A stretch of 64,000 bases of DNA, from the NCBI RefSeq assembly GCF_002847505.1, contig NZ_MXAV01000053.1:36857-100856 (forward strand). Direction: 5' to 3'. This stretch comes from Acidithiobacillus marinus. GTDB taxonomy: Bacteria; Pseudomonadota; Gammaproteobacteria; Acidithiobacillales; Acidithiobacillaceae. The position numbers and the translations under genes are program-made. The notes under the pieces were generated by a model, which was given only the letters and a program-made list of their open reading frames with translations, was not told where the DNA came from and did not search any database. Of the stretch, positions 1-64,000 are shown piece by piece (positions within the stretch are counted from its first letter, which is position 1; every line of letters begins with the position of its first letter).

Positions 1-616
1 GCAACCGGGGCACGACCGCTCCGGAATGTCCGGCCTTGAGTAAGGCGGCGATGAACTGCGGGTTATCGACGAGTTTGTTTACGCCTGCGGTCAAAAGTGC
101 ATTCGCTGATGCTGTTCTGCCCGCGCCTAAACTTACTGCGGTGTTATGATGAAAATTTTGAATATTTATATTTTCTCGGTAACCAGCAACTGGAACAGTT
201 ACTTGCATTGCGAGATGCCCTTTGTGCGTTATGTGCCATCCCATTTCTTCGGGCAGATAAAAGTGTTGCACGACCACCTGCACTTGCGTCCCTGTCCCGC
301 CGATGCTGAAACCCCTGCTGGCGAGCGCCTTCTCAATAGCGGCCTTGAATGCCTTGTCAATGTGCATATAGACACCGGCAAATGGTATGTTTAACTCATC
401 TTTTGTCCGGCTGATTTCATCATGCCGCTTCTTGTGGTTGTGCACGATGACCGTCACAGCCACGTTTTCAGCGCCGGGCACCTTGGTCATGCTGGCCGGA
501 GCTTTGTAGTGATTATGTACGGTGTCCGGGATATAGGCAGACGCACACCCCGCCAACCCGAACGCCCCGGCCAGCAAAGCTATTTTCGCGGTAATTTTTA
601 CAAGCTTTTTATCCAT
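1..616 (-). CDS. YajG-like lipoprotein, 3' end outside window
   Basis: Reading frame open from an ATG at 616 to the window edge, so the C terminus is missing. An AAGGA Shine-Dalgarno lies 8 nt before this ATG; an upstream ATG at 625 has poorer spacing. The N terminus is a lipoprotein signal: two lysines, a hydrophobic stretch and the lipobox LAGC near residue 24, so the mature protein should be lipid-anchored in the envelope. The body (AIEKALASRGFSIG, VQVVVQHFYLP) resembles the YajG/Lipoprotein_16 family pattern of a short alpha-beta domain. Function of that family is poorly known. It is followed downstream of nothing visible here; the next upstream genes are dinJ-yafQ. Family assignment is by eye only. 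Confidence 0.65.
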   Translation of the reverse strand, partial: MDKKLVKITAKIALLAGAFGLAGCASAYIPDTVHNHYKAPASMTKVPGAENVAVTVIVHNHKKRHDEISRTKDELNIPFAGVYMHIDKAFKAAIEKALASRGFSIGGTGTQVQVVVQHFYLPEEMGWHITHKGHLAMQVTVPVAGYRENINIQNFHHNTAVSLGAGRTASANALLTAGVNKLVDNPQFIAALLKAGHSGAVVPRL

Positions 617-677
617 AAAACTCATCCTTTTTCTCTCTCAGAGAGCTTATTATATCATGATTTTTGGCTGTTTCTCT

Positions 678-722
678 TCACCAAGCCCGCGCGAGAAGGC
701 TCTGCCTTCAGGCATGGATTAC
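678..722 (-). repeat. Relic IS200/IS605-type right end
   Basis: Between the lipoprotein gene and yafQ is a small hairpin (TGCCT-TC-AGGCA, 703-714). On the minus strand it is flanked by CATGCCTGAAGGCAG before and TTGGTGAA after. The same arrangement, CATGCCTAAAGGCAGGGG then TTTGGTGAA, occurs at the right end of the IscB element at 16205-16225. I read it as a solo right end left by a related element. No transposase or IscB/TnpB gene remains beside it. The rest of 617-773 shows nothing else recognisable. Confidence 0.45.
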
Positions 723-773
723 TGATCGATCTGGCCCGCTTTTTCCGTGAAGATTGGCGCCGGTTCGGTTTCG

Positions 774-1046
774 CTATTCATCGAACAAATCCGAATGCCG
801 TCCGGTGCGCTCGAAGCGCACCACGTCGCCCGCAACCTTGTAAACCAGAAGCCAGTCCGACTCGATGTGCGCATCACGGAAACCCCGCCAGCCGCCTTTC
901 AGCGGATGGTCGAGATAAGTCGCGGGCAACGGTTTGCCCTCGATGAGCAAGCCCAGCAAGGTTTTGAGCTTGCCCATGTCCTTGCCGCGTTTTTGCGCTT
1001 GCTTCACGTCGCGCTTGAACTGGCCGGAATAGTCGGGCTGTCGCAT
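774..1046 (-). CDS. yafQ: YafQ-family toxin (mRNA interferase)
   Basis: 90 residues, the size of E. coli YafQ, a RelE-fold endoribonuclease that cuts mRNA on the ribosome. The signature is well conserved: YSGQFKRDVKQAQKRGKDM at the N terminus, DHPLKGGWRGFRDAH and SDWLLVYK in the middle, and FERTGRHSDLF at the end. These supply the histidines and aspartate (in DHPL, DAH, SDW, GRH) that form the YafQ active site, so the toxin looks intact. Its ATG overlaps the TGA of the upstream antitoxin gene (TGATG), which implies translational coupling. Expected to be repressed by the DinJ-YafQ complex. Confidence 0.93.
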   Translation of the reverse strand: MRQPDYSGQFKRDVKQAQKRGKDMGKLKTLLGLLIEGKPLPATYLDHPLKGGWRGFRDAHIESDWLLVYKVAGDVVRFERTGRHSDLFDE

Positions 1047-1306
1047 CAGATACCCAGCTGATTGAACAGGTCATCCGCATCCTTGGCATGGTGCACATCC
1101 TCACCCCGTTCGCTCTTTCCCAGCGTTTCCGCTGTCAGCTTGTTGGGTACGCGCATCTCGAACGGCAAAGCCTTTTCTTTGGCGATCTTCGTCAGCGCGA
1201 TACGCACCACGTCGGAGACGGTCAGCCCCATGTCCGCCAGCACTTCGGCGGCTTCGTTTTTCAGCGTTTCATCAATCCGCGCCCGGACAAATGCAGTGGC
1301 AGCCAT
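1046..1306 (-). CDS. dinJ: RelB/DinJ-family antitoxin
   Basis: 86 residues starting MAATAFVRARIDETLKNEA, a ribbon-helix-helix N terminus typical of RelB/DinJ antitoxins, followed by a polar C-terminal tail that would wrap YafQ. I start at the ATG at 1306 because a perfect AGGAGG (1314-1319) lies 5 nt before it; a GTG six bases upstream (1312) would sit on the Shine-Dalgarno. The protein should neutralise YafQ and autorepress the pair. The stop overlaps the yafQ start. This pair could stabilise the surrounding mobile region, which is inference. Confidence 0.93.
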   Translation of the reverse strand: MAATAFVRARIDETLKNEAAEVLADMGLTVSDVVRIALTKIAKEKALPFEMRVPNKLTAETLGKSERGEDVHHAKDADDLFNQLGI

Positions 1307-1371
1307 GATCACCTCCTGTCAGAATGAGGCTTAAATTGTAGCTCAATTGAAGCACGAATAATAGCGGCTCA

Positions 1372-1530
1372 CTATTTCCCTTTTTGCGGTTTCCTCAGTC
1401 GAGCTATCTCCTGCTCGATGTCGCGCTGCGCGCGGATGTTCCGTACATACAGCTTCTCAAGCAGCTGCATCTGTATCTGTTTATCCGCGTGTTTGCAGGC
1501 GGACGCTGGGCGAATGGTTGCGACACCGAC
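1372..1530 (-). pseudogene. 5'-truncated coiled-coil protein remnant
   Basis: An open stretch on the minus strand, without a usable start codon, ends in a polar helix LEKLYVRNIRAQRDIEQEIARL. It resembles the small protein encoded at 33060-33293 (LEKMYVQRVRDLREIEQAL), which suggests a paralogue. The frame closes upstream with a TGA at 1531-1533, where group II intron maturase sequence begins on the other strand. The simplest reading is a gene whose 5' part was lost at that junction. Only an internal ATG at 1470 remains. Confidence 0.45.
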
Positions 1531-1715
1531 TCATGGCAATTCAGCTCAAGCACTGGAGGCGGGTAGCACGATATACCGGGAACTGATCAACCTGGGTGCG
1601 ACTGAGCATGTCGCCACGCGGGTGGCGGGCAATTCTCGCTGCCGGTGGGATTCCGGCACGCGAATCGCCGCTCTTATCGTTCGAGCGACGCCTTGGAATA
1701 AACCCCATGGTTTTA
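1531..1715 (+). pseudogene. Group II intron reverse transcriptase/maturase C-terminal remnant
   Basis: Two adjacent plus-strand frames together give a typical group II maturase tail. One frame has IQLKHWRR, and after a one-base shift the other has STIYRELINLGATEHVATRV followed by AGNSRCRW. A third frame carries a weak SFERRLGINP that would match the usual Y-F-(D)RLG-P end. The frameshifts and the absence of RT domains upstream show it is dead. No clear domain V/VI intron RNA was recognised next to it. Region 1307-1371 shows nothing else. Confidence 0.6.
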
Positions 1716-1727
1716 TAAACGGTGTGT

Positions 1728-2912
1728 TCAGAAAACTTCGTGAATTTCTTCTGGCAGGTTGTGCCCGAAAGACTGCCATAAAGTTTCCATGTTCTCTATG
1801 GCGGAGCGTGCTTCTTGCACCCAATCTGGGTGTCTCTCTATAGCTTTCTGCGAGACATAAAACCTTTCTGGCATGTGATTCTCGGCCACTTTATAGCGGT
1901 TGATTTGCGTGAGTATGAATCCTTCCATCACGTCCGGATGGTAGCCAATAAGTACATGCCTGGGGTTGCCCCGTAGCATGCCGCCGACCATCAGGATTTG
2001 ATGGTAGCGCACCCAGTAATGCAGATAGGCCGTAAAGTAAGGCATCTTGCCGACCTGAGAGGGTAAAAAACCGTCGCGAACCCAGGAATCCATCACCCAG
2101 CGTTCGATCACGCTCCGGGGCTTTTCCGGGAAGCATTCATTATCGGGTAGTCCTCCGGATTTCTCGTAAGTGGATACGCAGGCGGCCGCCGGGTGCCGTA
2201 CCGCAATGATCCACTCGGTTTTTGGACCGAATGTCTCCCGGAAAAAGTCGGGCATATACACCATCTTCGTGCCTTTTTTGACGATGTTTTTTAGCCCGTC
2301 TGCCGGTTGCAGGTTGCGAAAATACCAGTCCGACATAATCAGCCACTCGGCGGTTTGCTGAATGGTGGTTCTGGTTGCGGGTACGGGATGCCCCCCCGAG
2401 TTTTTGTACCAGAATGAGGAGGCATCAGGGTAGCCATCATGCGCCAGATAATTGGGCACGGCTTTGGCGTCCACGCCGACCGCCCGGTACATTTCTTTGG
2501 TGAGGTAGGATCCCCCGTGTCTTGGAGCAGACACAATCATGATAAATCGCCGGTCCAGGTGCATGGCACCGAGCGTTTTGGCATTCCCAGTCAGCAGATC
2601 ACCGAACAGATTGTAGGCTCGCAAACCCAAGGCGCGGCCCAGGGGTGTGTTGAATGCGCGATTGGCCGCATCGCGCACCTTGTTTGCAAAATCATCTATT
2701 GTGAGCTGGTTTTTAGAGAGTTTCTCCGTGATTTGATCGCCCCAGTCGGGATTATCCTTGATGGAGCTGGATCCAAACACAGCGGTTTCCATGAAGATGG
2801 CGAAACTGGCCGATGCGGGGAAGTGTTCGGCAGTAAATCGCAATCCCAGGGTGTTTTTAGGCGGGTCAGGGGGGATGGGGGTAGTGCCAGGCATTTGTTG
2901 TGGTTTGCTCAT
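1728..2912 (-). CDS. Sulfotransferase-like protein
   Basis: 394 residues. The central part has the two hallmarks of PAPS-dependent sulfotransferases: a 5'-phosphosulfate loop-like segment FIMIVSAPRHGGSYLTKEMY (about residues 122-141) and a 3'-phosphate-binding-like segment WIIAVRHPAAACVSTYEKSG (about 233-252). The family moves sulfuryl groups from PAPS to sugars, lipids or peptides; the substrate here is unknown. The N-terminal 110 residues are unrelated helical sequence. No signal peptide, so cytoplasmic. The ATG at 2912 follows a GAGAG. It is divergent from the lipoprotein gene at 2983 across about 70 bp. An HxGGS rather than the usual GTxxS in the loop is a mild deviation. Confidence 0.6.
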   Translation of the reverse strand: MSKPQQMPGTTPIPPDPPKNTLGLRFTAEHFPASASFAIFMETAVFGSSSIKDNPDWGDQITEKLSKNQLTIDDFANKVRDAANRAFNTPLGRALGLRAYNLFGDLLTGNAKTLGAMHLDRRFIMIVSAPRHGGSYLTKEMYRAVGVDAKAVPNYLAHDGYPDASSFWYKNSGGHPVPATRTTIQQTAEWLIMSDWYFRNLQPADGLKNIVKKGTKMVYMPDFFRETFGPKTEWIIAVRHPAAACVSTYEKSGGLPDNECFPEKPRSVIERWVMDSWVRDGFLPSQVGKMPYFTAYLHYWVRYHQILMVGGMLRGNPRHVLIGYHPDVMEGFILTQINRYKVAENHMPERFYVSQKAIERHPDWVQEARSAIENMETLWQSFGHNLPEEIHEVF

Positions 2913-2982
2913 TTTGCTCTCGCGTTGTCGTGAAGATGAAAATAATGCAGAATTATACCACTAAGACAGGAGAACTTTTAGC

Positions 2983-3522
2983 ATGAAAAATAGATATAAA
3001 TATGTCGCAATCACCGTTTTTACCGCTTTAATGGCGGGCTGCAGCGGGGTAGGGCATCCCACGTATCCCTACAAAACCAGCGGCAGCAACACGGCTCTGG
3101 GTGCCTGGGAGATGGTGCAGACTAAAATGGTAGGCGGCGCCATTCCGCTTTACCAGATCCATGACGTGCAACCCAAGAATATTCTGTTTGTGGGGAAAAA
3201 AGAGGCGTGTCATATACAGACGCAGGCCGATGGAAGCGGGGCCTCTGCGGAAGTTATGGACGTGGAGACGGCCTCTGGTACGATGAGCCTCGCCAATGGC
3301 CCGATTCTGCCTGGAGATGATGACGCCACCTATAGCGGGAACAGCACCAAGATGAAACTGCAATCCAGCCGAGAATCTGAGCTCATTTTAGGTGGAAATA
3401 TTCTGCGCCGTTTGCCGATCAATAATATGCACGATGCACTGAATTATATTGAGGGGACTTTTCTGGTGAAGCCGGCTGAGGCGCGGAAGTTGATGGCGAA
3501 GTGTGTGAGTGGGGGTAAGTAA
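2983..3522 (+). CDS. Hypothetical lipoprotein
   Basis: 179 residues with a clear lipoprotein signal: positively charged MKNRYKY, hydrophobic core, lipobox LMAGC with cysteine near residue 20. The mature domain is not recognised. It has one internal cysteine (ACHIQ) and one near the end (AKCVSGGK) that could pair. AGGAG lies about 10 nt before the ATG. A TTATAC-like -10 box (around 2954) may serve as promoter in the short gap to the divergent sulfotransferase-like gene. Confidence 0.6.
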   Translation: MKNRYKYVAITVFTALMAGCSGVGHPTYPYKTSGSNTALGAWEMVQTKMVGGAIPLYQIHDVQPKNILFVGKKEACHIQTQADGSGASAEVMDVETASGTMSLANGPILPGDDDATYSGNSTKMKLQSSRESELILGGNILRRLPINNMHDALNYIEGTFLVKPAEARKLMAKCVSGGK

Positions 3523-3742
3523 TGGTTCTTCCACCGGCTTACAGCTGATACTAAGTTACAAAAGGACGCTTGGTGCAAAATTATACCGCCAAGCTTGGTG
3601 GAGATTGAAAACAACTGCCCAGAAAAATCGATGCCCCCGGGGGCGTGCTTGCGCAGAGGTCACACCGGGGGCTTGCTTTGATCGAATAATACTCCATGCC
3701 TTATTTTTGATCAAGCATGATGGATAAGTGTGGAGGATGATT
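3523..3742. other. Intergenic region with partial repeat of the upstream promoter
   Basis: No gene seen. The motif GCAAAATTATACCGCCAAG (about 3570-3588) nearly repeats GCAGAATTATACCACTAAG (about 2948-2966) ahead of the lipoprotein gene, so both may be promoter segments. A short imperfect palindrome CCGCCAAGCTTGGTGG overlaps it. The sequence then turns GC-rich and ends in the GGAGG that serves the next gene. Confidence 0.35.
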
Positions 3743-6691
3743 ATGTATTACCAAAGATACCGTAAGAAACATTCTGTGGCAGACAGGCTGCTGAGTCTAA
3801 GTTTCAACTTTTTACCAGCAAACTTGGTGCAGCAAATCATCGTTCATCGTCTCTCTTCTTTTGGTAGCTACGAAGAAAGAGAAATGGCCTACGGAGAGAT
3901 TACTTGTTGGTATTGGCTTGAGCCGAGGTACTACAACGAATCTATCGACTACGCGATTCAGGCTTTTAAAGGAACCGTAAAATTAGAAAACACGCAGTAT
4001 CGTGCTGTCAAATTACACTTTCAGGATAAGCGCGTCTTGGAGTCTATTGCCAACCTTGGTATTAAAGATGCCAATGATGTGAGTCTAATAATTAAAAAAT
4101 GGCAAGATACTCATTATGGTATTCCTCTCGATCTGCTACCTATTCTCGTTGAAAACAAAATCATTGGATCTGAGAACGATATCGATGATCTTGATGATCG
4201 TCGATTCTGTCGGTCTTTATATCCATTTTCAATTGATGGTGAAGATGAGAAAAATCTTGTTGAGAATATGTGCACGTTGAAAGATTATGGCGTGCCGATA
4301 GAAGATATAAGAAGGTCTTTGTCTCAAGATTTTTTTAGGTGTGGCGCTGATCGCCTTGTGCACGTTCTTGGAGCAATAGAGAATTGTGGAATAAAAATTG
4401 ATCCTGGATATGCTGATCTGTGTGATATTGTTTTTCATGCGAATATCGTTGCGATAGAGTTTTTATTCAGAGAGTTGAATGTCAATACCGCACCTGGATT
4501 AATGCGGTACCGTGATCTGCTTGAAGCGCATGATGATAATTTCAATGGCAATGTGATAAAGAGTTTGCGTGATATTGGCGTTTCTGATGATGATATACCG
4601 CGTTACCAAAGGATGATACATACAGACGTGGCTTGCTACCATGAAAACGATGCGATTGCTGGTCGCATCGTAGCGCTGTCACGCCCACCGTTTTCTTTAT
4701 CAAAGGATGAAATTCTTAAATGTGAAGATTACGTCATTGACAAGCGTTTGCCTTTTTTCGAGTTTATAAATATTTTTAAAGCACATTCTGTTACGGATTA
4801 TGGTTACTTATGTGCTCTTCACCCTTTTCTTCGTCATATATCAACAACTAACCTGGCGGCAATTTTTGATGTCCTCAAGAGTATTGTCGCGTTGGATCAA
4901 TACAAACAGGATGTTATCAACTTCGTAGAGAAATTTGTTTCTTTGAAAGGTAATATTCATAACTTGGCGTATCTGAAAAACAGGTTTTCCATCAGTGATA
5001 TCGAGACCTTCTCTTCATTGATAAAAATTTCAACGGTCACTGATAAGGTTTTGCAATATGCTTTGGAAAAACATGGTATTGGCACGGCCAGAGAGTTGTC
5101 TGACTGGTATTATCATGATGCGGTTGGCGTAAACTCTGTTGGAAGCCTGTATACCCTAGATCATATTGGGGATATCCTTCTGGATGATGCATTTAAAAGG
5201 AAAAGGTTTTTTCTTCTTACCCGCAACAACAATACTTTAGGTGAGGCTGTTTATCGCAACGGCATGGGAAAAGATAAACTAAATCCAGATACTGTGATTC
5301 TTATGCTGAATCTGACGAATGGGGTTATATTCCCTAGCTTGGTAAGTCACTTGTTTTGCGATGACCTTGATGCCTTACGATCGAGCATTGAACGCCTTGA
5401 CGTTATTGTTGAAGATCTTAAAACCGGCGACGGTCCAGCCAACAATGATCTTACTGATGATGAGGTGTATGGAATATCATTGGTTTTCAATATTTCAGAG
5501 GGCGAAATCCGTCGTGATTGGAGTGTAATTTCTGCCATTAAGGATAATACGATTTCGCCTGTTTCTGGTGGTTCTCATTATCGCATAGATACAAGATGGG
5601 TCCTTGAAACCTATAAAATGGTTGAAAACGTGCGCTTGGATGATGAAGGCTTCCGCGCCATTGCTAAGGCGCTGGATAGGGTCAATGAGAAGAGCTCCGA
5701 GGGTGTTAGCGCAGAAGATGGTTTGTTAGATGGTTTTCGATATAAGCATCTTAAAAACAATTCCGCCACCCCTATGGCTATATGGCCTTATCTGGTTTTA
5801 TTCATCTTTTTCATACCAGATTTTGCCGATAGGATTAAAATCATAGCTAGCGAGTTTTCGACGCATGACCTTTCTGATCATGGGCGTTACAAGCTCTTGC
5901 GTATGTGTGAGGAGGCATTTTCTCATTGGCTGTTGCAGGTTGTTCAAGATTTTAAGAATAACCTGTTAGATGAAATTAATTGTAATGCTGCTGTTCTTCA
6001 ATCGGTATTGCGCTCGTTCAGAATGGATATCAGTGCCTCCGGTGTTAGCCGGGTTGACAGGGATAATATGGGTGATGTTCTGGATACCGTTCTTAGAAAA
6101 TCTCAGCAGGTGTTTTTAGACTGGGTAGGTCGTGAAAAGAGGAAGTATTCAAAGTTAAATGCCACATCAGGAAATAATGATTACCCACTTTATTGCGTAT
6201 ATACTAAAACTCCTGCAGCTTTTTTTGCTAAAAGGAGCGCAGGCCTATGTTCTGCCGGAAAAACCAACCTTTGGACTTGCGCGTCTCACGCCCACTTGCT
6301 CGTTTTTGACCAACGGTCCCCGTTTCTGGTCGGCATGGTGTCAATATATATTGAAGAAATCCCAGAGGTCTGCCAAGGCAAAACACTTATTGTCAGGAAT
6401 CTTTCAATTATAGACAAAAAATCTGGTTACCACGCTGATTCTGTTGTCAAAAGTTACATTAGTGTGGCCCAGGAACTTGCTCTGCAGCTTGGTTGTGTGG
6501 CTGCTGCTTTCCCCGACCAAGCGGGTCAAGATTATTGTACGAATGATGATGATTTATGGGGTGCAGTAAAGAAGCGATATCGGCTTGGCGAAGATCGCCG
6601 CTCTATGACGCGTGTTCGGTTCAGCCCGTATAAAGAAAATGAAAACGAAGATATTTTAGTTTTTGTTTTTTGGCGTAAACCAACCGCTTAA
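3743..6691 (+). CDS. Large AT-rich orphan protein, function unknown
   Basis: I start at the ATG at 3743 because GGAGG lies 6 nt before it; a GTG at 3728 is also in frame. The 982-residue product is rich in Asp, Ile, Lys and Asn and is mostly predicted helix with no signal peptide. A hydrophobic stretch (AIWPYLVLFIFFIPDFA, about residue 685) could be buried or membrane-associated. The last ~130 residues (LLVFDQRSPFLVGMVSIYI, TLIVRNLSIIDKKSG, ELALQLGCVAAAFPDQAG) have a strand-helix order reminiscent of a GNAT-type acyltransferase, but I cannot confirm this. Base composition is clearly lower in GC than the operons around it, which suggests separate transfer. It converges on the topoisomerase operon, ending 15 bp away. 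Confidence 0.85.
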   Translation: MYYQRYRKKHSVADRLLSLSFNFLPANLVQQIIVHRLSSFGSYEEREMAYGEITCWYWLEPRYYNESIDYAIQAFKGTVKLENTQYRAVKLHFQDKRVLESIANLGIKDANDVSLIIKKWQDTHYGIPLDLLPILVENKIIGSENDIDDLDDRRFCRSLYPFSIDGEDEKNLVENMCTLKDYGVPIEDIRRSLSQDFFRCGADRLVHVLGAIENCGIKIDPGYADLCDIVFHANIVAIEFLFRELNVNTAPGLMRYRDLLEAHDDNFNGNVIKSLRDIGVSDDDIPRYQRMIHTDVACYHENDAIAGRIVALSRPPFSLSKDEILKCEDYVIDKRLPFFEFINIFKAHSVTDYGYLCALHPFLRHISTTNLAAIFDVLKSIVALDQYKQDVINFVEKFVSLKGNIHNLAYLKNRFSISDIETFSSLIKISTVTDKVLQYALEKHGIGTARELSDWYYHDAVGVNSVGSLYTLDHIGDILLDDAFKRKRFFLLTRNNNTLGEAVYRNGMGKDKLNPDTVILMLNLTNGVIFPSLVSHLFCDDLDALRSSIERLDVIVEDLKTGDGPANNDLTDDEVYGISLVFNISEGEIRRDWSVISAIKDNTISPVSGGSHYRIDTRWVLETYKMVENVRLDDEGFRAIAKALDRVNEKSSEGVSAEDGLLDGFRYKHLKNNSATPMAIWPYLVLFIFFIPDFADRIKIIASEFSTHDLSDHGRYKLLRMCEEAFSHWLLQVVQDFKNNLLDEINCNAAVLQSVLRSFRMDISASGVSRVDRDNMGDVLDTVLRKSQQVFLDWVGREKRKYSKLNATSGNNDYPLYCVYTKTPAAFFAKRSAGLCSAGKTNLWTCASHAHLLVFDQRSPFLVGMVSIYIEEIPEVCQGKTLIVRNLSIIDKKSGYHADSVVKSYISVAQELALQLGCVAAAFPDQAGQDYCTNDDDLWGAVKKRYRLGEDRRSMTRVRFSPYKENENEDILVFVFWRKPTA

Positions 6692-6706
6692 TTGTGGTGC
6701 TACATT

Positions 6707-7714
6707 TTATTTTCTGCTTCCCGTCAGCCAATACCGCAAGGCACTCCACGACCATCCTTCCACCTGTATTTCCGGGATAAGGTCTTTGTATTCGTTGGCG
6801 TGTGCCGCAAGCCACCCCAGTCGCTTGTCGGCGCGTTCTGCATCTGAATAAACGGACCAGGCCGCATTGGTGCGGAGCATTTCTTTTTCTATTTTTGCTT
6901 TTAATTCGCGGAGAGGATGGTCTGGCTTCAGTGCGTTTTCAGGGTCCAGCCACGCCGGCAGTCCTTCGTGCCTGGGGATGCCCATATCTCCGAGTGCTGC
7001 GGCCTGTAACCCGGCTTCTCTGCCCAGCCCTTTCCATCTGGCGCACACGGCATCGATGTAATCCGTGGCCCCTTTTATTTTTGATGGGTCGGCTTGGAAT
7101 ATTTGCTCGCATGCCGGTCTGTAGCCGGTGTCTCCGTCTGCCACAGCTTCGATCAAAGTGGTCGAGGCCTCGGCGTTGCCGGTTAAGCCTTCTTCCAGCC
7201 ACCGCACAGTCTGTTCCAGCCCTGCGGGTAACAGGCGCCAAGATAAGCCTGTGGCATCTTGTTCTACCAGACTGGAAAGTCGGCCTTCGGCCAGACCTTG
7301 CAGTAACTTTGCCAAGGAAGCGGGTGTGCTGATGCCTTTGCGTGTGATCCCCTCGATCAGCGCGCCTAGCGGCACATAATCGCTCTTTTGGGTATATCCT
7401 CGCTTGATATGTAATTTGGTGATGTTCTGGGGTGGTGACGGGTTGAACGGGAAAGGCAGTCGCGGCCAATCCTTCCGGAAGTGCCAGTAACCTTCATGCT
7501 CAGGATCCGGGCTGGCGTAGTGTACGGCTATTTGCATATCGCCCAGAGGGTAGAGCGCTCGGGTGTGGCGCAATCTTGGCGGCGATAACGTGGCGGCCAG
7601 GGCACAATCCCATATCACCTGGTAAATTCTTCGGCGATCCTCCGGAATTGCTCTACTCAGGCTTTCCGGGTCCTGTTCCCAGTCCACAGGCTGAAGCATG
7701 GGGTGTGCGTTCAT
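6707..7714 (-). CDS. Type IA topoisomerase C-terminal part, separate gene
   Basis: 335 residues that match the part of a type IA topoisomerase that follows the catalytic tyrosine. The start AHPMLQPVDWEQDP stands where topoisomerases have AHEAIRP(T/V), then RRRIYQVIWDCALAA matches the D-x-x-(L/I)Y-x-(L/I)IW-x-R-x-(V/L)A motif. YVPLGALIEGITRKGISTPA resembles the ALI-x-x-L-x-x-x-GI-x-(R)PSTYA motif, followed by LLPAGLEQTVRWLEE (L-TP-G). There is no TOPRIM and no YxRT motif in this protein; those lie in the two genes upstream. The ATG at 7714 overlaps the TGA of the previous gene and has AAGGA 7 nt before it. Last gene of the operon. It would act as a subunit with 7711-8493 and 8947-13179 (inference). 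Confidence 0.8.
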   Translation of the reverse strand: MNAHPMLQPVDWEQDPESLSRAIPEDRRRIYQVIWDCALAATLSPPRLRHTRALYPLGDMQIAVHYASPDPEHEGYWHFRKDWPRLPFPFNPSPPQNITKLHIKRGYTQKSDYVPLGALIEGITRKGISTPASLAKLLQGLAEGRLSSLVEQDATGLSWRLLPAGLEQTVRWLEEGLTGNAEASTTLIEAVADGDTGYRPACEQIFQADPSKIKGATDYIDAVCARWKGLGREAGLQAAALGDMGIPRHEGLPAWLDPENALKPDHPLRELKAKIEKEMLRTNAAWSVYSDAERADKRLGWLAAHANEYKDLIPEIQVEGWSWSALRYWLTGSRK

Positions 7715-8493
7715 GAATTATCCTTATCCCCTGCGAATTGGGTTTTGGTGAGCCGCTGATACAGGGATGATTCTTGAACGGCGTCGAGCGTGAGATTCGG
7801 GATGTAGAATTGTGTGGCACCGCCTGGCATGACCATTTTGCCGCCGACGCTCTGCATTTTGGCATCTCCGATGAGCACATAGACCTTTTTTTTGAGCGTG
7901 AATACGACATGATATTCATCGCCATTCCACTCCTGAAGCACGGCCGTTTTCTGGTAAAACTCAGTCAGATTTTTGTATTGATTAGGTGACACTGGCTCGA
8001 AATACGGCCCGAGTGGGTGGTTTGTGGGTATCCCATATTTTAAGTTTCTTTCGTCCACGAAAAGGCCAATGGTTCGGTATATTTCTGTGTCTTCAGGAAG
8101 TTCTGAGAGGATGACGTTTCCTGTAAAATTCTTTAACACTTTATTCAGTTGTTCAACGGTAATTCCCAGTTTTGGGGATGCCTGTGCTTCCGATACGTTC
8201 AATTTCGCAGCTGCGTTGTGCCCATTATGTTTCGGTACGGCTCCTGGGTAATTTTTACCGGACTTCCATTCTTTCTCGCGGGCGAAACGCATATTCTCTG
8301 GAATCTGAACTGCCAGAGCTGCGGCTATGCGCACATATTCAGCCCGGCCGTTCTCATCCAGTGCGTCATACTGACAGCGCTCATCAGGATGGAGCACCTG
8401 GTTGGCGAGCAGGGGGTATCGCTTTCTAATAACCGCCCATGTCGGGGGTAAAATATGGGCTCCGCTGGTTCTGGAGTAAGTGGTTTTGCTCAC
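7711..8493 (-). CDS. Candidate topoisomerase IA catalytic-tyrosine subunit
   Basis: 260 residues starting at a GTG that overlaps the upstream TGA (GTGA). The extreme N terminus, SKTTYSRTSGAHI, resembles the type IA active-site motif (GLITYxRTDS-x-x-I). That would make Tyr6 the nucleophile and Arg8 its partner. The remainder is poorly conserved; KEWKSGKNYPGAVPKHNGHN may stand for the linker before the AHEAIRP region, which itself begins the next gene. The upstream helicase-TOPRIM protein ends at exactly the position that precedes this motif in normal enzymes. The assignment therefore rests on order and motif, not on overall similarity. If wrong, this is an unrecognised protein. Confidence 0.6.
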   Translation of the reverse strand: MSKTTYSRTSGAHILPPTWAVIRKRYPLLANQVLHPDERCQYDALDENGRAEYVRIAAALAVQIPENMRFAREKEWKSGKNYPGAVPKHNGHNAAAKLNVSEAQASPKLGITVEQLNKVLKNFTGNVILSELPEDTEIYRTIGLFVDERNLKYGIPTNHPLGPYFEPVSPNQYKNLTEFYQKTAVLQEWNGDEYHVVFTLKKKVYVLIGDAKMQSVGGKMVMPGGATQFYIPNLTLDAVQESSLYQRLTKTQFAGDKDNS

Positions 8494-8957
8494 CGGTTGG
8501 ACGCCTCTTCGCTATAGATGATTTTGACATCGGTGTGCATTCTGGTGAGCAGATTTTCCCGCTGCCCGATATTGCATTGAGCGAGTACCTCTGCCGCTTG
8601 TGTGCAGGTGTCGTAGTGTTCCGACAGGCTGCGGAAGCGGCTCCACCGGGATGACCATGCGATATCCAGTTGCGTTTCCAGTCCATGAATCGAGCGGGCC
8701 AAGGCACAGATCAGATCCAGTCGTTGCGCGTCGGTGGTTTCACCGCGAATGGCGCTGCCACTTCCGGGCAACTGACTCACCTGTTCAAAAATAGCGGCGG
8801 CGGCTTCCCACACCGGAGGCCCGGGGATCAAAAATCCTTGATCGAGCCATTGGTCAGCTTCCCGGCTGACCGCATCGCGCAGTGTTCGCGCAGCTTCTCG
8901 GGCTGCGGGTGTGCATTGCATGGCCAGGGCACAGAGGTTGGTGGTGTCATTCTCCAT
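8490..8957 (-). CDS. Small helical protein inside split topoisomerase operon
   Basis: 155 residues, mostly helical, Ala/Arg/Glu rich with scattered Cys (LCALAMQC, DLICALA, DTC, QC). No family recognised and no topoisomerase motif seen. The ATG at 8957 overlaps the end of the helicase-TOPRIM gene by 11 nt, and its TGA overlaps the start of the tyrosine-motif gene. It therefore lies at the position where the topoisomerase chain is interrupted, and may be a bridging or assembly subunit. That role is inference from position only. Confidence 0.75.
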   Translation of the reverse strand: MENDTTNLCALAMQCTPAAREAARTLRDAVSREADQWLDQGFLIPGPPVWEAAAAIFEQVSQLPGSGSAIRGETTDAQRLDLICALARSIHGLETQLDIAWSSRWSRFRSLSEHYDTCTQAAEVLAQCNIGQRENLLTRMHTDVKIIYSEEASNR

Positions 8958-11900
8958 CTTGCGCTCCTTGTTGGTACATAGCGTTCAGGTGCTCCTGTGC
9001 AACCCAGGGTTTGATGTGCAGCTCGTCGGCGGCCAGTGCCAATATTCTCGCGGTCGTGCTGGGCGGGTAGAGTCCCGGGATTTGCTCTGCATGAAAAAGG
9101 CCGTTTTGCGATAATGGTTTGCCACTTTCTGATAATGCCTGTGTGCGCTGCAGCCATTGCATCGCATCCTCTGCGGTGAAACGGGCAGGGCGGGCGAGGG
9201 TGCTGTTCTCGGTGACGAGAAACCCCGTCATGGCATTTTTATCCTGGTCTTCCAGTTGCACGGTGATGACCGTGTTTTCATCATCATTTCCACACATCTT
9301 CCCCAGTATGGTAAGGGCATCGCGTTGCTGGGCGCTGATGTAGGGCTCCGTCGGATAATATTTTTTGAAGTTTTCTTCATCCTGATGCCGGGCCATTTCC
9401 CGGAGTAGTGCGGCGGCCAGCATGTCCACATCAAAATCGCGGCAGGCGGTCTGGTAGGCGATTTGTAACTGGCGGTCAGTGAGATCGTGAAAACGCATAC
9501 GGCGGACGGGGAGGGCGGTACCCAATGCGGCAGCGGCCAGCTCGGCGGCCTGCATGCCGATCAGTTCGCCGGCCATGTCATCGTCGGTGGCAATCACCAG
9601 ATCATCCAGCAATCCCCGATGGGCGTGCATGGCGTACAGTACGCTTTTCGTGTTTTCTTCTATCGGGTCCCATTCCAGGCTGCCGTCAGGTCGTGGACGC
9701 GAAGTCTGGAGATAGCCTTTGGTGGCGATAACCGCGACGTTGCTGCCCAGGGCCTTTTGTATGGCGCGGGTTTTCCCGGGTGCCTCAATGACCACCAGGC
9801 TGCGCGGATACAGCCGTGTCCCGGCCTCACTGAGATATTGGCCGAGTTTGCCGATAGGGGTGTCCATCTGGTCGGCGTTCCGGATTCCCTGATCCGATAG
9901 AGTTGGTGCCAGCGTGCTTCTTTGCGCGAAGATGATAAAGCTGTCTTTAGCGCGGGATACGGCGACATTCATCATGAATCCTCCATCCCGGTCCGCAAAA
10001 AGGGACGGGCTGAGGCTGGCGTGCTGAACCAGACTGAACAGGACAATCGGGCGCTCGGCCCCCTGCAATCGGTGGACAGTTCCCACGATGAGCTGTTCCA
10101 GCGACTGGGCATCAATGACTCCCTTTAATCGCGCCTTTACGGTCTTCTGAGCGACTTCTGCCTGTGCGGCCAGCGGGGTGATGATGGCCAGTACCTGGTC
10201 CAACGGCTTGCCATAGGTCTGTGTGAGATGCGGGTGGATCTCCTTAATCCATTCAATCATGGCCTCAATTTCCGCCATATTCTTCCAGGAGCCGCCCGCC
10301 TTGGTTGGGCTTTTACGGGGATCTGTCGGGTGAATGTCTACCCAGGACATGGGCGGAATGCCAGAGGGGTTGGGTGTAGGCTTTCTGACCGGAATAATGC
10401 GGCCCTCGTACAGCAGTTGGTTGCAGTATTCGATGATCTGAGGATGGCAGCGATAGTGAAAAAGCAGGGTGACGCCTGCTTCTCCAGCGCCGTCTTCCAC
10501 GCCACAGGCGCGTTGAGCGGCCGTCATGCCGGATCCTTTGACGGGGTTGATGGCATCAGGCAAATCATCGGACTGCATGCCTGCTTTCAACGCCGTTTGC
10601 CGCACTGTGTCGGCGCTGGTCAATGTGTTGATAGGCTGCAGCTGTTTCGTATCTCCGACCATGATGGCTTTTTGGGCCAGCGCGAGGGTGCCTATGGCGA
10701 CTTCCGGCGCACACTGTCCCGCCTCATCCATGATGAGGAAATCGGCGGTGGCCCTTTTGGCCAGGTTCGGCAGTTTGTGGGTGGTGGCGACGATGATGAC
10801 CCCCAGCATTATGCACTCATGCACCCGCTGTTCGTCGGTTTTGCGCTCGTCGCTATTCTGAGCCAGCAGCCATCGGCCTTCCCAATAGCGGGCCGCGAGA
10901 TGAAAAAGAGGAATGCGATACTTGAGATCACAGTAAGACTCCAGGCGGCCGACAAGGATGTCTGTTGCGGTTTTGCGCTGTTGGGGATCCTTGCTGCTTA
11001 ACTGGACGACATAGCGGATGGATGCGCGTTCTCCCGGGGCTGGTTGGAAATACAGCATTTTCCGAAGCCGTGACCAAATTTGCCGGCGCATTTCCCGGTG
11101 GCCTTTTATCTGCTGGATGTTTTCTATGGTTTGCTTGTTTTCAGCAATCAGTTTGGCGCGGATGGAAACCAAGGTCGTCAGTGATGCCCTCAGCCGCTCG
11201 ATTTCGTAGGTCAGGGCTGATATTCCCGCAGGCCATTCGGCTGATACTCGGGCAAAAGCTTTGCGGCCTTCTGCGGCCAGGCTGTCGAGATCCTGTAAGG
11301 GCTGTTTCCACCACCAGTTTCTGATTTTTTGAGGAATGCGGGTGTGCCACGGTGTCATCAAGGACTCGTGGGCGTGGATAAAGCGTTCTCCCAGGTCCAG
11401 TGCGCGTTGATGGTTTTCCATGGCCTGCTGGACGCGCTGGATTTCCTGAATACGGGAAACTCGATCCTGGTCCAGCGCTCTGGGCTTTCCGGCGTTTTTC
11501 CGGGCGGCCGCCCAAACTGCCGGGATCTGGCGGGTGATCCATTCCTCGGCGTAATTTTGGGTGCGGTGTAGTGCGTGGGCCTGTTCTTCAATGTGCTGAT
11601 GCAGGGTGTCCACAATGCGCTTCACCGGGGTAAGCGGTGGCAACCCCAGTGCGTTGCGCCCGCGCTCCTGATAAATCGCTATCTGTTCACTGATGGGGGT
11701 GTCATGAAAGGCTTGCGCGGCCGCTCTCGGGGTCAATGGATTCTGGTCTGCCGAGGAGAATCGCAGTTGCATATATTGAGGATGTTCGGCGGCTGCCTTC
11801 TCGCTGGGATGGAACCAGCCGTAACTCGGGAGCCCTTGCAGCCAGCGGCCATTGATGGGGGATGGATCGCTGTTTTGTACGGATTCAAAGGCCTCGATCA

Positions 11901-13179
11901 TGTTACTGACGGCCTTGTTGGTGGCTCCGGTGCCGTACACCACAAAAGGGTGTGCAGCGGCGTCTCGTGCAGACTGTACCCAGAATGACGCTAACACCCC
12001 GCGCAAAAATGAGGTCTTTCCGGTCCCCGGCGGCCCGTTCACGGGAAGCACGCGTTCCTTATTCGTGGTGCCGGCCATGGCTACGGCGGTCACGGCGGCG
12101 AGCCGTTGTGAGGCGTCCAGCGGGTAGGCTTCTCGTTGCGGACTACCCTGCGTCTTGCGGGTATCCATGTGCCCGAGAAAAAGTCGGTGTGGTGCGTTCC
12201 CGATCCGGATCCCGTGTCTTGATGTGGCGTTCGGATGCCCTTTGATGACCGTGTGGACAGCCGGCGCCGGAATGACGCCTTCGATCACATCCTTGTACGT
12301 GTTCACCCACAATCCGGGGCGAATGTTTTTCTGGTCCACGATGAAAGGGGTAAGGTTGGGGGTACTGTTCCCCCAGATCATCGCCGGAAATTCGTGCAGT
12401 TCTCCCCCAAACATGGACCGGCAGCGCTGATCGATCTCCGCCATAAAGCCTTCCCAGCTGGAGAGCGCGGCCTGTGGCCAAACCTTGCTTATCGTGTCGG
12501 TGATTTTCTCTGCATCGTAATCGCCCAGGGCTTCTCCGTCTTTATTGAAGAAATGCTGGTCATTGACCGCCATGATGCTGTGTTCGGTTGGCCCGGGATG
12601 CCCTGGAAACGACCCGGTTTCTTCTTGTCTCAATGTGATGGAGAGCAGTACCTGATAACGGTCGCGGCCTTTCTTGAGGGCGAAAGCCAGCGTGGCCTCG
12701 GTGCAGTTTGGCACGCGGGGTGGCGGGTTTTTTCTCAGATACTCCAGGGCGATTTCTCGTTTTCCTTCGCTTTTTTCCAGACCCTCCATATCCTGCAGCT
12801 CGGCCATGTTGAGCAGGAACTTGAGCAAGGGAGGGGCTCCGGCTGCGATGCGTTTTCTTTCAGCCAGCACTTTCGCTATTTCCGGGACGTTTTTAAGCCA
12901 TTCCAACCATTCTGGAAAGTGGACTTTTTCTGCCGGTGGAGGTGCTGCGTCCCCGCGTGAGAGCCTTTGGATGGCCGCGCCGATGTGCTTTGTGAGGTAG
13001 TCTGAGGGCCCTTTGTTTTTTCGGATGGCATCCAGATACTGCGCGACAATGGCGTATTTGTGGGCAAAGTCCGGATCGTTGGTGACCGTTTCCGGTAGCG
13101 GCAACCTGAACGTCGCCAGGAAGTTTCCGGCATACCGCATGGTTTTAGTGGGGGATATGGATTTTTTTTCGTGGCTCAT
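8947..13179 (-). CDS. SF1 (Upf1-like) helicase fused to TOPRIM/topoisomerase IA N-terminal domain
   Basis: About 1410 residues from the ATG at 13179; a GTG at 13221 is also in frame and neither has a good Shine-Dalgarno. Helicase motifs in order: Walker A NGPPGTGKTS (about residue 381), a long helical insert (about 520-700), Walker B DEAGQ (about 818), GDTKQLQP (about 842), HYRCHP (about 908), GTVHRLQG (about 1033) and VAVSRAK (about 1073), as in Upf1/Dna2-type SF1B enzymes. A topoisomerase IA TOPRIM follows directly: VVIEAPGKTRAI (Glu about 1132) and ATDDDMAGE (about 1197-1205), then MRFHDLTDRQ and PPSTTARILALAADE. The chain stops at LNAMYQQG, just before the catalytic tyrosine motif would come. 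First gene of the operon. Cytoplasmic, ATP-dependent DNA or RNA remodelling expected. Confidence 0.9.
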   Translation of the reverse strand: MSHEKKSISPTKTMRYAGNFLATFRLPLPETVTNDPDFAHKYAIVAQYLDAIRKNKGPSDYLTKHIGAAIQRLSRGDAAPPPAEKVHFPEWLEWLKNVPEIAKVLAERKRIAAGAPPLLKFLLNMAELQDMEGLEKSEGKREIALEYLRKNPPPRVPNCTEATLAFALKKGRDRYQVLLSITLRQEETGSFPGHPGPTEHSIMAVNDQHFFNKDGEALGDYDAEKITDTISKVWPQAALSSWEGFMAEIDQRCRSMFGGELHEFPAMIWGNSTPNLTPFIVDQKNIRPGLWVNTYKDVIEGVIPAPAVHTVIKGHPNATSRHGIRIGNAPHRLFLGHMDTRKTQGSPQREAYPLDASQRLAAVTAVAMAGTTNKERVLPVNGPPGTGKTSFLRGVLASFWVQSARDAAAHPFVVYGTGATNKAVSNMIEAFESVQNSDPSPINGRWLQGLPSYGWFHPSEKAAAEHPQYMQLRFSSADQNPLTPRAAAQAFHDTPISEQIAIYQERGRNALGLPPLTPVKRIVDTLHQHIEEQAHALHRTQNYAEEWITRQIPAVWAAARKNAGKPRALDQDRVSRIQEIQRVQQAMENHQRALDLGERFIHAHESLMTPWHTRIPQKIRNWWWKQPLQDLDSLAAEGRKAFARVSAEWPAGISALTYEIERLRASLTTLVSIRAKLIAENKQTIENIQQIKGHREMRRQIWSRLRKMLYFQPAPGERASIRYVVQLSSKDPQQRKTATDILVGRLESYCDLKYRIPLFHLAARYWEGRWLLAQNSDERKTDEQRVHECIMLGVIIVATTHKLPNLAKRATADFLIMDEAGQCAPEVAIGTLALAQKAIMVGDTKQLQPINTLTSADTVRQTALKAGMQSDDLPDAINPVKGSGMTAAQRACGVEDGAGEAGVTLLFHYRCHPQIIEYCNQLLYEGRIIPVRKPTPNPSGIPPMSWVDIHPTDPRKSPTKAGGSWKNMAEIEAMIEWIKEIHPHLTQTYGKPLDQVLAIITPLAAQAEVAQKTVKARLKGVIDAQSLEQLIVGTVHRLQGAERPIVLFSLVQHASLSPSLFADRDGGFMMNVAVSRAKDSFIIFAQRSTLAPTLSDQGIRNADQMDTPIGKLGQYLSEAGTRLYPRSLVVIEAPGKTRAIQKALGSNVAVIATKGYLQTSRPRPDGSLEWDPIEENTKSVLYAMHAHRGLLDDLVIATDDDMAGELIGMQAAELAAAALGTALPVRRMRFHDLTDRQLQIAYQTACRDFDVDMLAAALLREMARHQDEENFKKYYPTEPYISAQQRDALTILGKMCGNDDENTVITVQLEDQDKNAMTGFLVTENSTLARPARFTAEDAMQWLQRTQALSESGKPLSQNGLFHAEQIPGLYPPSTTARILALAADELHIKPWVAQEHLNAMYQQGAQDGE

Positions 13180-13329
13180 CAGGATGGGCGGCAACCGTTT
13201 TGTGTTATGGGACGGGAACACTGCGCTTCGCGGCCCTGAATGGGCGGTTTTGAGGTGCCTGCCATGGCCGCTATTTTTCCCTATCTGTACCGAAAAGTAC
13301 CACGATTGCTGCGGTAATCCTAGAACGCG

Positions 13330-14067
13330 TTATTTTGCGGTGAACTTTTCGGAGATAAGTCGATAATTATTGGCAACACGCGCCTGATACGCACTATTGT
13401 AAATCGGGGTGTGCGAATTGTAATCGCCGACCGACTGCCAGAATTGCCCCGGATGCTCCCAGGCTTTTCTGAGTCCTTTCCCGCCCAGATACCGATGTAC
13501 ATACCCCGCCAGAATCCATGTGCCAATCATCACATTCTGGCATCCATTATCAATCACCTGATGCCGGGTGATCCCCATGCTCGCCAACTTGGGCAGCCAA
13601 ATGGAGTTGATTTGCATGACCCCCATGTCATAAGAGCCATTATTGTCCGGGCTGATGGTTCCCGGTTGCCCGCCCTCGGTTTTGATAATGGAGAGGGTCA
13701 GCAGGGCAGGGACGCCGTAATAATGCGAGGCTTCTATGGCGCAGTGCTGTATGCGGGTCAAGCCCGGCAGGTGCTTTGGGACGGTGTGCTGGTTGATAGG
13801 TGCCGAATGCGTCTTTGGGGTTACTGCGGCGGCCTTGGCCTGTTGTTGCTCTGAGAGTACCCAGGCCCCGATGCGAATATCCATGCAGGCATTATGGGCC
13901 AGCTCGGTCCGGCTGACGTGAAAGCTTTTGAAATAAACCAACCATCCGGGATTGATGCCCATGATGCCGATGCCATTTTTCTTGTCGTGAATGCGCCTTT
14001 CTATTTTCTGGGGAGAAATGTCATATCGGGCGGCGGCACTCTGGATGCAGCTGTTGATGGGGAGCAT
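13330..14067 (-). CDS. VirB1-like lytic transglycosylase with two SLT-type halves
   Basis: 245 residues. The C-terminal half is a lytic transglycosylase domain: SIIKTEGG carries the catalytic Glu, then GSYDMGVMQINSIW, NVMIGTWILAGYVHRY and VGDYNS-TP. The N-terminal half (CIQSAAARYDISPQKIERRI, NGIGIMGINPGWL, NACMDIRIGAWVLSE) has the same layout but the Glu position is not conserved, so it looks like a degenerate duplicate. No obvious signal peptide; export could depend on partner proteins. Such enzymes open peptidoglycan for secretion or conjugation machines. It starts 1 nt after the LysM lipoprotein gene stop. Confidence 0.8.
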   Translation of the reverse strand: MLPINSCIQSAAARYDISPQKIERRIHDKKNGIGIMGINPGWLVYFKSFHVSRTELAHNACMDIRIGAWVLSEQQQAKAAAVTPKTHSAPINQHTVPKHLPGLTRIQHCAIEASHYYGVPALLTLSIIKTEGGQPGTISPDNNGSYDMGVMQINSIWLPKLASMGITRHQVIDNGCQNVMIGTWILAGYVHRYLGGKGLRKAWEHPGQFWQSVGDYNSHTPIYNSAYQARVANNYRLISEKFTAK

Positions 14068-14068
14068 T

Positions 14069-14560
14069 TTATCCGTTCCCCCCGGGGCACTGACTGGTAA
14101 TCAATACTTCACCGGGGACGATGACGGATCCGTGCAGGGTGTTCCATGCCTGCAGCTGGGTAACCGTGGTGTCTGTTGCAGCCGCAATGCCGGATAACGT
14201 GTCGCCTGTTTTGACGGTGATGCTTTCCGGGTTACAACTCCCCAGTTTCGTACTTTGCCCACCATTCGGCATGGTCACCACGATGCTTTTGACCATTTTC
14301 GCTTTTTGGGGCGCGGCTATCAGGGGTTGTCCCGCTTGTAACCGCTGCGAGATTACCCTCTGCACATGCCCCAGTTTCATGGATATGGCAAGCGTGGCCA
14401 GGGAGAGTTCCTGCTGCTTTTTGGCGAGTGCCCGCAGTTCTGTGTGATTTTCGTTGACCTGATTTTCAGCGTGATTTTGCGGCATCTGCGCACAGCCAGC
14501 CAGTGGCAATAGCAGGGCGGCGCCCAGGATGGTCCATTTTCGCGGTGATTTAGTTCCCAT
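14069..14560 (-). CDS. LysM-domain lipoprotein
   Basis: I start at the ATG at 14560: AGGGAG lies 4-5 nt upstream, and the protein then begins with a lipoprotein signal (MGTKSPRKWTILGAALLLP, lipobox LAGC, Cys about residue 23). Longer in-frame starts would bury it. A helical linker follows. The C terminus is a LysM module (ITVKTGDTLSGIAAATDTT, QLQAWN, IVPGEVLI) that binds peptidoglycan glycan chains. It overlaps the end of the upstream membrane-protein gene and is followed at once by the lytic transglycosylase gene, so the two probably work together on the cell wall. Confidence 0.85.
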   Translation of the reverse strand: MGTKSPRKWTILGAALLLPLAGCAQMPQNHAENQVNENHTELRALAKKQQELSLATLAISMKLGHVQRVISQRLQAGQPLIAAPQKAKMVKSIVVTMPNGGQSTKLGSCNPESITVKTGDTLSGIAAATDTTVTQLQAWNTLHGSVIVPGEVLITSQCPGGNG

Positions 14561-15032
14561 GTGACTCCCTTTCAGCGTTAATAGGTAACAAATCGGTGGC
14601 GGGTAGTTCGCACAATCTGCCCAGCATGTCGGCTTCCAGCCGGGTGAGTGGGCGACCTGTATGACGGACCCTTGACATATACTGTCGAGCCTCATAGCTT
14701 TTGGCAAACCAGGTCCGTCGAGTTTTTTCTTCTACACACACATAGTCCAGCATGCGGATGTCTTTATCGATGTCGCTTTCGTGTGAATTGATTTTGGCTT
14801 TCAAGAGCGTGTAAAGGGTGGCTGCCATAGCGATAAAAAGTATTCCTTTCGCTATCTGGTGCGGGTTCCCGGCCATTAAAAAGGCCGTATGCAGCGTCAA
14901 AAAAGCCATGATCATTTGTACAAGCATCGATACAGCTTGTGTTGCGAGTTGCTTGAGCTTCTTCTGGATAGCAATGATGCTCGTGATGCTCGGCGGGGCA
15001 TCGAGGTGGATGATGATTTTGGTTTTGGTCAC
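14550..15032 (-). CDS. Membrane protein with two transmembrane segments
   Basis: 160 residues. Two adjacent hydrophobic segments (AVSMLVQMIMAFLTLHTAFL and GILFIAMAATLYTLL, about residues 33-83) are followed by a soluble polar tail with charged and Arg-rich helices. No family recognised. It lies between the YdjM-like gene and the LysM lipoprotein gene in a compact operon, with a 10-nt overlap downstream. Role unknown; envelope location inferred. Confidence 0.7.
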   Translation of the reverse strand: MTKTKIIIHLDAPPSITSIIAIQKKLKQLATQAVSMLVQMIMAFLTLHTAFLMAGNPHQIAKGILFIAMAATLYTLLKAKINSHESDIDKDIRMLDYVCVEEKTRRTWFAKSYEARQYMSRVRHTGRPLTRLEADMLGRLCELPATDLLPINAERESHGN

Positions 15033-15044
15033 GATGTACTCCTT

Positions 15045-15497
15045 TTATAGAAAAGCGGCGATGGCGACGCCTGCGAACAATCCCGAAGTCAGGAAGATGG
15101 TGATGGCTTCACTGACGTTCCCGACTTTATAGGCGTGCAGGCTCTTGCGCTTTTGAAAGGGCAGCCACAAAGGGATGCCCATGGGACTCATGGCATCCAT
15201 GAGCAGATGTAACAGGGCGGACGCGGAAAACCCCATGATGGCGACGCCCATCAGGGTATGCATCTGTGATGCTCCGGCCATAAATATCATGGTCCAGACC
15301 CAGGGTATGTGTGTAAAGGTACGATGCGGTAGTACGCGAATAGGGCCGAATCCTTCGAGCCAGTCCGGAGCGGAAGCGCCGGCCATGATGGCGATGACGC
15401 CTATGGTGATGTGCAGAAAGCCCCAATCCGGGAGGCTCAGCGCGGCACCGGCAGCGGCCATGGCTGCTGCAGTGATATGATGTCCTGTCTGGTTCAC
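15045..15497 (-). CDS. YdjM/DUF457-family membrane metal-dependent hydrolase
   Basis: 150 residues with four hydrophobic segments and the family's histidine/aspartate motifs: HHITAAAMAAAG at the start, PDWLEG, HRTFTHIPW and HLLMDAMSPMGIPLW. In the YdjM family these are thought to bind metal in an inner-membrane hydrolase of unclear substrate; the E. coli gene is SOS-regulated. It overlaps the preceding exported-protein gene by 4 nt, placing it in the envelope operon. Confidence 0.85.
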   Translation of the reverse strand: MNQTGHHITAAAMAAAGAALSLPDWGFLHITIGVIAIMAGASAPDWLEGFGPIRVLPHRTFTHIPWVWTMIFMAGASQMHTLMGVAIMGFSASALLHLLMDAMSPMGIPLWLPFQKRKSLHAYKVGNVSEAITIFLTSGLFAGVAIAAFL

Positions 15498-16156
15498 GGT
15501 TGTATCTCCAAATCTACCGTTATCGGGGCTTTCACGACCTTCTCCCAGAGCGCGTTTGTAGGCACGTAGGCGTTATCCAGACGCATATAAACCCATTCCG
15601 GGCAGGCGTTTTGTTCTCTGGCGACGCCTGTTTGGGTGACGGTGCCGGTTTGCGAAAATGTCACGCGCACCGAACATTCGGACTTAATGGGTATGCCGCC
15701 TGCGAGCGAACGCACCAACATTCTTTGCGTTTCTGTTTTGAGCATAGCGTTGAACTGCTGCTTTATCGCGTTTTCCCGATTTATTTTCTGTATCTTTTTA
15801 TGATTTTTTTGTAGGTGCCCTTCTGCGGCAAGGCAGGCCTCGGCCTGGGTGTTTACCAATGCCCCGAATTTTCCTTCTACAGGGGTGTGCGGGTGTGCTT
15901 TACGCCATTTTTGAAGAAAAACGGCTTCTCCGTGGGCTTTTTCGACATGGCTGAAGAAGCAGTTGCATATCTGTCCGGACGCATTGGTGCTTTCACCGTC
16001 CGCCTCCATTTTTTCCGCACAGTGAACTTTGAGATCAAACAGTCCAGAGATGTTTCCGCCTGTTGATGGGGCTGCGATTCCTCCGGCTACCGCCTGGAGG
16101 GGGAGGGCGGTGAGCAGGCAGAGCATTGCTGCTTTTGTGTGCATTTTTCTGAACAT
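15494..16156 (-). CDS. Exported protein with TolA/TonB-C-like tail
   Basis: 220 residues from the ATG at 16156; a GTG eleven codons upstream is possible but has no better signal. A Sec signal peptide (KMHTKAAMLCLLTALPLQAVAGG) is followed by a Cys-containing segment (CNCFF), a charged helix and a C-terminal region CSVRVTFSQTGTVTQTGVA. That region recalls the TonB/TolA C-terminal fold, though the match is weak. Periplasmic location expected. The IscB element ends about 30 bp upstream, so its native promoter may have been displaced. Confidence 0.65.
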   Translation of the reverse strand: MFRKMHTKAAMLCLLTALPLQAVAGGIAAPSTGGNISGLFDLKVHCAEKMEADGESTNASGQICNCFFSHVEKAHGEAVFLQKWRKAHPHTPVEGKFGALVNTQAEACLAAEGHLQKNHKKIQKINRENAIKQQFNAMLKTETQRMLVRSLAGGIPIKSECSVRVTFSQTGTVTQTGVAREQNACPEWVYMRLDNAYVPTNALWEKVVKAPITVDLEIQP

Positions 16157-16204
16157 TGTTTTTACTCTCTGTTTTGCGGTTTTCACCAAATTCCACGCTG
16201 GAAG

Positions 16205-16225
16205 CCCCTGCCTTTAGGCATGGGG
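16205..16225 (-). repeat. Right-end hairpin of IscB element
   Basis: Perfect stem CCCCTGCC/GGCATGGGG type (CCCCATGCC-TAAA-GGCAGGGG on the minus strand), located 25 bp beyond the iscB stop. It pairs in sequence with the left-end hairpin at 17862-17882 and would be the right-end structure recognised by a Y1 transposase. Confidence 0.75.
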
Positions 16226-16249
16226 ATGAAAGTGCAGCCTCCTGTATGA

Positions 16250-17635
16250 TTATGCTGCATAGTTATATCCATCCTGCCGATGAATCGGCTTGCAAAAACG
16301 ATAGTGAATCCCATCTACCTTACCGGACGGCGTGACCATCTTGAAACTGCCTGTCTTGCGACAAGCCACACGGCCCTGATGGACGCCTGTTCTTTTACCT
16401 TCGGTGACCACCGCCCGCACCATATCCCCGGTCTGAAAGCCGAAGTAAACCTTCTGACGCGATTTGGGCTTCCCTCTCCTGAAACCAAAACGATCCACAT
16501 TGCACATACGCCTGTTCCCATATCCTGTTGCCGTGATCTGCAGTGGGCGCAATGCGGAATCCAAACGGACTTTCCCGCCAGATGCCCCGACACAAGCAGC
16601 GTCTATCCAGTGGGCTTTCGGATAACCCTGTTGCACCCGGTTAAATTTGGTGCGCCCACCCGTTCCCGTTTCTACCGGCAATCCCAAGGCCTGCAGTCGC
16701 TCAAACAGGATATGGCGGGTGGTATTGACCGCTGCGGCATCATTGAGGGGTGTCTTGGCCTGCTCCCGCACCCGCTCCAGCCGGTTTTGCTCATGCCGTT
16801 CCCGCTCTGCGCGTTTTTTTGGATCGTTGCCCGCAACTTGAGCCGCTGCTATCTGCCGTCTTTTCATCCGGTCGTTGTCGGTCTGCAAAAAGACTGATAA
16901 CGGCGCATGACCCTTCGCTTGATTGCAGGCGTGACAGGCGATGGCCAAATTGCGCACGCGGTTACTACCACCCTTGCTTCTGGGTTGAATATGGTCCACT
17001 TCCAGGGGCGCATCCGCGGTGTCGCAATAAGCGCACTTCCTGCCCCATTTTTCGAGCAAATACGCCCGGACTTCATATCCGAACAAGGTGCCCTGCTGGT
17101 ATTCAATACCGGAAATCTCCGGATTTTCCAGAGCCTGCATGTCAAAGCGCACCCGCTCCATACTGACATCTGTGATCGGCACCCAGCGCAAGAGACGCTG
17201 AAACCAGGTGATTACTGTCCGGACACGGTGCGTGATGGAGGGTGCCAACCAGCCTTTTGCGCGTGTACGATGGTCGTAACGCGGGGCACGGTAACGTGTT
17301 TTGCGAGAGCGACGGCTATGCCGCAGTGTGCGGCGTTTTTCCAATGCCTGATGGATGACCTGACCGCGATGTGCCAGTTCCGCCGCCCAGATAACCGTAG
17401 GTCCACGGCGGGCAAACTCGGCAACGACAGCTATCCCCGTCGTTTTACTGCCAGGGTCCGTCTTGGTGGTGATGTGCTGTGTGGCACCGCCTTCCCGGTC
17501 TTTCAGGATAAGGGTGAAAGGAAAACGGCGAAACACCGCCGCTTTGCCTGCTTTCAGTAGCGCCCGTGCCCGTGCCGGATGGCAGGGCATGAGCGGCTGC
17601 TTGTTTTTGTCCAAAACTAAAACTCTGTTTTGCAT
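16250..17635 (-). CDS. iscB: IscB RNA-guided HNH/RuvC nuclease
   Basis: 461 residues from the ATG at 17635 (AAAGG upstream). The frame stays open for another 89 codons, but that stretch is the non-coding RNA and left end. Domains: N-terminal PLMP domain (NKQPLMPCHPARARALL, about 11-27), RuvC-I TDPGSKTTG (Asp60), arginine-rich bridge helix (RRTLRHSRRSRKTRYRAPRY, 101-120), RuvC-II VSMERVRFD (Glu160), HNH domain with CAYC (201-204), LEVDHIQPRSKGG (His215) and CHAC (234-237), then RuvC-III HWIDAACVGAS (Asp345). All nuclease residues look intact. IscB is the family ancestral to Cas9 and uses an omega RNA; here that RNA should come from 17636-17885. Confidence 0.93.
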   Translation of the reverse strand: MQNRVLVLDKNKQPLMPCHPARARALLKAGKAAVFRRFPFTLILKDREGGATQHITTKTDPGSKTTGIAVVAEFARRGPTVIWAAELAHRGQVIHQALEKRRTLRHSRRSRKTRYRAPRYDHRTRAKGWLAPSITHRVRTVITWFQRLLRWVPITDVSMERVRFDMQALENPEISGIEYQQGTLFGYEVRAYLLEKWGRKCAYCDTADAPLEVDHIQPRSKGGSNRVRNLAIACHACNQAKGHAPLSVFLQTDNDRMKRRQIAAAQVAGNDPKKRAERERHEQNRLERVREQAKTPLNDAAAVNTTRHILFERLQALGLPVETGTGGRTKFNRVQQGYPKAHWIDAACVGASGGKVRLDSALRPLQITATGYGNRRMCNVDRFGFRRGKPKSRQKVYFGFQTGDMVRAVVTEGKRTGVHQGRVACRKTGSFKMVTPSGKVDGIHYRFCKPIHRQDGYNYAA

Positions 17636-17885
17636 ATCGCTACCTTTTTCAGTCTTGGCCTTTTCAGGGGCCAGTAAAGTGTGCCTCGCCCATGTCCAGG
17701 GTGCTTGTTCTGTCGCCCGCCTTCGCCGCACCCCCAGGTACGACAGCATGACTGACAACGGCAGTGTCTCGGAACTGGCTCGCATTCCGGAGTGCCATGA
17801 CACCTTGAACGTAGCGGATTCGCACCGCTTGGGCTGGTCATGAATCGGGACTCCTACAAGCCCCCTGCCTTTAGGCATGGGGTTC
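17636..17885 (-). ncRNA. Candidate omega RNA of IscB
   Basis: In known IscB loci the omega RNA lies directly 5' of iscB, and its guide is copied from sequence just outside the left end. Here 250 nt separate the left-end hairpin from the iscB ATG. They are GC-rich, capable of several stems, and contain no plausible separate gene. The guide would be the bases just above 17885-17900, that is, the flank toward the 17918 gene. Boundaries are not determinable by eye. Confidence 0.7.
17862..17882 (-). repeat. Left-end hairpin of IscB element
   Basis: Stem-loop CCCCATGCCTAAAGGCAGGGG on the minus strand, almost identical to the right-end hairpin. It probably also forms the 5' part of the omega RNA scaffold, since the guide lies immediately upstream of it. 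Confidence 0.75.
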
Positions 17886-17917
17886 ATGACGATGTTATCC
17901 ACAGAAATTGTGCATAA

Positions 17918-18103
17918 TTAGTGGGCCTGTTCATAACCTGTACCGGTCTCGTTGTCCAGTGACTCCCCCAGCACCTGTTCCAATGTGTCCATAATGCCAT
18001 TCACCGAAACATGAGGCTGTAGTATAAGGCCAAAATCACGCAATTCACGTCTGTATTTGTCCGCGAAAAAGCCGTCTTCCACGCTGATATGTGTGTCAGG
18101 CAT
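17918..18103 (-). CDS. Small acidic protein, unknown
   Basis: 61 residues from the ATG at 18103 (MPDTHISVEDGFFADKYRREL), preceded by AAGGGA. A longer in-frame start at 18250 would overlap the whole TraR-like gene and is unlikely. The product is acidic, with an amphipathic helix ELRDFGLILQPHVSVNGIMD. It overlaps the end of the TraR/DksA-like gene by 8 nt. No family recognised. The IscB element lies just downstream. Confidence 0.6.
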   Translation of the reverse strand: MPDTHISVEDGFFADKYRRELRDFGLILQPHVSVNGIMDTLEQVLGESLDNETGTGYEQAH

Positions 18104-18383
18104 GGTGAATCCCTTGTCGCTTTTGAGCCATCCGTTCGGCTTCTTTGCGACTGGCGCAAGGCGTGCAGCGCACGGCTGTCGGAACCGCCTGGCGCCGGTC
18201 GGCCGAGATTTTATCGGCACAATCGAGGCAATATCGGTTGCCTTGTGCATCTTCGTCCGGATCTTCTTGCGATGCGTTCAGGGCCGTGTGACGCTGGAGC
18301 ATTTGCGCGCGACTGAGCATTTCGTTTCTGGCGGCGATGTCCGACGGGTCTGTGAGGTTTTCGCTGAGGTCCAGTTCTTCCAT
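18096..18383 (-). CDS. TraR/DksA-family C4 zinc-finger protein
   Basis: 95 residues from the ATG at 18383. An acidic N terminus and a helix (ARNEMLSRAQMLQR) lead to a four-cysteine zinc finger CLDCADKI-x-RRQAVPTAVRCTPCA, the signature of DksA/TraR proteins. TraR-type proteins bind the RNA polymerase secondary channel and mimic ppGpp/DksA, and are typical of conjugative plasmids and phages. Length fits TraR rather than the longer chromosomal DksA. The gene overlaps the small acidic protein gene downstream. Confidence 0.85.
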   Translation of the reverse strand: MEELDLSENLTDPSDIAARNEMLSRAQMLQRHTALNASQEDPDEDAQGNRYCLDCADKISADRRQAVPTAVRCTPCASRKEAERMAQKRQGIHHA

Positions 18384-18434
18384 GTTTTGCTCGCTATAAT
18401 AGTCAATAACCATGATAAATATAGTAGTCATCAT

Positions 18435-18522
18435 AGCACAAAAATCTCCAAAATCTTGTGCACATCATCCATTCCACTGGAAATTCTGACCTTCTTGCTG
18501 TGGTGATGCGCCGGGCATTGCG
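18435..18522. other. Upstream flank of leader promoter
   Basis: Non-coding gap upstream of the divergent TraR-like gene. I see no gene. It separates the minus-strand TraR operon from the plus-strand leader promoter at 18523. Confidence 0.4.
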
Positions 18523-18551
18523 TTGACGATTCTGGTTGGCGTCGTTAAGAT
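18523..18551 (+). promoter_or_regulatory. Sigma70-type promoter of shared leader, copy 1
   Basis: TTGACG (18523-18528), 17-bp spacer, TAAGAT (18546-18551). The second copy of the leader at 30394-30457 has an equally good promoter (TTGACA-17-TACGAT) at the same distance. This supports transcription starting at the left edge of the conserved block. Confidence 0.7.
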
Positions 18552-18613
18552 AAAAGCTCTTACCACCCATCATCTTTGATGAAAACTGCAGCCTGGGATT
18601 CTGCGACGTAATA
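18552..18613 (+). ncRNA. Conserved 5' leader RNA element, copy 1
   Basis: About 60 nt directly after the promoter that recur, with few changes, on the minus strand at 30394-30457. The shared core is GCTCTTACCACCCATCATCT, then GATGAAAAC-GCAGCC-GGGA-TCTGCGACG-AATA. Two small stems are conserved although loops differ: CATC/GATG and GCAG/CTGC. It heads a roughly 215-nt leader for the 63-aa protein. A common riboregulator or protein-binding leader is likely; no known riboswitch class recognised. Confidence 0.6.
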
Positions 18614-18768
18614 CCGCCGAAGTTTGGCGTTCTTCTAAGCCTTTTGGCTTTCCAAAGTTTAGGAACTTTTTGGTGTCCGGCTTTCGCCAGGTCATCCTTA
18701 TCTCATTTTGCCCATCGGGACCGTTCTATCCCGTTGGGTAGGCGTCCCTCAATTTTTGGAGGTGTGTC
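18614..18768 (+). promoter_or_regulatory. Rest of leader with attenuator-like hairpins
   Basis: Contains AGCCTTTTGGCT, then a stem CCAAAGTT-TAGG-AACTTTTTGG (about 18651-18672), and CGGGACCGTTCTATCCCG (about 18716-18733). The second resembles a weak attenuator. GGAGG at the end serves the next ATG. This part is not shared with the copy at 30.4 kb. Confidence 0.4.
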
Positions 18769-18960
18769 ATGGTTCTGTATGATATGAAAGCGTTCTACCG
18801 TTTCCTGGAGCAGGCCACGGTGGATGAACTGCAGAAAAAACAGGCATCACTCAACAAAGTGATTCCGGGATTTTCTGACGATGTGGCTGCTGAAGCGATG
18901 GTGTTGTTAAAAATGGTCGAGCGGGAAATCCTGGCGCGGTTATCGGTTGCCGACGACTGA
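18769..18960 (+). CDS. Small helical protein (63 aa)
   Basis: MVLYDMKAFYRFLEQATVDE start, GGAGG 6 nt upstream. Composition is a helical bundle (ELQKKQASLNKVI, AAEAMVLLKMVEREILARL). No family recognised. It is the first gene after the shared leader RNA and converges with the small minus-strand gene at 18940-19146. Confidence 0.7.
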   Translation: MVLYDMKAFYRFLEQATVDELQKKQASLNKVIPGFSDDVAAEAMVLLKMVEREILARLSVADD

Positions 18961-19146
18961 AAATTTCTCTCTTTTTTTCAGCTTGCTGTAGAGTGCGTCG
19001 GCTTCTTCGTCGCGGTCTTCGAGTATGGCCACCAGTATCTGCTTTTCCAGCGCCTCTCTGCTGTTCTTGCTCTTGCTGGTTTTGAGCCGTTGTGCGGCTG
19101 ACCAAAATTCATAAATCGGTTTTTCCTCTTTTTCATTCATTTTCAT
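18940..19146 (-). CDS. Small charged protein (68 aa)
   Basis: A Lys/Glu-rich helical product (MKMNEKEEKPIYEFWSAAQR, ALEKQILVAILEDRDEEADAL). The start is either 19146 or the second ATG at 19140; neither has a strong Shine-Dalgarno. It overlaps the tail of the plus-strand 63-aa gene. Possible antitoxin-like or DNA-associated protein, but nothing specific is recognisable. Confidence 0.5.
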   Translation of the reverse strand: MKMNEKEEKPIYEFWSAAQRLKTSKSKNSREALEKQILVAILEDRDEEADALYSKLKKREKFSVVGNR

Positions 19147-19278
19147 TCATCCGTGTCTCATTCTGAGGCACAGCATAGCACAAGGCTTGGGCGTGGGTTT
19201 GCCACCCCAGGGTAAATCGGGCGTTTTGTTTCGCCCTCTCTATGGACCTCTCTGGTCCTTTTTTGACAAGGAGTATGT

Positions 19279-19458
19279 ATGGAAGACGTAGTGGATGTTT
19301 CCGCTGTTGATGTTTCCGCTGACGCGGCTTTTCTGGAATCCCATGAAGACGGTTTTCACGAAAAACTGGCCATGTTCAAAGCCGGGCACATGCCGTTTGA
19401 CGGTGTGGAACTGGATCTGCGGCCCATGGCCATGATGATCAACGGCAATCTCGACTGA
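19279..19458 (+). CDS. Small acidic protein (59 aa)
   Basis: ATG at 19279 with AAGGAG 5 nt upstream, TGA at 19456-19458. The product begins MEDVVDVSAVDVSADAAF and ends LDLRPMAMMINGNLD; it is strongly acidic. No family recognised. The near-perfect ribosome site and its spacing 54 nt ahead of the next gene, which has an identical AAGGAG, argue it is real and co-transcribed. Confidence 0.65.
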   Translation: MEDVVDVSAVDVSADAAFLESHEDGFHEKLAMFKAGHMPFDGVELDLRPMAMMINGNLD

Positions 19459-19511
19459 CATTTACTAATGAATGGCGGCGCCCGATGGGGCGCTGCTTCA
19501 AGGAGAAAATC

Positions 19512-20426
19512 ATGGGTACGACGTTTACCTGCAAAAGAATCGCCAGCGCATTTGAAAATGACGCCGGTGAAGTGATTTATGTGTTAAATGAGGTGGCATA
19601 CGAAAGCAATGTACGCCCCCATCGCAAAAGTGTATCCACCGTCTATGTGGGCGATCTTCGGGGCGCCATGCGCTGCATATTCTATTGGGCATCTGCTACT
19701 GAGGGCGGCATTCTCAACAGCCCTGATCGTAAAATGACCCCGGAGCGATATATTAAATCCTGGTTGAATGCGCTTAAAAATCCGTTCGTGTACGACAAAA
19801 ATACGCCCATCAACATCGAATATGGTTACTCCTGGAATGAAGATGCCCGGGAAAAGCTGGTCAGGATTGTCGATGAGAAAGGATTGCCTGCGACGCTAGG
19901 GAATTATTATCGCGATGTTTCCCTTTTGGACGCCTATTTTGCGGTTAACCATCCATTTTCCCATGATGGCAAGCCATTGATTGAACTGGAGCAATCCCGG
20001 AAGCTGGGCTACCACCCATCGCTCGCTGATGATGAACCGAAGAGAGCCCTTGATCACACTGTCTTACGTTTCAATGGTTCTTGGGATGACAAGTATGTCC
20101 TGATGAATGATATTGGGCTGACCATGAATGCGGCGGCATCCATGTATGTGGTGGTGGAAACCTTTGTTTCCGAATTGTGGAGTGAAGAGCTGAAGCGTCC
20201 CGGTTGTTATCGGTATGAAATTCCGGCTTTTCGGACGCGATTGAAGCACGCAGAAGTCAACAATAATCTGCGTTGTCGCCTCAGAAGCATCGCGGGGCCT
20301 TGCCCCGAAGAAACGATTGAGGAGGTGAGGGCCAAGTACGGAAACGGCTTCAATCTGGGCGCCGTTGATCCTGGTGATCTGCATAAGGTGATTTCTGCCG
20401 TGGGTAACTACCAGCCAGCGGCGTAA
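19512..20426 (+). CDS. Hypothetical cytoplasmic protein (304 aa)
   Basis: I start at the ATG at 19512 (AAGGAG 6 nt upstream); an in-frame start nine codons earlier lacks a site. The product has mixed alpha/beta character with no signal peptide: MGTTFTCKRIASAFENDAG, YVGDLRGAMRCIFYWAS, GYHPSLADDEPKRALDHTV. No family recognised. A strong terminator follows. Probably the last gene of the operon led by the conserved leader RNA. Confidence 0.8.
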   Translation: MGTTFTCKRIASAFENDAGEVIYVLNEVAYESNVRPHRKSVSTVYVGDLRGAMRCIFYWASATEGGILNSPDRKMTPERYIKSWLNALKNPFVYDKNTPINIEYGYSWNEDAREKLVRIVDEKGLPATLGNYYRDVSLLDAYFAVNHPFSHDGKPLIELEQSRKLGYHPSLADDEPKRALDHTVLRFNGSWDDKYVLMNDIGLTMNAAASMYVVVETFVSELWSEELKRPGCYRYEIPAFRTRLKHAEVNNNLRCRLRSIAGPCPEETIEEVRAKYGNGFNLGAVDPGDLHKVISAVGNYQPAA

Positions 20427-20436
20427 TCTTTCGATG

Positions 20437-20469
20437 AACCCCGTGACCTTTTGGTTACGGGGTTTTTTT
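20437..20469. terminator. Bidirectional intrinsic terminator
   Basis: AACCCCGTGACC-TTTT-GGTTACGGGGTT followed by a run of T. It ends the plus-strand operon and lies at the 3' end of the converging HTH gene, which it could also serve. Confidence 0.85.
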
Positions 20470-20848
20470 ATGTTGTAGAACAGCTTTTTATCATGCTGTT
20501 GATCTCCGCGAGTACGCGTGGCAGATCTTCGGCCTGCACCCGTATGACGATCTGGAAATCTTCTGTGTTGCGCAGTTTACGCACATAAACTGCTGGCGTT
20601 TTTGGTGCGTTATCTTCTTGTGACAAAAAATACTGCTTGGCTTGCCCTCGGCCTGACGATCTGATATTGAGGCCATTTGCGTTTTTCCGATTGTTATAGA
20701 GGCTACGGCTGATTTCCATGTTCGTGAAATCGCTGTAAAGGCTGAGTTCTGAAATGGTGCATCGTCCATGTTTTTTCAATAAATCGACTATCTTCTCGAT
20801 TATTTGAGTTTTTTTCTCTATATTGCCGCGCTTTTTTTCGGGTGACAT
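20468..20848 (-). CDS. Winged-helix DNA-binding protein
   Basis: 126 residues. A basic N terminus and a helix-turn-helix-like segment (IVDLLKKHGRCTISELSLYS, then MEISRSLYNNRKNANGLNIR) look like a winged helix: helix, short turn, recognition helix, then the wing SSGRGQAKQYFL. The C-terminal part (TEDFQIVIRVQAEDLPRVLA) could mediate dimerisation. Probably a local regulator. It is downstream of the tyrosine recombinase gene on the same strand. Confidence 0.65.
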   Translation of the reverse strand: MSPEKKRGNIEKKTQIIEKIVDLLKKHGRCTISELSLYSDFTNMEISRSLYNNRKNANGLNIRSSGRGQAKQYFLSQEDNAPKTPAVYVRKLRNTEDFQIVIRVQAEDLPRVLAEINSMIKSCSTT

Positions 20849-20938
20849 GACAAAAATACCTCTGGTCTGACCTCATCATTGTCCTGTCACGCGCTGTTTT
20901 GTCAAATAAGGATTCTGATTTGCGATTTTCTTTTTCCC

Positions 20939-21901
20939 TTATGCGGGGGTGTGATGTTGTTCTCCCGTAGTCACGTGCTCGTAGGTTTTCAGCAGGGTGA
21001 TGGCGTCTCTATGCCCCATCCAGAGCTTGACCACCGCCGTTGGGATGCCTTTTTGGAGTTGCTTGGTGGCAAAGGTGTGGCGTAAAACGTGTGGGCCTGA
21101 CTGCCACTTTTCGATGCCAGCGCTGCGCAATGTGCGCTGCATGATGTAGTACACGGAAGACCCCTCATAGCCTTTTCCGCTTTTATCGCAAAAAAAGGGG
21201 AGTGATTTCTGGGTCTTATGATGCAAACCGCTATCCGAGAGCAGGGCTTTCCGCATAGCGGCAAAGGCGGCCAACTCTTCTCTCAAGGCAGGATTGATCG
21301 GCACCGTGCGCTCCTTATGGCCTTTGCCGCGAATGACGCGCACATAGGGCTTTTCTCCCTCCAGGTGGAGGTCCTGTTCCCGGACTTGTACGGCTTCCTC
21401 GCGACGGAGCCCCGTACCCAGGATGAACCGCATGATTTGCCCGGGTCGAATGCCGTTATACCCCTTGTGATCGAGCAGATGTGTGGTCGCCACAAATCGG
21501 GCTTCTTCCTCGGAATCCAGTGTGGACGGTAAACGCGTTTCCCCGTGCCCACGACTGCCAAACCGGCGGCGTTTTTGCGTATTTTGCTGGCTGGCCAGAT
21601 AGGCCGGATTTTCTTTGGCATTCCATGTGGCTGACATGACCTCGTAAAGTGCTTCCAGGGCGGCCATCGTGGTGGTTTTGGTCGATTTGCCCCAGTTTCG
21701 ATGCTCCAGGTAGTCCATGATCGTATCCGGCAAGACCTGGGCTGGATCGATTTTGTGGCCTCGACACCAGAGCAGGTATCCTTTGATGCGGCTGACATAG
21801 GTTTTGCTGGTGTTTGCCGTGCTGGCCGTCTGGATGCGGCGGGTAATCTCCGGGAAATCCTGGTGTATCTCGTTTTTTTCCGGCAAAGTAGGGCACCTCA
21901 T
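20939..21901 (-). CDS. XerC/D-type tyrosine recombinase 1
   Basis: 320 residues. N-terminal SAM-like core-binding domain (TSKTYVSRIKGYLLWCRGH) and C-terminal catalytic domain with GTGLRREEA (Arg), GKGHKERTVP (Lys), HVLRHTFATKQ (His-x-x-Arg), LWMGHRDAI (His) and KTYEHV (nucleophilic Tyr). All five catalytic residues are present. The enzyme joins or resolves short dyad sites. A dyad with a 5-bp centre sits directly upstream (21907-21929). Start assigned to the ATG at 21901, though ATG/TTG alternatives lie within 20 bp. Related in type to the second recombinase at 36956-37888. Confidence 0.9.
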   Translation of the reverse strand: MRCPTLPEKNEIHQDFPEITRRIQTASTANTSKTYVSRIKGYLLWCRGHKIDPAQVLPDTIMDYLEHRNWGKSTKTTTMAALEALYEVMSATWNAKENPAYLASQQNTQKRRRFGSRGHGETRLPSTLDSEEEARFVATTHLLDHKGYNGIRPGQIMRFILGTGLRREEAVQVREQDLHLEGEKPYVRVIRGKGHKERTVPINPALREELAAFAAMRKALLSDSGLHHKTQKSLPFFCDKSGKGYEGSSVYYIMQRTLRSAGIEKWQSGPHVLRHTFATKQLQKGIPTAVVKLWMGHRDAITLLKTYEHVTTGEQHHTPA

Positions 21902-21906
21902 TCATT

Positions 21907-21929
21907 CACGATAATAAACAATTATCATG
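21907..21929. promoter_or_regulatory. Dyad upstream of recombinase 1: candidate core site or operator
   Basis: CACGATAAT-AAACA-ATTATCATG: 9-bp arms with one mismatch around a 5-bp centre, immediately before the recombinase gene. The geometry is that of a tyrosine-recombinase crossover site, but a repressor operator is equally possible. The rest of 21930-22134 is AT-rich with no gene. Confidence 0.4.
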
Positions 21930-22134
21930 AACTTAATATTATGGCAAGCTTCATCTATTCATTGTTTTGTATAGACAGCGTGATGTATGCATTTTGATTC
22001 AGCTATTACCGTTCAATTTTGATCATGCTGGTGTTTTCGGCAGTACGGAATGCCTTTGGTGTTCAATTCACAAGTTTGTTGTGTTACATTCCGGATAACT
22101 ATCGCAATAAGTCGTAAACGAAAAGGATCTAGCC

Positions 22135-23172
22135 GTGCATATCAAATTTGCCGCCAAGTCTGCCGCTGTGTTTAGTTTGCTATTAGGAATTTCAACGTCT
22201 GCTGTGGCCTCTCATGTCTGGCCATTGAAAGATGGTTTTTTGGTTTCCAACAGTAACCATATATGGTTTGTTGGAAATAATGGTAGCGCGTCGCTTACAG
22301 ATCTTCAGCCTATATTAAACGCCGCATCATCAAAACGGATTTCCATTATCCGAAGTATGGAACCTTTAGGACAAATGTATAAATCATACAATGGTGTGAA
22401 CTGGTTCAAGGTGACCCCAGTGGTGACGCCATCTGGGAGGCATCTCCCCTATGAGCCGAGAGGATTTTATAATCTTGATGGGCGTTTTTATCTCCTAGGG
22501 TCAACGAACAGTAATGATTACTGCACGTCCAGCAATGGGATCTCTTGGTCATGTGCGCCCACGCAAAAGTTTGCGGAACCCTCTTTTGGACGTGGATCTT
22601 ATACAATAACTACTGGCAATGTAGCGGAAAGGGACGGCTACTTTATCAAGGTATACGAGGTTTCTGAACCAGCAATATCAGGGTCAAAGAATGTTTATGT
22701 GATGGCAAGGGGCTCTTCATTCCGTGATATAACCCAGGTCGTATCTTTGAATGGATACACAACTAAATCAAGCAACGCGCCGTTTCTCGTTGGTAATCAT
22801 CTGGTGTCATTCAAATACAGTTTTAATCAAAATACGGGTCAGCAACTGGATTCTATCGGAACGTTAAATGTTAAGACGTTAAAATTTACCAAAATAAATA
22901 CCAAGCCTCTTGGGATATATGGCTCGGTCATTTCTAACGTTAGTGGAGCCGGGAAGCACTTTGTGGTGAGTGGTTCGATCGATAATAAAAAAATGAATCC
23001 GGTAGATATTATTGTTGATAACGACAGGGCAAAGCTGGTAAAAGCAATTGTTCCCGGGGTAAGCATTTATTTTAATGGGAAGCTGTTTTTGTGTCGAGCT
23101 GGAAGTGAATTTTCTTCGAGCCATAAGCTATACATAAGCAATAACGGTATAACATGGCGATCTGTTAAATAG
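22135..23172 (+). CDS. Secreted beta-propeller-like protein
   Basis: 345 residues from a GTG at 22135 (AAAGGA upstream). Sec signal peptide (VFSLLLGISTSAVAS). The body has repeated S-x-NG-x-x-W motifs: SYNGVNWFKV, SSNGISWSCA and SNNGITWRSV, each at a blade-like spacing, which recalls BNR/sialidase-type or Kelch-like propellers. Enzymatic residues are not evident. The gene is clearly AT-richer than the minus-strand operons, suggesting separate acquisition. It is followed by another secreted protein gene. Confidence 0.75.
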   Translation: MHIKFAAKSAAVFSLLLGISTSAVASHVWPLKDGFLVSNSNHIWFVGNNGSASLTDLQPILNAASSKRISIIRSMEPLGQMYKSYNGVNWFKVTPVVTPSGRHLPYEPRGFYNLDGRFYLLGSTNSNDYCTSSNGISWSCAPTQKFAEPSFGRGSYTITTGNVAERDGYFIKVYEVSEPAISGSKNVYVMARGSSFRDITQVVSLNGYTTKSSNAPFLVGNHLVSFKYSFNQNTGQQLDSIGTLNVKTLKFTKINTKPLGIYGSVISNVSGAGKHFVVSGSIDNKKMNPVDIIVDNDRAKLVKAIVPGVSIYFNGKLFLCRAGSEFSSSHKLYISNNGITWRSVK

Positions 23173-23256
23173 ATATTTTAATTTGTGAATGCTGAATGAG
23201 TCGTTTTTTGAGTTGGTGCCGCAGTTTATAACCCGTCATTTACAGGTGAGCTAGAT

Positions 23257-24615
23257 ATGCTGGATGTTCAGTTTGACGTTTCTTCTAAAAAAAACATCAT
23301 GGCGTTCGCGTCTTGTTTGTTTGTGTTAAGTACACCAGCTTTTGCTGGTGGTCATGAAGATGTATGCATCTTAAATGCGCTTGGCAAAAATGACACACAT
23401 TCATGTGAAAAAATATACGGTCAAATCAATTTTTTACAGCATATAACCCCGTCTATGCAAGTTTCAAAAATTGATTTTAATCGAAATGGTTGCGCAACCA
23501 TTAGTACAGGTGTATCGAATACCTCCTATTGCGGGTTTACGATGCATGCGACGTATGATGCTATGCGTAAGTTTTTGGTGAATAGCCTCACAGTTTCTTT
23601 TGGCAAGAATATGTACGGTGGTATATCTTGCGCAGCCCCTTTATCGTTAAACACCAGTGGTGACATCGCAAAGGATGGTGGCGATACTTACCATATTGTG
23701 TGCTCAAAGAATTATTCAGAGTTGCCGCTTTATGCTTTAGAAAATATTGGCAAGAAGAGTCGCATGTTTAATAATGCCAGATTTCTTGATGGTGCTAATA
23801 TTGCGGAGCTGTTCAAGCACAGAAATAATCTGTTTCGCGGCTATCTTGAAGAAAGAATGGGTAACGAATTTATCATAGCCCAAGTTTGTAGTTCTCAATA
23901 TTCTTGTTCTGGGACCACGCCGCAACCAGCTTTTTTGAGTCTCAGCCCGGTAGTATTGAATACTGATGGAGAACCCAAGAAAGATAACGGAATGGATGTT
24001 TATTACTCTGGATTCCTGCCGCTATCCTATATCGAAAAATCGATCAGAAGTGCAAATGGCGAAGATTTTGTCTATCTTAAACGTGGTGCCTCTCAAAAAC
24101 AGAAAATAGGATACATTTCTAAACAAAATAAATTTAGTGCTTGGCTTAATGATCCTTCAGTTCATCTTATGACCACGAGATATAGTCATTATTATCATTC
24201 ATACTTTAACACTAACAGCCAAGCCTTTTTTAAGTTTCTGTCGAGATCTGGAAAATGGGTGTATGTAACGCCAGGAGTCTCGATTAAACATATCTCTAAG
24301 TTGTACATCCCGGCACCAAGAACAGAAAAATCAATCATAACTGTCCTGAATTCTATGCCAGACATAAAATTCAGCGGCCATGCTGGTCCGCACGGGCTGA
24401 AAAAATGGATGCTCAAGGCTCGTACTGGTTACAATACAGTTTGTGGTGTTGTCACATCGACAAACGGTAGCACAATAACCGTATTAAATAAAAAAATGGT
24501 TAACGTAACTTATCCATCTGGGCTCTTGTTTGCCATGCAAGAATCCGGTAAGTGTTCTTTCAAGAAAGCTAAAAAATTCAAACTAAAACAAAGTGTCATT
24601 TTTTATAGCCACTAG
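23257..24615 (+). CDS. Secreted Cys-containing protein, unknown
   Basis: 452 residues; AGGTGAG precedes the ATG at 23257. The signal peptide is internal to the first 33 residues (NIMAFASCLFVLSTPAFAGG). Many cysteines (EDVCILNALG, HSCEKIYG, NGCATIS, SYCGFTM, ISCAAPL, IVCSKNY, QVCSSQYSCSG) suggest disulfides in the periplasm or outside. No family recognised. AT-rich like its upstream neighbour, with which it probably forms one transferred unit. Confidence 0.75.
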   Translation: MLDVQFDVSSKKNIMAFASCLFVLSTPAFAGGHEDVCILNALGKNDTHSCEKIYGQINFLQHITPSMQVSKIDFNRNGCATISTGVSNTSYCGFTMHATYDAMRKFLVNSLTVSFGKNMYGGISCAAPLSLNTSGDIAKDGGDTYHIVCSKNYSELPLYALENIGKKSRMFNNARFLDGANIAELFKHRNNLFRGYLEERMGNEFIIAQVCSSQYSCSGTTPQPAFLSLSPVVLNTDGEPKKDNGMDVYYSGFLPLSYIEKSIRSANGEDFVYLKRGASQKQKIGYISKQNKFSAWLNDPSVHLMTTRYSHYYHSYFNTNSQAFFKFLSRSGKWVYVTPGVSIKHISKLYIPAPRTEKSIITVLNSMPDIKFSGHAGPHGLKKWMLKARTGYNTVCGVVTSTNGSTITVLNKKMVNVTYPSGLLFAMQESGKCSFKKAKKFKLKQSVIFYSH

Positions 24616-24874
24616 AGATGCCTAGGCATTACGATGGATCACCTCGGGCTGGGTGGCTTCGTATTGCCATCCAGTAAGGTGCGGGCTTTTGCGACCTGGT
24701 TTTACCAGCTCAAGTGTAATCTCCTGCGTTTCGAGATCGACCGTGATGGAATCCCGGCGTACCAGTGGGAAAAGAGAGGGGTATCACTCTATACCACGTC
24801 TAATATCCGAAAGTACCGAGAGCCACGCAATGCTACATTCCGCTTGATGAATCGCATTGAGCGTGACGTGTAAT

Positions 24875-26805
24875 CCGGAGTTCGACAGTTAATCTCGCAA
24901 CTGATTGATATCGTTTATAACTATTTCAAAACGCTCCACTACAACAGCGTTAGTTGCTGAGACGCGGCCGGTTTTTTTACCCGGAGGGCATGCAGAACCT
25001 CATTTTGGCTATCGTGGATGGAAGACACCCCGGCTACCGGCGGGGCATCATTGAGACGGATCTGGTGATGTTGAATGCGGCGTAGCTGCTCCAGGGCGCG
25101 TTCCGGCGTCAGCCCGGTGTGACTCGCCCGTAAACGACTGCGCATGACCCGATGCAGAATCAGCGCCATGAAGCAGATTGCTGCGTGCGCCCGTATCCTG
25201 TCGGGCAGGCGGTGGTAGACCGGGCCGATTTCCAGCTCGGATTTGAGCACTTTGAAGCCCCGTTCGATATCGGCGAGAGACTGATAGCGGGCCACGACCT
25301 CTGCCGGTGACAGGTCCTGCACATTGGTCACCAGCAGCAGCTTGCCATCCATGCGCTCCGCCCGCGTCCGTGCAGCTTCGTCAATATCGTAGCTAAACTG
25401 CTGTGCGGCCATGTCCACCTGGATGATGCGCGAACAATGCGCCTCGCAGACGGCATGGTAGAAGCGGGCCTTGGCCCCGCTGTCGGAGAGCTTGCGGCCC
25501 CGGTGTTTCTTGCCGGCATCCTGATCATCCAATTTGCCCGCCCATTGGTCAGCCTGGGTAAGCAGTGCCTCAATCCGCGCATTCCGCTTGGCGGTCTGGT
25601 CCGCCGCCGTCATGGGATCATGGGCGATGACCAGCCGCAGGTTGTTCCAGGGGCGCTCACCGATGACTTCTTCCGTAGCCGTGTGGCACGACTCCCGCTG
25701 GAAACTATCCAGCAGATCGGTAAATTCATGGTATCGCCGCCCCGGCACGGCCAGAATAAACTCCAGAGACTGTCCATTGGTCAGCCGGATCGCCTGCAAG
25801 GCCTCCAGATTGTCCAGGCTCAACAAACCGCGATCGGCAATGAGCACCAGGCGCCGTACCGTCGGAAAGCGCTCCAGTACTTTACCCAGGGTCGGCAGCA
25901 GCGTTTTGGTCTCTGCGGTGTTGCCATCGAAGACCTCATGGTAGATCGGCAAACCCTCTGCCGTCTGCACGACCCCCAGCAGGAACTGGCGGGCAATCAG
26001 GCCTTCCTTGGCCATCCCGAATTGCCGGACGTCTCGGGGAAGCGTGACCAAGCCTTCACTGCGGATGGTGGTGAGGTCATAGAAGACTACGGACAGGTCC
26101 TGATCGATCAGGGGGCGCAACAGTCCGGCTACCACAGCATCGACGGCAGGCTGTTGCTCCATCAGGGCGTCCATGCTGCGTAGGAGTTGCTGGTGGGTAA
26201 TCGCTGCTACAGGCACATCCGGCAAGGCGACGGTTTCCACCCAGCGCAAGACGCCCAGTTTCGATTCGGGATCACAGAGCCGGTTCAGGACCATCACCCG
26301 GATCAGCGCTTCCACATCGGTCGTATGGCGCGTCTTGCGGAATACCTGGCGCAGCGCCCCGAATCCCAGTTCCTTCCACAGTTCAGTCAGGGCCCAGACA
26401 TCGCCCAAGGCACGCGCAGATTCAAACGCGATGGACGGCGGGGAAGAAACCACTGGCATCGCTGCGGGTGTTTGCCCGCTGACCTTCATCAGGCCCGAAA
26501 TCACGGCATTCAACTGACTATCGACCTGGTCCAGCCGACCCAGTGTGGCGACGGTTCGCTTTTTGACCTTTCCGGCATCATCCCGGTAGGACTCCACAAG
26601 CTGAACATAGCGGCGGCTGCCGGAGGTGGTTATTTTCACATGCATGCCGCCACTTTATCAGCGTTCATCGTCGTGTCAATGAAAGAGTAAAAGAATTGAA
26701 ACGTGCCACCACAGAAGTTTTATAAAAGTCGCGCTGAAACCCCTATGAATGCTGGAGTGGCGTTACGAAATTGCCGATTTTTGCTGATGAACTGTCGAAC
26801 TCGGG
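24875..26805 (-). mobile_element. Intact IS1634-family element
   Basis: 1931 bp with terminal inverted repeats CCGGAGTTCGACAG (left) and CCCGAGTTCGACAG (right, complement), 13 of 14 matching. It is flanked by a 6-bp direct repeat TGTAAT at 24869-24874 and 26806-26811, the target duplication. It carries a single full-length transposase. The clean duplication shows simple insertion into the DUF3800 pseudogene. Confidence 0.93.
24939..26645 (-). CDS. IS1634-family DDE transposase
   Basis: 568 residues, full length for the family. N terminus MHVKITTSGSRRYVQLVESY is typical. DDE-fold motifs: VVFYDLTTIRSEG (first Asp), RRLVLIADRGLLSLDNLEAL (second Asp), and YQSLADIERGFKVLKSELEI with the Y-(2)R-like E signature, followed by RIRAHAAICFMALIL. 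It looks intact and the element has both ends, so it may still be active. Confidence 0.95.
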   Translation of the reverse strand: MHVKITTSGSRRYVQLVESYRDDAGKVKKRTVATLGRLDQVDSQLNAVISGLMKVSGQTPAAMPVVSSPPSIAFESARALGDVWALTELWKELGFGALRQVFRKTRHTTDVEALIRVMVLNRLCDPESKLGVLRWVETVALPDVPVAAITHQQLLRSMDALMEQQPAVDAVVAGLLRPLIDQDLSVVFYDLTTIRSEGLVTLPRDVRQFGMAKEGLIARQFLLGVVQTAEGLPIYHEVFDGNTAETKTLLPTLGKVLERFPTVRRLVLIADRGLLSLDNLEALQAIRLTNGQSLEFILAVPGRRYHEFTDLLDSFQRESCHTATEEVIGERPWNNLRLVIAHDPMTAADQTAKRNARIEALLTQADQWAGKLDDQDAGKKHRGRKLSDSGAKARFYHAVCEAHCSRIIQVDMAAQQFSYDIDEAARTRAERMDGKLLLVTNVQDLSPAEVVARYQSLADIERGFKVLKSELEIGPVYHRLPDRIRAHAAICFMALILHRVMRSRLRASHTGLTPERALEQLRRIQHHQIRLNDAPPVAGVSSIHDSQNEVLHALRVKKPAASQQLTLL

Positions 26806-27335
26806 TGTAATGTCTTCTTTGTTGACCTCCAAAAAAATCCCATTCGCCGGAATCACACAATCCTAAAAAGCTTTATCGGGCCGTATTGCGGGAGTCTATC
26901 TAGCGCATAGATCAATTTTGTGTTGAGCATAGAGGCCATTTCCAGATTGTTCTGGATGAGATGAAAAACCAAGATGACTTCCGATCCCAGATCGTTTCTG
27001 AAGCCTCGATTCAGATGTTTCGCGAAGCTCGCTCATCAATGATAGAGCCGCCGATCCAGGCTGAGAGTCATTTATTCCAGACATTGCAGTGTGCTGATTA
27101 GCTATGCGGCTTGGTCTGTCACGTCGGCTGCTATGAAGTAATTCCCGAAGTTTACGCGGATTTCAGCTGGACTAAAAAATACTTTACTCATCGACTCAAG
27201 CGCGTGGCACCAAAAAGCGGCATTCGTCGTGAGCGTCAGATTACCGGTGATGCGCTCACCACAGACCTATCCGGCGGCGCAGACTGAGGCATATATGCGA
27301 AATGTGCGCTGGTGGTGTGGTTCCCGTTTGTGCGT

Positions 27336-28028
27336 TCAAACCTTGGCATCGCCCATCAACACCTCTTCCATAATCACTTCGCCCGTGGATTTGACGGTTA
27401 CTCTTCCGGTCATGTGGGTTATGGGATCCTCCGGAGTTTCCTTTTTCTTTGCCCGATCAATCGCGCGTTGGATGCAGGCGCTAATACGATCAAAGCGCAT
27501 GGCCGGAATATCCTTTCCGCCACTGAACAGCATGTCCTGGCTTTTATACCGGACGGAGACGGTCACATCCACCCGGGCGGCGCTTCCGCCTCTGCCCTCG
27601 GAGCGTGCTGCAGTCTCCGGGTAATACACCAGGTCAATCCATAAGGGGATGCCGATACCCCTCTTTTGCGCGGCGGCCAGAATATATTGCCTCGGGGCGG
27701 GTTTGGGTATGCCTCTTTTTAAGTCATTTTTGGCGACAAAAACACAGGCACCGCCTATTTCGTCATCCTTCACCAGTGCGACAACGGTAATGAGCGTACG
27801 GTGTTCTTTGTCGATGACCAAAATATAGGGGAACCAGTATCTTTTCTCGACCTTCCCCCAGATCACGGCATAGAGGTACTCGCCTTCATCTTCGGTCAAG
27901 CTTTCCATGATGACCGCTGATGTATTCGCTTCTGCAATGAAGTCCTCTGTGTTCATTTCAAACAGTTCCTGGATTTTTTGCGTAGCCGGGCGGCTGGCCA
28001 GTCTGATGACAGGTTTTTGGTTGTTCAA
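27336..28028 (-). CDS. Hypothetical protein, possibly TTG start
   Basis: I favour the TTG at 28028 because GAGGG lies just before it; the frame is open to 28121. About 230 residues, mixed alpha/beta: TEDFIAEANTSAVIMESLTE, WFPYILVIDKEHRTLITVVA, PAPRQYILAAAQKRGIG, IPLWIDLVYYP, then a basic helix RISACIQRAIDRAKKKE. No family recognised and no signal peptide. It lies downstream of recJ in the same orientation, about 145 bp apart. Confidence 0.65.
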   Translation of the reverse strand: MNNQKPVIRLASRPATQKIQELFEMNTEDFIAEANTSAVIMESLTEDEGEYLYAVIWGKVEKRYWFPYILVIDKEHRTLITVVALVKDDEIGGACVFVAKNDLKRGIPKPAPRQYILAAAQKRGIGIPLWIDLVYYPETAARSEGRGGSAARVDVTVSVRYKSQDMLFSGGKDIPAMRFDRISACIQRAIDRAKKKETPEDPITHMTGRVTVKSTGEVIMEEVLMGDAKV

Positions 28029-28173
28029 TTTACCCTCGTTGATGTCTCGATTTTTGATGTCCCTGCAGCTGCGCAAACAGCGCTGGCCGGAATGGGCAGG
28101 ATGTTTGCGTGAAAATAGCACACCTTACAGTCGCCGCCAAAGCTACGCGCTGTGAAGCAAACCAGTTTGACCG

Positions 28174-29904
28174 CTAATCAAAAACCTGGGTTACCATGAT
28201 TTCCAAGTTTTCGTTGCCGCGAAACCGGTTGATCGTCGGGGTGAACGTGCAGGCAATAGACTGTCCCGGTTCCGGAATGGGCTGTTCGGCGAACTTCCCT
28301 TTTCTGAACCAAATCCCTTTAACGAGCTTTTTCCCAATTCTGGTCTGGAATTTTAACCCTCCTTTGGCTACTTCCTGGACTTCGTATAAATGCAATCTGC
28401 CCGTAAAAAGTGGTGGCTCGAAGCCTCGACCCCATGGCCCGCCATCTTCAATAGCTCTTATGTTTTCCATGGTGAAATCACGGTCATCCAATGGCCCATC
28501 GGTCACGACGTTTTCTACCAGGTCAGCTTCGGCTAGCATGGCCTTTACCGTTTTTTCAAATGCCACGGCAAAAGTCTTTATGGCCTCCTCGGTGCCAACC
28601 AGCATCAAACCCGCAGCGGCCGCATGGCCGCCGAACCGCGTGATGATACCAGGGGTGCGTGTGTCGGTTGCTGCGATAGCATCGCGCAGGTTGAGCCCCG
28701 GTATGGACCTCCCTGAACCTTTGTATTCACCGTTTTCCGCTTTGGTCAGAACAATGGTCGGACGATGGTAGGCCTCCCGGATTTTTCCCGCCACGATGCC
28801 GATAATACCTTCGTGCCATTGGGGATTGCTGACCACGATGCTGTATCCCACGTCGCCTAAACTTTGCTGCTGTTCCTTGAGGATGTTGTCTGCTTCTTCC
28901 TGTATTTCCGCCTGAATGTCCTGGCGTGAGCGGTTCATGGCATCGAGCTCCTGTGCGATAGGCATGGCCTCGGCTTCGGTCTTGGCCAGCATCAAGCGCA
29001 CGCTTTTCTTCATGTCGGCCAATCGTCCGGCTGCGTTGATACGTGGGGCCAGCATGAAAGCGATGTCGGTTGCGGTGATATGTTCCGCATTTCTTCGGGC
29101 GACCTCTATCAGTGCTTTAATCCCGGGCCGGCAGGTGCCAGAGCGAATTCTGCCGATACCCTCTGCAATCAGGATTCGATTGTTTTTTTCAAATGGTGCT
29201 ACATCCCCAATGGTGGCTACCGCCACCAGGTCCAGCAATGGCATCAGGCTCATCTTGGGGATGCCTTGCTGTTCAAACCAGTTTCGGCGCTCCAGTTCGG
29301 CCCGCACTGCGCCTGCTACATAAAAGGCGACCCCGACCCCTGCCGTGCCTTTCCAGGGAAAATCGCAGCCGGGTTGATTGGGATTCACGATAGCGTAGGC
29401 ATTGGGTAGGGTGTCTCCGGGTAAATGGTGGTCCGTGATGATGACCGTCATGCCTCTCTGGTTAGCGGCTTCTACCCCTGCATGGCTGGATATGCCGTTA
29501 TCCACCGTAATAATGAGATCGATGCCTTCTGGCATATCTGCAACGAGGCTCGGGGATAGTCCGTATCCTTGTTTGATCCTGTCCGGGATGAAGAGCACTG
29601 GGGTTTTCCCGCCCATTTTTTCGATGGCTTCTATGAGCAGGCTTGAACTCGCGGCCCCATCGGCATCAAAATCTCCTGAAATAACAACGTGATGCGCCAT
29701 TTCTATGGCGTCTGCTATTCTTTCTGCGGCCTTTTGGAGGCCCTTCATTTTCTCCAGGCCTTCTATATCCTTGATGGTTTGCCTGATCTCGCTCGTGGTT
29801 TTAATGCCCCGCGCAGCATAGATTCTGGCCAGCAGATCGCTTAAGCCTTCCTGCTTGAGAGTTGCGAGGTATTCTGGATTTACTTCTCTGGTAAGAATTT
29901 TCAC
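28174..29904 (-). CDS. recJ: RecJ single-strand DNA exonuclease
   Basis: 576 residues from a GTG at 29904 with AAGGAG 5-6 nt upstream. DHH-family motifs are intact: VVISGDFDADGAASSSLLIE (motif I), IDLIITVDNG (II), VIITDHHLPGD (III, the DHH), and in the DHHA1 half NPQWHEGIIGIVAGKIRE and RFGGHAAAAGL. RecJ is a Mg/Mn-dependent 5'-3' ssDNA exonuclease used in repair and recombination. A host would have its own copy, so this one probably serves the mobile region. An OB-like C-terminal part (LYEVQEVAKGGLKFQTRIGK) is present. Confidence 0.95.
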   Translation of the reverse strand: MKILTREVNPEYLATLKQEGLSDLLARIYAARGIKTTSEIRQTIKDIEGLEKMKGLQKAAERIADAIEMAHHVVISGDFDADGAASSSLLIEAIEKMGGKTPVLFIPDRIKQGYGLSPSLVADMPEGIDLIITVDNGISSHAGVEAANQRGMTVIITDHHLPGDTLPNAYAIVNPNQPGCDFPWKGTAGVGVAFYVAGAVRAELERRNWFEQQGIPKMSLMPLLDLVAVATIGDVAPFEKNNRILIAEGIGRIRSGTCRPGIKALIEVARRNAEHITATDIAFMLAPRINAAGRLADMKKSVRLMLAKTEAEAMPIAQELDAMNRSRQDIQAEIQEEADNILKEQQQSLGDVGYSIVVSNPQWHEGIIGIVAGKIREAYHRPTIVLTKAENGEYKGSGRSIPGLNLRDAIAATDTRTPGIITRFGGHAAAAGLMLVGTEEAIKTFAVAFEKTVKAMLAEADLVENVVTDGPLDDRDFTMENIRAIEDGGPWGRGFEPPLFTGRLHLYEVQEVAKGGLKFQTRIGKKLVKGIWFRKGKFAEQPIPEPGQSIACTFTPTINRFRGNENLEIMVTQVFD

Positions 29905-29997
29905 GGATACTCCTTATTGCCTTTTTCTGCTTCTTTATATGAGACATATTTTACCACTTATATCTGGTTTTCATGGTAAAAAATGGCGAGAAAGCGC

Positions 29998-30022
29998 AAA
30001 AAAATAGGCCCATAAAGGGCCT
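29998..30022 (-). terminator. Intrinsic terminator
   Basis: On the minus strand AGGCCC-TTTAT-GGGCCT followed by A then seven T. It closes the short transcription unit that starts at the leader promoter 30486 and contains only the small membrane-protein gene. Confidence 0.85.
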
Positions 30023-30039
30023 AGTCGGTTACTTGAAAT

Positions 30040-30315
30040 CTACTTGAAATCTACACCCCCGAGTAATACCCCTGTTCCTGCCGCGAGAATCGGGAGGGTC
30101 AGGAAAGCAAATGCTTGTCGGAAGTCTATGCTTGCTTGCGTGTTCATGATGACGATCAGGACGATGCTTGTCGGCACAATAAATGTGACGATCATCAATG
30201 TCCACCGTGCATCCAGCCCTGTCACGCGATCTACATATCCGGCAAAATAGCCGATGCATCCCGTGGCGAATGAAAGCGTAATCACAACAATGGTAATGAC
30301 GGTCAATGGAGACAT
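30040..30315 (-). CDS. Small three-helix membrane protein
   Basis: 91 residues from the ATG at 30315 (AAAAAGGAAAAG upstream). Three hydrophobic segments: LTVITIVVITLSFATGCIGY, WTLMIVTFIVPTSIVLIVIM and FAFLTLPILAAGTGVLLGG. No family recognised. The stop region holds an 11-bp tandem repeat (TAGATTTCAAG). It is a single-gene unit controlled by the second copy of the conserved leader RNA and ended by the terminator at 29998-30022. Confidence 0.75.
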   Translation of the reverse strand: MSPLTVITIVVITLSFATGCIGYFAGYVDRVTGLDARWTLMIVTFIVPTSIVLIVIMNTQASIDFRQAFAFLTLPILAAGTGVLLGGVDFK

Positions 30316-30393
30316 GACTTTTCCTTTTTTGAAAAGGCGCTTTCGCACCGATAGTATGAAGAGAGAGGCGCTACTGGTTGAAAACCGGCCTCA

Positions 30394-30457
30394 TATTGCG
30401 TCGCAGATTCCCGGGCTGCTGTTTTCATCGAAAAGATGATGGGTGGTAAGAGCCTTT
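30394..30457 (-). ncRNA. Conserved 5' leader RNA element, copy 2
   Basis: Minus-strand copy of the element at 18552-18613. Core GGCTCTTACCACCCATCATC, then CGATGAAAAC, GCAGCCCGGGAATCTGC and GACGCAATA. The CATC/GATG and GCAG/CTGC stems are kept while loops change (TTT versus TTTTC), which fits selection on RNA structure. The rest of the leader (30316-30393) to the membrane-protein gene is not conserved. Confidence 0.6.
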
Positions 30458-30486
30458 ATCGTAGTTTTTTAGATGATTATTGTCAA
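30458..30486 (-). promoter_or_regulatory. Sigma70-type promoter of shared leader, copy 2
   Basis: TTGACA (30486-30481), 17-bp spacer, TACGAT (30463-30458) on the minus strand. The -35 box overlaps the last codons of the Mrr-like gene. Same geometry as copy 1 at 18523-18551. Confidence 0.75.
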
Positions 30487-31022
30487 TTTTCGCGTAGAGG
30501 ACACTCCCCTGCGAGCCAGCTGGTGAGTCTGCTGCCGGAGATGATGGTAACGCCTTGAGCAAGGTGCTTGCCGTTTTTCGGGGTTTTCCCGGTGTGGACG
30601 AAAATTCCGCCCACACAACCTTCCCTCTGCGCGTCCACCCGGAATTGTTCAATATGGGCCTTGTTGACGGCACCACGGTAGCGTTTGCACTGAATAGCCC
30701 ACCATCCTTCATCCATATATACCTGTCCGTCCAGGCCGCCATCCCCGGTGTACCGCTGATTGCGGCGTATGGGGTATCGATCGCGCTGAAACGCTTCCAG
30801 GACCAGCTCTTCAAACACCAGGGGGTCGATGGAGCGCAAATATGCCAGTCGGCGGGCGAAAGTTGCTTGCGTGTCATTGCCCGTGATGTCCGAGATTTTT
30901 TTGATGCTCTTTTTTCCTTGGGTTATTCTGTGCTTATGCCCCGCTTTATGAGCGGCCTTCTGATTCCCCCGGATCGTTAAAGCTCTCACTACCAGGGTTT
31001 TGAGATGGGTCATCGACCACAT
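30483..31022 (-). CDS. Mrr-like restriction endonuclease-fold protein
   Basis: 179 residues; GAGG lies 8 nt before the ATG at 31022. The catalytic core of the Mrr-cat (PD-D/E-x-K) family is clear: FEELVLEAFQRDRY, GDGGLDGQVYMDEGWWAIQCKRY (active-site Asp in GGLDG and Q-x-K in IQCKRY) and GGIFVHTGKTPKNG. The N terminus is basic. Single-domain proteins of this type cut DNA in defence or act on mobile elements; its target is unknown. It overlaps the preceding small membrane-protein gene. Confidence 0.8.
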   Translation of the reverse strand: MWSMTHLKTLVVRALTIRGNQKAAHKAGHKHRITQGKKSIKKISDITGNDTQATFARRLAYLRSIDPLVFEELVLEAFQRDRYPIRRNQRYTGDGGLDGQVYMDEGWWAIQCKRYRGAVNKAHIEQFRVDAQREGCVGGIFVHTGKTPKNGKHLAQGVTIISGSRLTSWLAGECPLREN

Positions 31023-31143
31023 TTTCCGTTCCTCTTTGTCCGGTTTTTCCTAAAGGGTTGGGCTGCTGGGTCCATCGCGAATAGAGCAGCATAAGAATGG
31101 CTACCAGCAATACAAATATGAGTGATCCGATGAATTGTGCCAA
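30946..31143 (-). CDS. Small single-pass membrane protein
   Basis: 65 residues from a TTG at 31143 with GGGGG 6 nt upstream. One transmembrane segment (FIGSLIFVLLVAILMLLYSR) and a polar acidic tail rich in Pro, Asn and Ser. No family recognised. It overlaps the Mrr-like gene by 77 nt and follows the multi-pass membrane protein gene by 13 nt. Confidence 0.6.
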   Translation of the reverse strand: MAQFIGSLIFVLLVAILMLLYSRWTQQPNPLGKTGQRGTENVVDDPSQNPGSESFNDPGESEGRS

Positions 31144-31156
31144 ACCGTACCCCCTG

Positions 31157-31786
31157 CTATTCCATGGAGTTGCGAACTACAGTCACAAAATAAGGTGCAG
31201 ATACAATCAATGGCAGATTCAGGAATGCCACGACTTCTGCTTGTGGTATGCGGAAGATGAGTAGCAAAATGGACAGCCCCATGAACATGGTGACCCAGGC
31301 GTAGGCCAGCAGGATCGCGAATCTTTGCTGGCCGCTCTTCAGGTTATTCGCATCCGGGTGGTTGGGCTGGCAGAACCCGGTTCTGAAAAACCGCCATCCG
31401 GTTTCTATGCTTTCTTTTAACGATTGACCTTCCAAGAGCCCCGGAATCGTGAACAAAGGAATCATCGGTGTGCTGCCGATAGGCGCCCAGAGCGCCAGTA
31501 TCACCAGTGCCTTGAGCGAAAAGTTTGGCGTCATCCAAGCCCATGGCGCCGTTTGCAGCGCCATGGAGAGGGTATACAAAGACACGAGAATGGCGCTGGA
31601 TACAATCAAAATACCTATGGCTTTTGTGCGGAGATTCCTGGCTTTTGGCAGCCCAGTTATAAAAACCGGTATCGAGAAGAACAGTCCCATCCAGGGTGAT
31701 GATGAAAAAATGGCGATGGCGGCCATGGTCGTAGCGATGATGACGCGGCCCGGGTGCGCCCACATGAGTTTCGTGGTGTTTGTCAT
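31157..31786 (-). CDS. Multi-pass membrane protein
   Basis: 209 residues from the ATG at 31786 (GGGGG upstream). A start at 31852 would overlap the EAL gene. About six hydrophobic segments, e.g. VIIATTMAAIAIFSSS, WMGLFFSIPVFITGL and FAILLAYAWVTMFMGLSILL. The N terminus and overall plan resemble the membrane protein at 40034-40753, so the two may be distant paralogues. Function unknown; inner membrane. Confidence 0.7.
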   Translation of the reverse strand: MTNTTKLMWAHPGRVIIATTMAAIAIFSSSPWMGLFFSIPVFITGLPKARNLRTKAIGILIVSSAILVSLYTLSMALQTAPWAWMTPNFSLKALVILALWAPIGSTPMIPLFTIPGLLEGQSLKESIETGWRFFRTGFCQPNHPDANNLKSGQQRFAILLAYAWVTMFMGLSILLLIFRIPQAEVVAFLNLPLIVSAPYFVTVVRNSME

Positions 31787-31827
31787 CCAGCCCCCAACGA
31801 AGTGGAGCCCGACTTTTTCCAGGGGTC

Positions 31828-32496
31828 TTATATGCGCCGTTGTTTTTCGCATGCTTCCTGCACATAAAAACCCTGTACCAGATTGATCCCGTACTGCTGA
31901 CAAATTTCCCACTCTCTTTCGCTCTCTACCCACTCGGCGACTAAAGTGGCCCCGGCCATTTTGGCTATATGGGCAATCGCTTCAATCCCGGCGAAGGCGA
32001 GAGGGTCCCTATGAATGGTGGCTGCCTGGATGAGCTTCCCATCTATTTTTACAAAGTCTGGATGTGTGGCCATGATTCGTTGGATGCCATCCGCACCTGC
32101 GCCTGCATCATCAATAGCAATGCGAATGCCCTGTTTGTTTCTGAGCTTTTGGAGAATTGCCGCTGTATCCTCTATGGGCGTTCCCCCCGGCTTTTCCGTC
32201 CACTCGATGACGATGTTTTTATTTAAAGCTGAGAGCGTGTCGGCGATGACCGGATCATGGAGTTGCTGGCTGTCCATATTGATGGCGGCGAACGTGCCCG
32301 GGACGGCGATATCATTGGCGATGTCTGTCAGGTAGGCCGCCCAGGTTCGCCATTCGTCCGTGGTTTCCGGGTAGGGCTGTGATCTGCAGAGTATCTCGTA
32401 TCCGACCGTTTTCCGGGTCTGGATATCGGCAATAGGCTCAATATGGTATTTGCAAAGTAGACGGTTTCCGTAGAGGACGCGCTGGCTGTTCGACAT
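31828..32496 (-). CDS. EAL-domain cyclic-di-GMP phosphodiesterase
   Basis: 222 residues from the ATG at 32496; a stand-alone EAL domain. The signature motif reads GYEIL instead of EAL but keeps the Glu. Other key residues are present: INMDSQQL (Asn), IEWTE (Glu), IAIDDAGAGADG (Asp-Asp), FVKIDGKLI (Lys), LVAEWVES (Glu) and LVQGFYV (Gln). It should therefore hydrolyse c-di-GMP to pGpG, or at least bind it. No sensor domain or membrane segment. On mobile DNA such a gene could shift the host between attached and motile states (inference). Confidence 0.85.
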   Translation of the reverse strand: MSNSQRVLYGNRLLCKYHIEPIADIQTRKTVGYEILCRSQPYPETTDEWRTWAAYLTDIANDIAVPGTFAAINMDSQQLHDPVIADTLSALNKNIVIEWTEKPGGTPIEDTAAILQKLRNKQGIRIAIDDAGAGADGIQRIMATHPDFVKIDGKLIQAATIHRDPLAFAGIEAIAHIAKMAGATLVAEWVESEREWEICQQYGINLVQGFYVQEACEKQRRI

Positions 32497-32575
32497 GGAT
32501 GGCTCTTTTGGGGTGAAACAATAATGAAACAATAGCACTTTCTGCTATTAATCGCATCATTTAAACGGAAAACCC

Positions 32576-33154
32576 TTATTTATCTATGCTTACAACAATG
32601 TTTTTTATGTCTTTGAGCGATGGATTTATTTGGGTATGCCATCTGCCATGGATTTCCCATACCAGGCACGGACTGATTCCGTGGACCAGTTTCTGGAGAA
32701 TCTGGTTATTTTCACTGGCCCGAACAGCGGCAATCTGGCGAATCCTGGCGGGGTACTTCTGTGCTGCTGCAATGGGGTACCCGCCTTGATGGGTGAGCGC
32801 GTTATAGTGTTTTTCATCCATGGCAATGGCGGCCTGAACATTCCCCGCACCTATTTCAGCGGCGGCCCGTAACGTGCTGTTCGTTGCCCTGCCCACCGGT
32901 ATGACATACAGGTGCCACAGATTGTGGGCCATATAAGGGATCATAGCCATGTAGAGTTTATGGCCTTTGGCGTTATTAGGGTTCAGGAATAACGCCAGTT
33001 CCGGCCCGTTATAGCCAACGACAAACCCGGTTGTTTTTTGAATGAGAATGTGGACCGGTTCAGCCTGAGCGAGGGATGGGAAAAGGCAGGTTACCAGTAT
33101 AACGATCATCACTTTGCACCATTTCTTGCTCTGTCTGCTCTCTATCTTGTTCAT
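32576..33154 (-). CDS. Periplasmic protein, unknown
   Basis: 192 residues from the ATG at 33154 (AGAGGG upstream). A Sec signal peptide (KWCKVMIVILVTCLFPSLAQA) is followed by a domain with HNLWHLYVIPVG and CLVWEIHGRWHTQINPSL. No family recognised. Its 5' end overlaps the small coiled-coil gene by about 95 nt. Confidence 0.65.
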   Translation of the reverse strand: MNKIESRQSKKWCKVMIVILVTCLFPSLAQAEPVHILIQKTTGFVVGYNGPELALFLNPNNAKGHKLYMAMIPYMAHNLWHLYVIPVGRATNSTLRAAAEIGAGNVQAAIAMDEKHYNALTHQGGYPIAAAQKYPARIRQIAAVRASENNQILQKLVHGISPCLVWEIHGRWHTQINPSLKDIKNIVVSIDK

Positions 33155-33293
33155 TTTCCCTCTTTTTATTGATTTTTCTGATGTCCTTAAGGGCTTGCTC
33201 GATCTCTCGCAAATCACGAACCCGTTGTACATACATTTTTTCCAGCATGCGCATGATTGGTTCTGTGTCGTTGTTTTGCTTTGGTTTTTTCAT
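33060..33293 (-). CDS. Small coiled-coil protein (77 aa)
   Basis: Charged helical product: MRMLEKMYVQRVRDLREIEQ, then KKRENEQDREQTEQEM. It overlaps the upstream coiled-coil gene by 4 nt and the signal-peptide region of the next gene by 95 nt, so expression of both frames is unusual. The remnant at 1372-1530 is a relative, which supports it being a real gene. Confidence 0.6.
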   Translation of the reverse strand: MKKPKQNNDTEPIMRMLEKMYVQRVRDLREIEQALKDIRKINKKRENEQDREQTEQEMVQSDDRYTGNLPFPIPRSG

Positions 33294-33961
33294 GTGAATG
33301 CCTCGTTTTCTTCTGTTTTTTCAACAGGGACGATGGAGAGTAGCGATACGCGATAGGGCTTCAGGGCCTGATCCATCAGTCGTACGAAATCATCGATAAT
33401 CCGGTTCATCTGTTCGTGGAGATGGGTGATTTCGTCATAGATGTTCATGTTGCTTTGCCTGGCGGTCAGGGCTTCCTCCTGGACTGTGGCTATTTTTTCG
33501 AGGAGGCTGATCTTCTGTCTGGCTTTGGCATAGGCCCAGCGTCCCACTTTCCCAAAGCTTTTTAGTTCCGTTTGGTAGGTGCGCATATCCCGGATGAGCG
33601 ACTGGTAGAGCCTCTGCTTTTCGCGGCCGCGATGTATCCTGGATTTAATCTGTTCCCAGTTGTTATCGATATCCTTTTTGCTGTCTTGCAGGGCCCGTCC
33701 GACAATGGCTTTAATCGCGGGCTGATCGAGCTGTGTGGCAATCGCGAACTGGGCCAGGTTGAGCGCCTGATCTGCCCGAGATTTCGAGCGTAGTATTTCA
33801 TCGACGATGTGTTCTTCACGGCGACTCACGGCGCTAAAAAGAAGGTCGAGGTCCGGGTCGCTCTGGATAGGCTTGGCTTCTTCGATCTGCTGTGTTGGCT
33901 GTGGTTCGCGGAAAAGCTCTTGGCGTTGTGCTGAATAATAGGGTGAAACATCTTCCGACAT
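33290..33961 (-). CDS. Coiled-coil protein (223 aa)
   Basis: AAAAAGG precedes the ATG at 33961. Long helices without a signal peptide: SRREEHIVDEILRSKSRADQ, KQRLYQSLIRDMRTYQTELK and NIYDEITHLHEQMNRIIDDF. Resembles structural or scaffolding components of mobile-element machines but has no specific match. Start of a compact run of genes down to 30483. Confidence 0.7.
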   Translation of the reverse strand: MSEDVSPYYSAQRQELFREPQPTQQIEEAKPIQSDPDLDLLFSAVSRREEHIVDEILRSKSRADQALNLAQFAIATQLDQPAIKAIVGRALQDSKKDIDNNWEQIKSRIHRGREKQRLYQSLIRDMRTYQTELKSFGKVGRWAYAKARQKISLLEKIATVQEEALTARQSNMNIYDEITHLHEQMNRIIDDFVRLMDQALKPYRVSLLSIVPVEKTEENEAFT

Positions 33962-33991
33962 GATGGGTTCCTTTTTGGCTTAAGGGATATA

Positions 33992-34165
33992 TCAATACCC
34001 CATATATAACATAAGTGGAACAGTAATTATGGCTCCAAGCAAAAAGCAGTGTACACCAAGTTCAAAAATGCGCATATCCCAGCGTATTTCCCACTTGATT
34101 ACAACGAAAAACATCCTTATCAGGATGAGGATCACGAAAGCGGCGGCGATGGCGGCGATCAGCAT
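33992..34165 (-). CDS. Small two-helix membrane protein (57 aa)
   Basis: ATG at 34165 preceded by AAGGAG at 9 nt; TGA at 33994-33992. Product MLIAAIAAAFVILILIRMFF, a charged turn KWEIRWDMR, then a second hydrophobic helix CFLLGAIITVPLMLYMGY. No family recognised. It is upstream of the coiled-coil gene in the same orientation, 30 bp apart. Confidence 0.6.
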   Translation of the reverse strand: MLIAAIAAAFVILILIRMFFVVIKWEIRWDMRIFELGVHCFLLGAIITVPLMLYMGY

Positions 34166-34377
34166 GGCGATTTTCTCCTTACTTTGGACTGTTTCATGTC
34201 TGATAATGTACCATAAAAAGCATGTCTATCAGCCGTTTTAGCGTGATCATCGCCCGGTGCTGACAGCTGGGATAGTGGCGGTAGCCCGTCCGTGGACGCG
34301 TGTGTATGATGTCATCGTTTTATTTTTTTTCTTAAAATTGCTAAACTCGACTATGTAATTTAACCATAGGTGCGCTT

Positions 34378-34662
34378 ATGAATCAGTCTAAAATAGTCAA
34401 AGAACTCCTGAACCGCCGTCCAGGCACCCTTCGATTCGAGGCCGCGCAAATCCTGGATGACGTATCCCAGTCCTTTATAGAGGTGCTCCGCCGCGACGGG
34501 CGCGTGGTTATCCCCGGTTTGGGTTCACTCTCCTTGCAGGAGCGTGCCGGACGGTCTGGCTTTAATCCTGCCACGGGTGCACGGTTGCAGATACCTGCCA
34601 AAACGGTCGTCAAGTTTCAGCCAAGCAAGTCATTGCGGGATGGGGTCAACATTGACCGGTGA
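34378..34662 (+). CDS. HU/IHF-family DNA-binding protein
   Basis: 94 residues. Helical N terminus (VKELLNRRPGTLRFEAAQI) and the HU arm/beta signature GLGSLSLQERAGRSGFNPAT, then GARLQIPAKTVVKFQPSKSL. The usual GRNP motif is here GRSGFNP-ATG. HU proteins bend DNA and often act as cofactors for recombination and replication. A weak promoter (TTCTTA-17-TATGTA) may lie at about 34330-34358. It heads a three-gene plus-strand run. Confidence 0.9.
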   Translation: MNQSKIVKELLNRRPGTLRFEAAQILDDVSQSFIEVLRRDGRVVIPGLGSLSLQERAGRSGFNPATGARLQIPAKTVVKFQPSKSLRDGVNIDR

Positions 34663-35059
34663 AGTGGTAGATCATAGGCCGCCTTTACGCCCTGTTCGTG
34701 GAGAAAAAAAGAAACCGGCTTCTGGGAGCAAACCCCAGCGTAACCGTCGGACGCGGGAGGAAATTCTCGCGGATCTCCAACGTGAAGAAATGGCTCTGAA
34801 ATCTCGCATGGAGAAGAAGTTGAATGCTATCCGTGAACGCCGTGAGAGGCTCTCTGAAACCCCGGAAAATCGACGCAGGCGTGAGCGTGAACGCCGTGCT
34901 TTTGAAAAGGCGTGGGGGCGAATCGCTCCTGATATGGGTTATGCCCATATTCTAGGGGCCCTACAGATGGTTATAGCTTCTGACCATGATATGGCTGCGC
35001 TCAAGAAAAATGGGGACAAGCTGATTGCGGCGCATGGGTTGAGTCGGAAAACCAGGTAG
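34640..35059 (+). CDS. Highly charged basic protein
   Basis: 139 residues from the ATG at 34640, overlapping the end of the HU-like gene. Lys/Arg-rich low-complexity helices: KPQRNRRTREEILADLQREE, ENRRRRERERRAFEKAWGRI, then a compact end MGYAHILGALQMVIASDHDM. Probably nucleic-acid binding. No family recognised; a much longer in-frame start would lie inside the HU gene. Confidence 0.6.
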   Translation: MGSTLTGEVVDHRPPLRPVRGEKKKPASGSKPQRNRRTREEILADLQREEMALKSRMEKKLNAIRERRERLSETPENRRRRERERRAFEKAWGRIAPDMGYAHILGALQMVIASDHDMAALKKNGDKLIAAHGLSRKTR

Positions 35060-35073
35060 CTGAGGTGGTGCCT

Positions 35074-35289
35074 ATGGCTACGAGCGCGGAACGAATGCGA
35101 AAAAAACGAGCAAAAGACCAGCAGTTGGTGTTAAGTAATGGTGATAATGCTCTTTTGAGTGACGCAGCCCTGATTGAGCAGTTGGGTATTGCTTATCGGA
35201 ATGTTCGGCGTGGTCAGAGCAATACCGTGTTGCTGGGATTGCTGCAGGAGGTGGCGGCCAGGAGCGCTTTGTCTGGGGTTGTCTTGTGA
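35074..35289 (+). CDS. Small basic protein (71 aa)
   Basis: ATG at 35074 with GAGG at 8 nt. N terminus MATSAERMRKKRAKDQQLVL is basic; the rest is helical (ALIEQLGIAYRNVRRGQSN). No family recognised. Follows the charged protein gene by 14 nt and converges with the minus-strand gene at 35302. Confidence 0.55.
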   Translation: MATSAERMRKKRAKDQQLVLSNGDNALLSDAALIEQLGIAYRNVRRGQSNTVLLGLLQEVAARSALSGVVL

Positions 35290-35301
35290 TTCCTTTTTTA
35301 A

Positions 35302-35838
35302 TCAATTTATTGTATCAAATGGCGTTCTCTGTGCCATGAGAAACTCCAGACCTTTGATCGTTACCGGCTGATTGTTCTGCCAATCCTGCCCAGAAAGTAC
35401 GGCATATTCCACGCGCTTTGCATTTTCTTCGGCCCATTTTTCGGATGGGTTTTCTGTAACCTGTCGTTCCATGATCTTTAATCCGGCTTTTATGGCGCCC
35501 TCCAGGCCTTCGTGTTTTTCGCGGAGTTTCTGGTTTTTCCCGATATAGGTGTTCAGGTAATCAATCGCTGCCTGGCGCGATTCTATGGGGATACGTCGGT
35601 CGATGACGAGCGCGTAAATTTCGTTGTATTCCGCGATTTCGCCAATGTCCTTTTCGTCGATCTGGATCGCCTGACTATCCCGCAGCCAAGTCAGCAAATG
35701 CCCAATAGCCATTCCGAGCTGCTGAATCTGTCCGGTTTCATGCGTGTCCGGCACGATCGATGTTGCTGCTTTTTCGACGATGACCGCAATTTCCGATGCG
35801 GTTCCCTGGGCGATCAGGTTTTTTAATATTCCATTCAT
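35302..35838 (-). CDS. Hypothetical helical protein
   Basis: 178 residues from the ATG at 35838 (MNGILKNLIAQGTASEIAVI), overlapping the HAD-like gene stop by 4 nt. Mostly helical; includes EKDIGEIAEYNEIYALVIDR and GLEGAIKAGLKIMERQVTEN. No family recognised. Last gene of a three-gene minus-strand unit with 35835-36673. Confidence 0.65.
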   Translation of the reverse strand: MNGILKNLIAQGTASEIAVIVEKAATSIVPDTHETGQIQQLGMAIGHLLTWLRDSQAIQIDEKDIGEIAEYNEIYALVIDRRIPIESRQAAIDYLNTYIGKNQKLREKHEGLEGAIKAGLKIMERQVTENPSEKWAEENAKRVEYAVLSGQDWQNNQPVTIKGLEFLMAQRTPFDTIN

Positions 35839-36407
35839 GGAATTTCTCCAAGCATGTTTGCCGTAAATCTCTTGATGGTTTGTCGTTCTGTGTGGGCCAC
35901 CCGCCAAGCGGCCTCCATGGGCTCATTCATGGGGATCGGAAAAATCGGCTCGGTATCCGTGTTTTGCTTCACGCTAAAGATTACTGCGCCTAGTTGGTCG
36001 GCCACGACCTGGATAGGTTCATCGTCCATAATGATGGCGGCCGCTGGATCGGTTATCCCTTCTGTCTTCAAGGTCTGGGCGATTTGGCGATCCGTGACAT
36101 GGATGATCTGTACTGCGTTTTGTAACGCTTCTGGCATATTTCGCCACAATCGTTTGTTATGCTCTGGTTCGATGTGTGTTATGGCAAAAATACGATATCC
36201 CTTCCCCTGCAGCAAAGCGCAGAACTCGACTGCATCCTGGTTATAGTCCGGCGCTACCTCTGGATACTTTTCGAGTTCTGACCATATCCAACCTCTTTTT
36301 ATAGGGTTTGATGCTGGGTATTGAAAATCTTCACCCAGATGGAGTTTATTCCATAGTGGTGAAAAGTTAGCTATCAATCCATCCATCTGAACAATTGCCT
36401 TTTTCAC
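35835..36407 (-). CDS. HAD-like 5'-nucleotidase relative lacking the nucleophile
   Basis: 190 residues. The layout is that of small deoxyribonucleotidases of the HAD superfamily: motif I at the N terminus, a middle FAITHIEPEHNKRLW (motif II Thr), and AAIIMDDEPIQVV near residue 130 (motif IV Asp-Asp). But motif I reads VQMDGLIANF where active enzymes have D-x-D, so the first Asp, the nucleophile, is Gln. Catalysis by the usual route is unlikely; it may bind nucleotides as a sensor. It overlaps the genes on both sides by 4 nt. Confidence 0.65.
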   Translation of the reverse strand: MKKAIVQMDGLIANFSPLWNKLHLGEDFQYPASNPIKRGWIWSELEKYPEVAPDYNQDAVEFCALLQGKGYRIFAITHIEPEHNKRLWRNMPEALQNAVQIIHVTDRQIAQTLKTEGITDPAAAIIMDDEPIQVVADQLGAVIFSVKQNTDTEPIFPIPMNEPMEAAWRVAHTERQTIKRFTANMLGEIP

Positions 36408-36673
36408 AAACGATCCATCTCCACAAAGGTGGTCTGACTTTCAAGCCGGATGGTGTTAATCCGCTCCACCAGCAGCGAAATAGCCTTTTTCATCAAAAAG
36501 TCATCCATTTCACGATTAGTCAATTTTCGTCCGAAGCTGACGCGAGCTGCCGCAGATACGTAATCGATGTAGTCCTCGCCGCCCAGGATAGTCTGGAGCT
36601 TTTTGGTTTTTTCTGAGGATGCTGGGACCATGTGGGTTGTTTCCAAGTTCGATGGATTTTCTGTGTCAATCAT
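36404..36673 (-). CDS. Hypothetical protein (89 aa)
   Basis: AGGAGG lies 7 nt before the ATG at 36673; an in-frame upstream ATG lacks a site. Product: MIDTENPSNLETTHMVPASS, then a helical segment FGRKLTNREMDDFLMKKAIS and LLVERINTIRLESQ. No family recognised. First gene of the 36673-35302 unit. Confidence 0.65.
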   Translation of the reverse strand: MIDTENPSNLETTHMVPASSEKTKKLQTILGGEDYIDYVSAAARVSFGRKLTNREMDDFLMKKAISLLVERINTIRLESQTTFVEMDRL

Positions 36674-36955
36674 GTGATAACCTCCTTTTTTACACATTTC
36701 TATCATAGCACGGCAAGCTATAGTGAGAAACTCCCTACTGAATGAAAGTAATTTTCGCCAGGGCGCGTTGTGCCCGGCGCCCCTGCCCCTTTGGATGTCT
36801 CTCTATATGGTTCCTACTAGATGAAATCAATTATTTTATCTAGTAGAATGATCCATAGCCTTGGTCGGTACCCCTTAAAGCGCCGTGCCGGGCGCTCGTT
36901 CGATAGAAACGGGGCCTCTGTGCCTACTGAAACGCTGGAATTTTGGAGGTTGGTG
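36674..36955. promoter_or_regulatory. Divergent regulatory region upstream of recombinase 2
   Basis: About 280 bp without a convincing gene, between the minus-strand unit and recombinase 2. It contains a GC-rich stem-like stretch (about 36757-36785, GGGCGCGTTGTGCCCGGCGCCC) and the dyad listed separately at 36814-36846. The recombinase frame is open back to 36821, but the good ribosome site marks the start at 36956. Confidence 0.45.
36814..36846. promoter_or_regulatory. Dyad upstream of recombinase 2: candidate core site or operator
   Basis: Arms CTACTAGAT and ATCTAGTAG (9 bp, perfect), extended inward by AAAT/ATTT after one G-T mismatch, around a central CAATT. So about 14-bp arms with a 5-bp centre: the geometry of a tyrosine-recombinase crossover site. 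It lies 110 bp before the recombinase start. A similar dyad precedes recombinase 1. Confidence 0.5.
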
Positions 36956-37888
36956 ATGAAAGAACCCGCTTGGGACGAATCGCGCTTGTCGCGCTGTTTC
37001 CCGCATGTTTCTGCATCTTCTGCGAAGTTGTATAAACGGCATGTTTGGTGGTTTATCCGCTGGCTGGCCGCACAGAAACAATCCCCGCTAGATGGCTCTG
37101 CTTTGCTGGTTTCTGCTTATATTGCAAAAATGCGGGATATGCGCGGCTGGTCTGTTTCTACGGTAAACCTCAGTCATGCGGCTCTCGTATCTTTTTATGA
37201 CTATCTGATCGAAAGTGAATTGTGTGTGGATAATCCAGCCAGGGCCGCTTTCTTTGATAGACGACGCTCTCGCCAAAGAGCACCCAAAAGATTGCCCATC
37301 ACGCTTTTTGAAGCGGAAGAAAAAAAGCTCCTGGAGCATACTCGGGTGTTCCCTCACCCAGAGGGCATGACATTCACCACCCTGCGGCGTTTTCAGTTGG
37401 TCCGGTTGCTCTACTTCACCGGATTGCGCGTCAGCGAGGCGATTCATCTGAAATTAGAGGATCTGGCCCTGGAGAGTACCCACCCGACGCTGCGTGTGAT
37501 CGGCAAGGGGGACAAGGAGCGCGAAGTCCCGTTGTGCGATCAACTCCAACAAGAGCTGTTGGCGTATGTAGAGATCCGCCAGGCCTTTTTGGTGCGGCAT
37601 CGTCGTTGCCAGCCTGATGCGGTGGCCTGGCTTTTTTGTGATGCGCTGGGCGCCCCGTTCACGGCAGGTGGCGTGCATTACATGGTTTCTCAGCTTTTTG
37701 AGAGCTTGGGTTTTACGAAAAACCGAATGGGACCGCATGTGCTCCGGCATACCTTTGCGACGCGCCAGTTCCGTAACGGCTGTCCGCCGGCAGTAGTTAA
37801 GATATGGCTGGGGCATCAAAGTCTGGCCACTACCCTGTCTTTTTATGAGCATGTCGCTGAGGGTGGCGGGGGTTTACGGCCGGCTTGA
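36956..37888 (+). CDS. XerC/D-type tyrosine recombinase 2
   Basis: 310 residues from the ATG at 36956, chosen because GGAGG lies 6 nt upstream. Core-binding domain (LYKRHVWWFIRWLAAQKQSP) and catalytic domain with FTGLRVSEAIHL (Arg), GKGDKEREVP (Lys), HVLRHTFATRQF (His-x-x-Arg), IWLGHQSLAT (His) and LSFYEHV (Tyr). All catalytic residues are present. Clearly related to recombinase 1 but not a recent duplicate. Possible role in integration, dimer resolution or cassette movement. Confidence 0.92.
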   Translation: MKEPAWDESRLSRCFPHVSASSAKLYKRHVWWFIRWLAAQKQSPLDGSALLVSAYIAKMRDMRGWSVSTVNLSHAALVSFYDYLIESELCVDNPARAAFFDRRRSRQRAPKRLPITLFEAEEKKLLEHTRVFPHPEGMTFTTLRRFQLVRLLYFTGLRVSEAIHLKLEDLALESTHPTLRVIGKGDKEREVPLCDQLQQELLAYVEIRQAFLVRHRRCQPDAVAWLFCDALGAPFTAGGVHYMVSQLFESLGFTKNRMGPHVLRHTFATRQFRNGCPPAVVKIWLGHQSLATTLSFYEHVAEGGGGLRPA

Positions 37889-37941
37889 TCTGTGCGCGAA
37901 TCACCACTCTAACGCTGGCTCCGCGCACCGGACTCATCGTG

Positions 37942-38247
37942 TTAATCAGGTCCTGGGTAGTCTTTAGCCAGCTTGGCGCGGCCCTCCGCGATTAGCTGGG
38001 CGATGGGTTTACCCATCAAGCATTCGCACGTCTCAGCAGATATTTGTTTTTCTTTGACAATACTCCACTCATCGTCCATGAGATCCGCCATAAAGCTGGA
38101 TTTGCCAGAAAACTCCGTGATGTTATCCCATGCAGCTTCGACAGAGCTCGCGAATCCCGCGCCACCGAGAATAACGATATTGTCCGCAGCAATATCAAAA
38201 TACACAAGCTGGATATAGCCAACGCACTTTTCTTCGCTACCTTCCAT
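37942..38247 (-). CDS. Hypothetical protein (101 aa)
   Basis: From the ATG at 38247 (GGGGG upstream); an ATG four codons earlier is possible. Contains IQLVYFDIAADNIVILGGAG and ETCECLMGKPIAQLIAEGRA. No family recognised. A TATAAT box with TG extension (about 38274-38282) lies upstream on the same strand and is a good promoter candidate. Confidence 0.6.
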   Translation of the reverse strand: MEGSEEKCVGYIQLVYFDIAADNIVILGGAGFASSVEAAWDNITEFSGKSSFMADLMDDEWSIVKEKQISAETCECLMGKPIAQLIAEGRAKLAKDYPGPD

Positions 38248-38317
38248 AACGGCCCCCATTGATTGATAAAAATATATTATAACATTCCCTTACATCTGGA
38301 ACCCTCGCAATGCTGGG

Positions 38318-38764
38318 TTAAGCATTGGGGTTGTCCAGAAAATCACGCCAATGGACCCAGCCTTGCGGGGTATAAAATCCCCACTCACGAATTTTTGGAC
38401 CAGTAAAGAAAAGAGATGTACAAGGTGCGTCATCTATCAGCTCAATGCGATGCGCCTGTGTCGCTTTTCTGAAAACAATGCTCCCGGGTCGTTGTAATTG
38501 ATCGCTATCCAGGCCTCCGATACTTTGGCGATGCTCGATATATGCACCATGAACCAAATAGGACATATTGTGCCATGGATGATCATGCATGGCGCGGTCG
38601 TCGTCACTGCGCAAGAAAACGTGTAAGTACACATTAAAATAACGATTCTTTGGTAACAAAAACCAACGCAGCAAGTACGGGTGCGACGCGCCGCCAATGA
38701 CCTGATCCGGGCTACGTCTAACTTGGATTTTTTCGCAAAAGCGCACTGTATGCGACAATAACAT
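38318..38764 (-). CDS. Cupin-fold protein
   Basis: 148 residues from the ATG at 38764, just after the upstream stop. The sequence YLHVFLRSDDDRAMHDHPWH followed by YLVHGAYIEHR and later PGSIVFRKATQAHRIEL gives the cupin metal-site pattern H-x-H...E...H, which would hold Fe or another metal. Similar small cupins occur in phages and islands. Substrate unknown. Part of the long minus-strand run from 41718. Confidence 0.65.
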   Translation of the reverse strand: MLLSHTVRFCEKIQVRRSPDQVIGGASHPYLLRWFLLPKNRYFNVYLHVFLRSDDDRAMHDHPWHNMSYLVHGAYIEHRQSIGGLDSDQLQRPGSIVFRKATQAHRIELIDDAPCTSLFFTGPKIREWGFYTPQGWVHWRDFLDNPNA

Positions 38765-38766
38765 TT

Positions 38767-39411
38767 TTACCACTCGAAGTCCGGCCAACATCTCTCGCTG
38801 TCTATAAAGGCATCAGGATGGATGATACCCGGCCTGGTATCGATTCCCGCAGAGGCCAAGTATTCATGCATCGGGTTAAAAGTCTCCATCAGCATGGGCA
38901 AGGATTTCAGGCGTTTTTCGGGGGAAAGACCTACGAAATAGCGGCAACGACTATCCAGTATGTTTTCCAGATGTTTATAGGGGCCACCGCTCATCCCGTA
39001 GATCATGCGGTCGATTTCTTCGTGGGTTAAGGTTGGCAAGGCTTTTTGCAGGGCCAGTTCCACCACATATTCCAGCTCGAACATCAGCGATTGATCGAGC
39101 TTGTTCCCCGGCATGAACGCCAATGCCTGCCGGAGAACGCCGACTTGCACCAGGAGCATCGGCCACACAATTCCCACCCCGTAGATCCGGATTTTTTGGT
39201 CTTCGGCGTTGCTGCGGTACGTCCTTTCTCTCTGGTTTTCGTATGCCTTACGAAAATCATAGGCCAACGCCAACACAAAGCCATCCTTTCGCTCGATGAA
39301 AATACTCTCTTCAACGACGCGATGAATGAAAGTGTGGAGCCTTCTCAGGGCGTCGTACTCGCCCCACAGGGTAACGCCGGCATGATGCGGGGAGAGCTCG
39401 AACTCGATCAT
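38767..39411 (-). CDS. Conserved-looking hypothetical protein (214 aa)
   Basis: AAGGAG lies 7 nt before the ATG at 39411, which overlaps the upstream stop. The start IEFELSPHHAGVTLWGEYDA and the helices LHTFIHRVVEESIFIERKDG and LALAYDFRKAYENQRER are distinctive and I believe belong to an uncharacterised family, but I cannot name it with certainty. Cytoplasmic. Function unknown. Confidence 0.75.
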   Translation of the reverse strand: MIEFELSPHHAGVTLWGEYDALRRLHTFIHRVVEESIFIERKDGFVLALAYDFRKAYENQRERTYRSNAEDQKIRIYGVGIVWPMLLVQVGVLRQALAFMPGNKLDQSLMFELEYVVELALQKALPTLTHEEIDRMIYGMSGGPYKHLENILDSRCRYFVGLSPEKRLKSLPMLMETFNPMHEYLASAGIDTRPGIIHPDAFIDSERCWPDFEW

Positions 39412-39791
39412 GTGTGTTCTCCTTTTGATTGGCTAACCGTCAGCCCGATGTACACGATTATGGTGATTCCCAGCAAAAGAATCACCAGACGGGTCAAATC
39501 CTGGTAGAACATGCTGGCAGCTGCAGCGTACAGGGTGGCCATACCTGTTTCTGTCGCTACCATGCGGATGGTTATCCTGGCCCCGCAGTGCCGACATCGC
39601 CCCAGCAGGATAAACCAGCTGATAATCGGTATTTCTTCCCATGGCTGGATGTTGTGACCACAACCCTCACATCGGGAGTGGGCAATGGGAGATATTCGGT
39701 GCCGCGTTCTATAGGCCATGGCATTGATGAAGCTGCCGAATAATGCCCCTATGGCAAAAAACCAAAGAATGAAAAATGTTTTCTCATCCAT
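39408..39791 (-). CDS. Prepilin-peptidase N-terminal (A24-N) domain protein
   Basis: 127 residues with the PilD N-terminal module only: GALFGSFINAMAYRTRH, the zinc-binding cysteine pairs RCEGCGH and GRCRHCGA, the IPIISWFILLG segment, and two or three membrane helices. The aspartyl peptidase half of PilD is absent, so it cannot process prepilins alone. In full enzymes this part is linked to N-methylation. Either a truncated relic or a domain working with the host peptidase. Confidence 0.8.
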   Translation of the reverse strand: MDEKTFFILWFFAIGALFGSFINAMAYRTRHRISPIAHSRCEGCGHNIQPWEEIPIISWFILLGRCRHCGARITIRMVATETGMATLYAAAASMFYQDLTRLVILLLGITIIVYIGLTVSQSKGEHT

Positions 39792-40098
39792 TTTGCAATT
39801 TTCTTCGTTTTTTTATGATGACTTTTACCGCCTTGTCATTGACGCTTTGATTGCTTCCAGTCTGCAGCCTGCCTCCAGAAAGGTGCTGTCCGTCACCGGT
39901 TGCGTTATCCCGTATCTCGCGCCAATCGGTGGTCTGTATATCCTTTGGATAATGCCACGAGGGGCGATGACCTTGTGGTGCCCCTGGCCTTGTGGGTTCT
40001 GCCAATTCCCTGCGCTTGTCGGTTGCGGCCACATCAGCGGCTGCGCATGGCGTAGGTGTTTTTCTCCGGAGTTGCGGTGCTTTGATCACAATATTCAC
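39784..40098 (-). CDS. Small basic hypothetical protein
   Basis: 104 residues from a GTG at 40098, no strong ribosome site. Basic, low-complexity, probably disordered: APQLRRKTPTPCAAADVAAT, ending VIIKKRRKLQNG. It overlaps the membrane-protein gene upstream by 65 nt and the prepilin-peptidase-like gene downstream by 8 nt. Reality uncertain. Confidence 0.45.
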   Translation of the reverse strand: MNIVIKAPQLRRKTPTPCAAADVAATDKRRELAEPTRPGAPQGHRPSWHYPKDIQTTDWREIRDNATGDGQHLSGGRLQTGSNQSVNDKAVKVIIKKRRKLQNG

Positions 40099-40753
40099 TC
40101 GATATGACTAAAATGGTTATTTCATAAACTGGGATAGCGATGATGAGGGCGGCCCCAAAGGTAATCATACTGGCGATCACGGTAATCGTCGCCAGTATCC
40201 AGAGGAGTAGAATGGTAAGCCACTCTTTGACCAGTATCTTTGGCGAGAGAGCCAGGGCCTGCAACCAGGTAGTGTCTTCTCCATATACGGAAAGTGGGAT
40301 GAGGAACAGCTCAAGGCCGGTGACAATAAATGCGGTCACCCCGATCACGATGCTTTCGGAGTGGTTCACAAAAAGATAGTTCAGTGCCACGCATAACTGG
40401 AAAAAGAAAAAGAAGGCGATGGTTTTTTGCGCTCTGTGAGCGCCCAGTTTTTTGATGATGTACGACATCTTGGAGAGGCCTGCAGCATTGTCTCCAGTAC
40501 GCCTATCCATGACCCACGCGCCCAGGGCGTTGGTGGTGACGTTTATTGTCGGGACCAGTAAAGCGAGCACGGCCACCAGAATGTATCCGACAGGGAATAC
40601 GCCCCCATTTGCATTAAAGGTTTTCATGCCCTCTTGTACATAAATCTGGAGCACTGACAGTGCGATGGCCAGTGCGCCAAGGCCGGAAAACGCCAGTTTC
40701 GCCTGTTTCCAGATCTGCCAAGACGCCTTGATGACGGTGGTTATTTTCTGCAT
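40034..40753 (-). CDS. Multi-pass membrane protein
   Basis: 239 residues from the ATG at 40753 (MQKITTVIKASWQIWKQAKL). Six hydrophobic segments, e.g. LGALAIALSVLQIYV, VGYILVAVLALLVPTI, TIAFFFFFQLCVALNYLF, ESIVIGVTAFIVTGLELFLI and WLTILLLWILATITVIASMI. The layout resembles the membrane protein at 31157-31786. Inner membrane; function unknown. The first codons overlap the uracil-DNA glycosylase gene end. Confidence 0.75.
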   Translation of the reverse strand: MQKITTVIKASWQIWKQAKLAFSGLGALAIALSVLQIYVQEGMKTFNANGGVFPVGYILVAVLALLVPTINVTTNALGAWVMDRRTGDNAAGLSKMSYIIKKLGAHRAQKTIAFFFFFQLCVALNYLFVNHSESIVIGVTAFIVTGLELFLIPLSVYGEDTTWLQALALSPKILVKEWLTILLLWILATITVIASMITFGAALIIAIPVYEITILVISSEYCDQSTATPEKNTYAMRSR

Positions 40754-41361
40754 GCGGTTTGATCCCTGATGTATGCTGCGAGGATGATCTGTCGCTCCCC
40801 GATGTTTTTCCATTTTTCCCCACCGGGGGCATTCCGATTCCACGCCAGCGGGCTGGTGTGCGGCATGGGTATCAACAGGGTGTCCGCTGGCCAGGCGGCT
40901 TTTATTTCCGGATGGCAAAGCATCTCCGCCTGATGCGGATCTTGTTGGTATTGATGTAATGCCTGGATGTTTTGGTAAAGGCCCATGATGCCGGTGATAG
41001 CGCGTGTGGATGTCTCCCCTACCGTCACGACCGCCGTTGGATTCGCCACGCGTATGGTATCGGCTAAAAGCGGGAGGCAGTTAAATACTTCCCGTGGCGT
41101 TGGTCTGCGATTATCAGGTGGCCGGCAACGAACGACATTGGCGCACCCGTAGTCCCTGCCCCGGGTAAATCCATTCGCTTCCATCAAATGATGCAGGGTC
41201 TGCCCTGCTCTGCCGACGAATCCTTTACCTGCCTTATCCTCTTCGGCGCCAGGAGCCTCGCCGATCACTAGAACCCGACAGGGTGCGTCCATTGCCGGCA
41301 AGTCCGGATCCACGATCGTGCTGCGCGATGCGCAAAGTGCCTGACATTTGCTGCAGTGCAT
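40741..41361 (-). CDS. Family 4-type uracil-DNA glycosylase
   Basis: 206 residues. N-terminal cysteines CSKCQALC and the later VVRCRPPDNRRPTPREVFNC supply a four-cysteine Fe-S cluster. Catalytic motif A is VIGEAPGAEEDKAGKGFVGR-AG; the second motif near the C terminus is PMPHTSPLAWN (family H-P-S-P-L). The enzyme removes uracil from DNA, important for DNA that passes through a single-stranded stage. With RecJ it adds to the DNA-maintenance set of this region. Confidence 0.9.
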   Translation of the reverse strand: MHCSKCQALCASRSTIVDPDLPAMDAPCRVLVIGEAPGAEEDKAGKGFVGRAGQTLHHLMEANGFTRGRDYGCANVVRCRPPDNRRPTPREVFNCLPLLADTIRVANPTAVVTVGETSTRAITGIMGLYQNIQALHQYQQDPHQAEMLCHPEIKAAWPADTLLIPMPHTSPLAWNRNAPGGEKWKNIGERQIILAAYIRDQTACRK

Positions 41362-41367
41362 GACTTT

Positions 41368-41718
41368 TTATGCTGTTTTTGTATTGAGTTCTATTTTGAC
41401 CACGGTGCCATAAGCCACCATTTCTTCCATAATGTTCCCGCCGCCCGAATCAAATTCCCCAGAGTCGAAGCGCATGGAGAGTACCGCATTGCCCCCCATG
41501 GATTCGGCCTGTTCGGCAAGGGACTGGATGGCGTCATCGCGGGTTTTGGTGAGCAGATTGATATTGCCTTTCTGCTTCCCGCCAAACACGGCGGCTACGC
41601 CCGCCATAAAGTTGCCGGCGACGTTTCTGGACCTTACGGCCGTGCCAAAAGCGACCCCCATAATTTCGGTGACGCGATGACCGGGTATATTATCTGTTGT
41701 GGCGATGATGGCTGGCAC
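41368..41718 (-). CDS. ybjQ: YbjQ (UPF0145) family protein
   Basis: 116 residues from a GTG at 41718 with GGAGG 8 nt upstream. Family signature: IIATTDNIPGHRVTEIMGVA, then GNFMAGVAAVFGGKQKG, ARDEAI-like TRDDAIQSLAEQAESMGGNA and VVGMRFD-like VLSMRFDS. YbjQ proteins form pentamers and are described as possible heavy-metal-binding proteins. First gene of the minus-strand run to 37942. Confidence 0.92.
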   Translation of the reverse strand: MPAIIATTDNIPGHRVTEIMGVAFGTAVRSRNVAGNFMAGVAAVFGGKQKGNINLLTKTRDDAIQSLAEQAESMGGNAVLSMRFDSGEFDSGGGNIMEEMVAYGTVVKIELNTKTA

Positions 41719-41802
41719 TTTTTACTCCTCCGTATTAAAGGTTTTATCCTATACGAAAAGCGCGGATATAGAAACTTTTGACGACAAAGATGGGTACAAA
41801 AA

Positions 41803-41830
41803 CAAAAAAAGGAGGGGTAAAAACCCCTCC
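41803..41830 (-). terminator. Intrinsic terminator
   Basis: On the minus strand GGAGGGGTTTTTACCCCTCC followed by seven T. It ends the 42166-41849 gene and insulates the ybjQ run downstream. The 85 bp to ybjQ should hold that operon's promoter. Confidence 0.88.
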
Positions 41831-41848
41831 AATCGACACTTTATTCTG

Positions 41849-42166
41849 CTAGAACAGGCTCTGTTCCATCTGATGATTCAGTGTGTTGCGGGCCTGCTGC
41901 TGCATCTTGGCTGCTTCACATGCGTGCAAGCTGTGATACGCCCCGGCTTCCCCCATGGTTGAGCAAGCGGGCTGAGGTCCTTTGAAAAGACTCCCTTCCA
42001 CTTGCTCGCGAGCCTTTTCTTGCCGATTTTTGACCTGCCATTTCTGACAAACCTTGATCGGGGTTCCGTAAGCCTCGTGGGCCAGTTCGCAATGCGTTGC
42101 CGCGAGGGCGAACAGGGCGTGAGCCAGGCTGTAGGTGACGGCCAGTACGATGATTGCAGTTTTCAT
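41849..42166 (-). CDS. Small exported protein
   Basis: 105 residues; AAGGAG 5 nt before the ATG at 42166. Signal peptide (AIIVLAVTYSLAHALFALAA) and a mature part with four cysteines (THCELAHEAYG, KVCQKW, PACSTMG, HACEAAKMQQ) that may form two disulfides. No family recognised. Periplasmic. Followed by a terminator. Confidence 0.65.
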   Translation of the reverse strand: MKTAIIVLAVTYSLAHALFALAATHCELAHEAYGTPIKVCQKWQVKNRQEKAREQVEGSLFKGPQPACSTMGEAGAYHSLHACEAAKMQQQARNTLNHQMEQSLF

Positions 42167-42227
42167 GAGTGCTCCTTGTTGAAAATAACGCTTGCGCGTC
42201 TATGGTTATGCCTTTTCAGGCTGGATG

Positions 42228-42250
42228 AACCCAGAGATAGGCTCTGGGTT
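42228..42250. terminator. Strong hairpin, direction uncertain
   Basis: AACCCAGAG-ATAGG-CTCTGGGTT with a T run on the plus-strand side. The neighbouring genes are on the minus strand, where no T run follows, so either it weakly terminates the 42837-42283 gene or it is a relic plus-strand terminator. Confidence 0.45.
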
Positions 42251-42282
42251 TTTCTATCGGCGGTCTGTTGTCGTGAAAATGA

Positions 42283-42837
42283 CTACAGGGACACGTAATT
42301 TACGCGACGCACCTCCGTGACTGTCGCGTCTTTCGGCATTACTGTGGCGACTTCAACGGCTTCTTGTTCATTGGTTGCTATGTATGGCTCAGAAACCACG
42401 CTCCCGTTTTTGTATTGCAGGGTTACCCGATATACCTGATTCATGGGTTCCTTATCGGTTGTGCCCAGTAACACGCGTTCCACTTGCTGCATCACCGTGT
42501 TCTGGCAACGATTGGGTAGTTGCGAGAAAGGAATGGCATGGAATCCGTTGTCCTGCTGCGGGGTAACCGAATTTTTGAGTACCATGGCCAACCATTCCTC
42601 TTCGGTGCTGGTGGCCGTGGTATGGCCAAGACGGTCCATGGTGACCACATGGAGTTCGCGATCGTCTTTGTCACACGGGTCGATGAAATACGTCTCTTCC
42701 GGTAAATCGAAAACGATGGCATAGCGCTCGGTGAGCGATGCGTTGTTTTCGAGTACCCAGAACCGCAGTAACGACTTGTCGGCGACAACAATTTCTGCCG
42801 CAAACCCATTTTGTACAACATCGTGCTTATCAAACAT
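42283..42837 (-). CDS. Hypothetical protein (184 aa)
   Basis: AAGGAG precedes the ATG at 42837. Alpha/beta sequence: FVLENNASLTERYAIVFDLP-like first half and a C-terminal repeat-like strand region YRVTLQYKNGSVVSEPYIAT, EQEAVEVATVMPKDATVTEV. The last part looks like a small ferredoxin-like fold. No family recognised. 12 bp downstream of the Cys-rich gene. Confidence 0.7.
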   Translation of the reverse strand: MFDKHDVVQNGFAAEIVVADKSLLRFWVLENNASLTERYAIVFDLPEETYFIDPCDKDDRELHVVTMDRLGHTTATSTEEEWLAMVLKNSVTPQQDNGFHAIPFSQLPNRCQNTVMQQVERVLLGTTDKEPMNQVYRVTLQYKNGSVVSEPYIATNEQEAVEVATVMPKDATVTEVRRVNYVSL

Positions 42838-42849
42838 GCTTTTTTCTCC

Positions 42850-43562
42850 TTAAATACACTGGATGGTTCTGATGGTCTTTGTTACCTGGACATCTTCTTC
42901 AACAATGCGGCACCTCTCCGTTGCGTCGATGAGATTCATACGGATGAGGTCACAACACCAGTCGAAGTCACAGACTAAATCTGTCCAGACTTTCAGCTCA
43001 TCGGCGGACATTTTGTGGAAATCGTCTTTGTTCACATGGAGTGGTCTGACGATCTTCCGCAAGGGTTGCTGGATATAATTGACGCGACCCTGTTCACCGT
43101 TGGCACCACACTTCCCGCAACGATTGCTGACAGTAAGCCATTTTTGGTTCTTGTAGTGGTTGATGAGTTTTATTTTCTCGTCTTCCGGCATGTCCAGCGC
43201 CTTGATTTCCGATTCTTCCAGATACACATGGGTGAACCAGACGCCGCCGTTGCCGATCACCTTGTTCGCGATCGCAAGTTCTTCTGACGACAATGCGTCC
43301 GCGTCCAGTACAGAACAGTAGTTTCTCTGCCTGCAAGAACGGCACCAGGAGCGATATCCGGTGCCCTCGAAGTACACTTCGGTCAGACAGAGATAACCGC
43401 CGCTCCGGCCGGCGAAGCCCAAGCCATAGCCCACATGATCCTCTGTGAAGTCATAGATCTCATTGTCGGAGATGCGGTCAATGAAACCATCCACCTCCAT
43501 GAGCTCGAATGCCTGGCCGCGCTGCTTTTCCGAAAGCCGCAGATTCCGGATTTTGACATTAT
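42850..43562 (-). pseudogene. Cys-rich protein gene cut by Tn3 insertion
   Basis: The frame runs from within the Tn3 end into NVKIRNLRLSEKQRGQAFEL, so the original 5' end was removed at 43562/43563. About 237 residues of the host protein remain. Two cysteine clusters (WCRSCRQRNYC, NRCGKCGANGEQ) suggest a zinc site, and CDFDWCCDLIRMN near the end adds more. No family recognised. An internal ATG (LMEVDGFIDR, about 43500) could allow a shortened product. Confidence 0.6.
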
Positions 43563-45364
43563 GGGGTCGCTTCAGGAAACGGAATTTAAAGTACGTTAAG
43601 CTCCCGCGAAGGGCCGCAGCGACCGATATTTGCCCTGCTTGAGCTTGGCGCTCCGCCGCCACAGGTAATCCCCCGTCAGATTGATGTGTTCCCAGCCCAG
43701 GGGAGACAAGTACTGCAGCAGCGTTTCGTTGACCACTTGCCCATGCTCCTGCAGGGCGCTGACTGCCCGCTCCAGGTACACGGTATTCCACAGCACGACA
43801 GCCGCCGTCACCAGATTCAAGCCGCTGGCTCGGTAGCGCTGCTGTTCAAAGCCGCGATCCCGGATCTCCCCCAGCCGGTTGAAGAATACTGCCCGAGCCA
43901 ACGCATTGCGGGCCTCCCCCTTGTTCAGTCCCGCCTGCACCCGCCGGCGCAGTTCCACGCTTTGCAGCCAATCGAGGATGAACAGCGTACGCTCGATGCG
44001 CCCCAGTTCGCGCAGGGCCACCGCCAGACCGTTTTGACGCGGATAGCTGCCGAGCTTCCGGAGCATGAGTGAGGCTGTCACGGTTCCCTGCTTGATGGAT
44101 GTCGCCAAGCGCAGGATATCTGCCCAATGGGCGCGGATGATCTGGAGGTTCAGGGTGCCGCCAATCATCGGTTTGAGGGCGTCATATCCGGGACTGTCCT
44201 TGGGCAGAAACAGTTTAGTTTCCCCCAGATCCCGGATCCGCGGTGCAAAACGAAAGCCCAGGAGATGCGTCAGCGCGAAGACATGATCCGTGAAGCCGGC
44301 CGTGTCCGTGTAGTGCTCTTCGATCCGCAGATCCGACTCGTGGTACAGCAGCCCATCGAGCACATAGGTCGAATCGCGCACGCCGACGTTGACCAGCTTG
44401 CTGCTGAACGGTGCGTATTGGTCGGAGATGTGGGTGTAGACCAGCCGCCCGGGCTCCGCCCCATACTTCGGATTGACGTGCCCGGTACTCTCGGCCTTGC
44501 CACCGGCGCGGAAGCGCTGACCATCCGATGACGAGGTGCTGCCGTCCCCCCAATGCGCGGCAAAGGGGTTGCGCAACTGCGCGTTGACCAGTTCGGCCAG
44601 GGCCGTCGAGTAGGTCTCGTCGCGGATGTGCCAGGCCTGTAGCCAGGACAGCTTGGCATAGGTCATGCCGGGGCTCGATTCCGCCATCTTGCTCAATCCC
44701 AGATTGATGCCGTCGGCGAGAATGGCTGTCAGCAACAGGGTCTTGTCCCGGGCCTCATCGCCGTTTTTCAGGTGCGTGAAGTGGCGGGTGAATCCGGTCC
44801 AGGCGTCTACCTCCATCAGCACTTCAGTGATTTTGATGTGCGGCAGCAACGCCGCTGCCTGATTAATCAGTGCTTGCGCTGCGTCCGGCGCCACCGCATC
44901 CAGCGGGGTTATTTTCAGGCCGGAGTCCGTGATGATGGCATCCGGCAGGTCATCGGCGGCCGCCAGCTGATGGGCACTGGCGAGCTGCTGTTCCAGGAGC
45001 GCCATGCGCTCCTGCAAATAGGCTTCGCAGTCGGTGTTTACTGCCAGCGGCAGGGCGCCGGCCTGAGTGAGATCATCGAACCGCCCGGCGGGGATCAGGT
45101 AGGTGTCAAAATCCTTAAACTGGCGTGATCCCTGCACCCAGATATCGCCGGAGCGCAGGGCATTTTTGAGTTCTGACAGGGCGCACAGCTCGTAGTAGCG
45201 CCGGTCGATACCGTCCCCGGTGACCACCAGTTTTTTCCAGCGCGGCTTGATGAATCGGGTCGGGGCGTCAGCGGGCATTTTGCGGCCGTTGCTGTCATAC
45301 AGGTCGCGGATCACTTCGATGGCATCGAGCAGGTCTTGGGCCGCCGGCGCGGCCCGCAACTTGA
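43563..45364 (-). mobile_element. Tn3-family transposon remnant (older element)
   Basis: A 38-bp Tn3 inverted repeat lies at 43563-43600, starting GGGGTCGCTTCAGG and ending GTACGTTAAG. The tnpA gene behind it is cut off at 45364, where the inverted repeat of a second Tn3 begins. The other end, the tnpA 5' part and any resolvase are absent from this side. Confidence 0.88.
43596..45364 (-). pseudogene. tnpA: Tn3 transposase, 3' 60 percent only
   Basis: About 590 residues of a roughly 1000-residue Tn3 TnpA remain. Recognisable: [32 protein letters not shown] (first catalytic Asp region), [20 protein letters not shown] (second Asp) and [20 protein letters not shown] (Glu). The DDE triad may survive, but the N-terminal DNA-binding part is gone. 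The apparent first residues [14 protein letters not shown] are translated from the inverted repeat of the neighbouring Tn3. Only about moderately similar to the second TnpA, so they are different elements. Confidence 0.9.
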
Positions 45365-45397
45365 GGGGTTTGAAGTCCAACGGAACGAAAACGTACG

Positions 45398-48300
45398 CTA
45401 AGGCCATTCATCCAGCTCCGAAGGCTGCTTTAGTGGTCTGAGCTGGCCATTCAGCACCTGTTCTGCCAGCGTAAACGAGTAGTGTCCCAGCATGTTCACA
45501 TGCTTATAGCTGAGCGGGGATAATCTGGCTTCGTCCTCTTCCTTCACTTCCTCGCCCCGTTGTCGTAAGTGATCCAGGGCAGCTTGCATGTAAATGGTGT
45601 TCCATAACACCAGAGCATTGGTCACCAAACCCAGCACGCCAAATTGATCTTCCTGACCCTCCCGATACCGTTTCCGTATCTCACCGCGCTGACCGTGACA
45701 GATAGCCCTCGCGACTGCGTGACGGCCTTCGCCCCGATTCAACTGGGTCAATATCCGGCGGCGGTAATCCTCATCATCCACATAGTTCAGCAGGTACAAG
45801 GTTTTGTTGATCCGGCCAGCTTCAATGATGGCTTGTGCCAGACTGGAAGGACGATCACTTTTCAGCAGCGATCGGATCAGATCGGAGGCCTGCACGGTAC
45901 CGAGCTTGAGAGAACCTGCGATACGCATCATGTCTTCCCAGTGATGCTCAATCTTTTGGGGATGGGCGCAATTACGCGCCAGGTCATTCAATGCACCGTA
46001 GTTGGCCTCTTTGTCCACGCGCCAGAAAACAGATTCACCGGCATCAGACAGGCGTGGTGAAAACTGATAGCCCAGAAGCCAGAACAAACCGAACACCATA
46101 TCGCTAGCACCGGCCGTGTCGGTCATAACCTCTATCGGGTTCAGGCCGGTTTGCTGTTCCAATAGCCCCTCCAGAACAAAGATGGAATCACGCAGTGTTC
46201 CAGGGACGACAATGCCATGAAAGCCGGAGAACTGATCCGAAAGAAAGTTGTACCAGGTAATGCCACGACAAGAACCAAAGTACTTTCGGTTAGGTCCGGC
46301 ATTGATGGTGCGGATAGGCGTCACAAATCGCATACCATCGGCGGAGGCAACTTCACCGCCACCCCACTTTCTGGCCAGAGACAAAGTGGATTGGTAGTCC
46401 ACCAGCTTGGCATTGGCTTTCACAAGAGTCTCTGCCCGCAGGTAATTCTGTTTGACCCAGCTCAGTCGGTACCGGGTCAACGCGGGCACCTGGTGCTTGA
46501 TCAGCGGCTCCAGACCGATGTTGCAGGCCTCCGCCAACAACACCGCGCAGACGCTAACAGTGAGGCCTTCGGCGCGGGCATTGGATTCGCTGACATGGGT
46601 AAATTCGTCGGCAAAGCCGGTATGGGCATGGATCTCCAACAGCAATTCGGTGAGATCTACGTTGGGTAATAAGCCATCCACCTGTTGCGAGAGGCTGGTT
46701 AGGCTGGGCGGCTCATCCAGTTTGTCGAAGGGGGTAATGGTTAAGGTGGGCCGCTTGCCAGACAAGTCCAGTTCGATCGCCTTATTGTTATCAAAATTTT
46801 CGGCCACCTGCTTGTAAGTGACATCCAATTGGCGTACCAATCCATCAATGGCTTCCCGAGGATTAAGTGGGTGACCAAGTGACCGGCAGACCTGAATGCG
46901 ATTGGCCTGCCATTCAGCACCTTGCAATAACTTGGCTCTTGGATCACACCAGCGGTCGCTATTCTCGAGATAGATGTCACGGCGGCGCAGGCTGTCTTGC
47001 AGCTTATCAAGAAAGCACAGTGTATAGCCGCGTTTGGTCACGCGCCCTTCTTTATCAAACACCAAATGTTTCCAGGGATTGGAAACGATATCCAGCGGAG
47101 CCTCTTCCAATAGCAGCTTGCGCGATTCCAGCCGGCTGGCCAGATACTGATACGCTTCCGAAGTTGCCTTGCCTGCCGGTGCCGCTTTGAACTCGATATC
47201 ACACAGTAATTTCGGCAAGAAACGCCTGACCCGGCCATACTGCTCAATCATTTCATCCTGAAAGTTATGGTCATAGGGGCGAGCCAGTTCATGGACGGTA
47301 GCAATTGACTCTGCCAATTTTTCACGCGGAAATTTGGCAAAGATAGCTGACCTCAACAGCTCGTCATGCATGCTTTCATTGAGTATCAGGGCACACACCT
47401 CAGCCAGAGCCAACGCGGATTTATCCAGATCTTTCAGCGTTCGCAGCCGTTTCTTCTGACCTAACTTTTTCGCCTCCCCGGCGATATGGGTAATCAGTAA
47501 ATCCAAGATGTCCAGGGCATCGTCGAGGGCGATGGTCTCATAGGCCTTGACGAAGGCAACCAGAATGGCAGCACGCTTATTCTCTGGCATTCTGGCTATT
47601 TTGTGCATGGAAATCATACCGGCGTGACGCGCGATATTTTTAAAGCGCACGGGAGGAATGCCGGTAAAATCCAGTTCATGTATGCCGAAGGCCTTCAGTT
47701 CTTGGTAACGGTCAACCGCTTCATTGAAGGCGGGACCACTAATGGTCACCGGTCCCTTGCGGTAGCGGTCAAAGCAGGAAGTTCTTGATCCTTCTGGAAT
47801 CTGAAGCAACTTCTCAAGCTTGGTGATTTGAGCTGGTGTTGGCAATGCTGACAACCGCTGCCACAAGCGATTGGTGGCCCGTTCCCGTATTTCTGAAATC
47901 AAGCGCGTCAATGTGGAAGCGCCGGGCAAGAGAATTTTATGTTGGATGAGCCAGCCGGTGGCCAGATCGAAAAGCAGGCTCGGCCTCTCGTTGCTGATCC
48001 AGCTGCGCGTGTAAAGTATGCGGCTCAACCGGAATGACCATGGCCAGGTGAATTCTCGGTATTGGTACTGGTTTCTAATCAAAGCAGCATGTTCCCGCCG
48101 TGTAGTTTCCCGTTGCGCATAAATGGACAAGATCGCGACATCAGCAAGGCCAAGTTGCCGGGCAACAAACCATTGCACGTTGACCGGTATCTGTGAAAGA
48201 TCTGAGAGGAAGGTTCCCAGAAATCGAACGCAACCCAACTGCAAGGCGACACCGAAACGGTTTTGATTGCCGCGACGATTGTTGATGAAGGCAAGGTCGA

Positions 48301-48403
48301 ATTCATCCAGGTGAAAATAACGGGCCAACTGAACTTCATTCGGTTCGCCAGAGAATTGGCCATAGCTGATTTTCTGTTCCGAGGCTAAAAAATCGACGGG
48401 CAT
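45398..48403 (-). CDS. tnpA: Tn3-family transposase
   Basis: 1001 residues from the ATG at 48403 (GGGGAG upstream; a TTG at 48415 is in frame). Full-length TnpA: N-terminal DNA-binding part [30 protein letters not shown], and catalytic region with [13 protein letters not shown] (Asp), [20 protein letters not shown] (Asp) and [20 protein letters not shown] (Glu). The stop lies within the inverted repeat, as usual. Replicative transposase acting on the 38-bp ends. Confidence 0.97.
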
Positions 48404-49140
<737 letters not shown>

Positions 49141-49192
49141 AAGACGTTTCAGAGCTTAGCGTACGTTTTCGTTCCATTGGACTTCAAACCCC

Positions 49193-49893
49193 TGGACCCG
49201 GGCACCGGCGAGATCCGGCAGGCGCAGATTTTTGTGGCGGTGCTGGGGGCTTCCAGCTATACCTACTGCGAGGCCACCTGGAGCCAGAGTCTGCCGGACT
49301 TCCTGGGCTCCCATGTCCGGGCCTTCCGGTACTTCGGCGGAGTGCCGACTCTCCTGGTCCCCGACAATCTCAAGGCGGCGGTCACCAAGGCCTCCCGCTA
49401 TGAACCCGAGATCAACCGCAGCTATCGGGATCTGGCCACCCATTACGGGACCGTAGTGCTTCCGACACGCCCCTACAAACCCCAGGACAAGGCGAAGGTC
49501 GAGGTCGGCGTACAAGTGGTGGAGCGCTGGATTCTGGCGCGTCTACGCCACTTCCAGTTCTTCTCGCTGATGGAGCTCAACAGGGAGATCCGCCGCCTGC
49601 TGGAGGACCTCAATCAACGGCCCTTCAAGCGCCTGCCCGGCAGCCGCCAAAGCGTCTTTGAATCCTTGGACCGGCCCGCCCTACAGCCCTTGCCCGCACA
49701 GGACTATGTGTATGCGCTCTGGAAAAGCGCCAAGGTGAGTATCGACTCCCATGTGGCCTATCAGGGGCATTTTTACTCGGTACCCTATCGTCTGGTCAGT
49801 GTGCGGGTTGACCTGCGGGTCAGTGCCCGGACGGTAGAAATCTTCCACCAGCAACAGCGGGTGGCCAGCCATCCCCGCCAGACTCTGCTATGC
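49193..49893 (+). pseudogene. istA: IS21-family istA transposase fragment
   Basis: Internal part of Ist[90 protein letters not shown] [16 protein letters not shown]. The 5' part is replaced by the Tn3 end at 49192, and the sequence stops matching at about 49893, with no istB after it. A dead remnant. Confidence 0.9.
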
Positions 49894-49995
49894 AAAACAT
49901 TTCAAAGAGCTAAAGATTCATATTCCACGATATGGGGTGGTAAACCTGATGCTGAAAGATGGTTAACCAATGACGTTGATCGACAAACAAACGGG

Positions 49996-50021
49996 TTAGA
50001 TCGTGGTTTCGCACGATCTAA
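49996..50021. repeat. Perfect 10-bp inverted repeat near grx 3' end
   Basis: TTAGATCGTG-GTTTCG-CACGATCTAA. On the plus strand only a weak T-rich stretch follows. It may be the terminator of the copA-copZ-grx unit (read on the minus strand) or an end of the copper module. The flanking 49894-49995 shows no gene. Confidence 0.5.
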
Positions 50022-50030
50022 TCTTATTCG

Positions 50031-50276
50031 TTAGGGCTTGGTCAGCAATTCATCAAGTCGTGGCTTTTGATGAGCAAATGTTCCCCATAACGCCTCGCAG
50101 CCGATCACCGTGATAGGCGCGACCCGCACCCCATAGCGTGATTTGGCTTCCTCAGCCACGCCGGGAGCAGTCACGTCACGTTCCTCATATGCGACATGGT
50201 GTTCTTCGAGGTAACGGCGCACGGCAGCGCAGTCGGGGCAGCCGGGACTCGTGTAAAGCAACACGGGATCATACAT
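50031..50276 (-). CDS. Glutaredoxin-like protein
   Basis: 81 residues with the thioredoxin-fold N terminus [20 protein letters not shown] (CPDC redox site), then [20 protein letters not shown] and [10 protein letters not shown] (cis-Pro). A small glutaredoxin of the kind seen beside copper and mercury genes, probably reducing metal-bound thiols. Last gene of the copA unit, 21 bp after copZ. Confidence 0.88.
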
Positions 50277-50297
50277 TGCGGATCGGCGTGCAGGGCT

Positions 50298-50504
50298 TCA
50301 GCCCCGCACCTCCGCAACATAGCCTTCTTCCTTGACCGCTGCGGTCAATGCGGTAGTGTCGGCCTCACCGTGCACTACGGCTTCTCCTGGCTCCAGCGTG
50401 ACATCCGCCTTTTCTACGCCGGGCACGCCTTCCAGCGCCTTCGCTACGGCACGCACGCAATGCTCGCAGGTCATGCCAGTGATCTTCAGATGGATATCGC
50501 TCAT
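50298..50504 (-). CDS. copZ: Copper chaperone CopZ (HMA domain)
   Basis: 68 residues, a single heavy-metal-associated domain: IHLKITGMTCEHCVRAVAKA with the C-x-x-C Cu(I) site, then VEKADVTLEPGEAVVHGEAD. It carries Cu(I) in the cytoplasm to CopA or a copper-sensing regulator. Lies between the broken DUF302 gene and grx, all downstream of copA. Confidence 0.93.
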   Translation of the reverse strand: MSDIHLKITGMTCEHCVRAVAKALEGVPGVEKADVTLEPGEAVVHGEADTTALTAAVKEEGYVAEVRG

Positions 50505-50565
50505 GGGTTTTCTCCTGTTGCGAATGAAGTAAAAGGGCTATTCAATATGCTCGAATAGATATTAT

Positions 50566-50962
50566 TTAACCGCGCATGGCATCAGCCACACGCTGGAGTT
50601 TGTCGCGCACCTCAATGCCGAGCGTGGTTATTTGCGGCTTCTCCACCATGCCAAGTACGGCGGCGGGATCCATGAATACCACGCTCACGCTGCCATCGGC
50701 TTCGGTGCGCACCACCACGTTGCAGGGCAGCAAGGCACCGATGTCGGGATCGGCCTCCAACGCCTGATGAGCGTAGGACGGGTTGCAAGCACCGAGAATG
50801 ACAAAGGCCGCTCATCAATGCCCAGTTTGGCCTTGAGCGTCGCGGCGACGTCAATCGTGGTGAGCACACCGAAGCCTTCCACCTTGAGGGCCTCGGTTCA
50901 ACCAGCTCTACGGTGGTATCAAAATCGCCCTTGGCGGGTACGCTGAAAACGAACTGACCCAT
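50566..50962 (-). pseudogene. DUF302 protein gene with two frameshifts
   Basis: Three overlapping frames together rebuild one DUF302 protein: MGQFVFSVPAKGDFDTTVEL in the first, EGFGVLTTIDVAATLKAKLG in the second, and after another shift ALEADPDIGALLPCNVVVRT with DGSVSVVFMDPAAVLGMVEK to the end. The shifts lie near 50897 and 50805. Either the gene is dead or the sequence has two errors. DUF302 proteins often accompany metal and redox genes. Confidence 0.85.
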
Positions 50963-50990
50963 ATGGTTTCTCCTCGTTTGAACAAATCGC

Positions 50991-53501
50991 TCAGGAATGA
51001 GCAGGTTTGAGGGCGGTATTCTGTACAGCACCCGGCGTTACCGTTGGTACATAAGCCTTGAGCCGTTTAAGGCGTAAGCTGTTGCTGAGCACGAAGATGG
51101 AGGACAGCCCCATGGCTACGCCAGCTACCATCGGATTCAGATGAATGCCGATAGGCACGGCCACGCCAGCCGCGACAGGGATCAGTAGAATATTGTAGAA
51201 AAAGGCCCAGAACAGATTGCCACGGATATTACTCAGGGTGCGCCGTGCGGCCGTCAGTGCCGTGACCACTTCGCCGAGTTGCCCGCGCGTGAGGGTCACG
51301 TCTGCGGCTTCGATAGCGATGTCCGTGCCTGAAGCCAGTGCAATACCGACATGGGCCTGTGCAAGAGCTGGAGCGTCATTGATACCATCGCCGACGAAGG
51401 CGACCCGGCGGCCCTGTTCCTGCAATTGGGAGACGACTTTCGCCTTATCCTGAGGCAGCACCTCGGCATGCACCTGCTCGATATGTAATTGCCTGGCAAC
51501 AGACTGAGCGGTAGCCCGCCCATCGCCAGTGACCATGGCCACCTGCAGCCCACGCGCGCGTAATGCCTGTACAACCGCATACGCCTCCGGTTTGATGCGA
51601 TCGGCAATGGCGAGCCACCCGATCAGCGTTGCGTCGATCGCGACGAACACCACTGTGCGCCCGTCATTCTCTCTTTGTGCCGCAGTCTCGGCACTATCTC
51701 CCAACAGCACATTTTCGCGCTCCATAAAACGTCGGGCGCCAACACGCACCATACGGCCTTCCACTTCACCTTCGATCCCATAGCCGGCAATAGAGCGGAA
51801 ATTTTTGACCGTAGGCAAGTGCATACCGCGCTCGTCGGCCGCAGTGACAATAGCCCGCCCGAGCGGATGTTCGGAAGCCGATTCCAGCGCTGCAGCCAGA
51901 CGCAGTGCTTTAGCGGGATCGGAACCACCCTGATCAACGAGGGCAGGACGGCCTTCGGTCAACGTGCCGGTCTTGTCGAATAGCAGTGTGTCGACATGCG
52001 ATAGCGTCTCCAGAGCCTCGCCTTTGCGAAACAGCACGCCGAGTTCCGCCGCGCGTCCGGTGCCCACCATGATCGCCGCTGGTGTTGCCAATCCCATGGC
52101 ACAGGGGCAAGCCACCACCAGCACGGCGACTGCCGCGACCAGTGCGATGCTGACATTGCCTGTCAAGACGATCCAGACGCCAAAAGTTGCCAGCGCAATG
52201 GCCAATACGACCGGAGTGAACACCCGGACCGCGCGATCGGTCAGCCCCTGAATTGGAAGTTTGCCAGTCTGGGCGCTCTCAACCAGATGGATGATATGGG
52301 CCAGAACCGTATCATGCCCGACGGAGGTGGCCTCTACGACCAATCGCCCATCCTGGCAGATGGTGCCACCCACTACGTTGTCATCCATGGCCTTGACCGA
52401 AGGCAGTGGTTCGCCGGTCAGCATAGCCTCGTCTACATGTGCGCGCCCCTCGACTACGCGTCCGTCCACTGGAATGCGTTCGCCAGGGCGCACTACGATG
52501 CGCTCGCCAGTGCGCAGTCGCGATACCGGTACCTCGTGCTCGATACCGTTTGCATCCAGCCTATGCGCGGTCTTTGCCTGCAAGCCAGCCAACTTGCGAA
52601 TGGCCGATGAGGTGCGGCCCTTGGCTAACCCCTCCAAGTACTTGCCAGCGAGTACGGCTGCGATAACGACTGCGGCTGAATCGAAATACACATGTCGTGC
52701 ATCGAGCGGAAACCACGCGGGTGCTACTAACACCAATGCGCTGTAAGCCCACGCGGCACCCGTGCCGGTGGCCACCAGGGAATTCATGTCTGGCGACAGG
52801 TGACGGTAGGCGATCAGTCCTGGCCTAAAAAACCGCCTACCGGGACCGAACAACACGATACTGGCAAGCACAAACTGCACCCACTCCCAGAAATGTGCAA
52901 AAGGGCTGGTGACCATTAGGGCGCGGTCAAAAGCGGGGAAGAAGGAGGCACCCATGGACAACACCAGAATCGCCATAGCCAGCACTGCAGCGACGATGAC
53001 ATCACGGCCCATGGCGCGCAAACTCGCACGGCGCTGGTCTGTCTCATTGCCATCCTGTCCCTCGTCTTCCTGAACAGGATGCGCGGCGTAACCCGCCGCG
53101 CTTACAATGCTGGCCAACTCCTCCGTACTGATCATGGCTGGGATGTAGCGTACATGCGCACGCTCGGTAGCCAGATTCACCACAGCCTCCAGCACACCAG
53201 ATTGCTTTCTGAGTGCACGCTCTACGCGACCCACACAGGAAGCGCAGGTCATGCCCTCCACCACAAGATCAATCTCATCGGTCACCGGTGTGTAGCCGGT
53301 CTCGCGGATCGCTCCGGCAATGCGGGCGGCATCGAGTTGCTGTGGGTCGAAAAATACTTCGGCGCGCTCGGTCGCCAGGTTTACACTGGCCGAGGTGACT
53401 CCGGGCAGCTTTCCCAATGCCCGCTCCACCCTAGCGCTACAAGAGGCGCAGGTCATCCCGTCTATGCCAATCTCAAGCTGTCCACGAGTTTTTTCATCCA
53501 T
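50991..53501 (-). CDS. copA: Cu(I)-exporting P-type ATPase
   Basis: 836 residues from the ATG at 53501 (AAGGGGA 7 nt upstream). Two N-terminal HMA domains, each with GMTCASC (near residues 15-21 and 83-89). Eight membrane segments; the transport site CPC in [12 protein letters not shown]; phosphorylation loop [15 protein letters not shown] (His-Pro motif); [10 protein letters not shown]. This is the PIB-1 signature, so it pumps cytoplasmic Cu(I) (and Ag(I)) out. First gene of the minus-strand copper unit, divergent from the cus genes. Confidence 0.97.
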
Positions 53502-53519
53502 AAACAAGTCCCCTTGCGG

Positions 53520-53818
53520 TGATACCCGCTACGTCTAGTGGATTACCTCATTACAGGGGGTTCCTGTAAAAGCTATCTACCACCACCATCGGTCCATGAT
53601 AAACGTTAAGGCCAACTACAAGGTCAAGAGTGTTTTTTGTGTTAGGACTACACGTTCTGTCACTGACTGACTAATACAATTCCGAAAACATTTTCGACTT
53701 GAAACTGAGGAGAAGCGAGTTTGACCATTTCCTCACAACGCCCTCCATGTGCTCTGTTTTACATTTTTTAAAAATGTTGTCAGAGTAGTTACTCTGATTG
53801 AGATCTTCTGGTCGAGTT
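53520..53818. promoter_or_regulatory. Divergent copA / cus regulatory region
   Basis: 300 bp with no gene. On the minus strand there is a promoter-like pair TTGACC (53627-53622) and TATCAT (53601-53596) with an unusually long 20-bp spacer. Such a spacer is the mark of MerR-family (CueR-like) metal-activated promoters. Imperfect repeats ACCTT/CCTTAACG lie in it. No regulator gene is in the window. Confidence 0.45.
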
Positions 53819-54241
53819 ATGTTAAAACTTCGCCGCTACTTTCGTTCGCTGGCAATATTGTCCTTGTTCCTTATTGGAACCTGGATGAGCAATGCTGCGG
53901 TGGCGATGCCACAGGGTATATCCTGTGTTGAAATGCACGGGATGTCCATGATGGGGATGTCCATGGCGAACATGCCCTATTGCCGGGATAACCCCGGCAT
54001 GGACATGCGGATGATGAATCCCCATTCCGAAGCGATGAGTAGTCAGTGCATGGCGATCTGCGCTGAGACGCATGCGCCAGGCGGATTGCGCTTTTCTGGA
54101 ATCTCTGTGCAGACTCCCATGTGGATTGGTTCTGTGACATGGACCCGCTCTCAGTTTGTCGCGAAGGATCGTCCCAGTTTTTTCCTCCCTGAATCCTCTT
54201 ACCATCCTCCACCGCTTCTTCACATACGATTGACCCTTTAA
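53819..54241 (+). CDS. Methionine-rich exported protein
   Basis: 140 residues from the ATG at 53819. Signal peptide (FRSLAILSLFLIGTWMSNAAVA) then a Met-dense stretch: MHGMSMMGMSMANMPYC, NPGMDMRMMNPHSEAM, with Cys (ISCVEM, QCMAIC) and His. Such sequence binds Cu(I). Likely a periplasmic copper buffer placed ahead of the cusCBA-like genes. No named family is certain. Confidence 0.75.
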   Translation: MLKLRRYFRSLAILSLFLIGTWMSNAAVAMPQGISCVEMHGMSMMGMSMANMPYCRDNPGMDMRMMNPHSEAMSSQCMAICAETHAPGGLRFSGISVQTPMWIGSVTWTRSQFVAKDRPSFFLPESSYHPPPLLHIRLTL

Positions 54242-54311
54242 GTTCTCCTCAGCAAGTGGGCACTCCTTTTTTCAAAGGAGATAATGTCATTGATTTGCTA
54301 TGGAGATTTTC

Positions 54312-55589
54312 ATGGATGCCAATCTATTGGAACGATTATCAGCCAAGAACAGTATGCGGCTCTTGGCCGGGATGTTACTTTGCTTTTCAACGGCCGCAGC
54401 ATGCGCTGATCCGTTAAGTTTGAAGGACGCGCAAGCCATTGCCTTGCGTCAAAACCCGGGGCTCGGCGCGCTGACCCAGAAAATAGTAGAATTAAAACAT
54501 CAGGCCGTATCTGTAGCCCAGTTGCCTGATCCGCACTTGTCTCTGGGCGCTGAAAATTTACCCCTCAACAGTTTTTCCATGAACCATCAGCAGATGAGTA
54601 TGCTGAGTGTGGGGCTGAGTCAGACTTTTCCCTCCTTCGGTAAACTGGGGCTGGAAGGTCGACAAACACGCGTGGAAGCCGCAGCAGCCACGGACACCCT
54701 GCAAGGCCAGTCCGCCGAATTAGTCTTATTGTTACGCCGCGCCTGGCTGCAAGCGCTTTATAGCAACAAAGCCATAATGACGGTCCGGCATCAGGAACAG
54801 TTGCAAGCCGAGAGCGTGCAGGCCGCACTGGCGCTCTATCGATCCGCACGGGGATCGGAGGCCAATGTACTCCGGGCCCAACTGGCACGAGACGATCTTG
54901 CGAATGACATCAGCAAATTACAAGCCGAACGAACGCGTTATCTTGCACAAATTGCCCAGATCCTGAATCTATCGCAGCCACCTTCCATACAAAACCGATG
55001 GCCGCATCTCCCGTCCCCCAAAACCTTGCGAACCGCAGAAACCCGTCTTTTGGGGCAACCCCTCTTGCGCTCTGCACAGGCGCAATCGCGCGCTGCGCAA
55101 ATCGGGGTACAAGTCGCTCAACGGAGCTATTGGCCCAATGTTACCGTCAGTGCTGCCTATGGTCAGGATTTTCATCCGGGCAGTCCGAACTGGTTGTCTG
55201 TGGGCGTCAACCTGAGCCTGCCTATCTTTCCGGAAGACCGTCAGGCTCAGAATGTGGACGCCGCCCGAGCCAAGGCACTGCAAGCCCAATATCGTTATGA
55301 CGATCAGCACCTGGTGCTGATCCAGCGGTTACGCAGCACATTCGCCCGTTATACCGCTCTGAAAAAAGAATGGACACGGACTGATGAACACCTACTACCC
55401 AAGGCACAGCAGGCATTTTCAGCGACACTCGCTGCTTACACCTCGGGACAGGCCCACATGGATGCAGTGTTGCGCACCCAAAATGCGGTATTGCGCTATG
55501 CGCTGACCCGTCTGCAGTATCGCCGTGATCTCGCTCTCAGTGTCGCGGAGCTCGATTTCCTCACCACGCAAGGGAGGACAACGTCATGA
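54312..55589 (+). CDS. cusC: Outer-membrane efflux protein (CusC/TolC family)
   Basis: 425 residues from the ATG at 54312 (GGAG 6 nt upstream). Signal peptide (RLLAGMLLCFSTAAACA), then OEP repeats: LSLKDAQAIALRQNPGLGAL and LSLPIFPEDRQAQNVDAARA. Long coiled helices between. It forms the outer-membrane channel of a tripartite heavy-metal exporter. Overlaps the adaptor gene by ATGA. Substrate assigned from CusA/CusB and the copA context. Confidence 0.9.
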   Translation: MDANLLERLSAKNSMRLLAGMLLCFSTAAACADPLSLKDAQAIALRQNPGLGALTQKIVELKHQAVSVAQLPDPHLSLGAENLPLNSFSMNHQQMSMLSVGLSQTFPSFGKLGLEGRQTRVEAAAATDTLQGQSAELVLLLRRAWLQALYSNKAIMTVRHQEQLQAESVQAALALYRSARGSEANVLRAQLARDDLANDISKLQAERTRYLAQIAQILNLSQPPSIQNRWPHLPSPKTLRTAETRLLGQPLLRSAQAQSRAAQIGVQVAQRSYWPNVTVSAAYGQDFHPGSPNWLSVGVNLSLPIFPEDRQAQNVDAARAKALQAQYRYDDQHLVLIQRLRSTFARYTALKKEWTRTDEHLLPKAQQAFSATLAAYTSGQAHMDAVLRTQNAVLRYALTRLQYRRDLALSVAELDFLTTQGRTTS

Positions 55590-56965
55590 AATTCCGTCAA
55601 TGGACCCTCCCTGTGGGACTCCTTGCGCTGGGTGTAGCCTTGGGTGCCGGCGGGGCATGGTGGTTACGAACGCCCAGTGCCGTGCCGAATCTCACCAAAA
55701 GCCAGCAGCTTTCCCCAAACAACAGCACCGACCAGCGCCATATTCTCTATTGGGCTTCCCCCATGAATCCCAAGATTCATTCGAATCACCCGATGAAGGA
55801 CAACATGGGCATGGCCTATATCCCGGTCTACGCTCCCGGCACCAATGCACAAAAGCCCTCGGGATTGCATATCAATTCACAGATGGCGCAAAACCTGGGG
55901 GTCCGTCTTGTGCAGGTTCAGGAACGGCAGATGGGTCATACCATTCACACCGTAGGAACCGTGGCTGTGGACGAAAACCGAGTATATTCAGTGAACCCGC
56001 GCTTCTCCGGTTGGGTGGAACAGTTGCGTGTCCGGGCGGTGGGCGACACGGTGCAACGCGGTCAGGTGCTTGCCGAGATTTATTCTCCGGCATTATACAG
56101 TGCCCAGCAGGAGTATCTCATTGCGCGGCGCCAACAGGGACGAACGGCAGATCCCGCCCTGCTGGCGGCTGCTCGGATGAAATTGCAATTACTCGGGATG
56201 TCCAGAAACGAGATTACTGCACTCGCCCTGCACGGTCATGCTGAGCGGGATGTCGCATTAAGGGCGCCGGCTTCTGGCGTCATCGAGAAGCTCAACGTGC
56301 ATCAGGGCAGCTATATCGCACCGCAGACCGAACTTTATCAAATTGCCAATCTCGACCGGGTTTGGGTGAACGTGGCGCTCTACACCTATCAGTTACCCTG
56401 GATACAGACGGGTGACTCTGCCCGCCTGCATTTACCTGCTTACCCGGAGGAGCGCTGGAAAGGGTCTTTGAGCTTCCTGTATCCGACGCTGAATGCCCAA
56501 AACCGGACGGTTACAGCACGCCTGAGCGTTCCCAATCCGGAGGGGAAACTCCGCCCCGGCACCTACGCGGATGCCACTATTTTAGCCCGCCCTGAGAAGT
56601 CGCTGGCCGTACCAAGCAGCGCCGTACTGCATAGCTCTGAGGGCGATTTCGTGATGCTCGGCGAGGGTCATGGGCATTTCCTACCGGTACAAGTCCGCTT
56701 AGGGCCAGCGTACCGGGGATGGGTAGCTATCCCAAAGGGCCTCCGACGAGGCGATCGGGTTGTGGAAAGTGCGCAGTTCCTGCTCTATTCCGAATCTCAA
56801 TTCCAATCCGTACGGGCGCGCATGTTGGGCGCGAATACTGCCCGAGTGGAGTCTGCGTCGCCCGTTGTGGCAAAGAACCGGTCAACGCCTGTATCGGAAA
56901 AACCCAAAAATTCTCCCCCAGCGTCCATGGCCAACATGAATATGGGAGGCAAAAGCCATGATTAA
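55586..56965 (+). CDS. cusB: Periplasmic adaptor CusB with heavy-metal-binding domain
   Basis: 459 residues. N-terminal membrane anchor or signal (LPVGLLALGVALGAGGAWWL); heavy-metal-binding HMBD motif YWASPMNPKIHSNHPMKDNM-GMAYIPVY (about residues 53-80); then lipoyl/barrel-sandwich parts VEQLRVRAVGDTVQRGQVLA and APASGVIEKLNVHQGSYI. The Met/Pro/His-rich HMBD is typical of Cu/Ag adaptors. The Met-rich C terminus (MANMNMGGKSHD) may add a metal site. Overlaps cusA by 8 nt. Confidence 0.93.
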   Translation: MKFRQWTLPVGLLALGVALGAGGAWWLRTPSAVPNLTKSQQLSPNNSTDQRHILYWASPMNPKIHSNHPMKDNMGMAYIPVYAPGTNAQKPSGLHINSQMAQNLGVRLVQVQERQMGHTIHTVGTVAVDENRVYSVNPRFSGWVEQLRVRAVGDTVQRGQVLAEIYSPALYSAQQEYLIARRQQGRTADPALLAAARMKLQLLGMSRNEITALALHGHAERDVALRAPASGVIEKLNVHQGSYIAPQTELYQIANLDRVWVNVALYTYQLPWIQTGDSARLHLPAYPEERWKGSLSFLYPTLNAQNRTVTARLSVPNPEGKLRPGTYADATILARPEKSLAVPSSAVLHSSEGDFVMLGEGHGHFLPVQVRLGPAYRGWVAIPKGLRRGDRVVESAQFLLYSESQFQSVRARMLGANTARVESASPVVAKNRSTPVSEKPKNSPPASMANMNMGGKSHD

Positions 56966-59900
56966 AGCCGTGATGCGTTGGTGTCTCAACAACCCATTGT
57001 TGGTGGTCATTGCCGGCTTGGTCGTAATCGTTGCCGGCGTCCTCTCCATCCTGAGCATTCCACTGGAAGCGCTTCCTGATATTTCGCCGACTCAGGTTAT
57101 TGTCAAAACCTCTTATCCGGGACAGGCTCCACAAATCATTCAGGATCAAATCACCTATCCCCTCGAAACGACTTTGCAGGAAGTGCCCGGTGCCAAAGCC
57201 GTACGTGGCTATTCCATGTTCGGGGATTCCTATGTTTACGTGCTGTTCAAAGGGGGTACCCCGATTTATCAGGCTCGGAATCTGGTCCTGCAATATCTCA
57301 ACCAAGCCCAGGGTCAGTTACCAGCCGGGGTAACCCCAGCCCTGGGGCCGAATAGCTCAGGGGTGGACTGGATTTATGAGTATGCCCTCACAGATCCCAG
57401 TGGCTCACTCAACCTTGCACAACTTACCACCTTGCAAAACTGGTCTCTGAAATTTGCCTTGCAAGGCATTCCCGGTGTGGCCCAGGTCGCGACGGTGGGC
57501 GGGATGGAGCAGGAGTATCAGGTGGTTGTCTTCCCTAATCGTCTGCTGGCCTACAACCTCACCTTGCCACAGGTCGAAGTGGCTATTCGTGCGGCCAATG
57601 GCGAAACCAGTGGTTCCGTCGTGGACATGGGAGAGTCGCGCTACATAGTGCGCACCTCCGGCTACATTCACTCATTGAAAGATTTACAACAGACCCCGCT
57701 TGGTGTGCGCGACGGCGTGCCCGTGACGCTGCAGCAAGTGGCACGGGTACAATTAGGCCCGGTTCTACCCAGTGGTATTGCCGAACTGAATGGTCAGGGT
57801 CCAGTGGTGGGTGGCATTGTCATGATGAATCAAGGGGGAAACGCCAATGCCCTGATACAAAAGATTCAACAAAAACTTAAAAGCTTGCAGGCCTCGCTGC
57901 CGGCTGGAGTGAAGGTAGTGACCACGTACAGCCAGCGCCCCCTGATTCAACGCAGCATTCAGACGCTCAGTGGCAAACTGCTGGAAGAGTGTGTAGCCGT
58001 CCTGCTGGTGACTTTGCTGTTTTTATTACGGATCCGTTCGGCGCTGGTGGTCCTGATTGCATTGCCGATCGGTATACTTGGCGCTTTTATCGTGATGTAT
58101 GCTCTCGATATACCGGCAAATATCATGTCCCTTGGGGGAATCGCCATTGCGATTGGCATTATGGTCGATGCGCCCGTGGTCATGATCGAGAACATGCATA
58201 AACATATGGAGAAAGGAGAAGCCCTCAATCCTTGGCAGACTGCCTGGATAGCGGCGATGGAAGTTGGCCCCGCGCTGTTTTTTTCCTTGCTGATTATCGC
58301 GGTTTCCTTTCTGCCCATCTTTGCGCTGGGTGGACAAGAAGGGAAATTGTTTGCGCCGCTGGCTTTTACCAAAACCTTTGCAATTGCCGCCGCCGCCATT
58401 CTCGCTATCACCCTGGTGCCCGTCCTGATGGCCTGGCTTATTCGGGGGAAGATTCCCGTTGAACAGAAGAATCCTTTAAACCGGGTGTTAGCGGGCCTGT
58501 ATCGTCCTGTTATACATGGCGTATTGCAAGCCCCTTGGCTGGTCGTTATCGGGGCCGTGCTGGTGGCTGCGACGCTCGTTTATCCCTGGCAAAGACTGGG
58601 TACCCAGCTCATGCCGCCCCTGGATGAAGGGACGCTGCTGTATATGCCCGTTGCCCAGAATCCTGCCATTTCTTACGGTGAATCTGCGGCGCTTTTGCAG
58701 TTGACGGATCGCATTATCAAAACCTTTCCAGAAGTGAAAACCGTTTTTGGGGAAGCGGGACGGGCGCAGACTGCTACCGACCAATCACCCCTTTCCATGT
58801 TTGATACGGTAGTCACGCTTAAACAGCGCGATCATTGGCCCGCCCATATCAGTATGGACAAACTGCGTGACCAGCTGAATCAGGCCTTGCAGATTCCGGG
58901 TCTGAGTAACGACTGGACACAACCCATCAAGGGGCGGGTGGACATGTTGACGACCGGGCTGCAAACCCCTCTCGGGCTCAAGATTACGGGGCAGAATTTG
59001 GCTACCTTGAGTCTTCTGGGGCAGAAAGTCCAAGCAGTGCTCCAAAAAGTGTCCGGTACCCAGACAGCGTACGCCGCCAGAGTAACCGGCGGACGTTATA
59101 TCGTCGTCCATACGGATCGGGCCGCCGCCGCACGCTATGGCATTTCAGTGGCCGACGTGAACCGACTGGTGGAAACGGCTATCGGTGGTAAAGTCCTGAC
59201 TACGGCCGTAGAGGGTGTGCAACGTTTTCCGGTGGATTTGCGCTATCCTCGCGATCGTCGGCAATCACTTTCAGCGCTGATGGACAGTCGTGTGGCAGCG
59301 CCCAATGGTGCGCAGATTCCCCTCGCACAGTTGGCGCGGGTAGCCATGGTCAATGGGCCAGCCATGCTCACCAGTGATGATAGCCAACTGAACAGTTGGG
59401 TCACCATTGATCTGAAACCGGGGACGAGTATTGGCACTTATGTGGCCAGGGCGAAACGGATGCTCGCGCATCAGGTCCATCTGCCACCGGGATATACCAT
59501 AAACTGGGTCGGCGAATATCAGAGCATGCATCGCGCCAATCAGCGTTTGCAGATTGTCGTGCCGATGGTTTTGTTACTGATAGCCTTACTGCTCTATCTC
59601 AATTTTCGTAATGTGGTCGAGGTGGCTATTGTCCTGGTCACTTTACCATTCTCTCTGGTAGGTGGTCTCTGGCTGGTTTATGTACTTCATTACAAGCTCT
59701 CGGTAGCGGTGGTCGTGGGTTTCATCGCCCTCGCCGGTGTGGCCGTCGAATTTGGAGTAGTCATGCTCCTTTATCTGGACGAGGCTCTGCAGCATCGGCG
59801 GGCCCGCGATGCCTTGCAAAACCGGCACGATCTGCAGCTGGCGATCATGGAGGGAAGTATGCTCCGCCTGCGCCCGCTGGCCATGACGTTTACCCTGGTC

Positions 59901-60068
59901 GTTGTGGGCCTGCTGCCCATCATGCTCAGCGAGGGCACAGGCGCTGATATGATGAAACGGATTGCAGCACCTATTATCGGCGGCATGTTGAGCGCAACGC
60001 TGCTAGCCTTGCTCGTTATCCCTGCTCTATATGCCTTATGGCAACGGCGTCGTCTAAGATTGCGGTAA
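56958..60068 (+). CDS. cusA: HME-RND copper/silver efflux pump
   Basis: 1036 residues, standard for HME-RND pumps. N-terminal membrane segment (NNPLLVVIAGLVVIVAGVLS), KTSYPGQAPQIIQDQITYPL, then the family motifs GGIAIAIGIMVDAPVVMIEN in the central membrane block and LPFSLVGGLWLVYVLHYKLS, GFIALAGVAVEFGVVMLLYL in the second. It takes Cu(I) from the periplasm or adaptor and drives it through CusC using the proton gradient, most useful at low external pH. Ends 22 bp before the last gene of the unit. Confidence 0.95.
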   Translation: MIKAVMRWCLNNPLLVVIAGLVVIVAGVLSILSIPLEALPDISPTQVIVKTSYPGQAPQIIQDQITYPLETTLQEVPGAKAVRGYSMFGDSYVYVLFKGGTPIYQARNLVLQYLNQAQGQLPAGVTPALGPNSSGVDWIYEYALTDPSGSLNLAQLTTLQNWSLKFALQGIPGVAQVATVGGMEQEYQVVVFPNRLLAYNLTLPQVEVAIRAANGETSGSVVDMGESRYIVRTSGYIHSLKDLQQTPLGVRDGVPVTLQQVARVQLGPVLPSGIAELNGQGPVVGGIVMMNQGGNANALIQKIQQKLKSLQASLPAGVKVVTTYSQRPLIQRSIQTLSGKLLEECVAVLLVTLLFLLRIRSALVVLIALPIGILGAFIVMYALDIPANIMSLGGIAIAIGIMVDAPVVMIENMHKHMEKGEALNPWQTAWIAAMEVGPALFFSLLIIAVSFLPIFALGGQEGKLFAPLAFTKTFAIAAAAILAITLVPVLMAWLIRGKIPVEQKNPLNRVLAGLYRPVIHGVLQAPWLVVIGAVLVAATLVYPWQRLGTQLMPPLDEGTLLYMPVAQNPAISYGESAALLQLTDRIIKTFPEVKTVFGEAGRAQTATDQSPLSMFDTVVTLKQRDHWPAHISMDKLRDQLNQALQIPGLSNDWTQPIKGRVDMLTTGLQTPLGLKITGQNLATLSLLGQKVQAVLQKVSGTQTAYAARVTGGRYIVVHTDRAAAARYGISVADVNRLVETAIGGKVLTTAVEGVQRFPVDLRYPRDRRQSLSALMDSRVAAPNGAQIPLAQLARVAMVNGPAMLTSDDSQLNSWVTIDLKPGTSIGTYVARAKRMLAHQVHLPPGYTINWVGEYQSMHRANQRLQIVVPMVLLLIALLLYLNFRNVVEVAIVLVTLPFSLVGGLWLVYVLHYKLSVAVVVGFIALAGVAVEFGVVMLLYLDEALQHRRARDALQNRHDLQLAIMEGSMLRLRPLAMTFTLVVVGLLPIMLSEGTGADMMKRIAAPIIGGMLSATLLALLVIPALYALWQRRRLRLR

Positions 60069-60090
60069 TACTCAGAAAAGGAGAAATGTC

Positions 60091-60648
60091 ATGGACAGAA
60101 GACAGTTGTTGAAGTCGATATTGTCGGCACTGGCTATAGCAGGTTATGTACAGGCAGACCGGGCTAATGCTTCTGGTATGGGCAGCATGATGGGAAACAT
60201 GATGGAGGGTAATGACCATGACCACGAAGGCATGCGTGCCATGATGTCACCGGAGAATCGTGGACCCATGCGTACCGGGATGGAGTTGTTCCAGGTGCAT
60301 GCAGAGGTGCATCGCAAAGTAACTTTTTTGCCCAATGGGATACACGCGGTCACGATTTCAGCCGTACCACATACAGTTGCTTTACTCCAGGCACATGTGA
60401 CCCAGATGTATCAGCGCCTGGCGGAAGACCAACCTTTCCCCTATCCGGCCAGTCGAAGCGTTCCCGTCATGTTTGCTCATCCAACGCTATACCAGCGAAA
60501 ACTGGACTATCTCAAGGATGGGGTGGCGGTGACAGAAACATCATCAGATCCGGAAATGATCCAGGTGATTCATGCCCACGCGCGTGAAATTACGCGCTTT
60601 GTCAAAGAGGGCATGCCTGCGATGATGCGGGGAATGATGTCCTCATGA
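60091..60648 (+). CDS. Met/His-rich exported protein after cusA
   Basis: 185 residues; AAGGAG precedes the ATG. N terminus MDRRQLLKSILSALAIAGYV has twin arginines and a hydrophobic stretch, so Tat or Sec export. Metal-binding segments: GMGSMMGNMMEGNDHDHEGM and the end GMPAMMRGMMSS. A middle alpha/beta part (GIHAVTISAVPHTVALLQAH) is unrecognised. Probably a periplasmic copper-binding accessory of the cus operon. Confidence 0.75.
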   Translation: MDRRQLLKSILSALAIAGYVQADRANASGMGSMMGNMMEGNDHDHEGMRAMMSPENRGPMRTGMELFQVHAEVHRKVTFLPNGIHAVTISAVPHTVALLQAHVTQMYQRLAEDQPFPYPASRSVPVMFAHPTLYQRKLDYLKDGVAVTETSSDPEMIQVIHAHAREITRFVKEGMPAMMRGMMSS

Positions 60649-60822
60649 GATGCAGGGATGCGGGCTCAATATTTCAGACTGTTTTGGATTCAAAAAGCGT
60701 GAAATTTTGCCGGAGTCCATATCCTTCTCTATACTGAGCCATTCCGAATAGTGAACCTTACGGTCGGACTCCAGCTATATCTCCATCATGAAGAATCTGT
60801 AGATGGACCAATTGCCTAAATT
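60649..60822. other. Intergenic region downstream of the cus operon
   Basis: No gene seen. No clear terminator stem with T-run was identified in it. It separates the copper module from the DUF347 relic. Confidence 0.4.
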
Positions 60823-60991
60823 TCAGTTGGGATCATCTACTCTGTAAATTATCAAGTAGATGAGCAGCATCAGAATAACCAGTGTTAGCGATATGCTCAC
60901 CGGGCCCGTACCCAGACCAAGGCCACCGAACTGAAGGGGTTTGTCTGTCCAATCTGCGAAAGAGGCTCCCAATGGTCTTGTCACTGTGGAT
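60823..60991 (-). pseudogene. DUF347 (COG4705) membrane-protein C-terminal fragment
   Basis: A minus-strand frame ending at TGA 60825-60823 reads TVTRPLGASFADWTDKPLQF-GGLGLGTGPVSISLTL followed by a membrane helix (LVILMLLIYLIIYRV). TRPLGASFADW and the GGLGLG turn are typical of the last helix of COG4705/DUF347 membrane proteins. The 5' part is missing, the match ending at about 60991, so this is a remnant. Confidence 0.6.
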
Positions 60992-61050
60992 GGAAAGAGT
61001 CTTTGTCCATTTTAGTTTTTGGGGCAACACGAGTGCAGAGGTATCATGTG

Positions 61051-62571
61051 CTAGTCCTTTGCCAGGGTAATGACCACATAGATGCTCGCTTTACCCTGAC
61101 GGACCAACATGGGAATGGGTTGATCTTTGGGCAACCCGGCGACAATACGCGCCAGGTCGCTGACATTTTGGACATCGTGCTGATTGATCTGCTGAATGAT
61201 CATTCCGGGCATGAGTCCCGCCTCCGCAGCCGGGCCTTCACTGACGCCCACCACCACGACACCATGGTGAACATCCAGTTGTTTTTCAATGTCTGGAGTC
61301 AGATTTTGAACATGAATATCCATCCGGCTGATTTTCAGGGTCTTTGCAGGCGCTGCCGGTTGGGTACTGCTGGGCTGTTCATCCATGTTTTTCGGCAGGG
61401 CGGTGACCAGAACATTTTTGGTTTCCGCGACGCCATGATGAAGAATGCCGACGCTGGCATGGGTACCCGGAACCGTGTTGCCGACCATGGGCGGCAGTTG
61501 GCCGACGTTGTAAACCGGTTTGCTGTCATAGGTCACAATGACATCACCGGGCTGAATGCCAGCTTTGGCAGCGGGGCTGCCCGGCATCACTGAAGCCACG
61601 AGGGCGCCGACCGGTTCCTGAAGATGCAGGGCTTGGGCCATTTGCGGCGTGACATCCTGCACTTCGACACCCAGGTACCCGAACTGAATGGGTTTATGGT
61701 CCTTGAAGTCCTGCACCACGCGCATGACGGTATTGATGGGGATGGAGAAAGACAATCCCATGTATCCGCCGCTATTGGTATAAATCTGATCATTGATGCC
61801 GATCACCTGGCCTTTCATGTTAAAGAGCGGGCCACCGGAGTTGCCGGGATTGATCGGTACGTCACTCTGGATGAAAGGAATGTATTCATCATCAGGCAGC
61901 GGCCGGTTCATGGCGCTGACTACCCCCTGGGTGACGGTATTGTAAAAACCGAAAGGCGCACCTACAGCCAGCAACCACTGGCCGACTTTCAGGTTATCAG
62001 AATTGCCGATGGGAACCGTGGGGAGATCCTTGGCATCAATTTTCAGCAGGGCCGTGTCGTAGCGTACTGAAAGTCCAATCAGTTTGGCTGGATAGGCATG
62101 ATGATTGGTCAGGGTGACGACAATATGATTGGCACCCCGTACTACGTGACCGGCGGTGACAATGTAACCATCCGGGCTGATGATAAATCCAGACCCCAGA
62201 GATTGAATTTTTTCGTGCTGCTGATGGCTGGGACCAGCTTGTCCGGGTGCGCCGAAGTGCTGAAAAAACTGGTAAAAAGGAGAGTTTGGCGGAAACGGAT
62301 TGTTCTGCTGGTGAATGACTTTATTGGTGGTGCTGCTGATGTTGACCACTGCCGGACCATAACGGTCAATGATGGGGGTAAAGTCGGGAAGGGCAACCAG
62401 CGCCTGTTGGGGTGCGGTGTTGGTGTTGATGGATAAGGCGGGTGCACTAGGGGTGGCATCGGCCTGTGCCCATTCAGTGGCACCCAGGGTAAAACCAAAG
62501 CACGCAGCAACAACAGCAGTAATCAGTAGTTTCGGGCGTTTCAACAGGGTTTTCGGGCGATTATTCGCCAT
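61051..62571 (-). CDS. degP: Do-type (HtrA/DegP) periplasmic serine protease
   Basis: 506 residues. Signal peptide (ITAVVAACFGFTLGATEWAQA); trypsin-like domain with catalytic triad in VTAGHVVRGAN (His), VRYDTALLKID (Asp) and NPGNSGGPLFN (Ser); two PDZ domains (FGYLGVEVQDVTPQMAQALH, AAKAGIQPGDVIVTY; and EAGLMPGMIIQQINQHDVQN). It degrades or refolds damaged periplasmic proteins, a fit with copper and acid stress. The IS1111 element ends 9 bp before its ATG, so its native promoter and ribosome site are displaced. Confidence 0.95.
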   Translation of the reverse strand: MANNRPKTLLKRPKLLITAVVAACFGFTLGATEWAQADATPSAPALSINTNTAPQQALVALPDFTPIIDRYGPAVVNISSTTNKVIHQQNNPFPPNSPFYQFFQHFGAPGQAGPSHQQHEKIQSLGSGFIISPDGYIVTAGHVVRGANHIVVTLTNHHAYPAKLIGLSVRYDTALLKIDAKDLPTVPIGNSDNLKVGQWLLAVGAPFGFYNTVTQGVVSAMNRPLPDDEYIPFIQSDVPINPGNSGGPLFNMKGQVIGINDQIYTNSGGYMGLSFSIPINTVMRVVQDFKDHKPIQFGYLGVEVQDVTPQMAQALHLQEPVGALVASVMPGSPAAKAGIQPGDVIVTYDSKPVYNVGQLPPMVGNTVPGTHASVGILHHGVAETKNVLVTALPKNMDEQPSSTQPAAPAKTLKISRMDIHVQNLTPDIEKQLDVHHGVVVVGVSEGPAAEAGLMPGMIIQQINQHDVQNVSDLARIVAGLPKDQPIPMLVRQGKASIYVVITLAKD

Positions 62572-62592
62572 AGGACTTATATGGATGCCTCC

Positions 62593-62840
62593 ATGTGTGC
62601 AAGAGGATTGCGATATCTGGCATGTTGAGGTCGGGTTGCAGTCTTATATCCGGCCTTTGATGCAGGACAATCAGCCTGCTGGCCCTGATGAAATCCGCCA
62701 GGAAAGTCCTCATCTCCGAAGCGTCCTTATTAGGACAGAGACCACTCAGGTTCCCTTTCCTGCGGTCTGACCTGTTTTGCCATCAATCGTTTATCCGCCT
62801 GCGCAACTCCTTTTGCTGAACGTCAACAATTCTGTAACGG
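62593..62840 (-). ncRNA. Candidate seekRNA (bridge-type RNA) of the IS1111 element
   Basis: In IS1111-group elements the target-choosing RNA is encoded downstream of the transposase, before the right end. Here 248 nt without a gene follow the transposase stop, with several stems, e.g. GTCCTAATAAGGAC (about 62729-62742) and CCAGCAGGCTGATTGTCCTG. Boundaries and guide loops not determinable by eye. Confidence 0.55.
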
Positions 62841-63872
62841 TTATGCTATGGCCGCCGCATTCCTGCCATAATGGGCCACATATTCGGTATTCTTCACCAG
62901 CAGTGCCCAGATGGTGCGTGCCATCTTGTTGGCCTGTGCCACGACCACCACATTGTGGGGGCGCCGACTGAGCAGTTTATCAATCCAGGGGTTTCGGTTC
63001 CTGATCTGGAAGTTGACAACGGCCCGGGCCCCATGGGTGAGCAAGGCGCGCAGATAGGTGTCTCCCCGTTTGCTGATACCCAGCAACCGGACTTTGCCAC
63101 CGGTCCCGGTCTGGCGGGGAACCAACCCCAGAAACGCCGCAAACTCCCGCCCTGAACGAAAGGACTTCATATCCCCCACCGTGGCAATGATGGCGGTGGC
63201 TGTGAGCAGCCCCACGCCGGGGATGGCCATCAAACGCGTCACGGCTTCCTGACCTTTCTTCCACAGCGTCAGGCGTTGCTCGATATCGGCAATGTCCTGG
63301 TCCATCTCGTCAAGACGCTTTAATTGCTGACGTACCGTTTCCATCATCATCGGGGATGCCGTGCCTTCCAGATCGGCCAAAGCATTCGGCACGGCTTTCA
63401 GTCCCTGCTGGCGACCCTGGGGGAGATCCGCACCGAATTCATACAGCAAGCCACGGAGCTGATTCACCTGCATGGTGCGGATTTTGATCAACTGCTCCCG
63501 CATGCGGTGCAGGGCCAGAATGGACTGCTGCGCTTCGCTTTTGACTGCCACAAAACGCATCTCCGGGCGTTGTACCGTCTCCCAGATGGCCGCCGCATCG
63601 GCTGCATCGGTTTTGTTGGTCTTCAAGAAGGGGCGCACAAATTGCGCCGCCACCAGACGGATCTCATGGCCGAGCTTGCGGAGTTCCCGGCCCCAATAAT
63701 GCGCACTGCCGCAGGCTTCCATCGCGATAATGCCCGGTTCGCGGTTCGCAAAGAACTCCAGGAGCGCCCGGCGCTTCAGCTGTTGGCGATGAATCTCGCC
63801 GGTTTCCATGTCCACCCAGTGCAATTGCATGACCTTTTTTGCCAAATCCAATCCATACGTTGTAATCTGCAT
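62841..63872 (-). CDS. IS110-family (IS1111 group) DEDD transposase
   Basis: 343 residues, full length. RuvC-like N domain with TTYGLDLAKKVMQLHWVDM (Asp), GIIAMEACGSAHYWGRELRK (Glu) and FLKTNKTDAADAAAIWE (Asp-x-x-Asp). C-terminal Transposase_20 domain with MAIPGVGLLTATAIIATVGD, AAFLGLVPRQTGTGGKVRL and LGISKRGDTYLRALL (Ser region). RNA-guided recombinase. AAGGAGGAC lies before the ATG at 63872. Confidence 0.95.
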   Translation of the reverse strand: MQITTYGLDLAKKVMQLHWVDMETGEIHRQQLKRRALLEFFANREPGIIAMEACGSAHYWGRELRKLGHEIRLVAAQFVRPFLKTNKTDAADAAAIWETVQRPEMRFVAVKSEAQQSILALHRMREQLIKIRTMQVNQLRGLLYEFGADLPQGRQQGLKAVPNALADLEGTASPMMMETVRQQLKRLDEMDQDIADIEQRLTLWKKGQEAVTRLMAIPGVGLLTATAIIATVGDMKSFRSGREFAAFLGLVPRQTGTGGKVRLLGISKRGDTYLRALLTHGARAVVNFQIRNRNPWIDKLLSRRPHNVVVVAQANKMARTIWALLVKNTEYVAHYGRNAAAIA

Positions 63873-64000
63873 GACGAGTCCTCCTTGTCCTTACTGTGGA
63901 AAATTCCACCTTGGCACCTCGATGCCGTCCGGATCAAGCGGGGACTCCCTCATGAAGCTCCCCGCTGCCGGTCCTGTAGGGGGAGGCATCCATTACATCT
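63873..64000 (-). other. Left end and 5' leader of the IS1111 element
   Basis: Contains the 12-bp subterminal repeat, a stem GCGGGGA/TCCCCGC (about 63937-63964) and the transposase ribosome site. No gene. What lies beyond the element is outside the window. Confidence 0.6.

Follow-up and report, generated by a model that had tools for sequence, protein, structure and literature searches.

A MkoC-like helicase and type IA topoisomerase pieces on three proteins, one of them toxin-like, in Acidithiobacillus marinus

Background

Mokosh type II, which a passage of PMC10952713 lists with a PLD, is among the described systems that come nearest to the locus reported here. The likeness lies in the helicase part of MkoC and the difference in what follows it: MkoC has a C-terminal PLD nuclease, whereas the present protein continues into TOPRIM and topoisomerase pieces, and the cluster adds two further proteins and a toxin. 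Mokosh names are otherwise used in their general sense. Hachiman and Gabija are alike in the way they work, a helicase being paired with an effector, but with different effectors and no split topoisomerase; the sensor helicase of Hachiman is reported to keep its own nuclease in check.

The type IA topoisomerases TopA and TopB share with this locus the TOPRIM glutamate and DxD, YxRT, a histidine motif and the order of these along the profile, but each is one chain, whereas here there are three, with the tyrosine on a toxin-like protein and a third TOPRIM acid that is mostly not Glu. Reverse gyrase also joins a helicase to topoisomerase IA parts, though as an SF2 helicase and a whole topoisomerase IA in one chain, where we find an SF1-TOPRIM fusion with the remainder on other chains; identity with reverse gyrase was rejected (a score of 19.7 bits, where the cut-off lies at 471.7). 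In the polymorphic toxin systems, such as the Tse6/TNT NADases or HNH with SUKH, a common N-terminus similarly precedes variable toxin-like C-termini beside small neighbour genes, but here that common N-terminus is the catalytic segment of a topoisomerase.

We report the computational analysis of a 64,000 nt stretch of Acidithiobacillus marinus DNA (GCF_002847505.1, NZ_MXAV01000053.1, 36,857-100,856), referred to as the window, in whose coordinates all positions are given. The tyrosine protein also bears a predicted toxin that varies between relatives, and we therefore read the cluster as a likely anti-invader defence complex, in which the nuclease end of a Mokosh-type helicase has been replaced by a three-protein type IA topoisomerase with YxRT on a toxin-like protein, a reading that we hold with as much doubt as confidence. 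It starts from the order of the pieces, their common break points, the MkoC-like helicase, the changing C-termini and the SUKH-like neighbours, all of which are visible in the sequences.

Results

Organisation of the cluster

The original prediction had named three overlapping genes. The overlaps are present, at 11, 4 and 4 bases in succession, but the cluster comprises four genes, a 155-aa gene between the helicase-TOPRIM fusion and the YxRT gene having been missed. All features lie on the minus strand:

8947..13179, minus strand: gene 1, MkoC-like SF1 helicase, TOPRIM and pre-tyrosine topoisomerase IA part; frame open from 13221
9829..12135, minus strand: helicase part of gene 1, residues 363-1131 of the 1424-aa frame, corresponding to MkoC 244-964 of 1136 (467.6 bits)
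9484..9798, minus strand: TOPRIM domain of gene 1, residues 1142-1246, with VIEAPGK and ATDDDMAGE (28.7 bits)
8490..8957, minus strand: gene 2, 155 aa, not assigned to a family; putative immunity partner of the NADase-like toxin
7711..8493, minus strand: gene 3, 260 aa, toxin-like domain behind a YSRT tyrosine segment
8467..8478, minus strand: codons of Y6-S7-R8-T9 in gene 3, presumed catalytic Tyr and Arg
7729..8211, minus strand: predicted Tse6/Tne2/TNT-like NADase domain, gene 3 residues about 95-255
6707..7714, minus strand: gene 4 (topoC), 335 aa, post-tyrosine topoisomerase IA part, starting NAHPMLQPVDW, with presumed catalytic His 4

Transposons, integrases and metal efflux genes surround the operon in the window, which is not a clear defence island, and no defence model matched a 987-aa neighbour; we count these surroundings against a defence complex.

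The helicase-TOPRIM fusion

The frame of gene 1 (13221 to 8947) encodes 1424 aa, or 1410 aa when counted from residue 15 (position 13179), the length of the database record P0005. In the profile search it matched AAA_12 (74 bits), AAA_11 (63.5) and Toprim (28.7, against a cut-off of 23.1), and its C-terminus, LNAMYQQGAQDGE, falls just short of the topoisomerase tyrosine; the ordinary type IA profile has LYEAGLITYMRT at that point. The predicted SF1 helicase-TOPRIM fusion stopping before the tyrosine is thus borne out. By sequence, the helicase belongs to the Mokosh II family and is MkoC-like, MkoC being the best PADLOC model in all six fusions tested (433-569 bits; 467.6 in the window). A family scan of the window proteins found no PLD domain, which occurs in three TOPRIM-free plasmid homologues, one of them scoring below the cut-off.

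The TOPRIM glutamate, E1146, is invariant in 26 of 26 sequences, and the two aspartates and the following GE are conserved in 34 of 34 fusions, a count, like the tree below, in which L007 and P0028 were entered separately despite identical helicase cores. In the window, Ala stands in place of the third acid of DxDxE (ATDDDMAGE); among the 34 fusions this position is Glu in three (L046, L047 and L057), Asp in six and non-acidic in 25, and this too we count against a defence complex.

The tyrosine protein and its neighbours

Gene 3 (8493 to 7711) begins with MSKTTYSRTSGAHI, as had been predicted for a gene starting with the tyrosine motif, but most of the protein went unremarked: residues about 95-255 are toxin-like in fold and did not match any topoisomerase. 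Structure modelling predicts a Tse6/TNT-like NADase fold for this C-terminal domain, in which R140 and Q228 are invariant in eight of eight sequences and shared with L057. Going by the residues usually given as catalytic in TNT, these two are candidates for a putative NAD-hydrolysing site.

YxRT lies within the first 15 residues in 78 of 82 gene 3 matches, so that relatives of the gene keep the motif, and the loss that would have told against the original prediction did not occur. The YxRT pieces alone, whose motif is too short to reach significance in a profile search, score no more than 0.7 bits against the type IA profile, some matching elsewhere and some nowhere, and residues 1-23 of the gene 3 model, YxRT included, have a confidence below 50; both observations weigh against a defence complex in our count. 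As the sequences stand, YxRT is the N-terminus of a toxin-like protein whose C-terminal domain is exchangeable: among the loci, NADase-like, HNH, Endonuclea_NS_2 (non-specific nuclease) and two unclassified C-termini lie behind it. No known trafficking domain was seen in the Pfam scans.

A SUKH-like gene adjoins the HNH version in all four HNH loci, and SUKH proteins usually act as immunity proteins. For gene 2 the profile scan found no family; L006 carries a relative, 32% identical. We infer that gene 2 encodes the immunity protein of the window's NADase-like toxin. The 155-aa gene of L057 was rejected as a further relative (1.4 bits, where shuffles reached 6.0), and that it is not demonstrably related to gene 2 is another entry against a defence complex.

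The post-tyrosine protein

Gene 4 (7714 to 6707) begins with MNAHPMLQPVDW and contains the IYQVIWD and GISTPA motifs on which it had been called a topoisomerase IA; its Topoisom_bac match (213-353), at 21.9 bits, lies below the curated cut-off of 35.1. The topoC scores are weak in several loci (11.0 bits in the window, 5.6 in L006, 3.8 in L007 and -2.1 in JS666), again counted against a defence complex. A catalytic-histidine motif, AHEAI-like, stands near the start of the topoC-type protein in 11 of 11 loci. Its assignment, and that of the other motifs, to named residues of E. coli TopA is presumptive.

The weak topoC scores and the loss of the third TOPRIM acid in the window and most relatives would suit an arrangement without catalysis, in which the YxRT segment only docks the toxin into a catalytically dead topoisomerase-like scaffold, and the scaffold silences the toxin for as long as the helicase has not sensed an invader; such control of release would also fit toxin-immunity pairs. 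We think this unlikely, though worth serious consideration, given that YxRT and, within TOPRIM, the E and the DxD have been conserved amid divergence elsewhere, that the histidine motif is universal among the loci, and that DxDxE is retained in L057 and two Pseudomonas-like loci.

Relatives and distribution

All 11 loci compared, from at least two phyla, contain a helicase-TOPRIM fusion ending just before the tyrosine, a YxRT frame and a His-motif protein; because the same three pieces recur in every locus, chance is a poor explanation of YxRT. On the sequences, these are genuine motifs and a split of long standing. Canonical relatives have the pieces in succession along a type IA topoisomerase, and three proteins from three reading frames (two in L008) share out the catalytic classes, namely the TOPRIM acids, Tyr/Arg and His. 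In L008 the tyrosine piece runs directly into the histidine protein and there is no toxin; its AF2 model has a pLDDT of 48.7, and this locus too is counted against a defence complex.

The toxin lies between the topoisomerase pieces in the window, L005, L006, L007 and L057, as it would if a decayed topoisomerase gene had been split by an inserted toxin-immunity cassette, and L008 resembles a cassette-free version. Yet break points are identical and frames intact in 11 loci, and a simple insertion does not yield a toxin gene that comes after topoC and has nonetheless kept its YxRT, as seen in L009, L010, L046, L047 and L062; decay is accordingly hardly credible.

Among 398 genomes of one genus, the fusion and a YPRT-HNH gene occur together in two and neither occurs alone. 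Of seven genome-contig loci, L006-L010 are fusions and L011 and L012 single-chain topoisomerases. The phylum search matched 288 of 398 genomes; among the matches listed, frames of ordinary length were taken as TopA, and the three longest besides the window's comprised one fusion (G276) and two other proteins (G238, G313). Scans of viral and genome contigs with single window proteins gave nothing useful, and the sole viral-contig frame, L013 (666 aa), was taken for an ordinary topoisomerase. Searches by tblastn returned two weak topoisomerase matches for topoC against plasmids, and none for the YxRT gene against plasmids or the TOPRIM part against phages. The tree, which leaves out L062, has long branches at L057, L010 and P0026, which makes the position of L057 uncertain, together with the second origin of the NADase type that depends on it.

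The Polaromonas JS666 copy lies on a plasmid, plasmid 2, typed as conjugative (MOBH, MPF_T). Relaxases pilot DNA in conjugation, and the tyrosine might similarly attach the toxin to the strand being transferred, so that this strand would carry it into the recipient; toxin-immunity pairs typically feature in competition. We regard this as very doubtful, in that the G642 C1 (6.3 Mb) and G276 C1 (4.1 Mb) loci are apparently chromosomal and the helicase is of a defence family.

The same plasmid, together with the integrases and transposases near the window operon and the presence of helicase, TOPRIM, Tyr and His pieces, might instead speak for what the original prediction proposed, a strand-passage machine driven by ATP and serving a mobile element; its effect on topology would resemble that of reverse gyrase, and the extra domain of gene 3 would on this view be incidental. 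What stands of that proposal is its description of motifs and split, with type IA order in canonical relatives and catalytic classes over three proteins; the plain machine itself is unsupported, because the toxin-like C-terminus of the tyrosine protein is exchangeable, the helicase belongs to Mokosh II and the third acid is mostly not Glu. With immunity-like genes present besides, we judge it improbable.

Discussion

In the defence complex that we favour, for which catalysis, tethering and the defence role itself are inferred, the helicase would sense foreign or stalled nucleic acid, and the TOPRIM of the first protein, the Tyr and Arg of the toxin and the His of the third protein would meet in a composite site. 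Attack by the tyrosine would leave the toxin joined to the end of a strand, with the topoisomerase site thereby holding the toxin on, or tethering it to, nucleic acid; the toxin would then deplete NAD (in the window) or cut nucleic acid (in relatives), while the immunity protein would guard uninfected cells.

A bolder form of this, possible but on the doubtful side, makes the toxin the catalytic subunit of the topoisomerase, its tyrosine attacking the invader's strand and so bolting an NADase or nuclease covalently to foreign nucleic acid. The composite site would take TOPRIM from the sensor helicase, His from the third protein and Tyr from the toxin, and the toxin would be exchangeable because such a site would accept any toxin starting with YxRT.

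The arrangement is undescribed among the literature matches listed (mostly open-access, with few preprints; priority is unproven), and the passages considered from PMC5512222, PMC12839542, PMC10952713, PMC11291487, PMC7824862, PMC7587558, PMC10925250 and PMC12278908 give no account of it. If the reading is correct, the active site of an enzyme would be completed by a swappable toxin, and the aiming or release of an effector by a helicase would reduce to the attachment of a toxin to nucleic acid through a tyrosine. The locus would then provide a type IA topoisomerase that nature has already divided into three separable parts, YxRT at the extreme N-terminus would serve as a signature for finding more toxin-like genes, and the family would represent a new branch of Mokosh-type immunity.

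Operon in the window and its surroundings

The window holds four coupled genes, all on the minus strand, with successive overlaps of 11, 4 and 4 bases.

Genes of the operon
13221-8947 (start probably 13179), minus: SF1 helicase-TOPRIM fusion, 1424 aa, Pfam AAA_11/12 and Toprim
8957-8490, minus: 155-aa gene, nothing above cut-off in Pfam
8493-7711, minus: 260-aa gene, begins MSKTTYSRTSGAHI, nothing above cut-off in Pfam
7714-6707, minus: 335-aa gene, begins MNAHPMLQPVDW, weak Topoisom_bac match (213-353, 21.9 bits, below the Pfam cut-off)

The motifs from which the original prediction had put together an SF1 helicase-TOPRIM protein with the remainder of a type IA topoisomerase in separate, overlapping genes were correct when the genes were re-read, though the 155-aa gene was absent from its list and most of the 260-aa protein went unrecognised. 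In the latter, an N-terminal tyrosine segment (YxRT) is followed by a toxin-like part with a predicted Tse6/TNT-like NADase fold. The surroundings of the operon contain transposases of the Tn3 and IS kinds, two integrases, genes for metal efflux and an IscB accompanied by its HEARO RNA.

Features near the operon
3728-6691, plus: 987-aa protein encoded convergently to the operon, matched by neither Pfam (E <= 1) nor PADLOC
16250-17902, minus: IscB-like RRXRR-HNH protein, 238.8 bits to RRXRR
17674-17890, minus: HEARO/omega RNA of the IscB-like gene, 117.5 bits
20939-21901, 36821-37888, 43596-48415, 50991-60068, 62841-63872: accessory region with two phage-type integrases, two Tn3 transposase frames, a P-type metal ATPase, a Cus-like efflux operon and an IS110 transposase

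A family of split topoisomerases

Searching proteins with the TOPRIM part gave 25 matches of 1209-1489 aa, one of them that of the window. In an alignment of 26 fusions (the window, database protein P0001 and 24 others) all stop soon after the helix end (LYxxG type) which ordinary topoisomerases have ahead of the tyrosine, those of the Polaromonas type being some 15-25 residues longer. Another database protein, P0069 (431 aa), joins a helicase N-terminus to an HNH part and is possibly an assembly or deletion product.

Eleven loci were read: the window, L005 (Polaromonas JS666 plasmid 2), L006 (Spartobacteria), L007 (Lysobacterales), L008 (Azonexus), L009 (Gluconobacter), L010 (Oxalobacteraceae), L046 and L047 (two genomes of a single genus, at a guess Pseudomonas), L057 (from the genome that also has L010) and L062. 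All eleven have a YxRT frame (in L009 its start codon is uncertain) and a protein, topoC, which carries the part of the topoisomerase after the tyrosine, with its His motif near the start but, in L008, after the tyrosine piece.

The pieces were placed along a profile built from 34 single-chain type IA enzymes (Tyr at position 296, His at 343). Nine of the 11 fusions align over 3-4 to 290-293, with shorter alignments for the window (3-143) and L008 (3-187), and topoC starts at 338-342 in seven loci and later in L006 (359), L010 (363) and L062 (443). TopoC scores at least 20.8 bits in L009, L046, L047, L010, L057 and L062, and weakly in the window (11.0), L006 (5.6), L007 (3.8) and JS666 (-2.1). 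The shortness of the YxRT pieces keeps them below significance: four align at 291-316 and score 0.7 bits or less, those of L006 and L062 match other positions and the remaining ones give no match to the profile. Their place on the topoisomerase follows from L008, since there a single natural 425-aa gene (MSGVSSYPRT...VVLKDMHAHPM) runs from YPRT on into the His part, matching the profile at 292-551 (32.7 bits) and PF01131 at 157-383 (28.2 bits, below cut-off).

The most canonical locus is L057, with ATDDDREGE in the TOPRIM and a topoC of 86.6 bits over PF01131 213-408. The chief reservation about the proposed working concerns the third TOPRIM acid, which is Glu in 3 of 34 fusions and Asp in another 6, the remaining 25 having a non-acidic residue. 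Poor religation, or an absence of catalysis altogether, must be considered; poor religation might, speculatively, even suit a trap meant not to let go. Contig C63 of the window's own genome encodes a 398-aa topoisomerase-IA-like protein (L003, 865-2061, minus; 26.3 bits to PF01131) with ISYPFS at the position expected for YPRT, possibly a degenerate topoisomerase.

Kinship with Mokosh

In all six fusions tested the best PADLOC model is MkoC, the helicase of Mokosh type II defence (window 467.6 bits, L057 569.4, L062 433.1, L009 546, L046 553.4, P0001 524.2), and in none of them does the best stretch extend beyond position 965 of 1136. One homologue without TOPRIM, from a Yoonia plasmid, matches MkoC at full length (1229.6 bits), and it and two others carry a C-terminal PLDc_2 (22.3, below the cut-off of 27, 49.1 and 34.5 bits); the helicase cores of these three are 28-30% identical to that of the window. 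The TOPRIM-topoisomerase thus occupies the place of MkoC's PLD. L057 has as neighbours a partial GajA-like frame (331 bits) and a GajB-like gene (360 bits), and L010 an MkoA-like helicase (329 bits); among the few neighbours tested at other loci, defence matches were mostly absent.

Exchange of toxins

In the window, L005, L006, L007 and L057 the toxin gene sits between those for the fusion and topoC; in L009, L010, L046, L047 and L062 it comes downstream of topoC. A maximum-likelihood tree was built from the helicase cores of 34 fusions (L062 being left out) and three MkoC proteins, 37 in all. On its well-supported branches the HNH and NADase labels must each change at least twice, the second NADase change depending on L057, a long branch. 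Toxin types pass between helicase lineages, in the NADase case on the strength of L057. The Oxalobacteraceae MAG has two such systems, with an NADase-like protein in L057 and an Endonuclea_NS_2 toxin-like protein in L010. The YPRT proteins of L062 (7529-8851) and L009 (9801-10871) have C-terminal parts without a Pfam family, which are candidate new toxin types.

Proposed working and novelty

The composition of the system, its gene order, its break points and its changing C-termini are observed in the loci themselves. We propose a role in defence, in which the helicase would be the sensor, the pieces would form one composite site by which the toxin would be attached or held, and the 155-aa gene would encode an immunity protein. 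The target could be DNA or RNA, because type IA enzymes can act on both (PMC7587558).

The fusion occurs in one of 29 genomes of the window's family (its own), in 2 of 398 genomes of one genus and, in three further sets, solely in the centre genome (1/30, 1/199 and 1/59). It is present in at least two phyla, Pseudomonadota and Verrucomicrobiota, the latter going by how the 9-kb MAG contig L006 is labelled. This rarity and spread fit an accessory, moving system. Among the papers listed by full-text literature searches, none described the arrangement. To our knowledge, no known kind fits a topoisomerase with its tyrosine on an exchangeable toxin-like protein. The helicase is a member of a known defence family, and what appears new is the topoisomerase tyrosine borne by that exchangeable protein.
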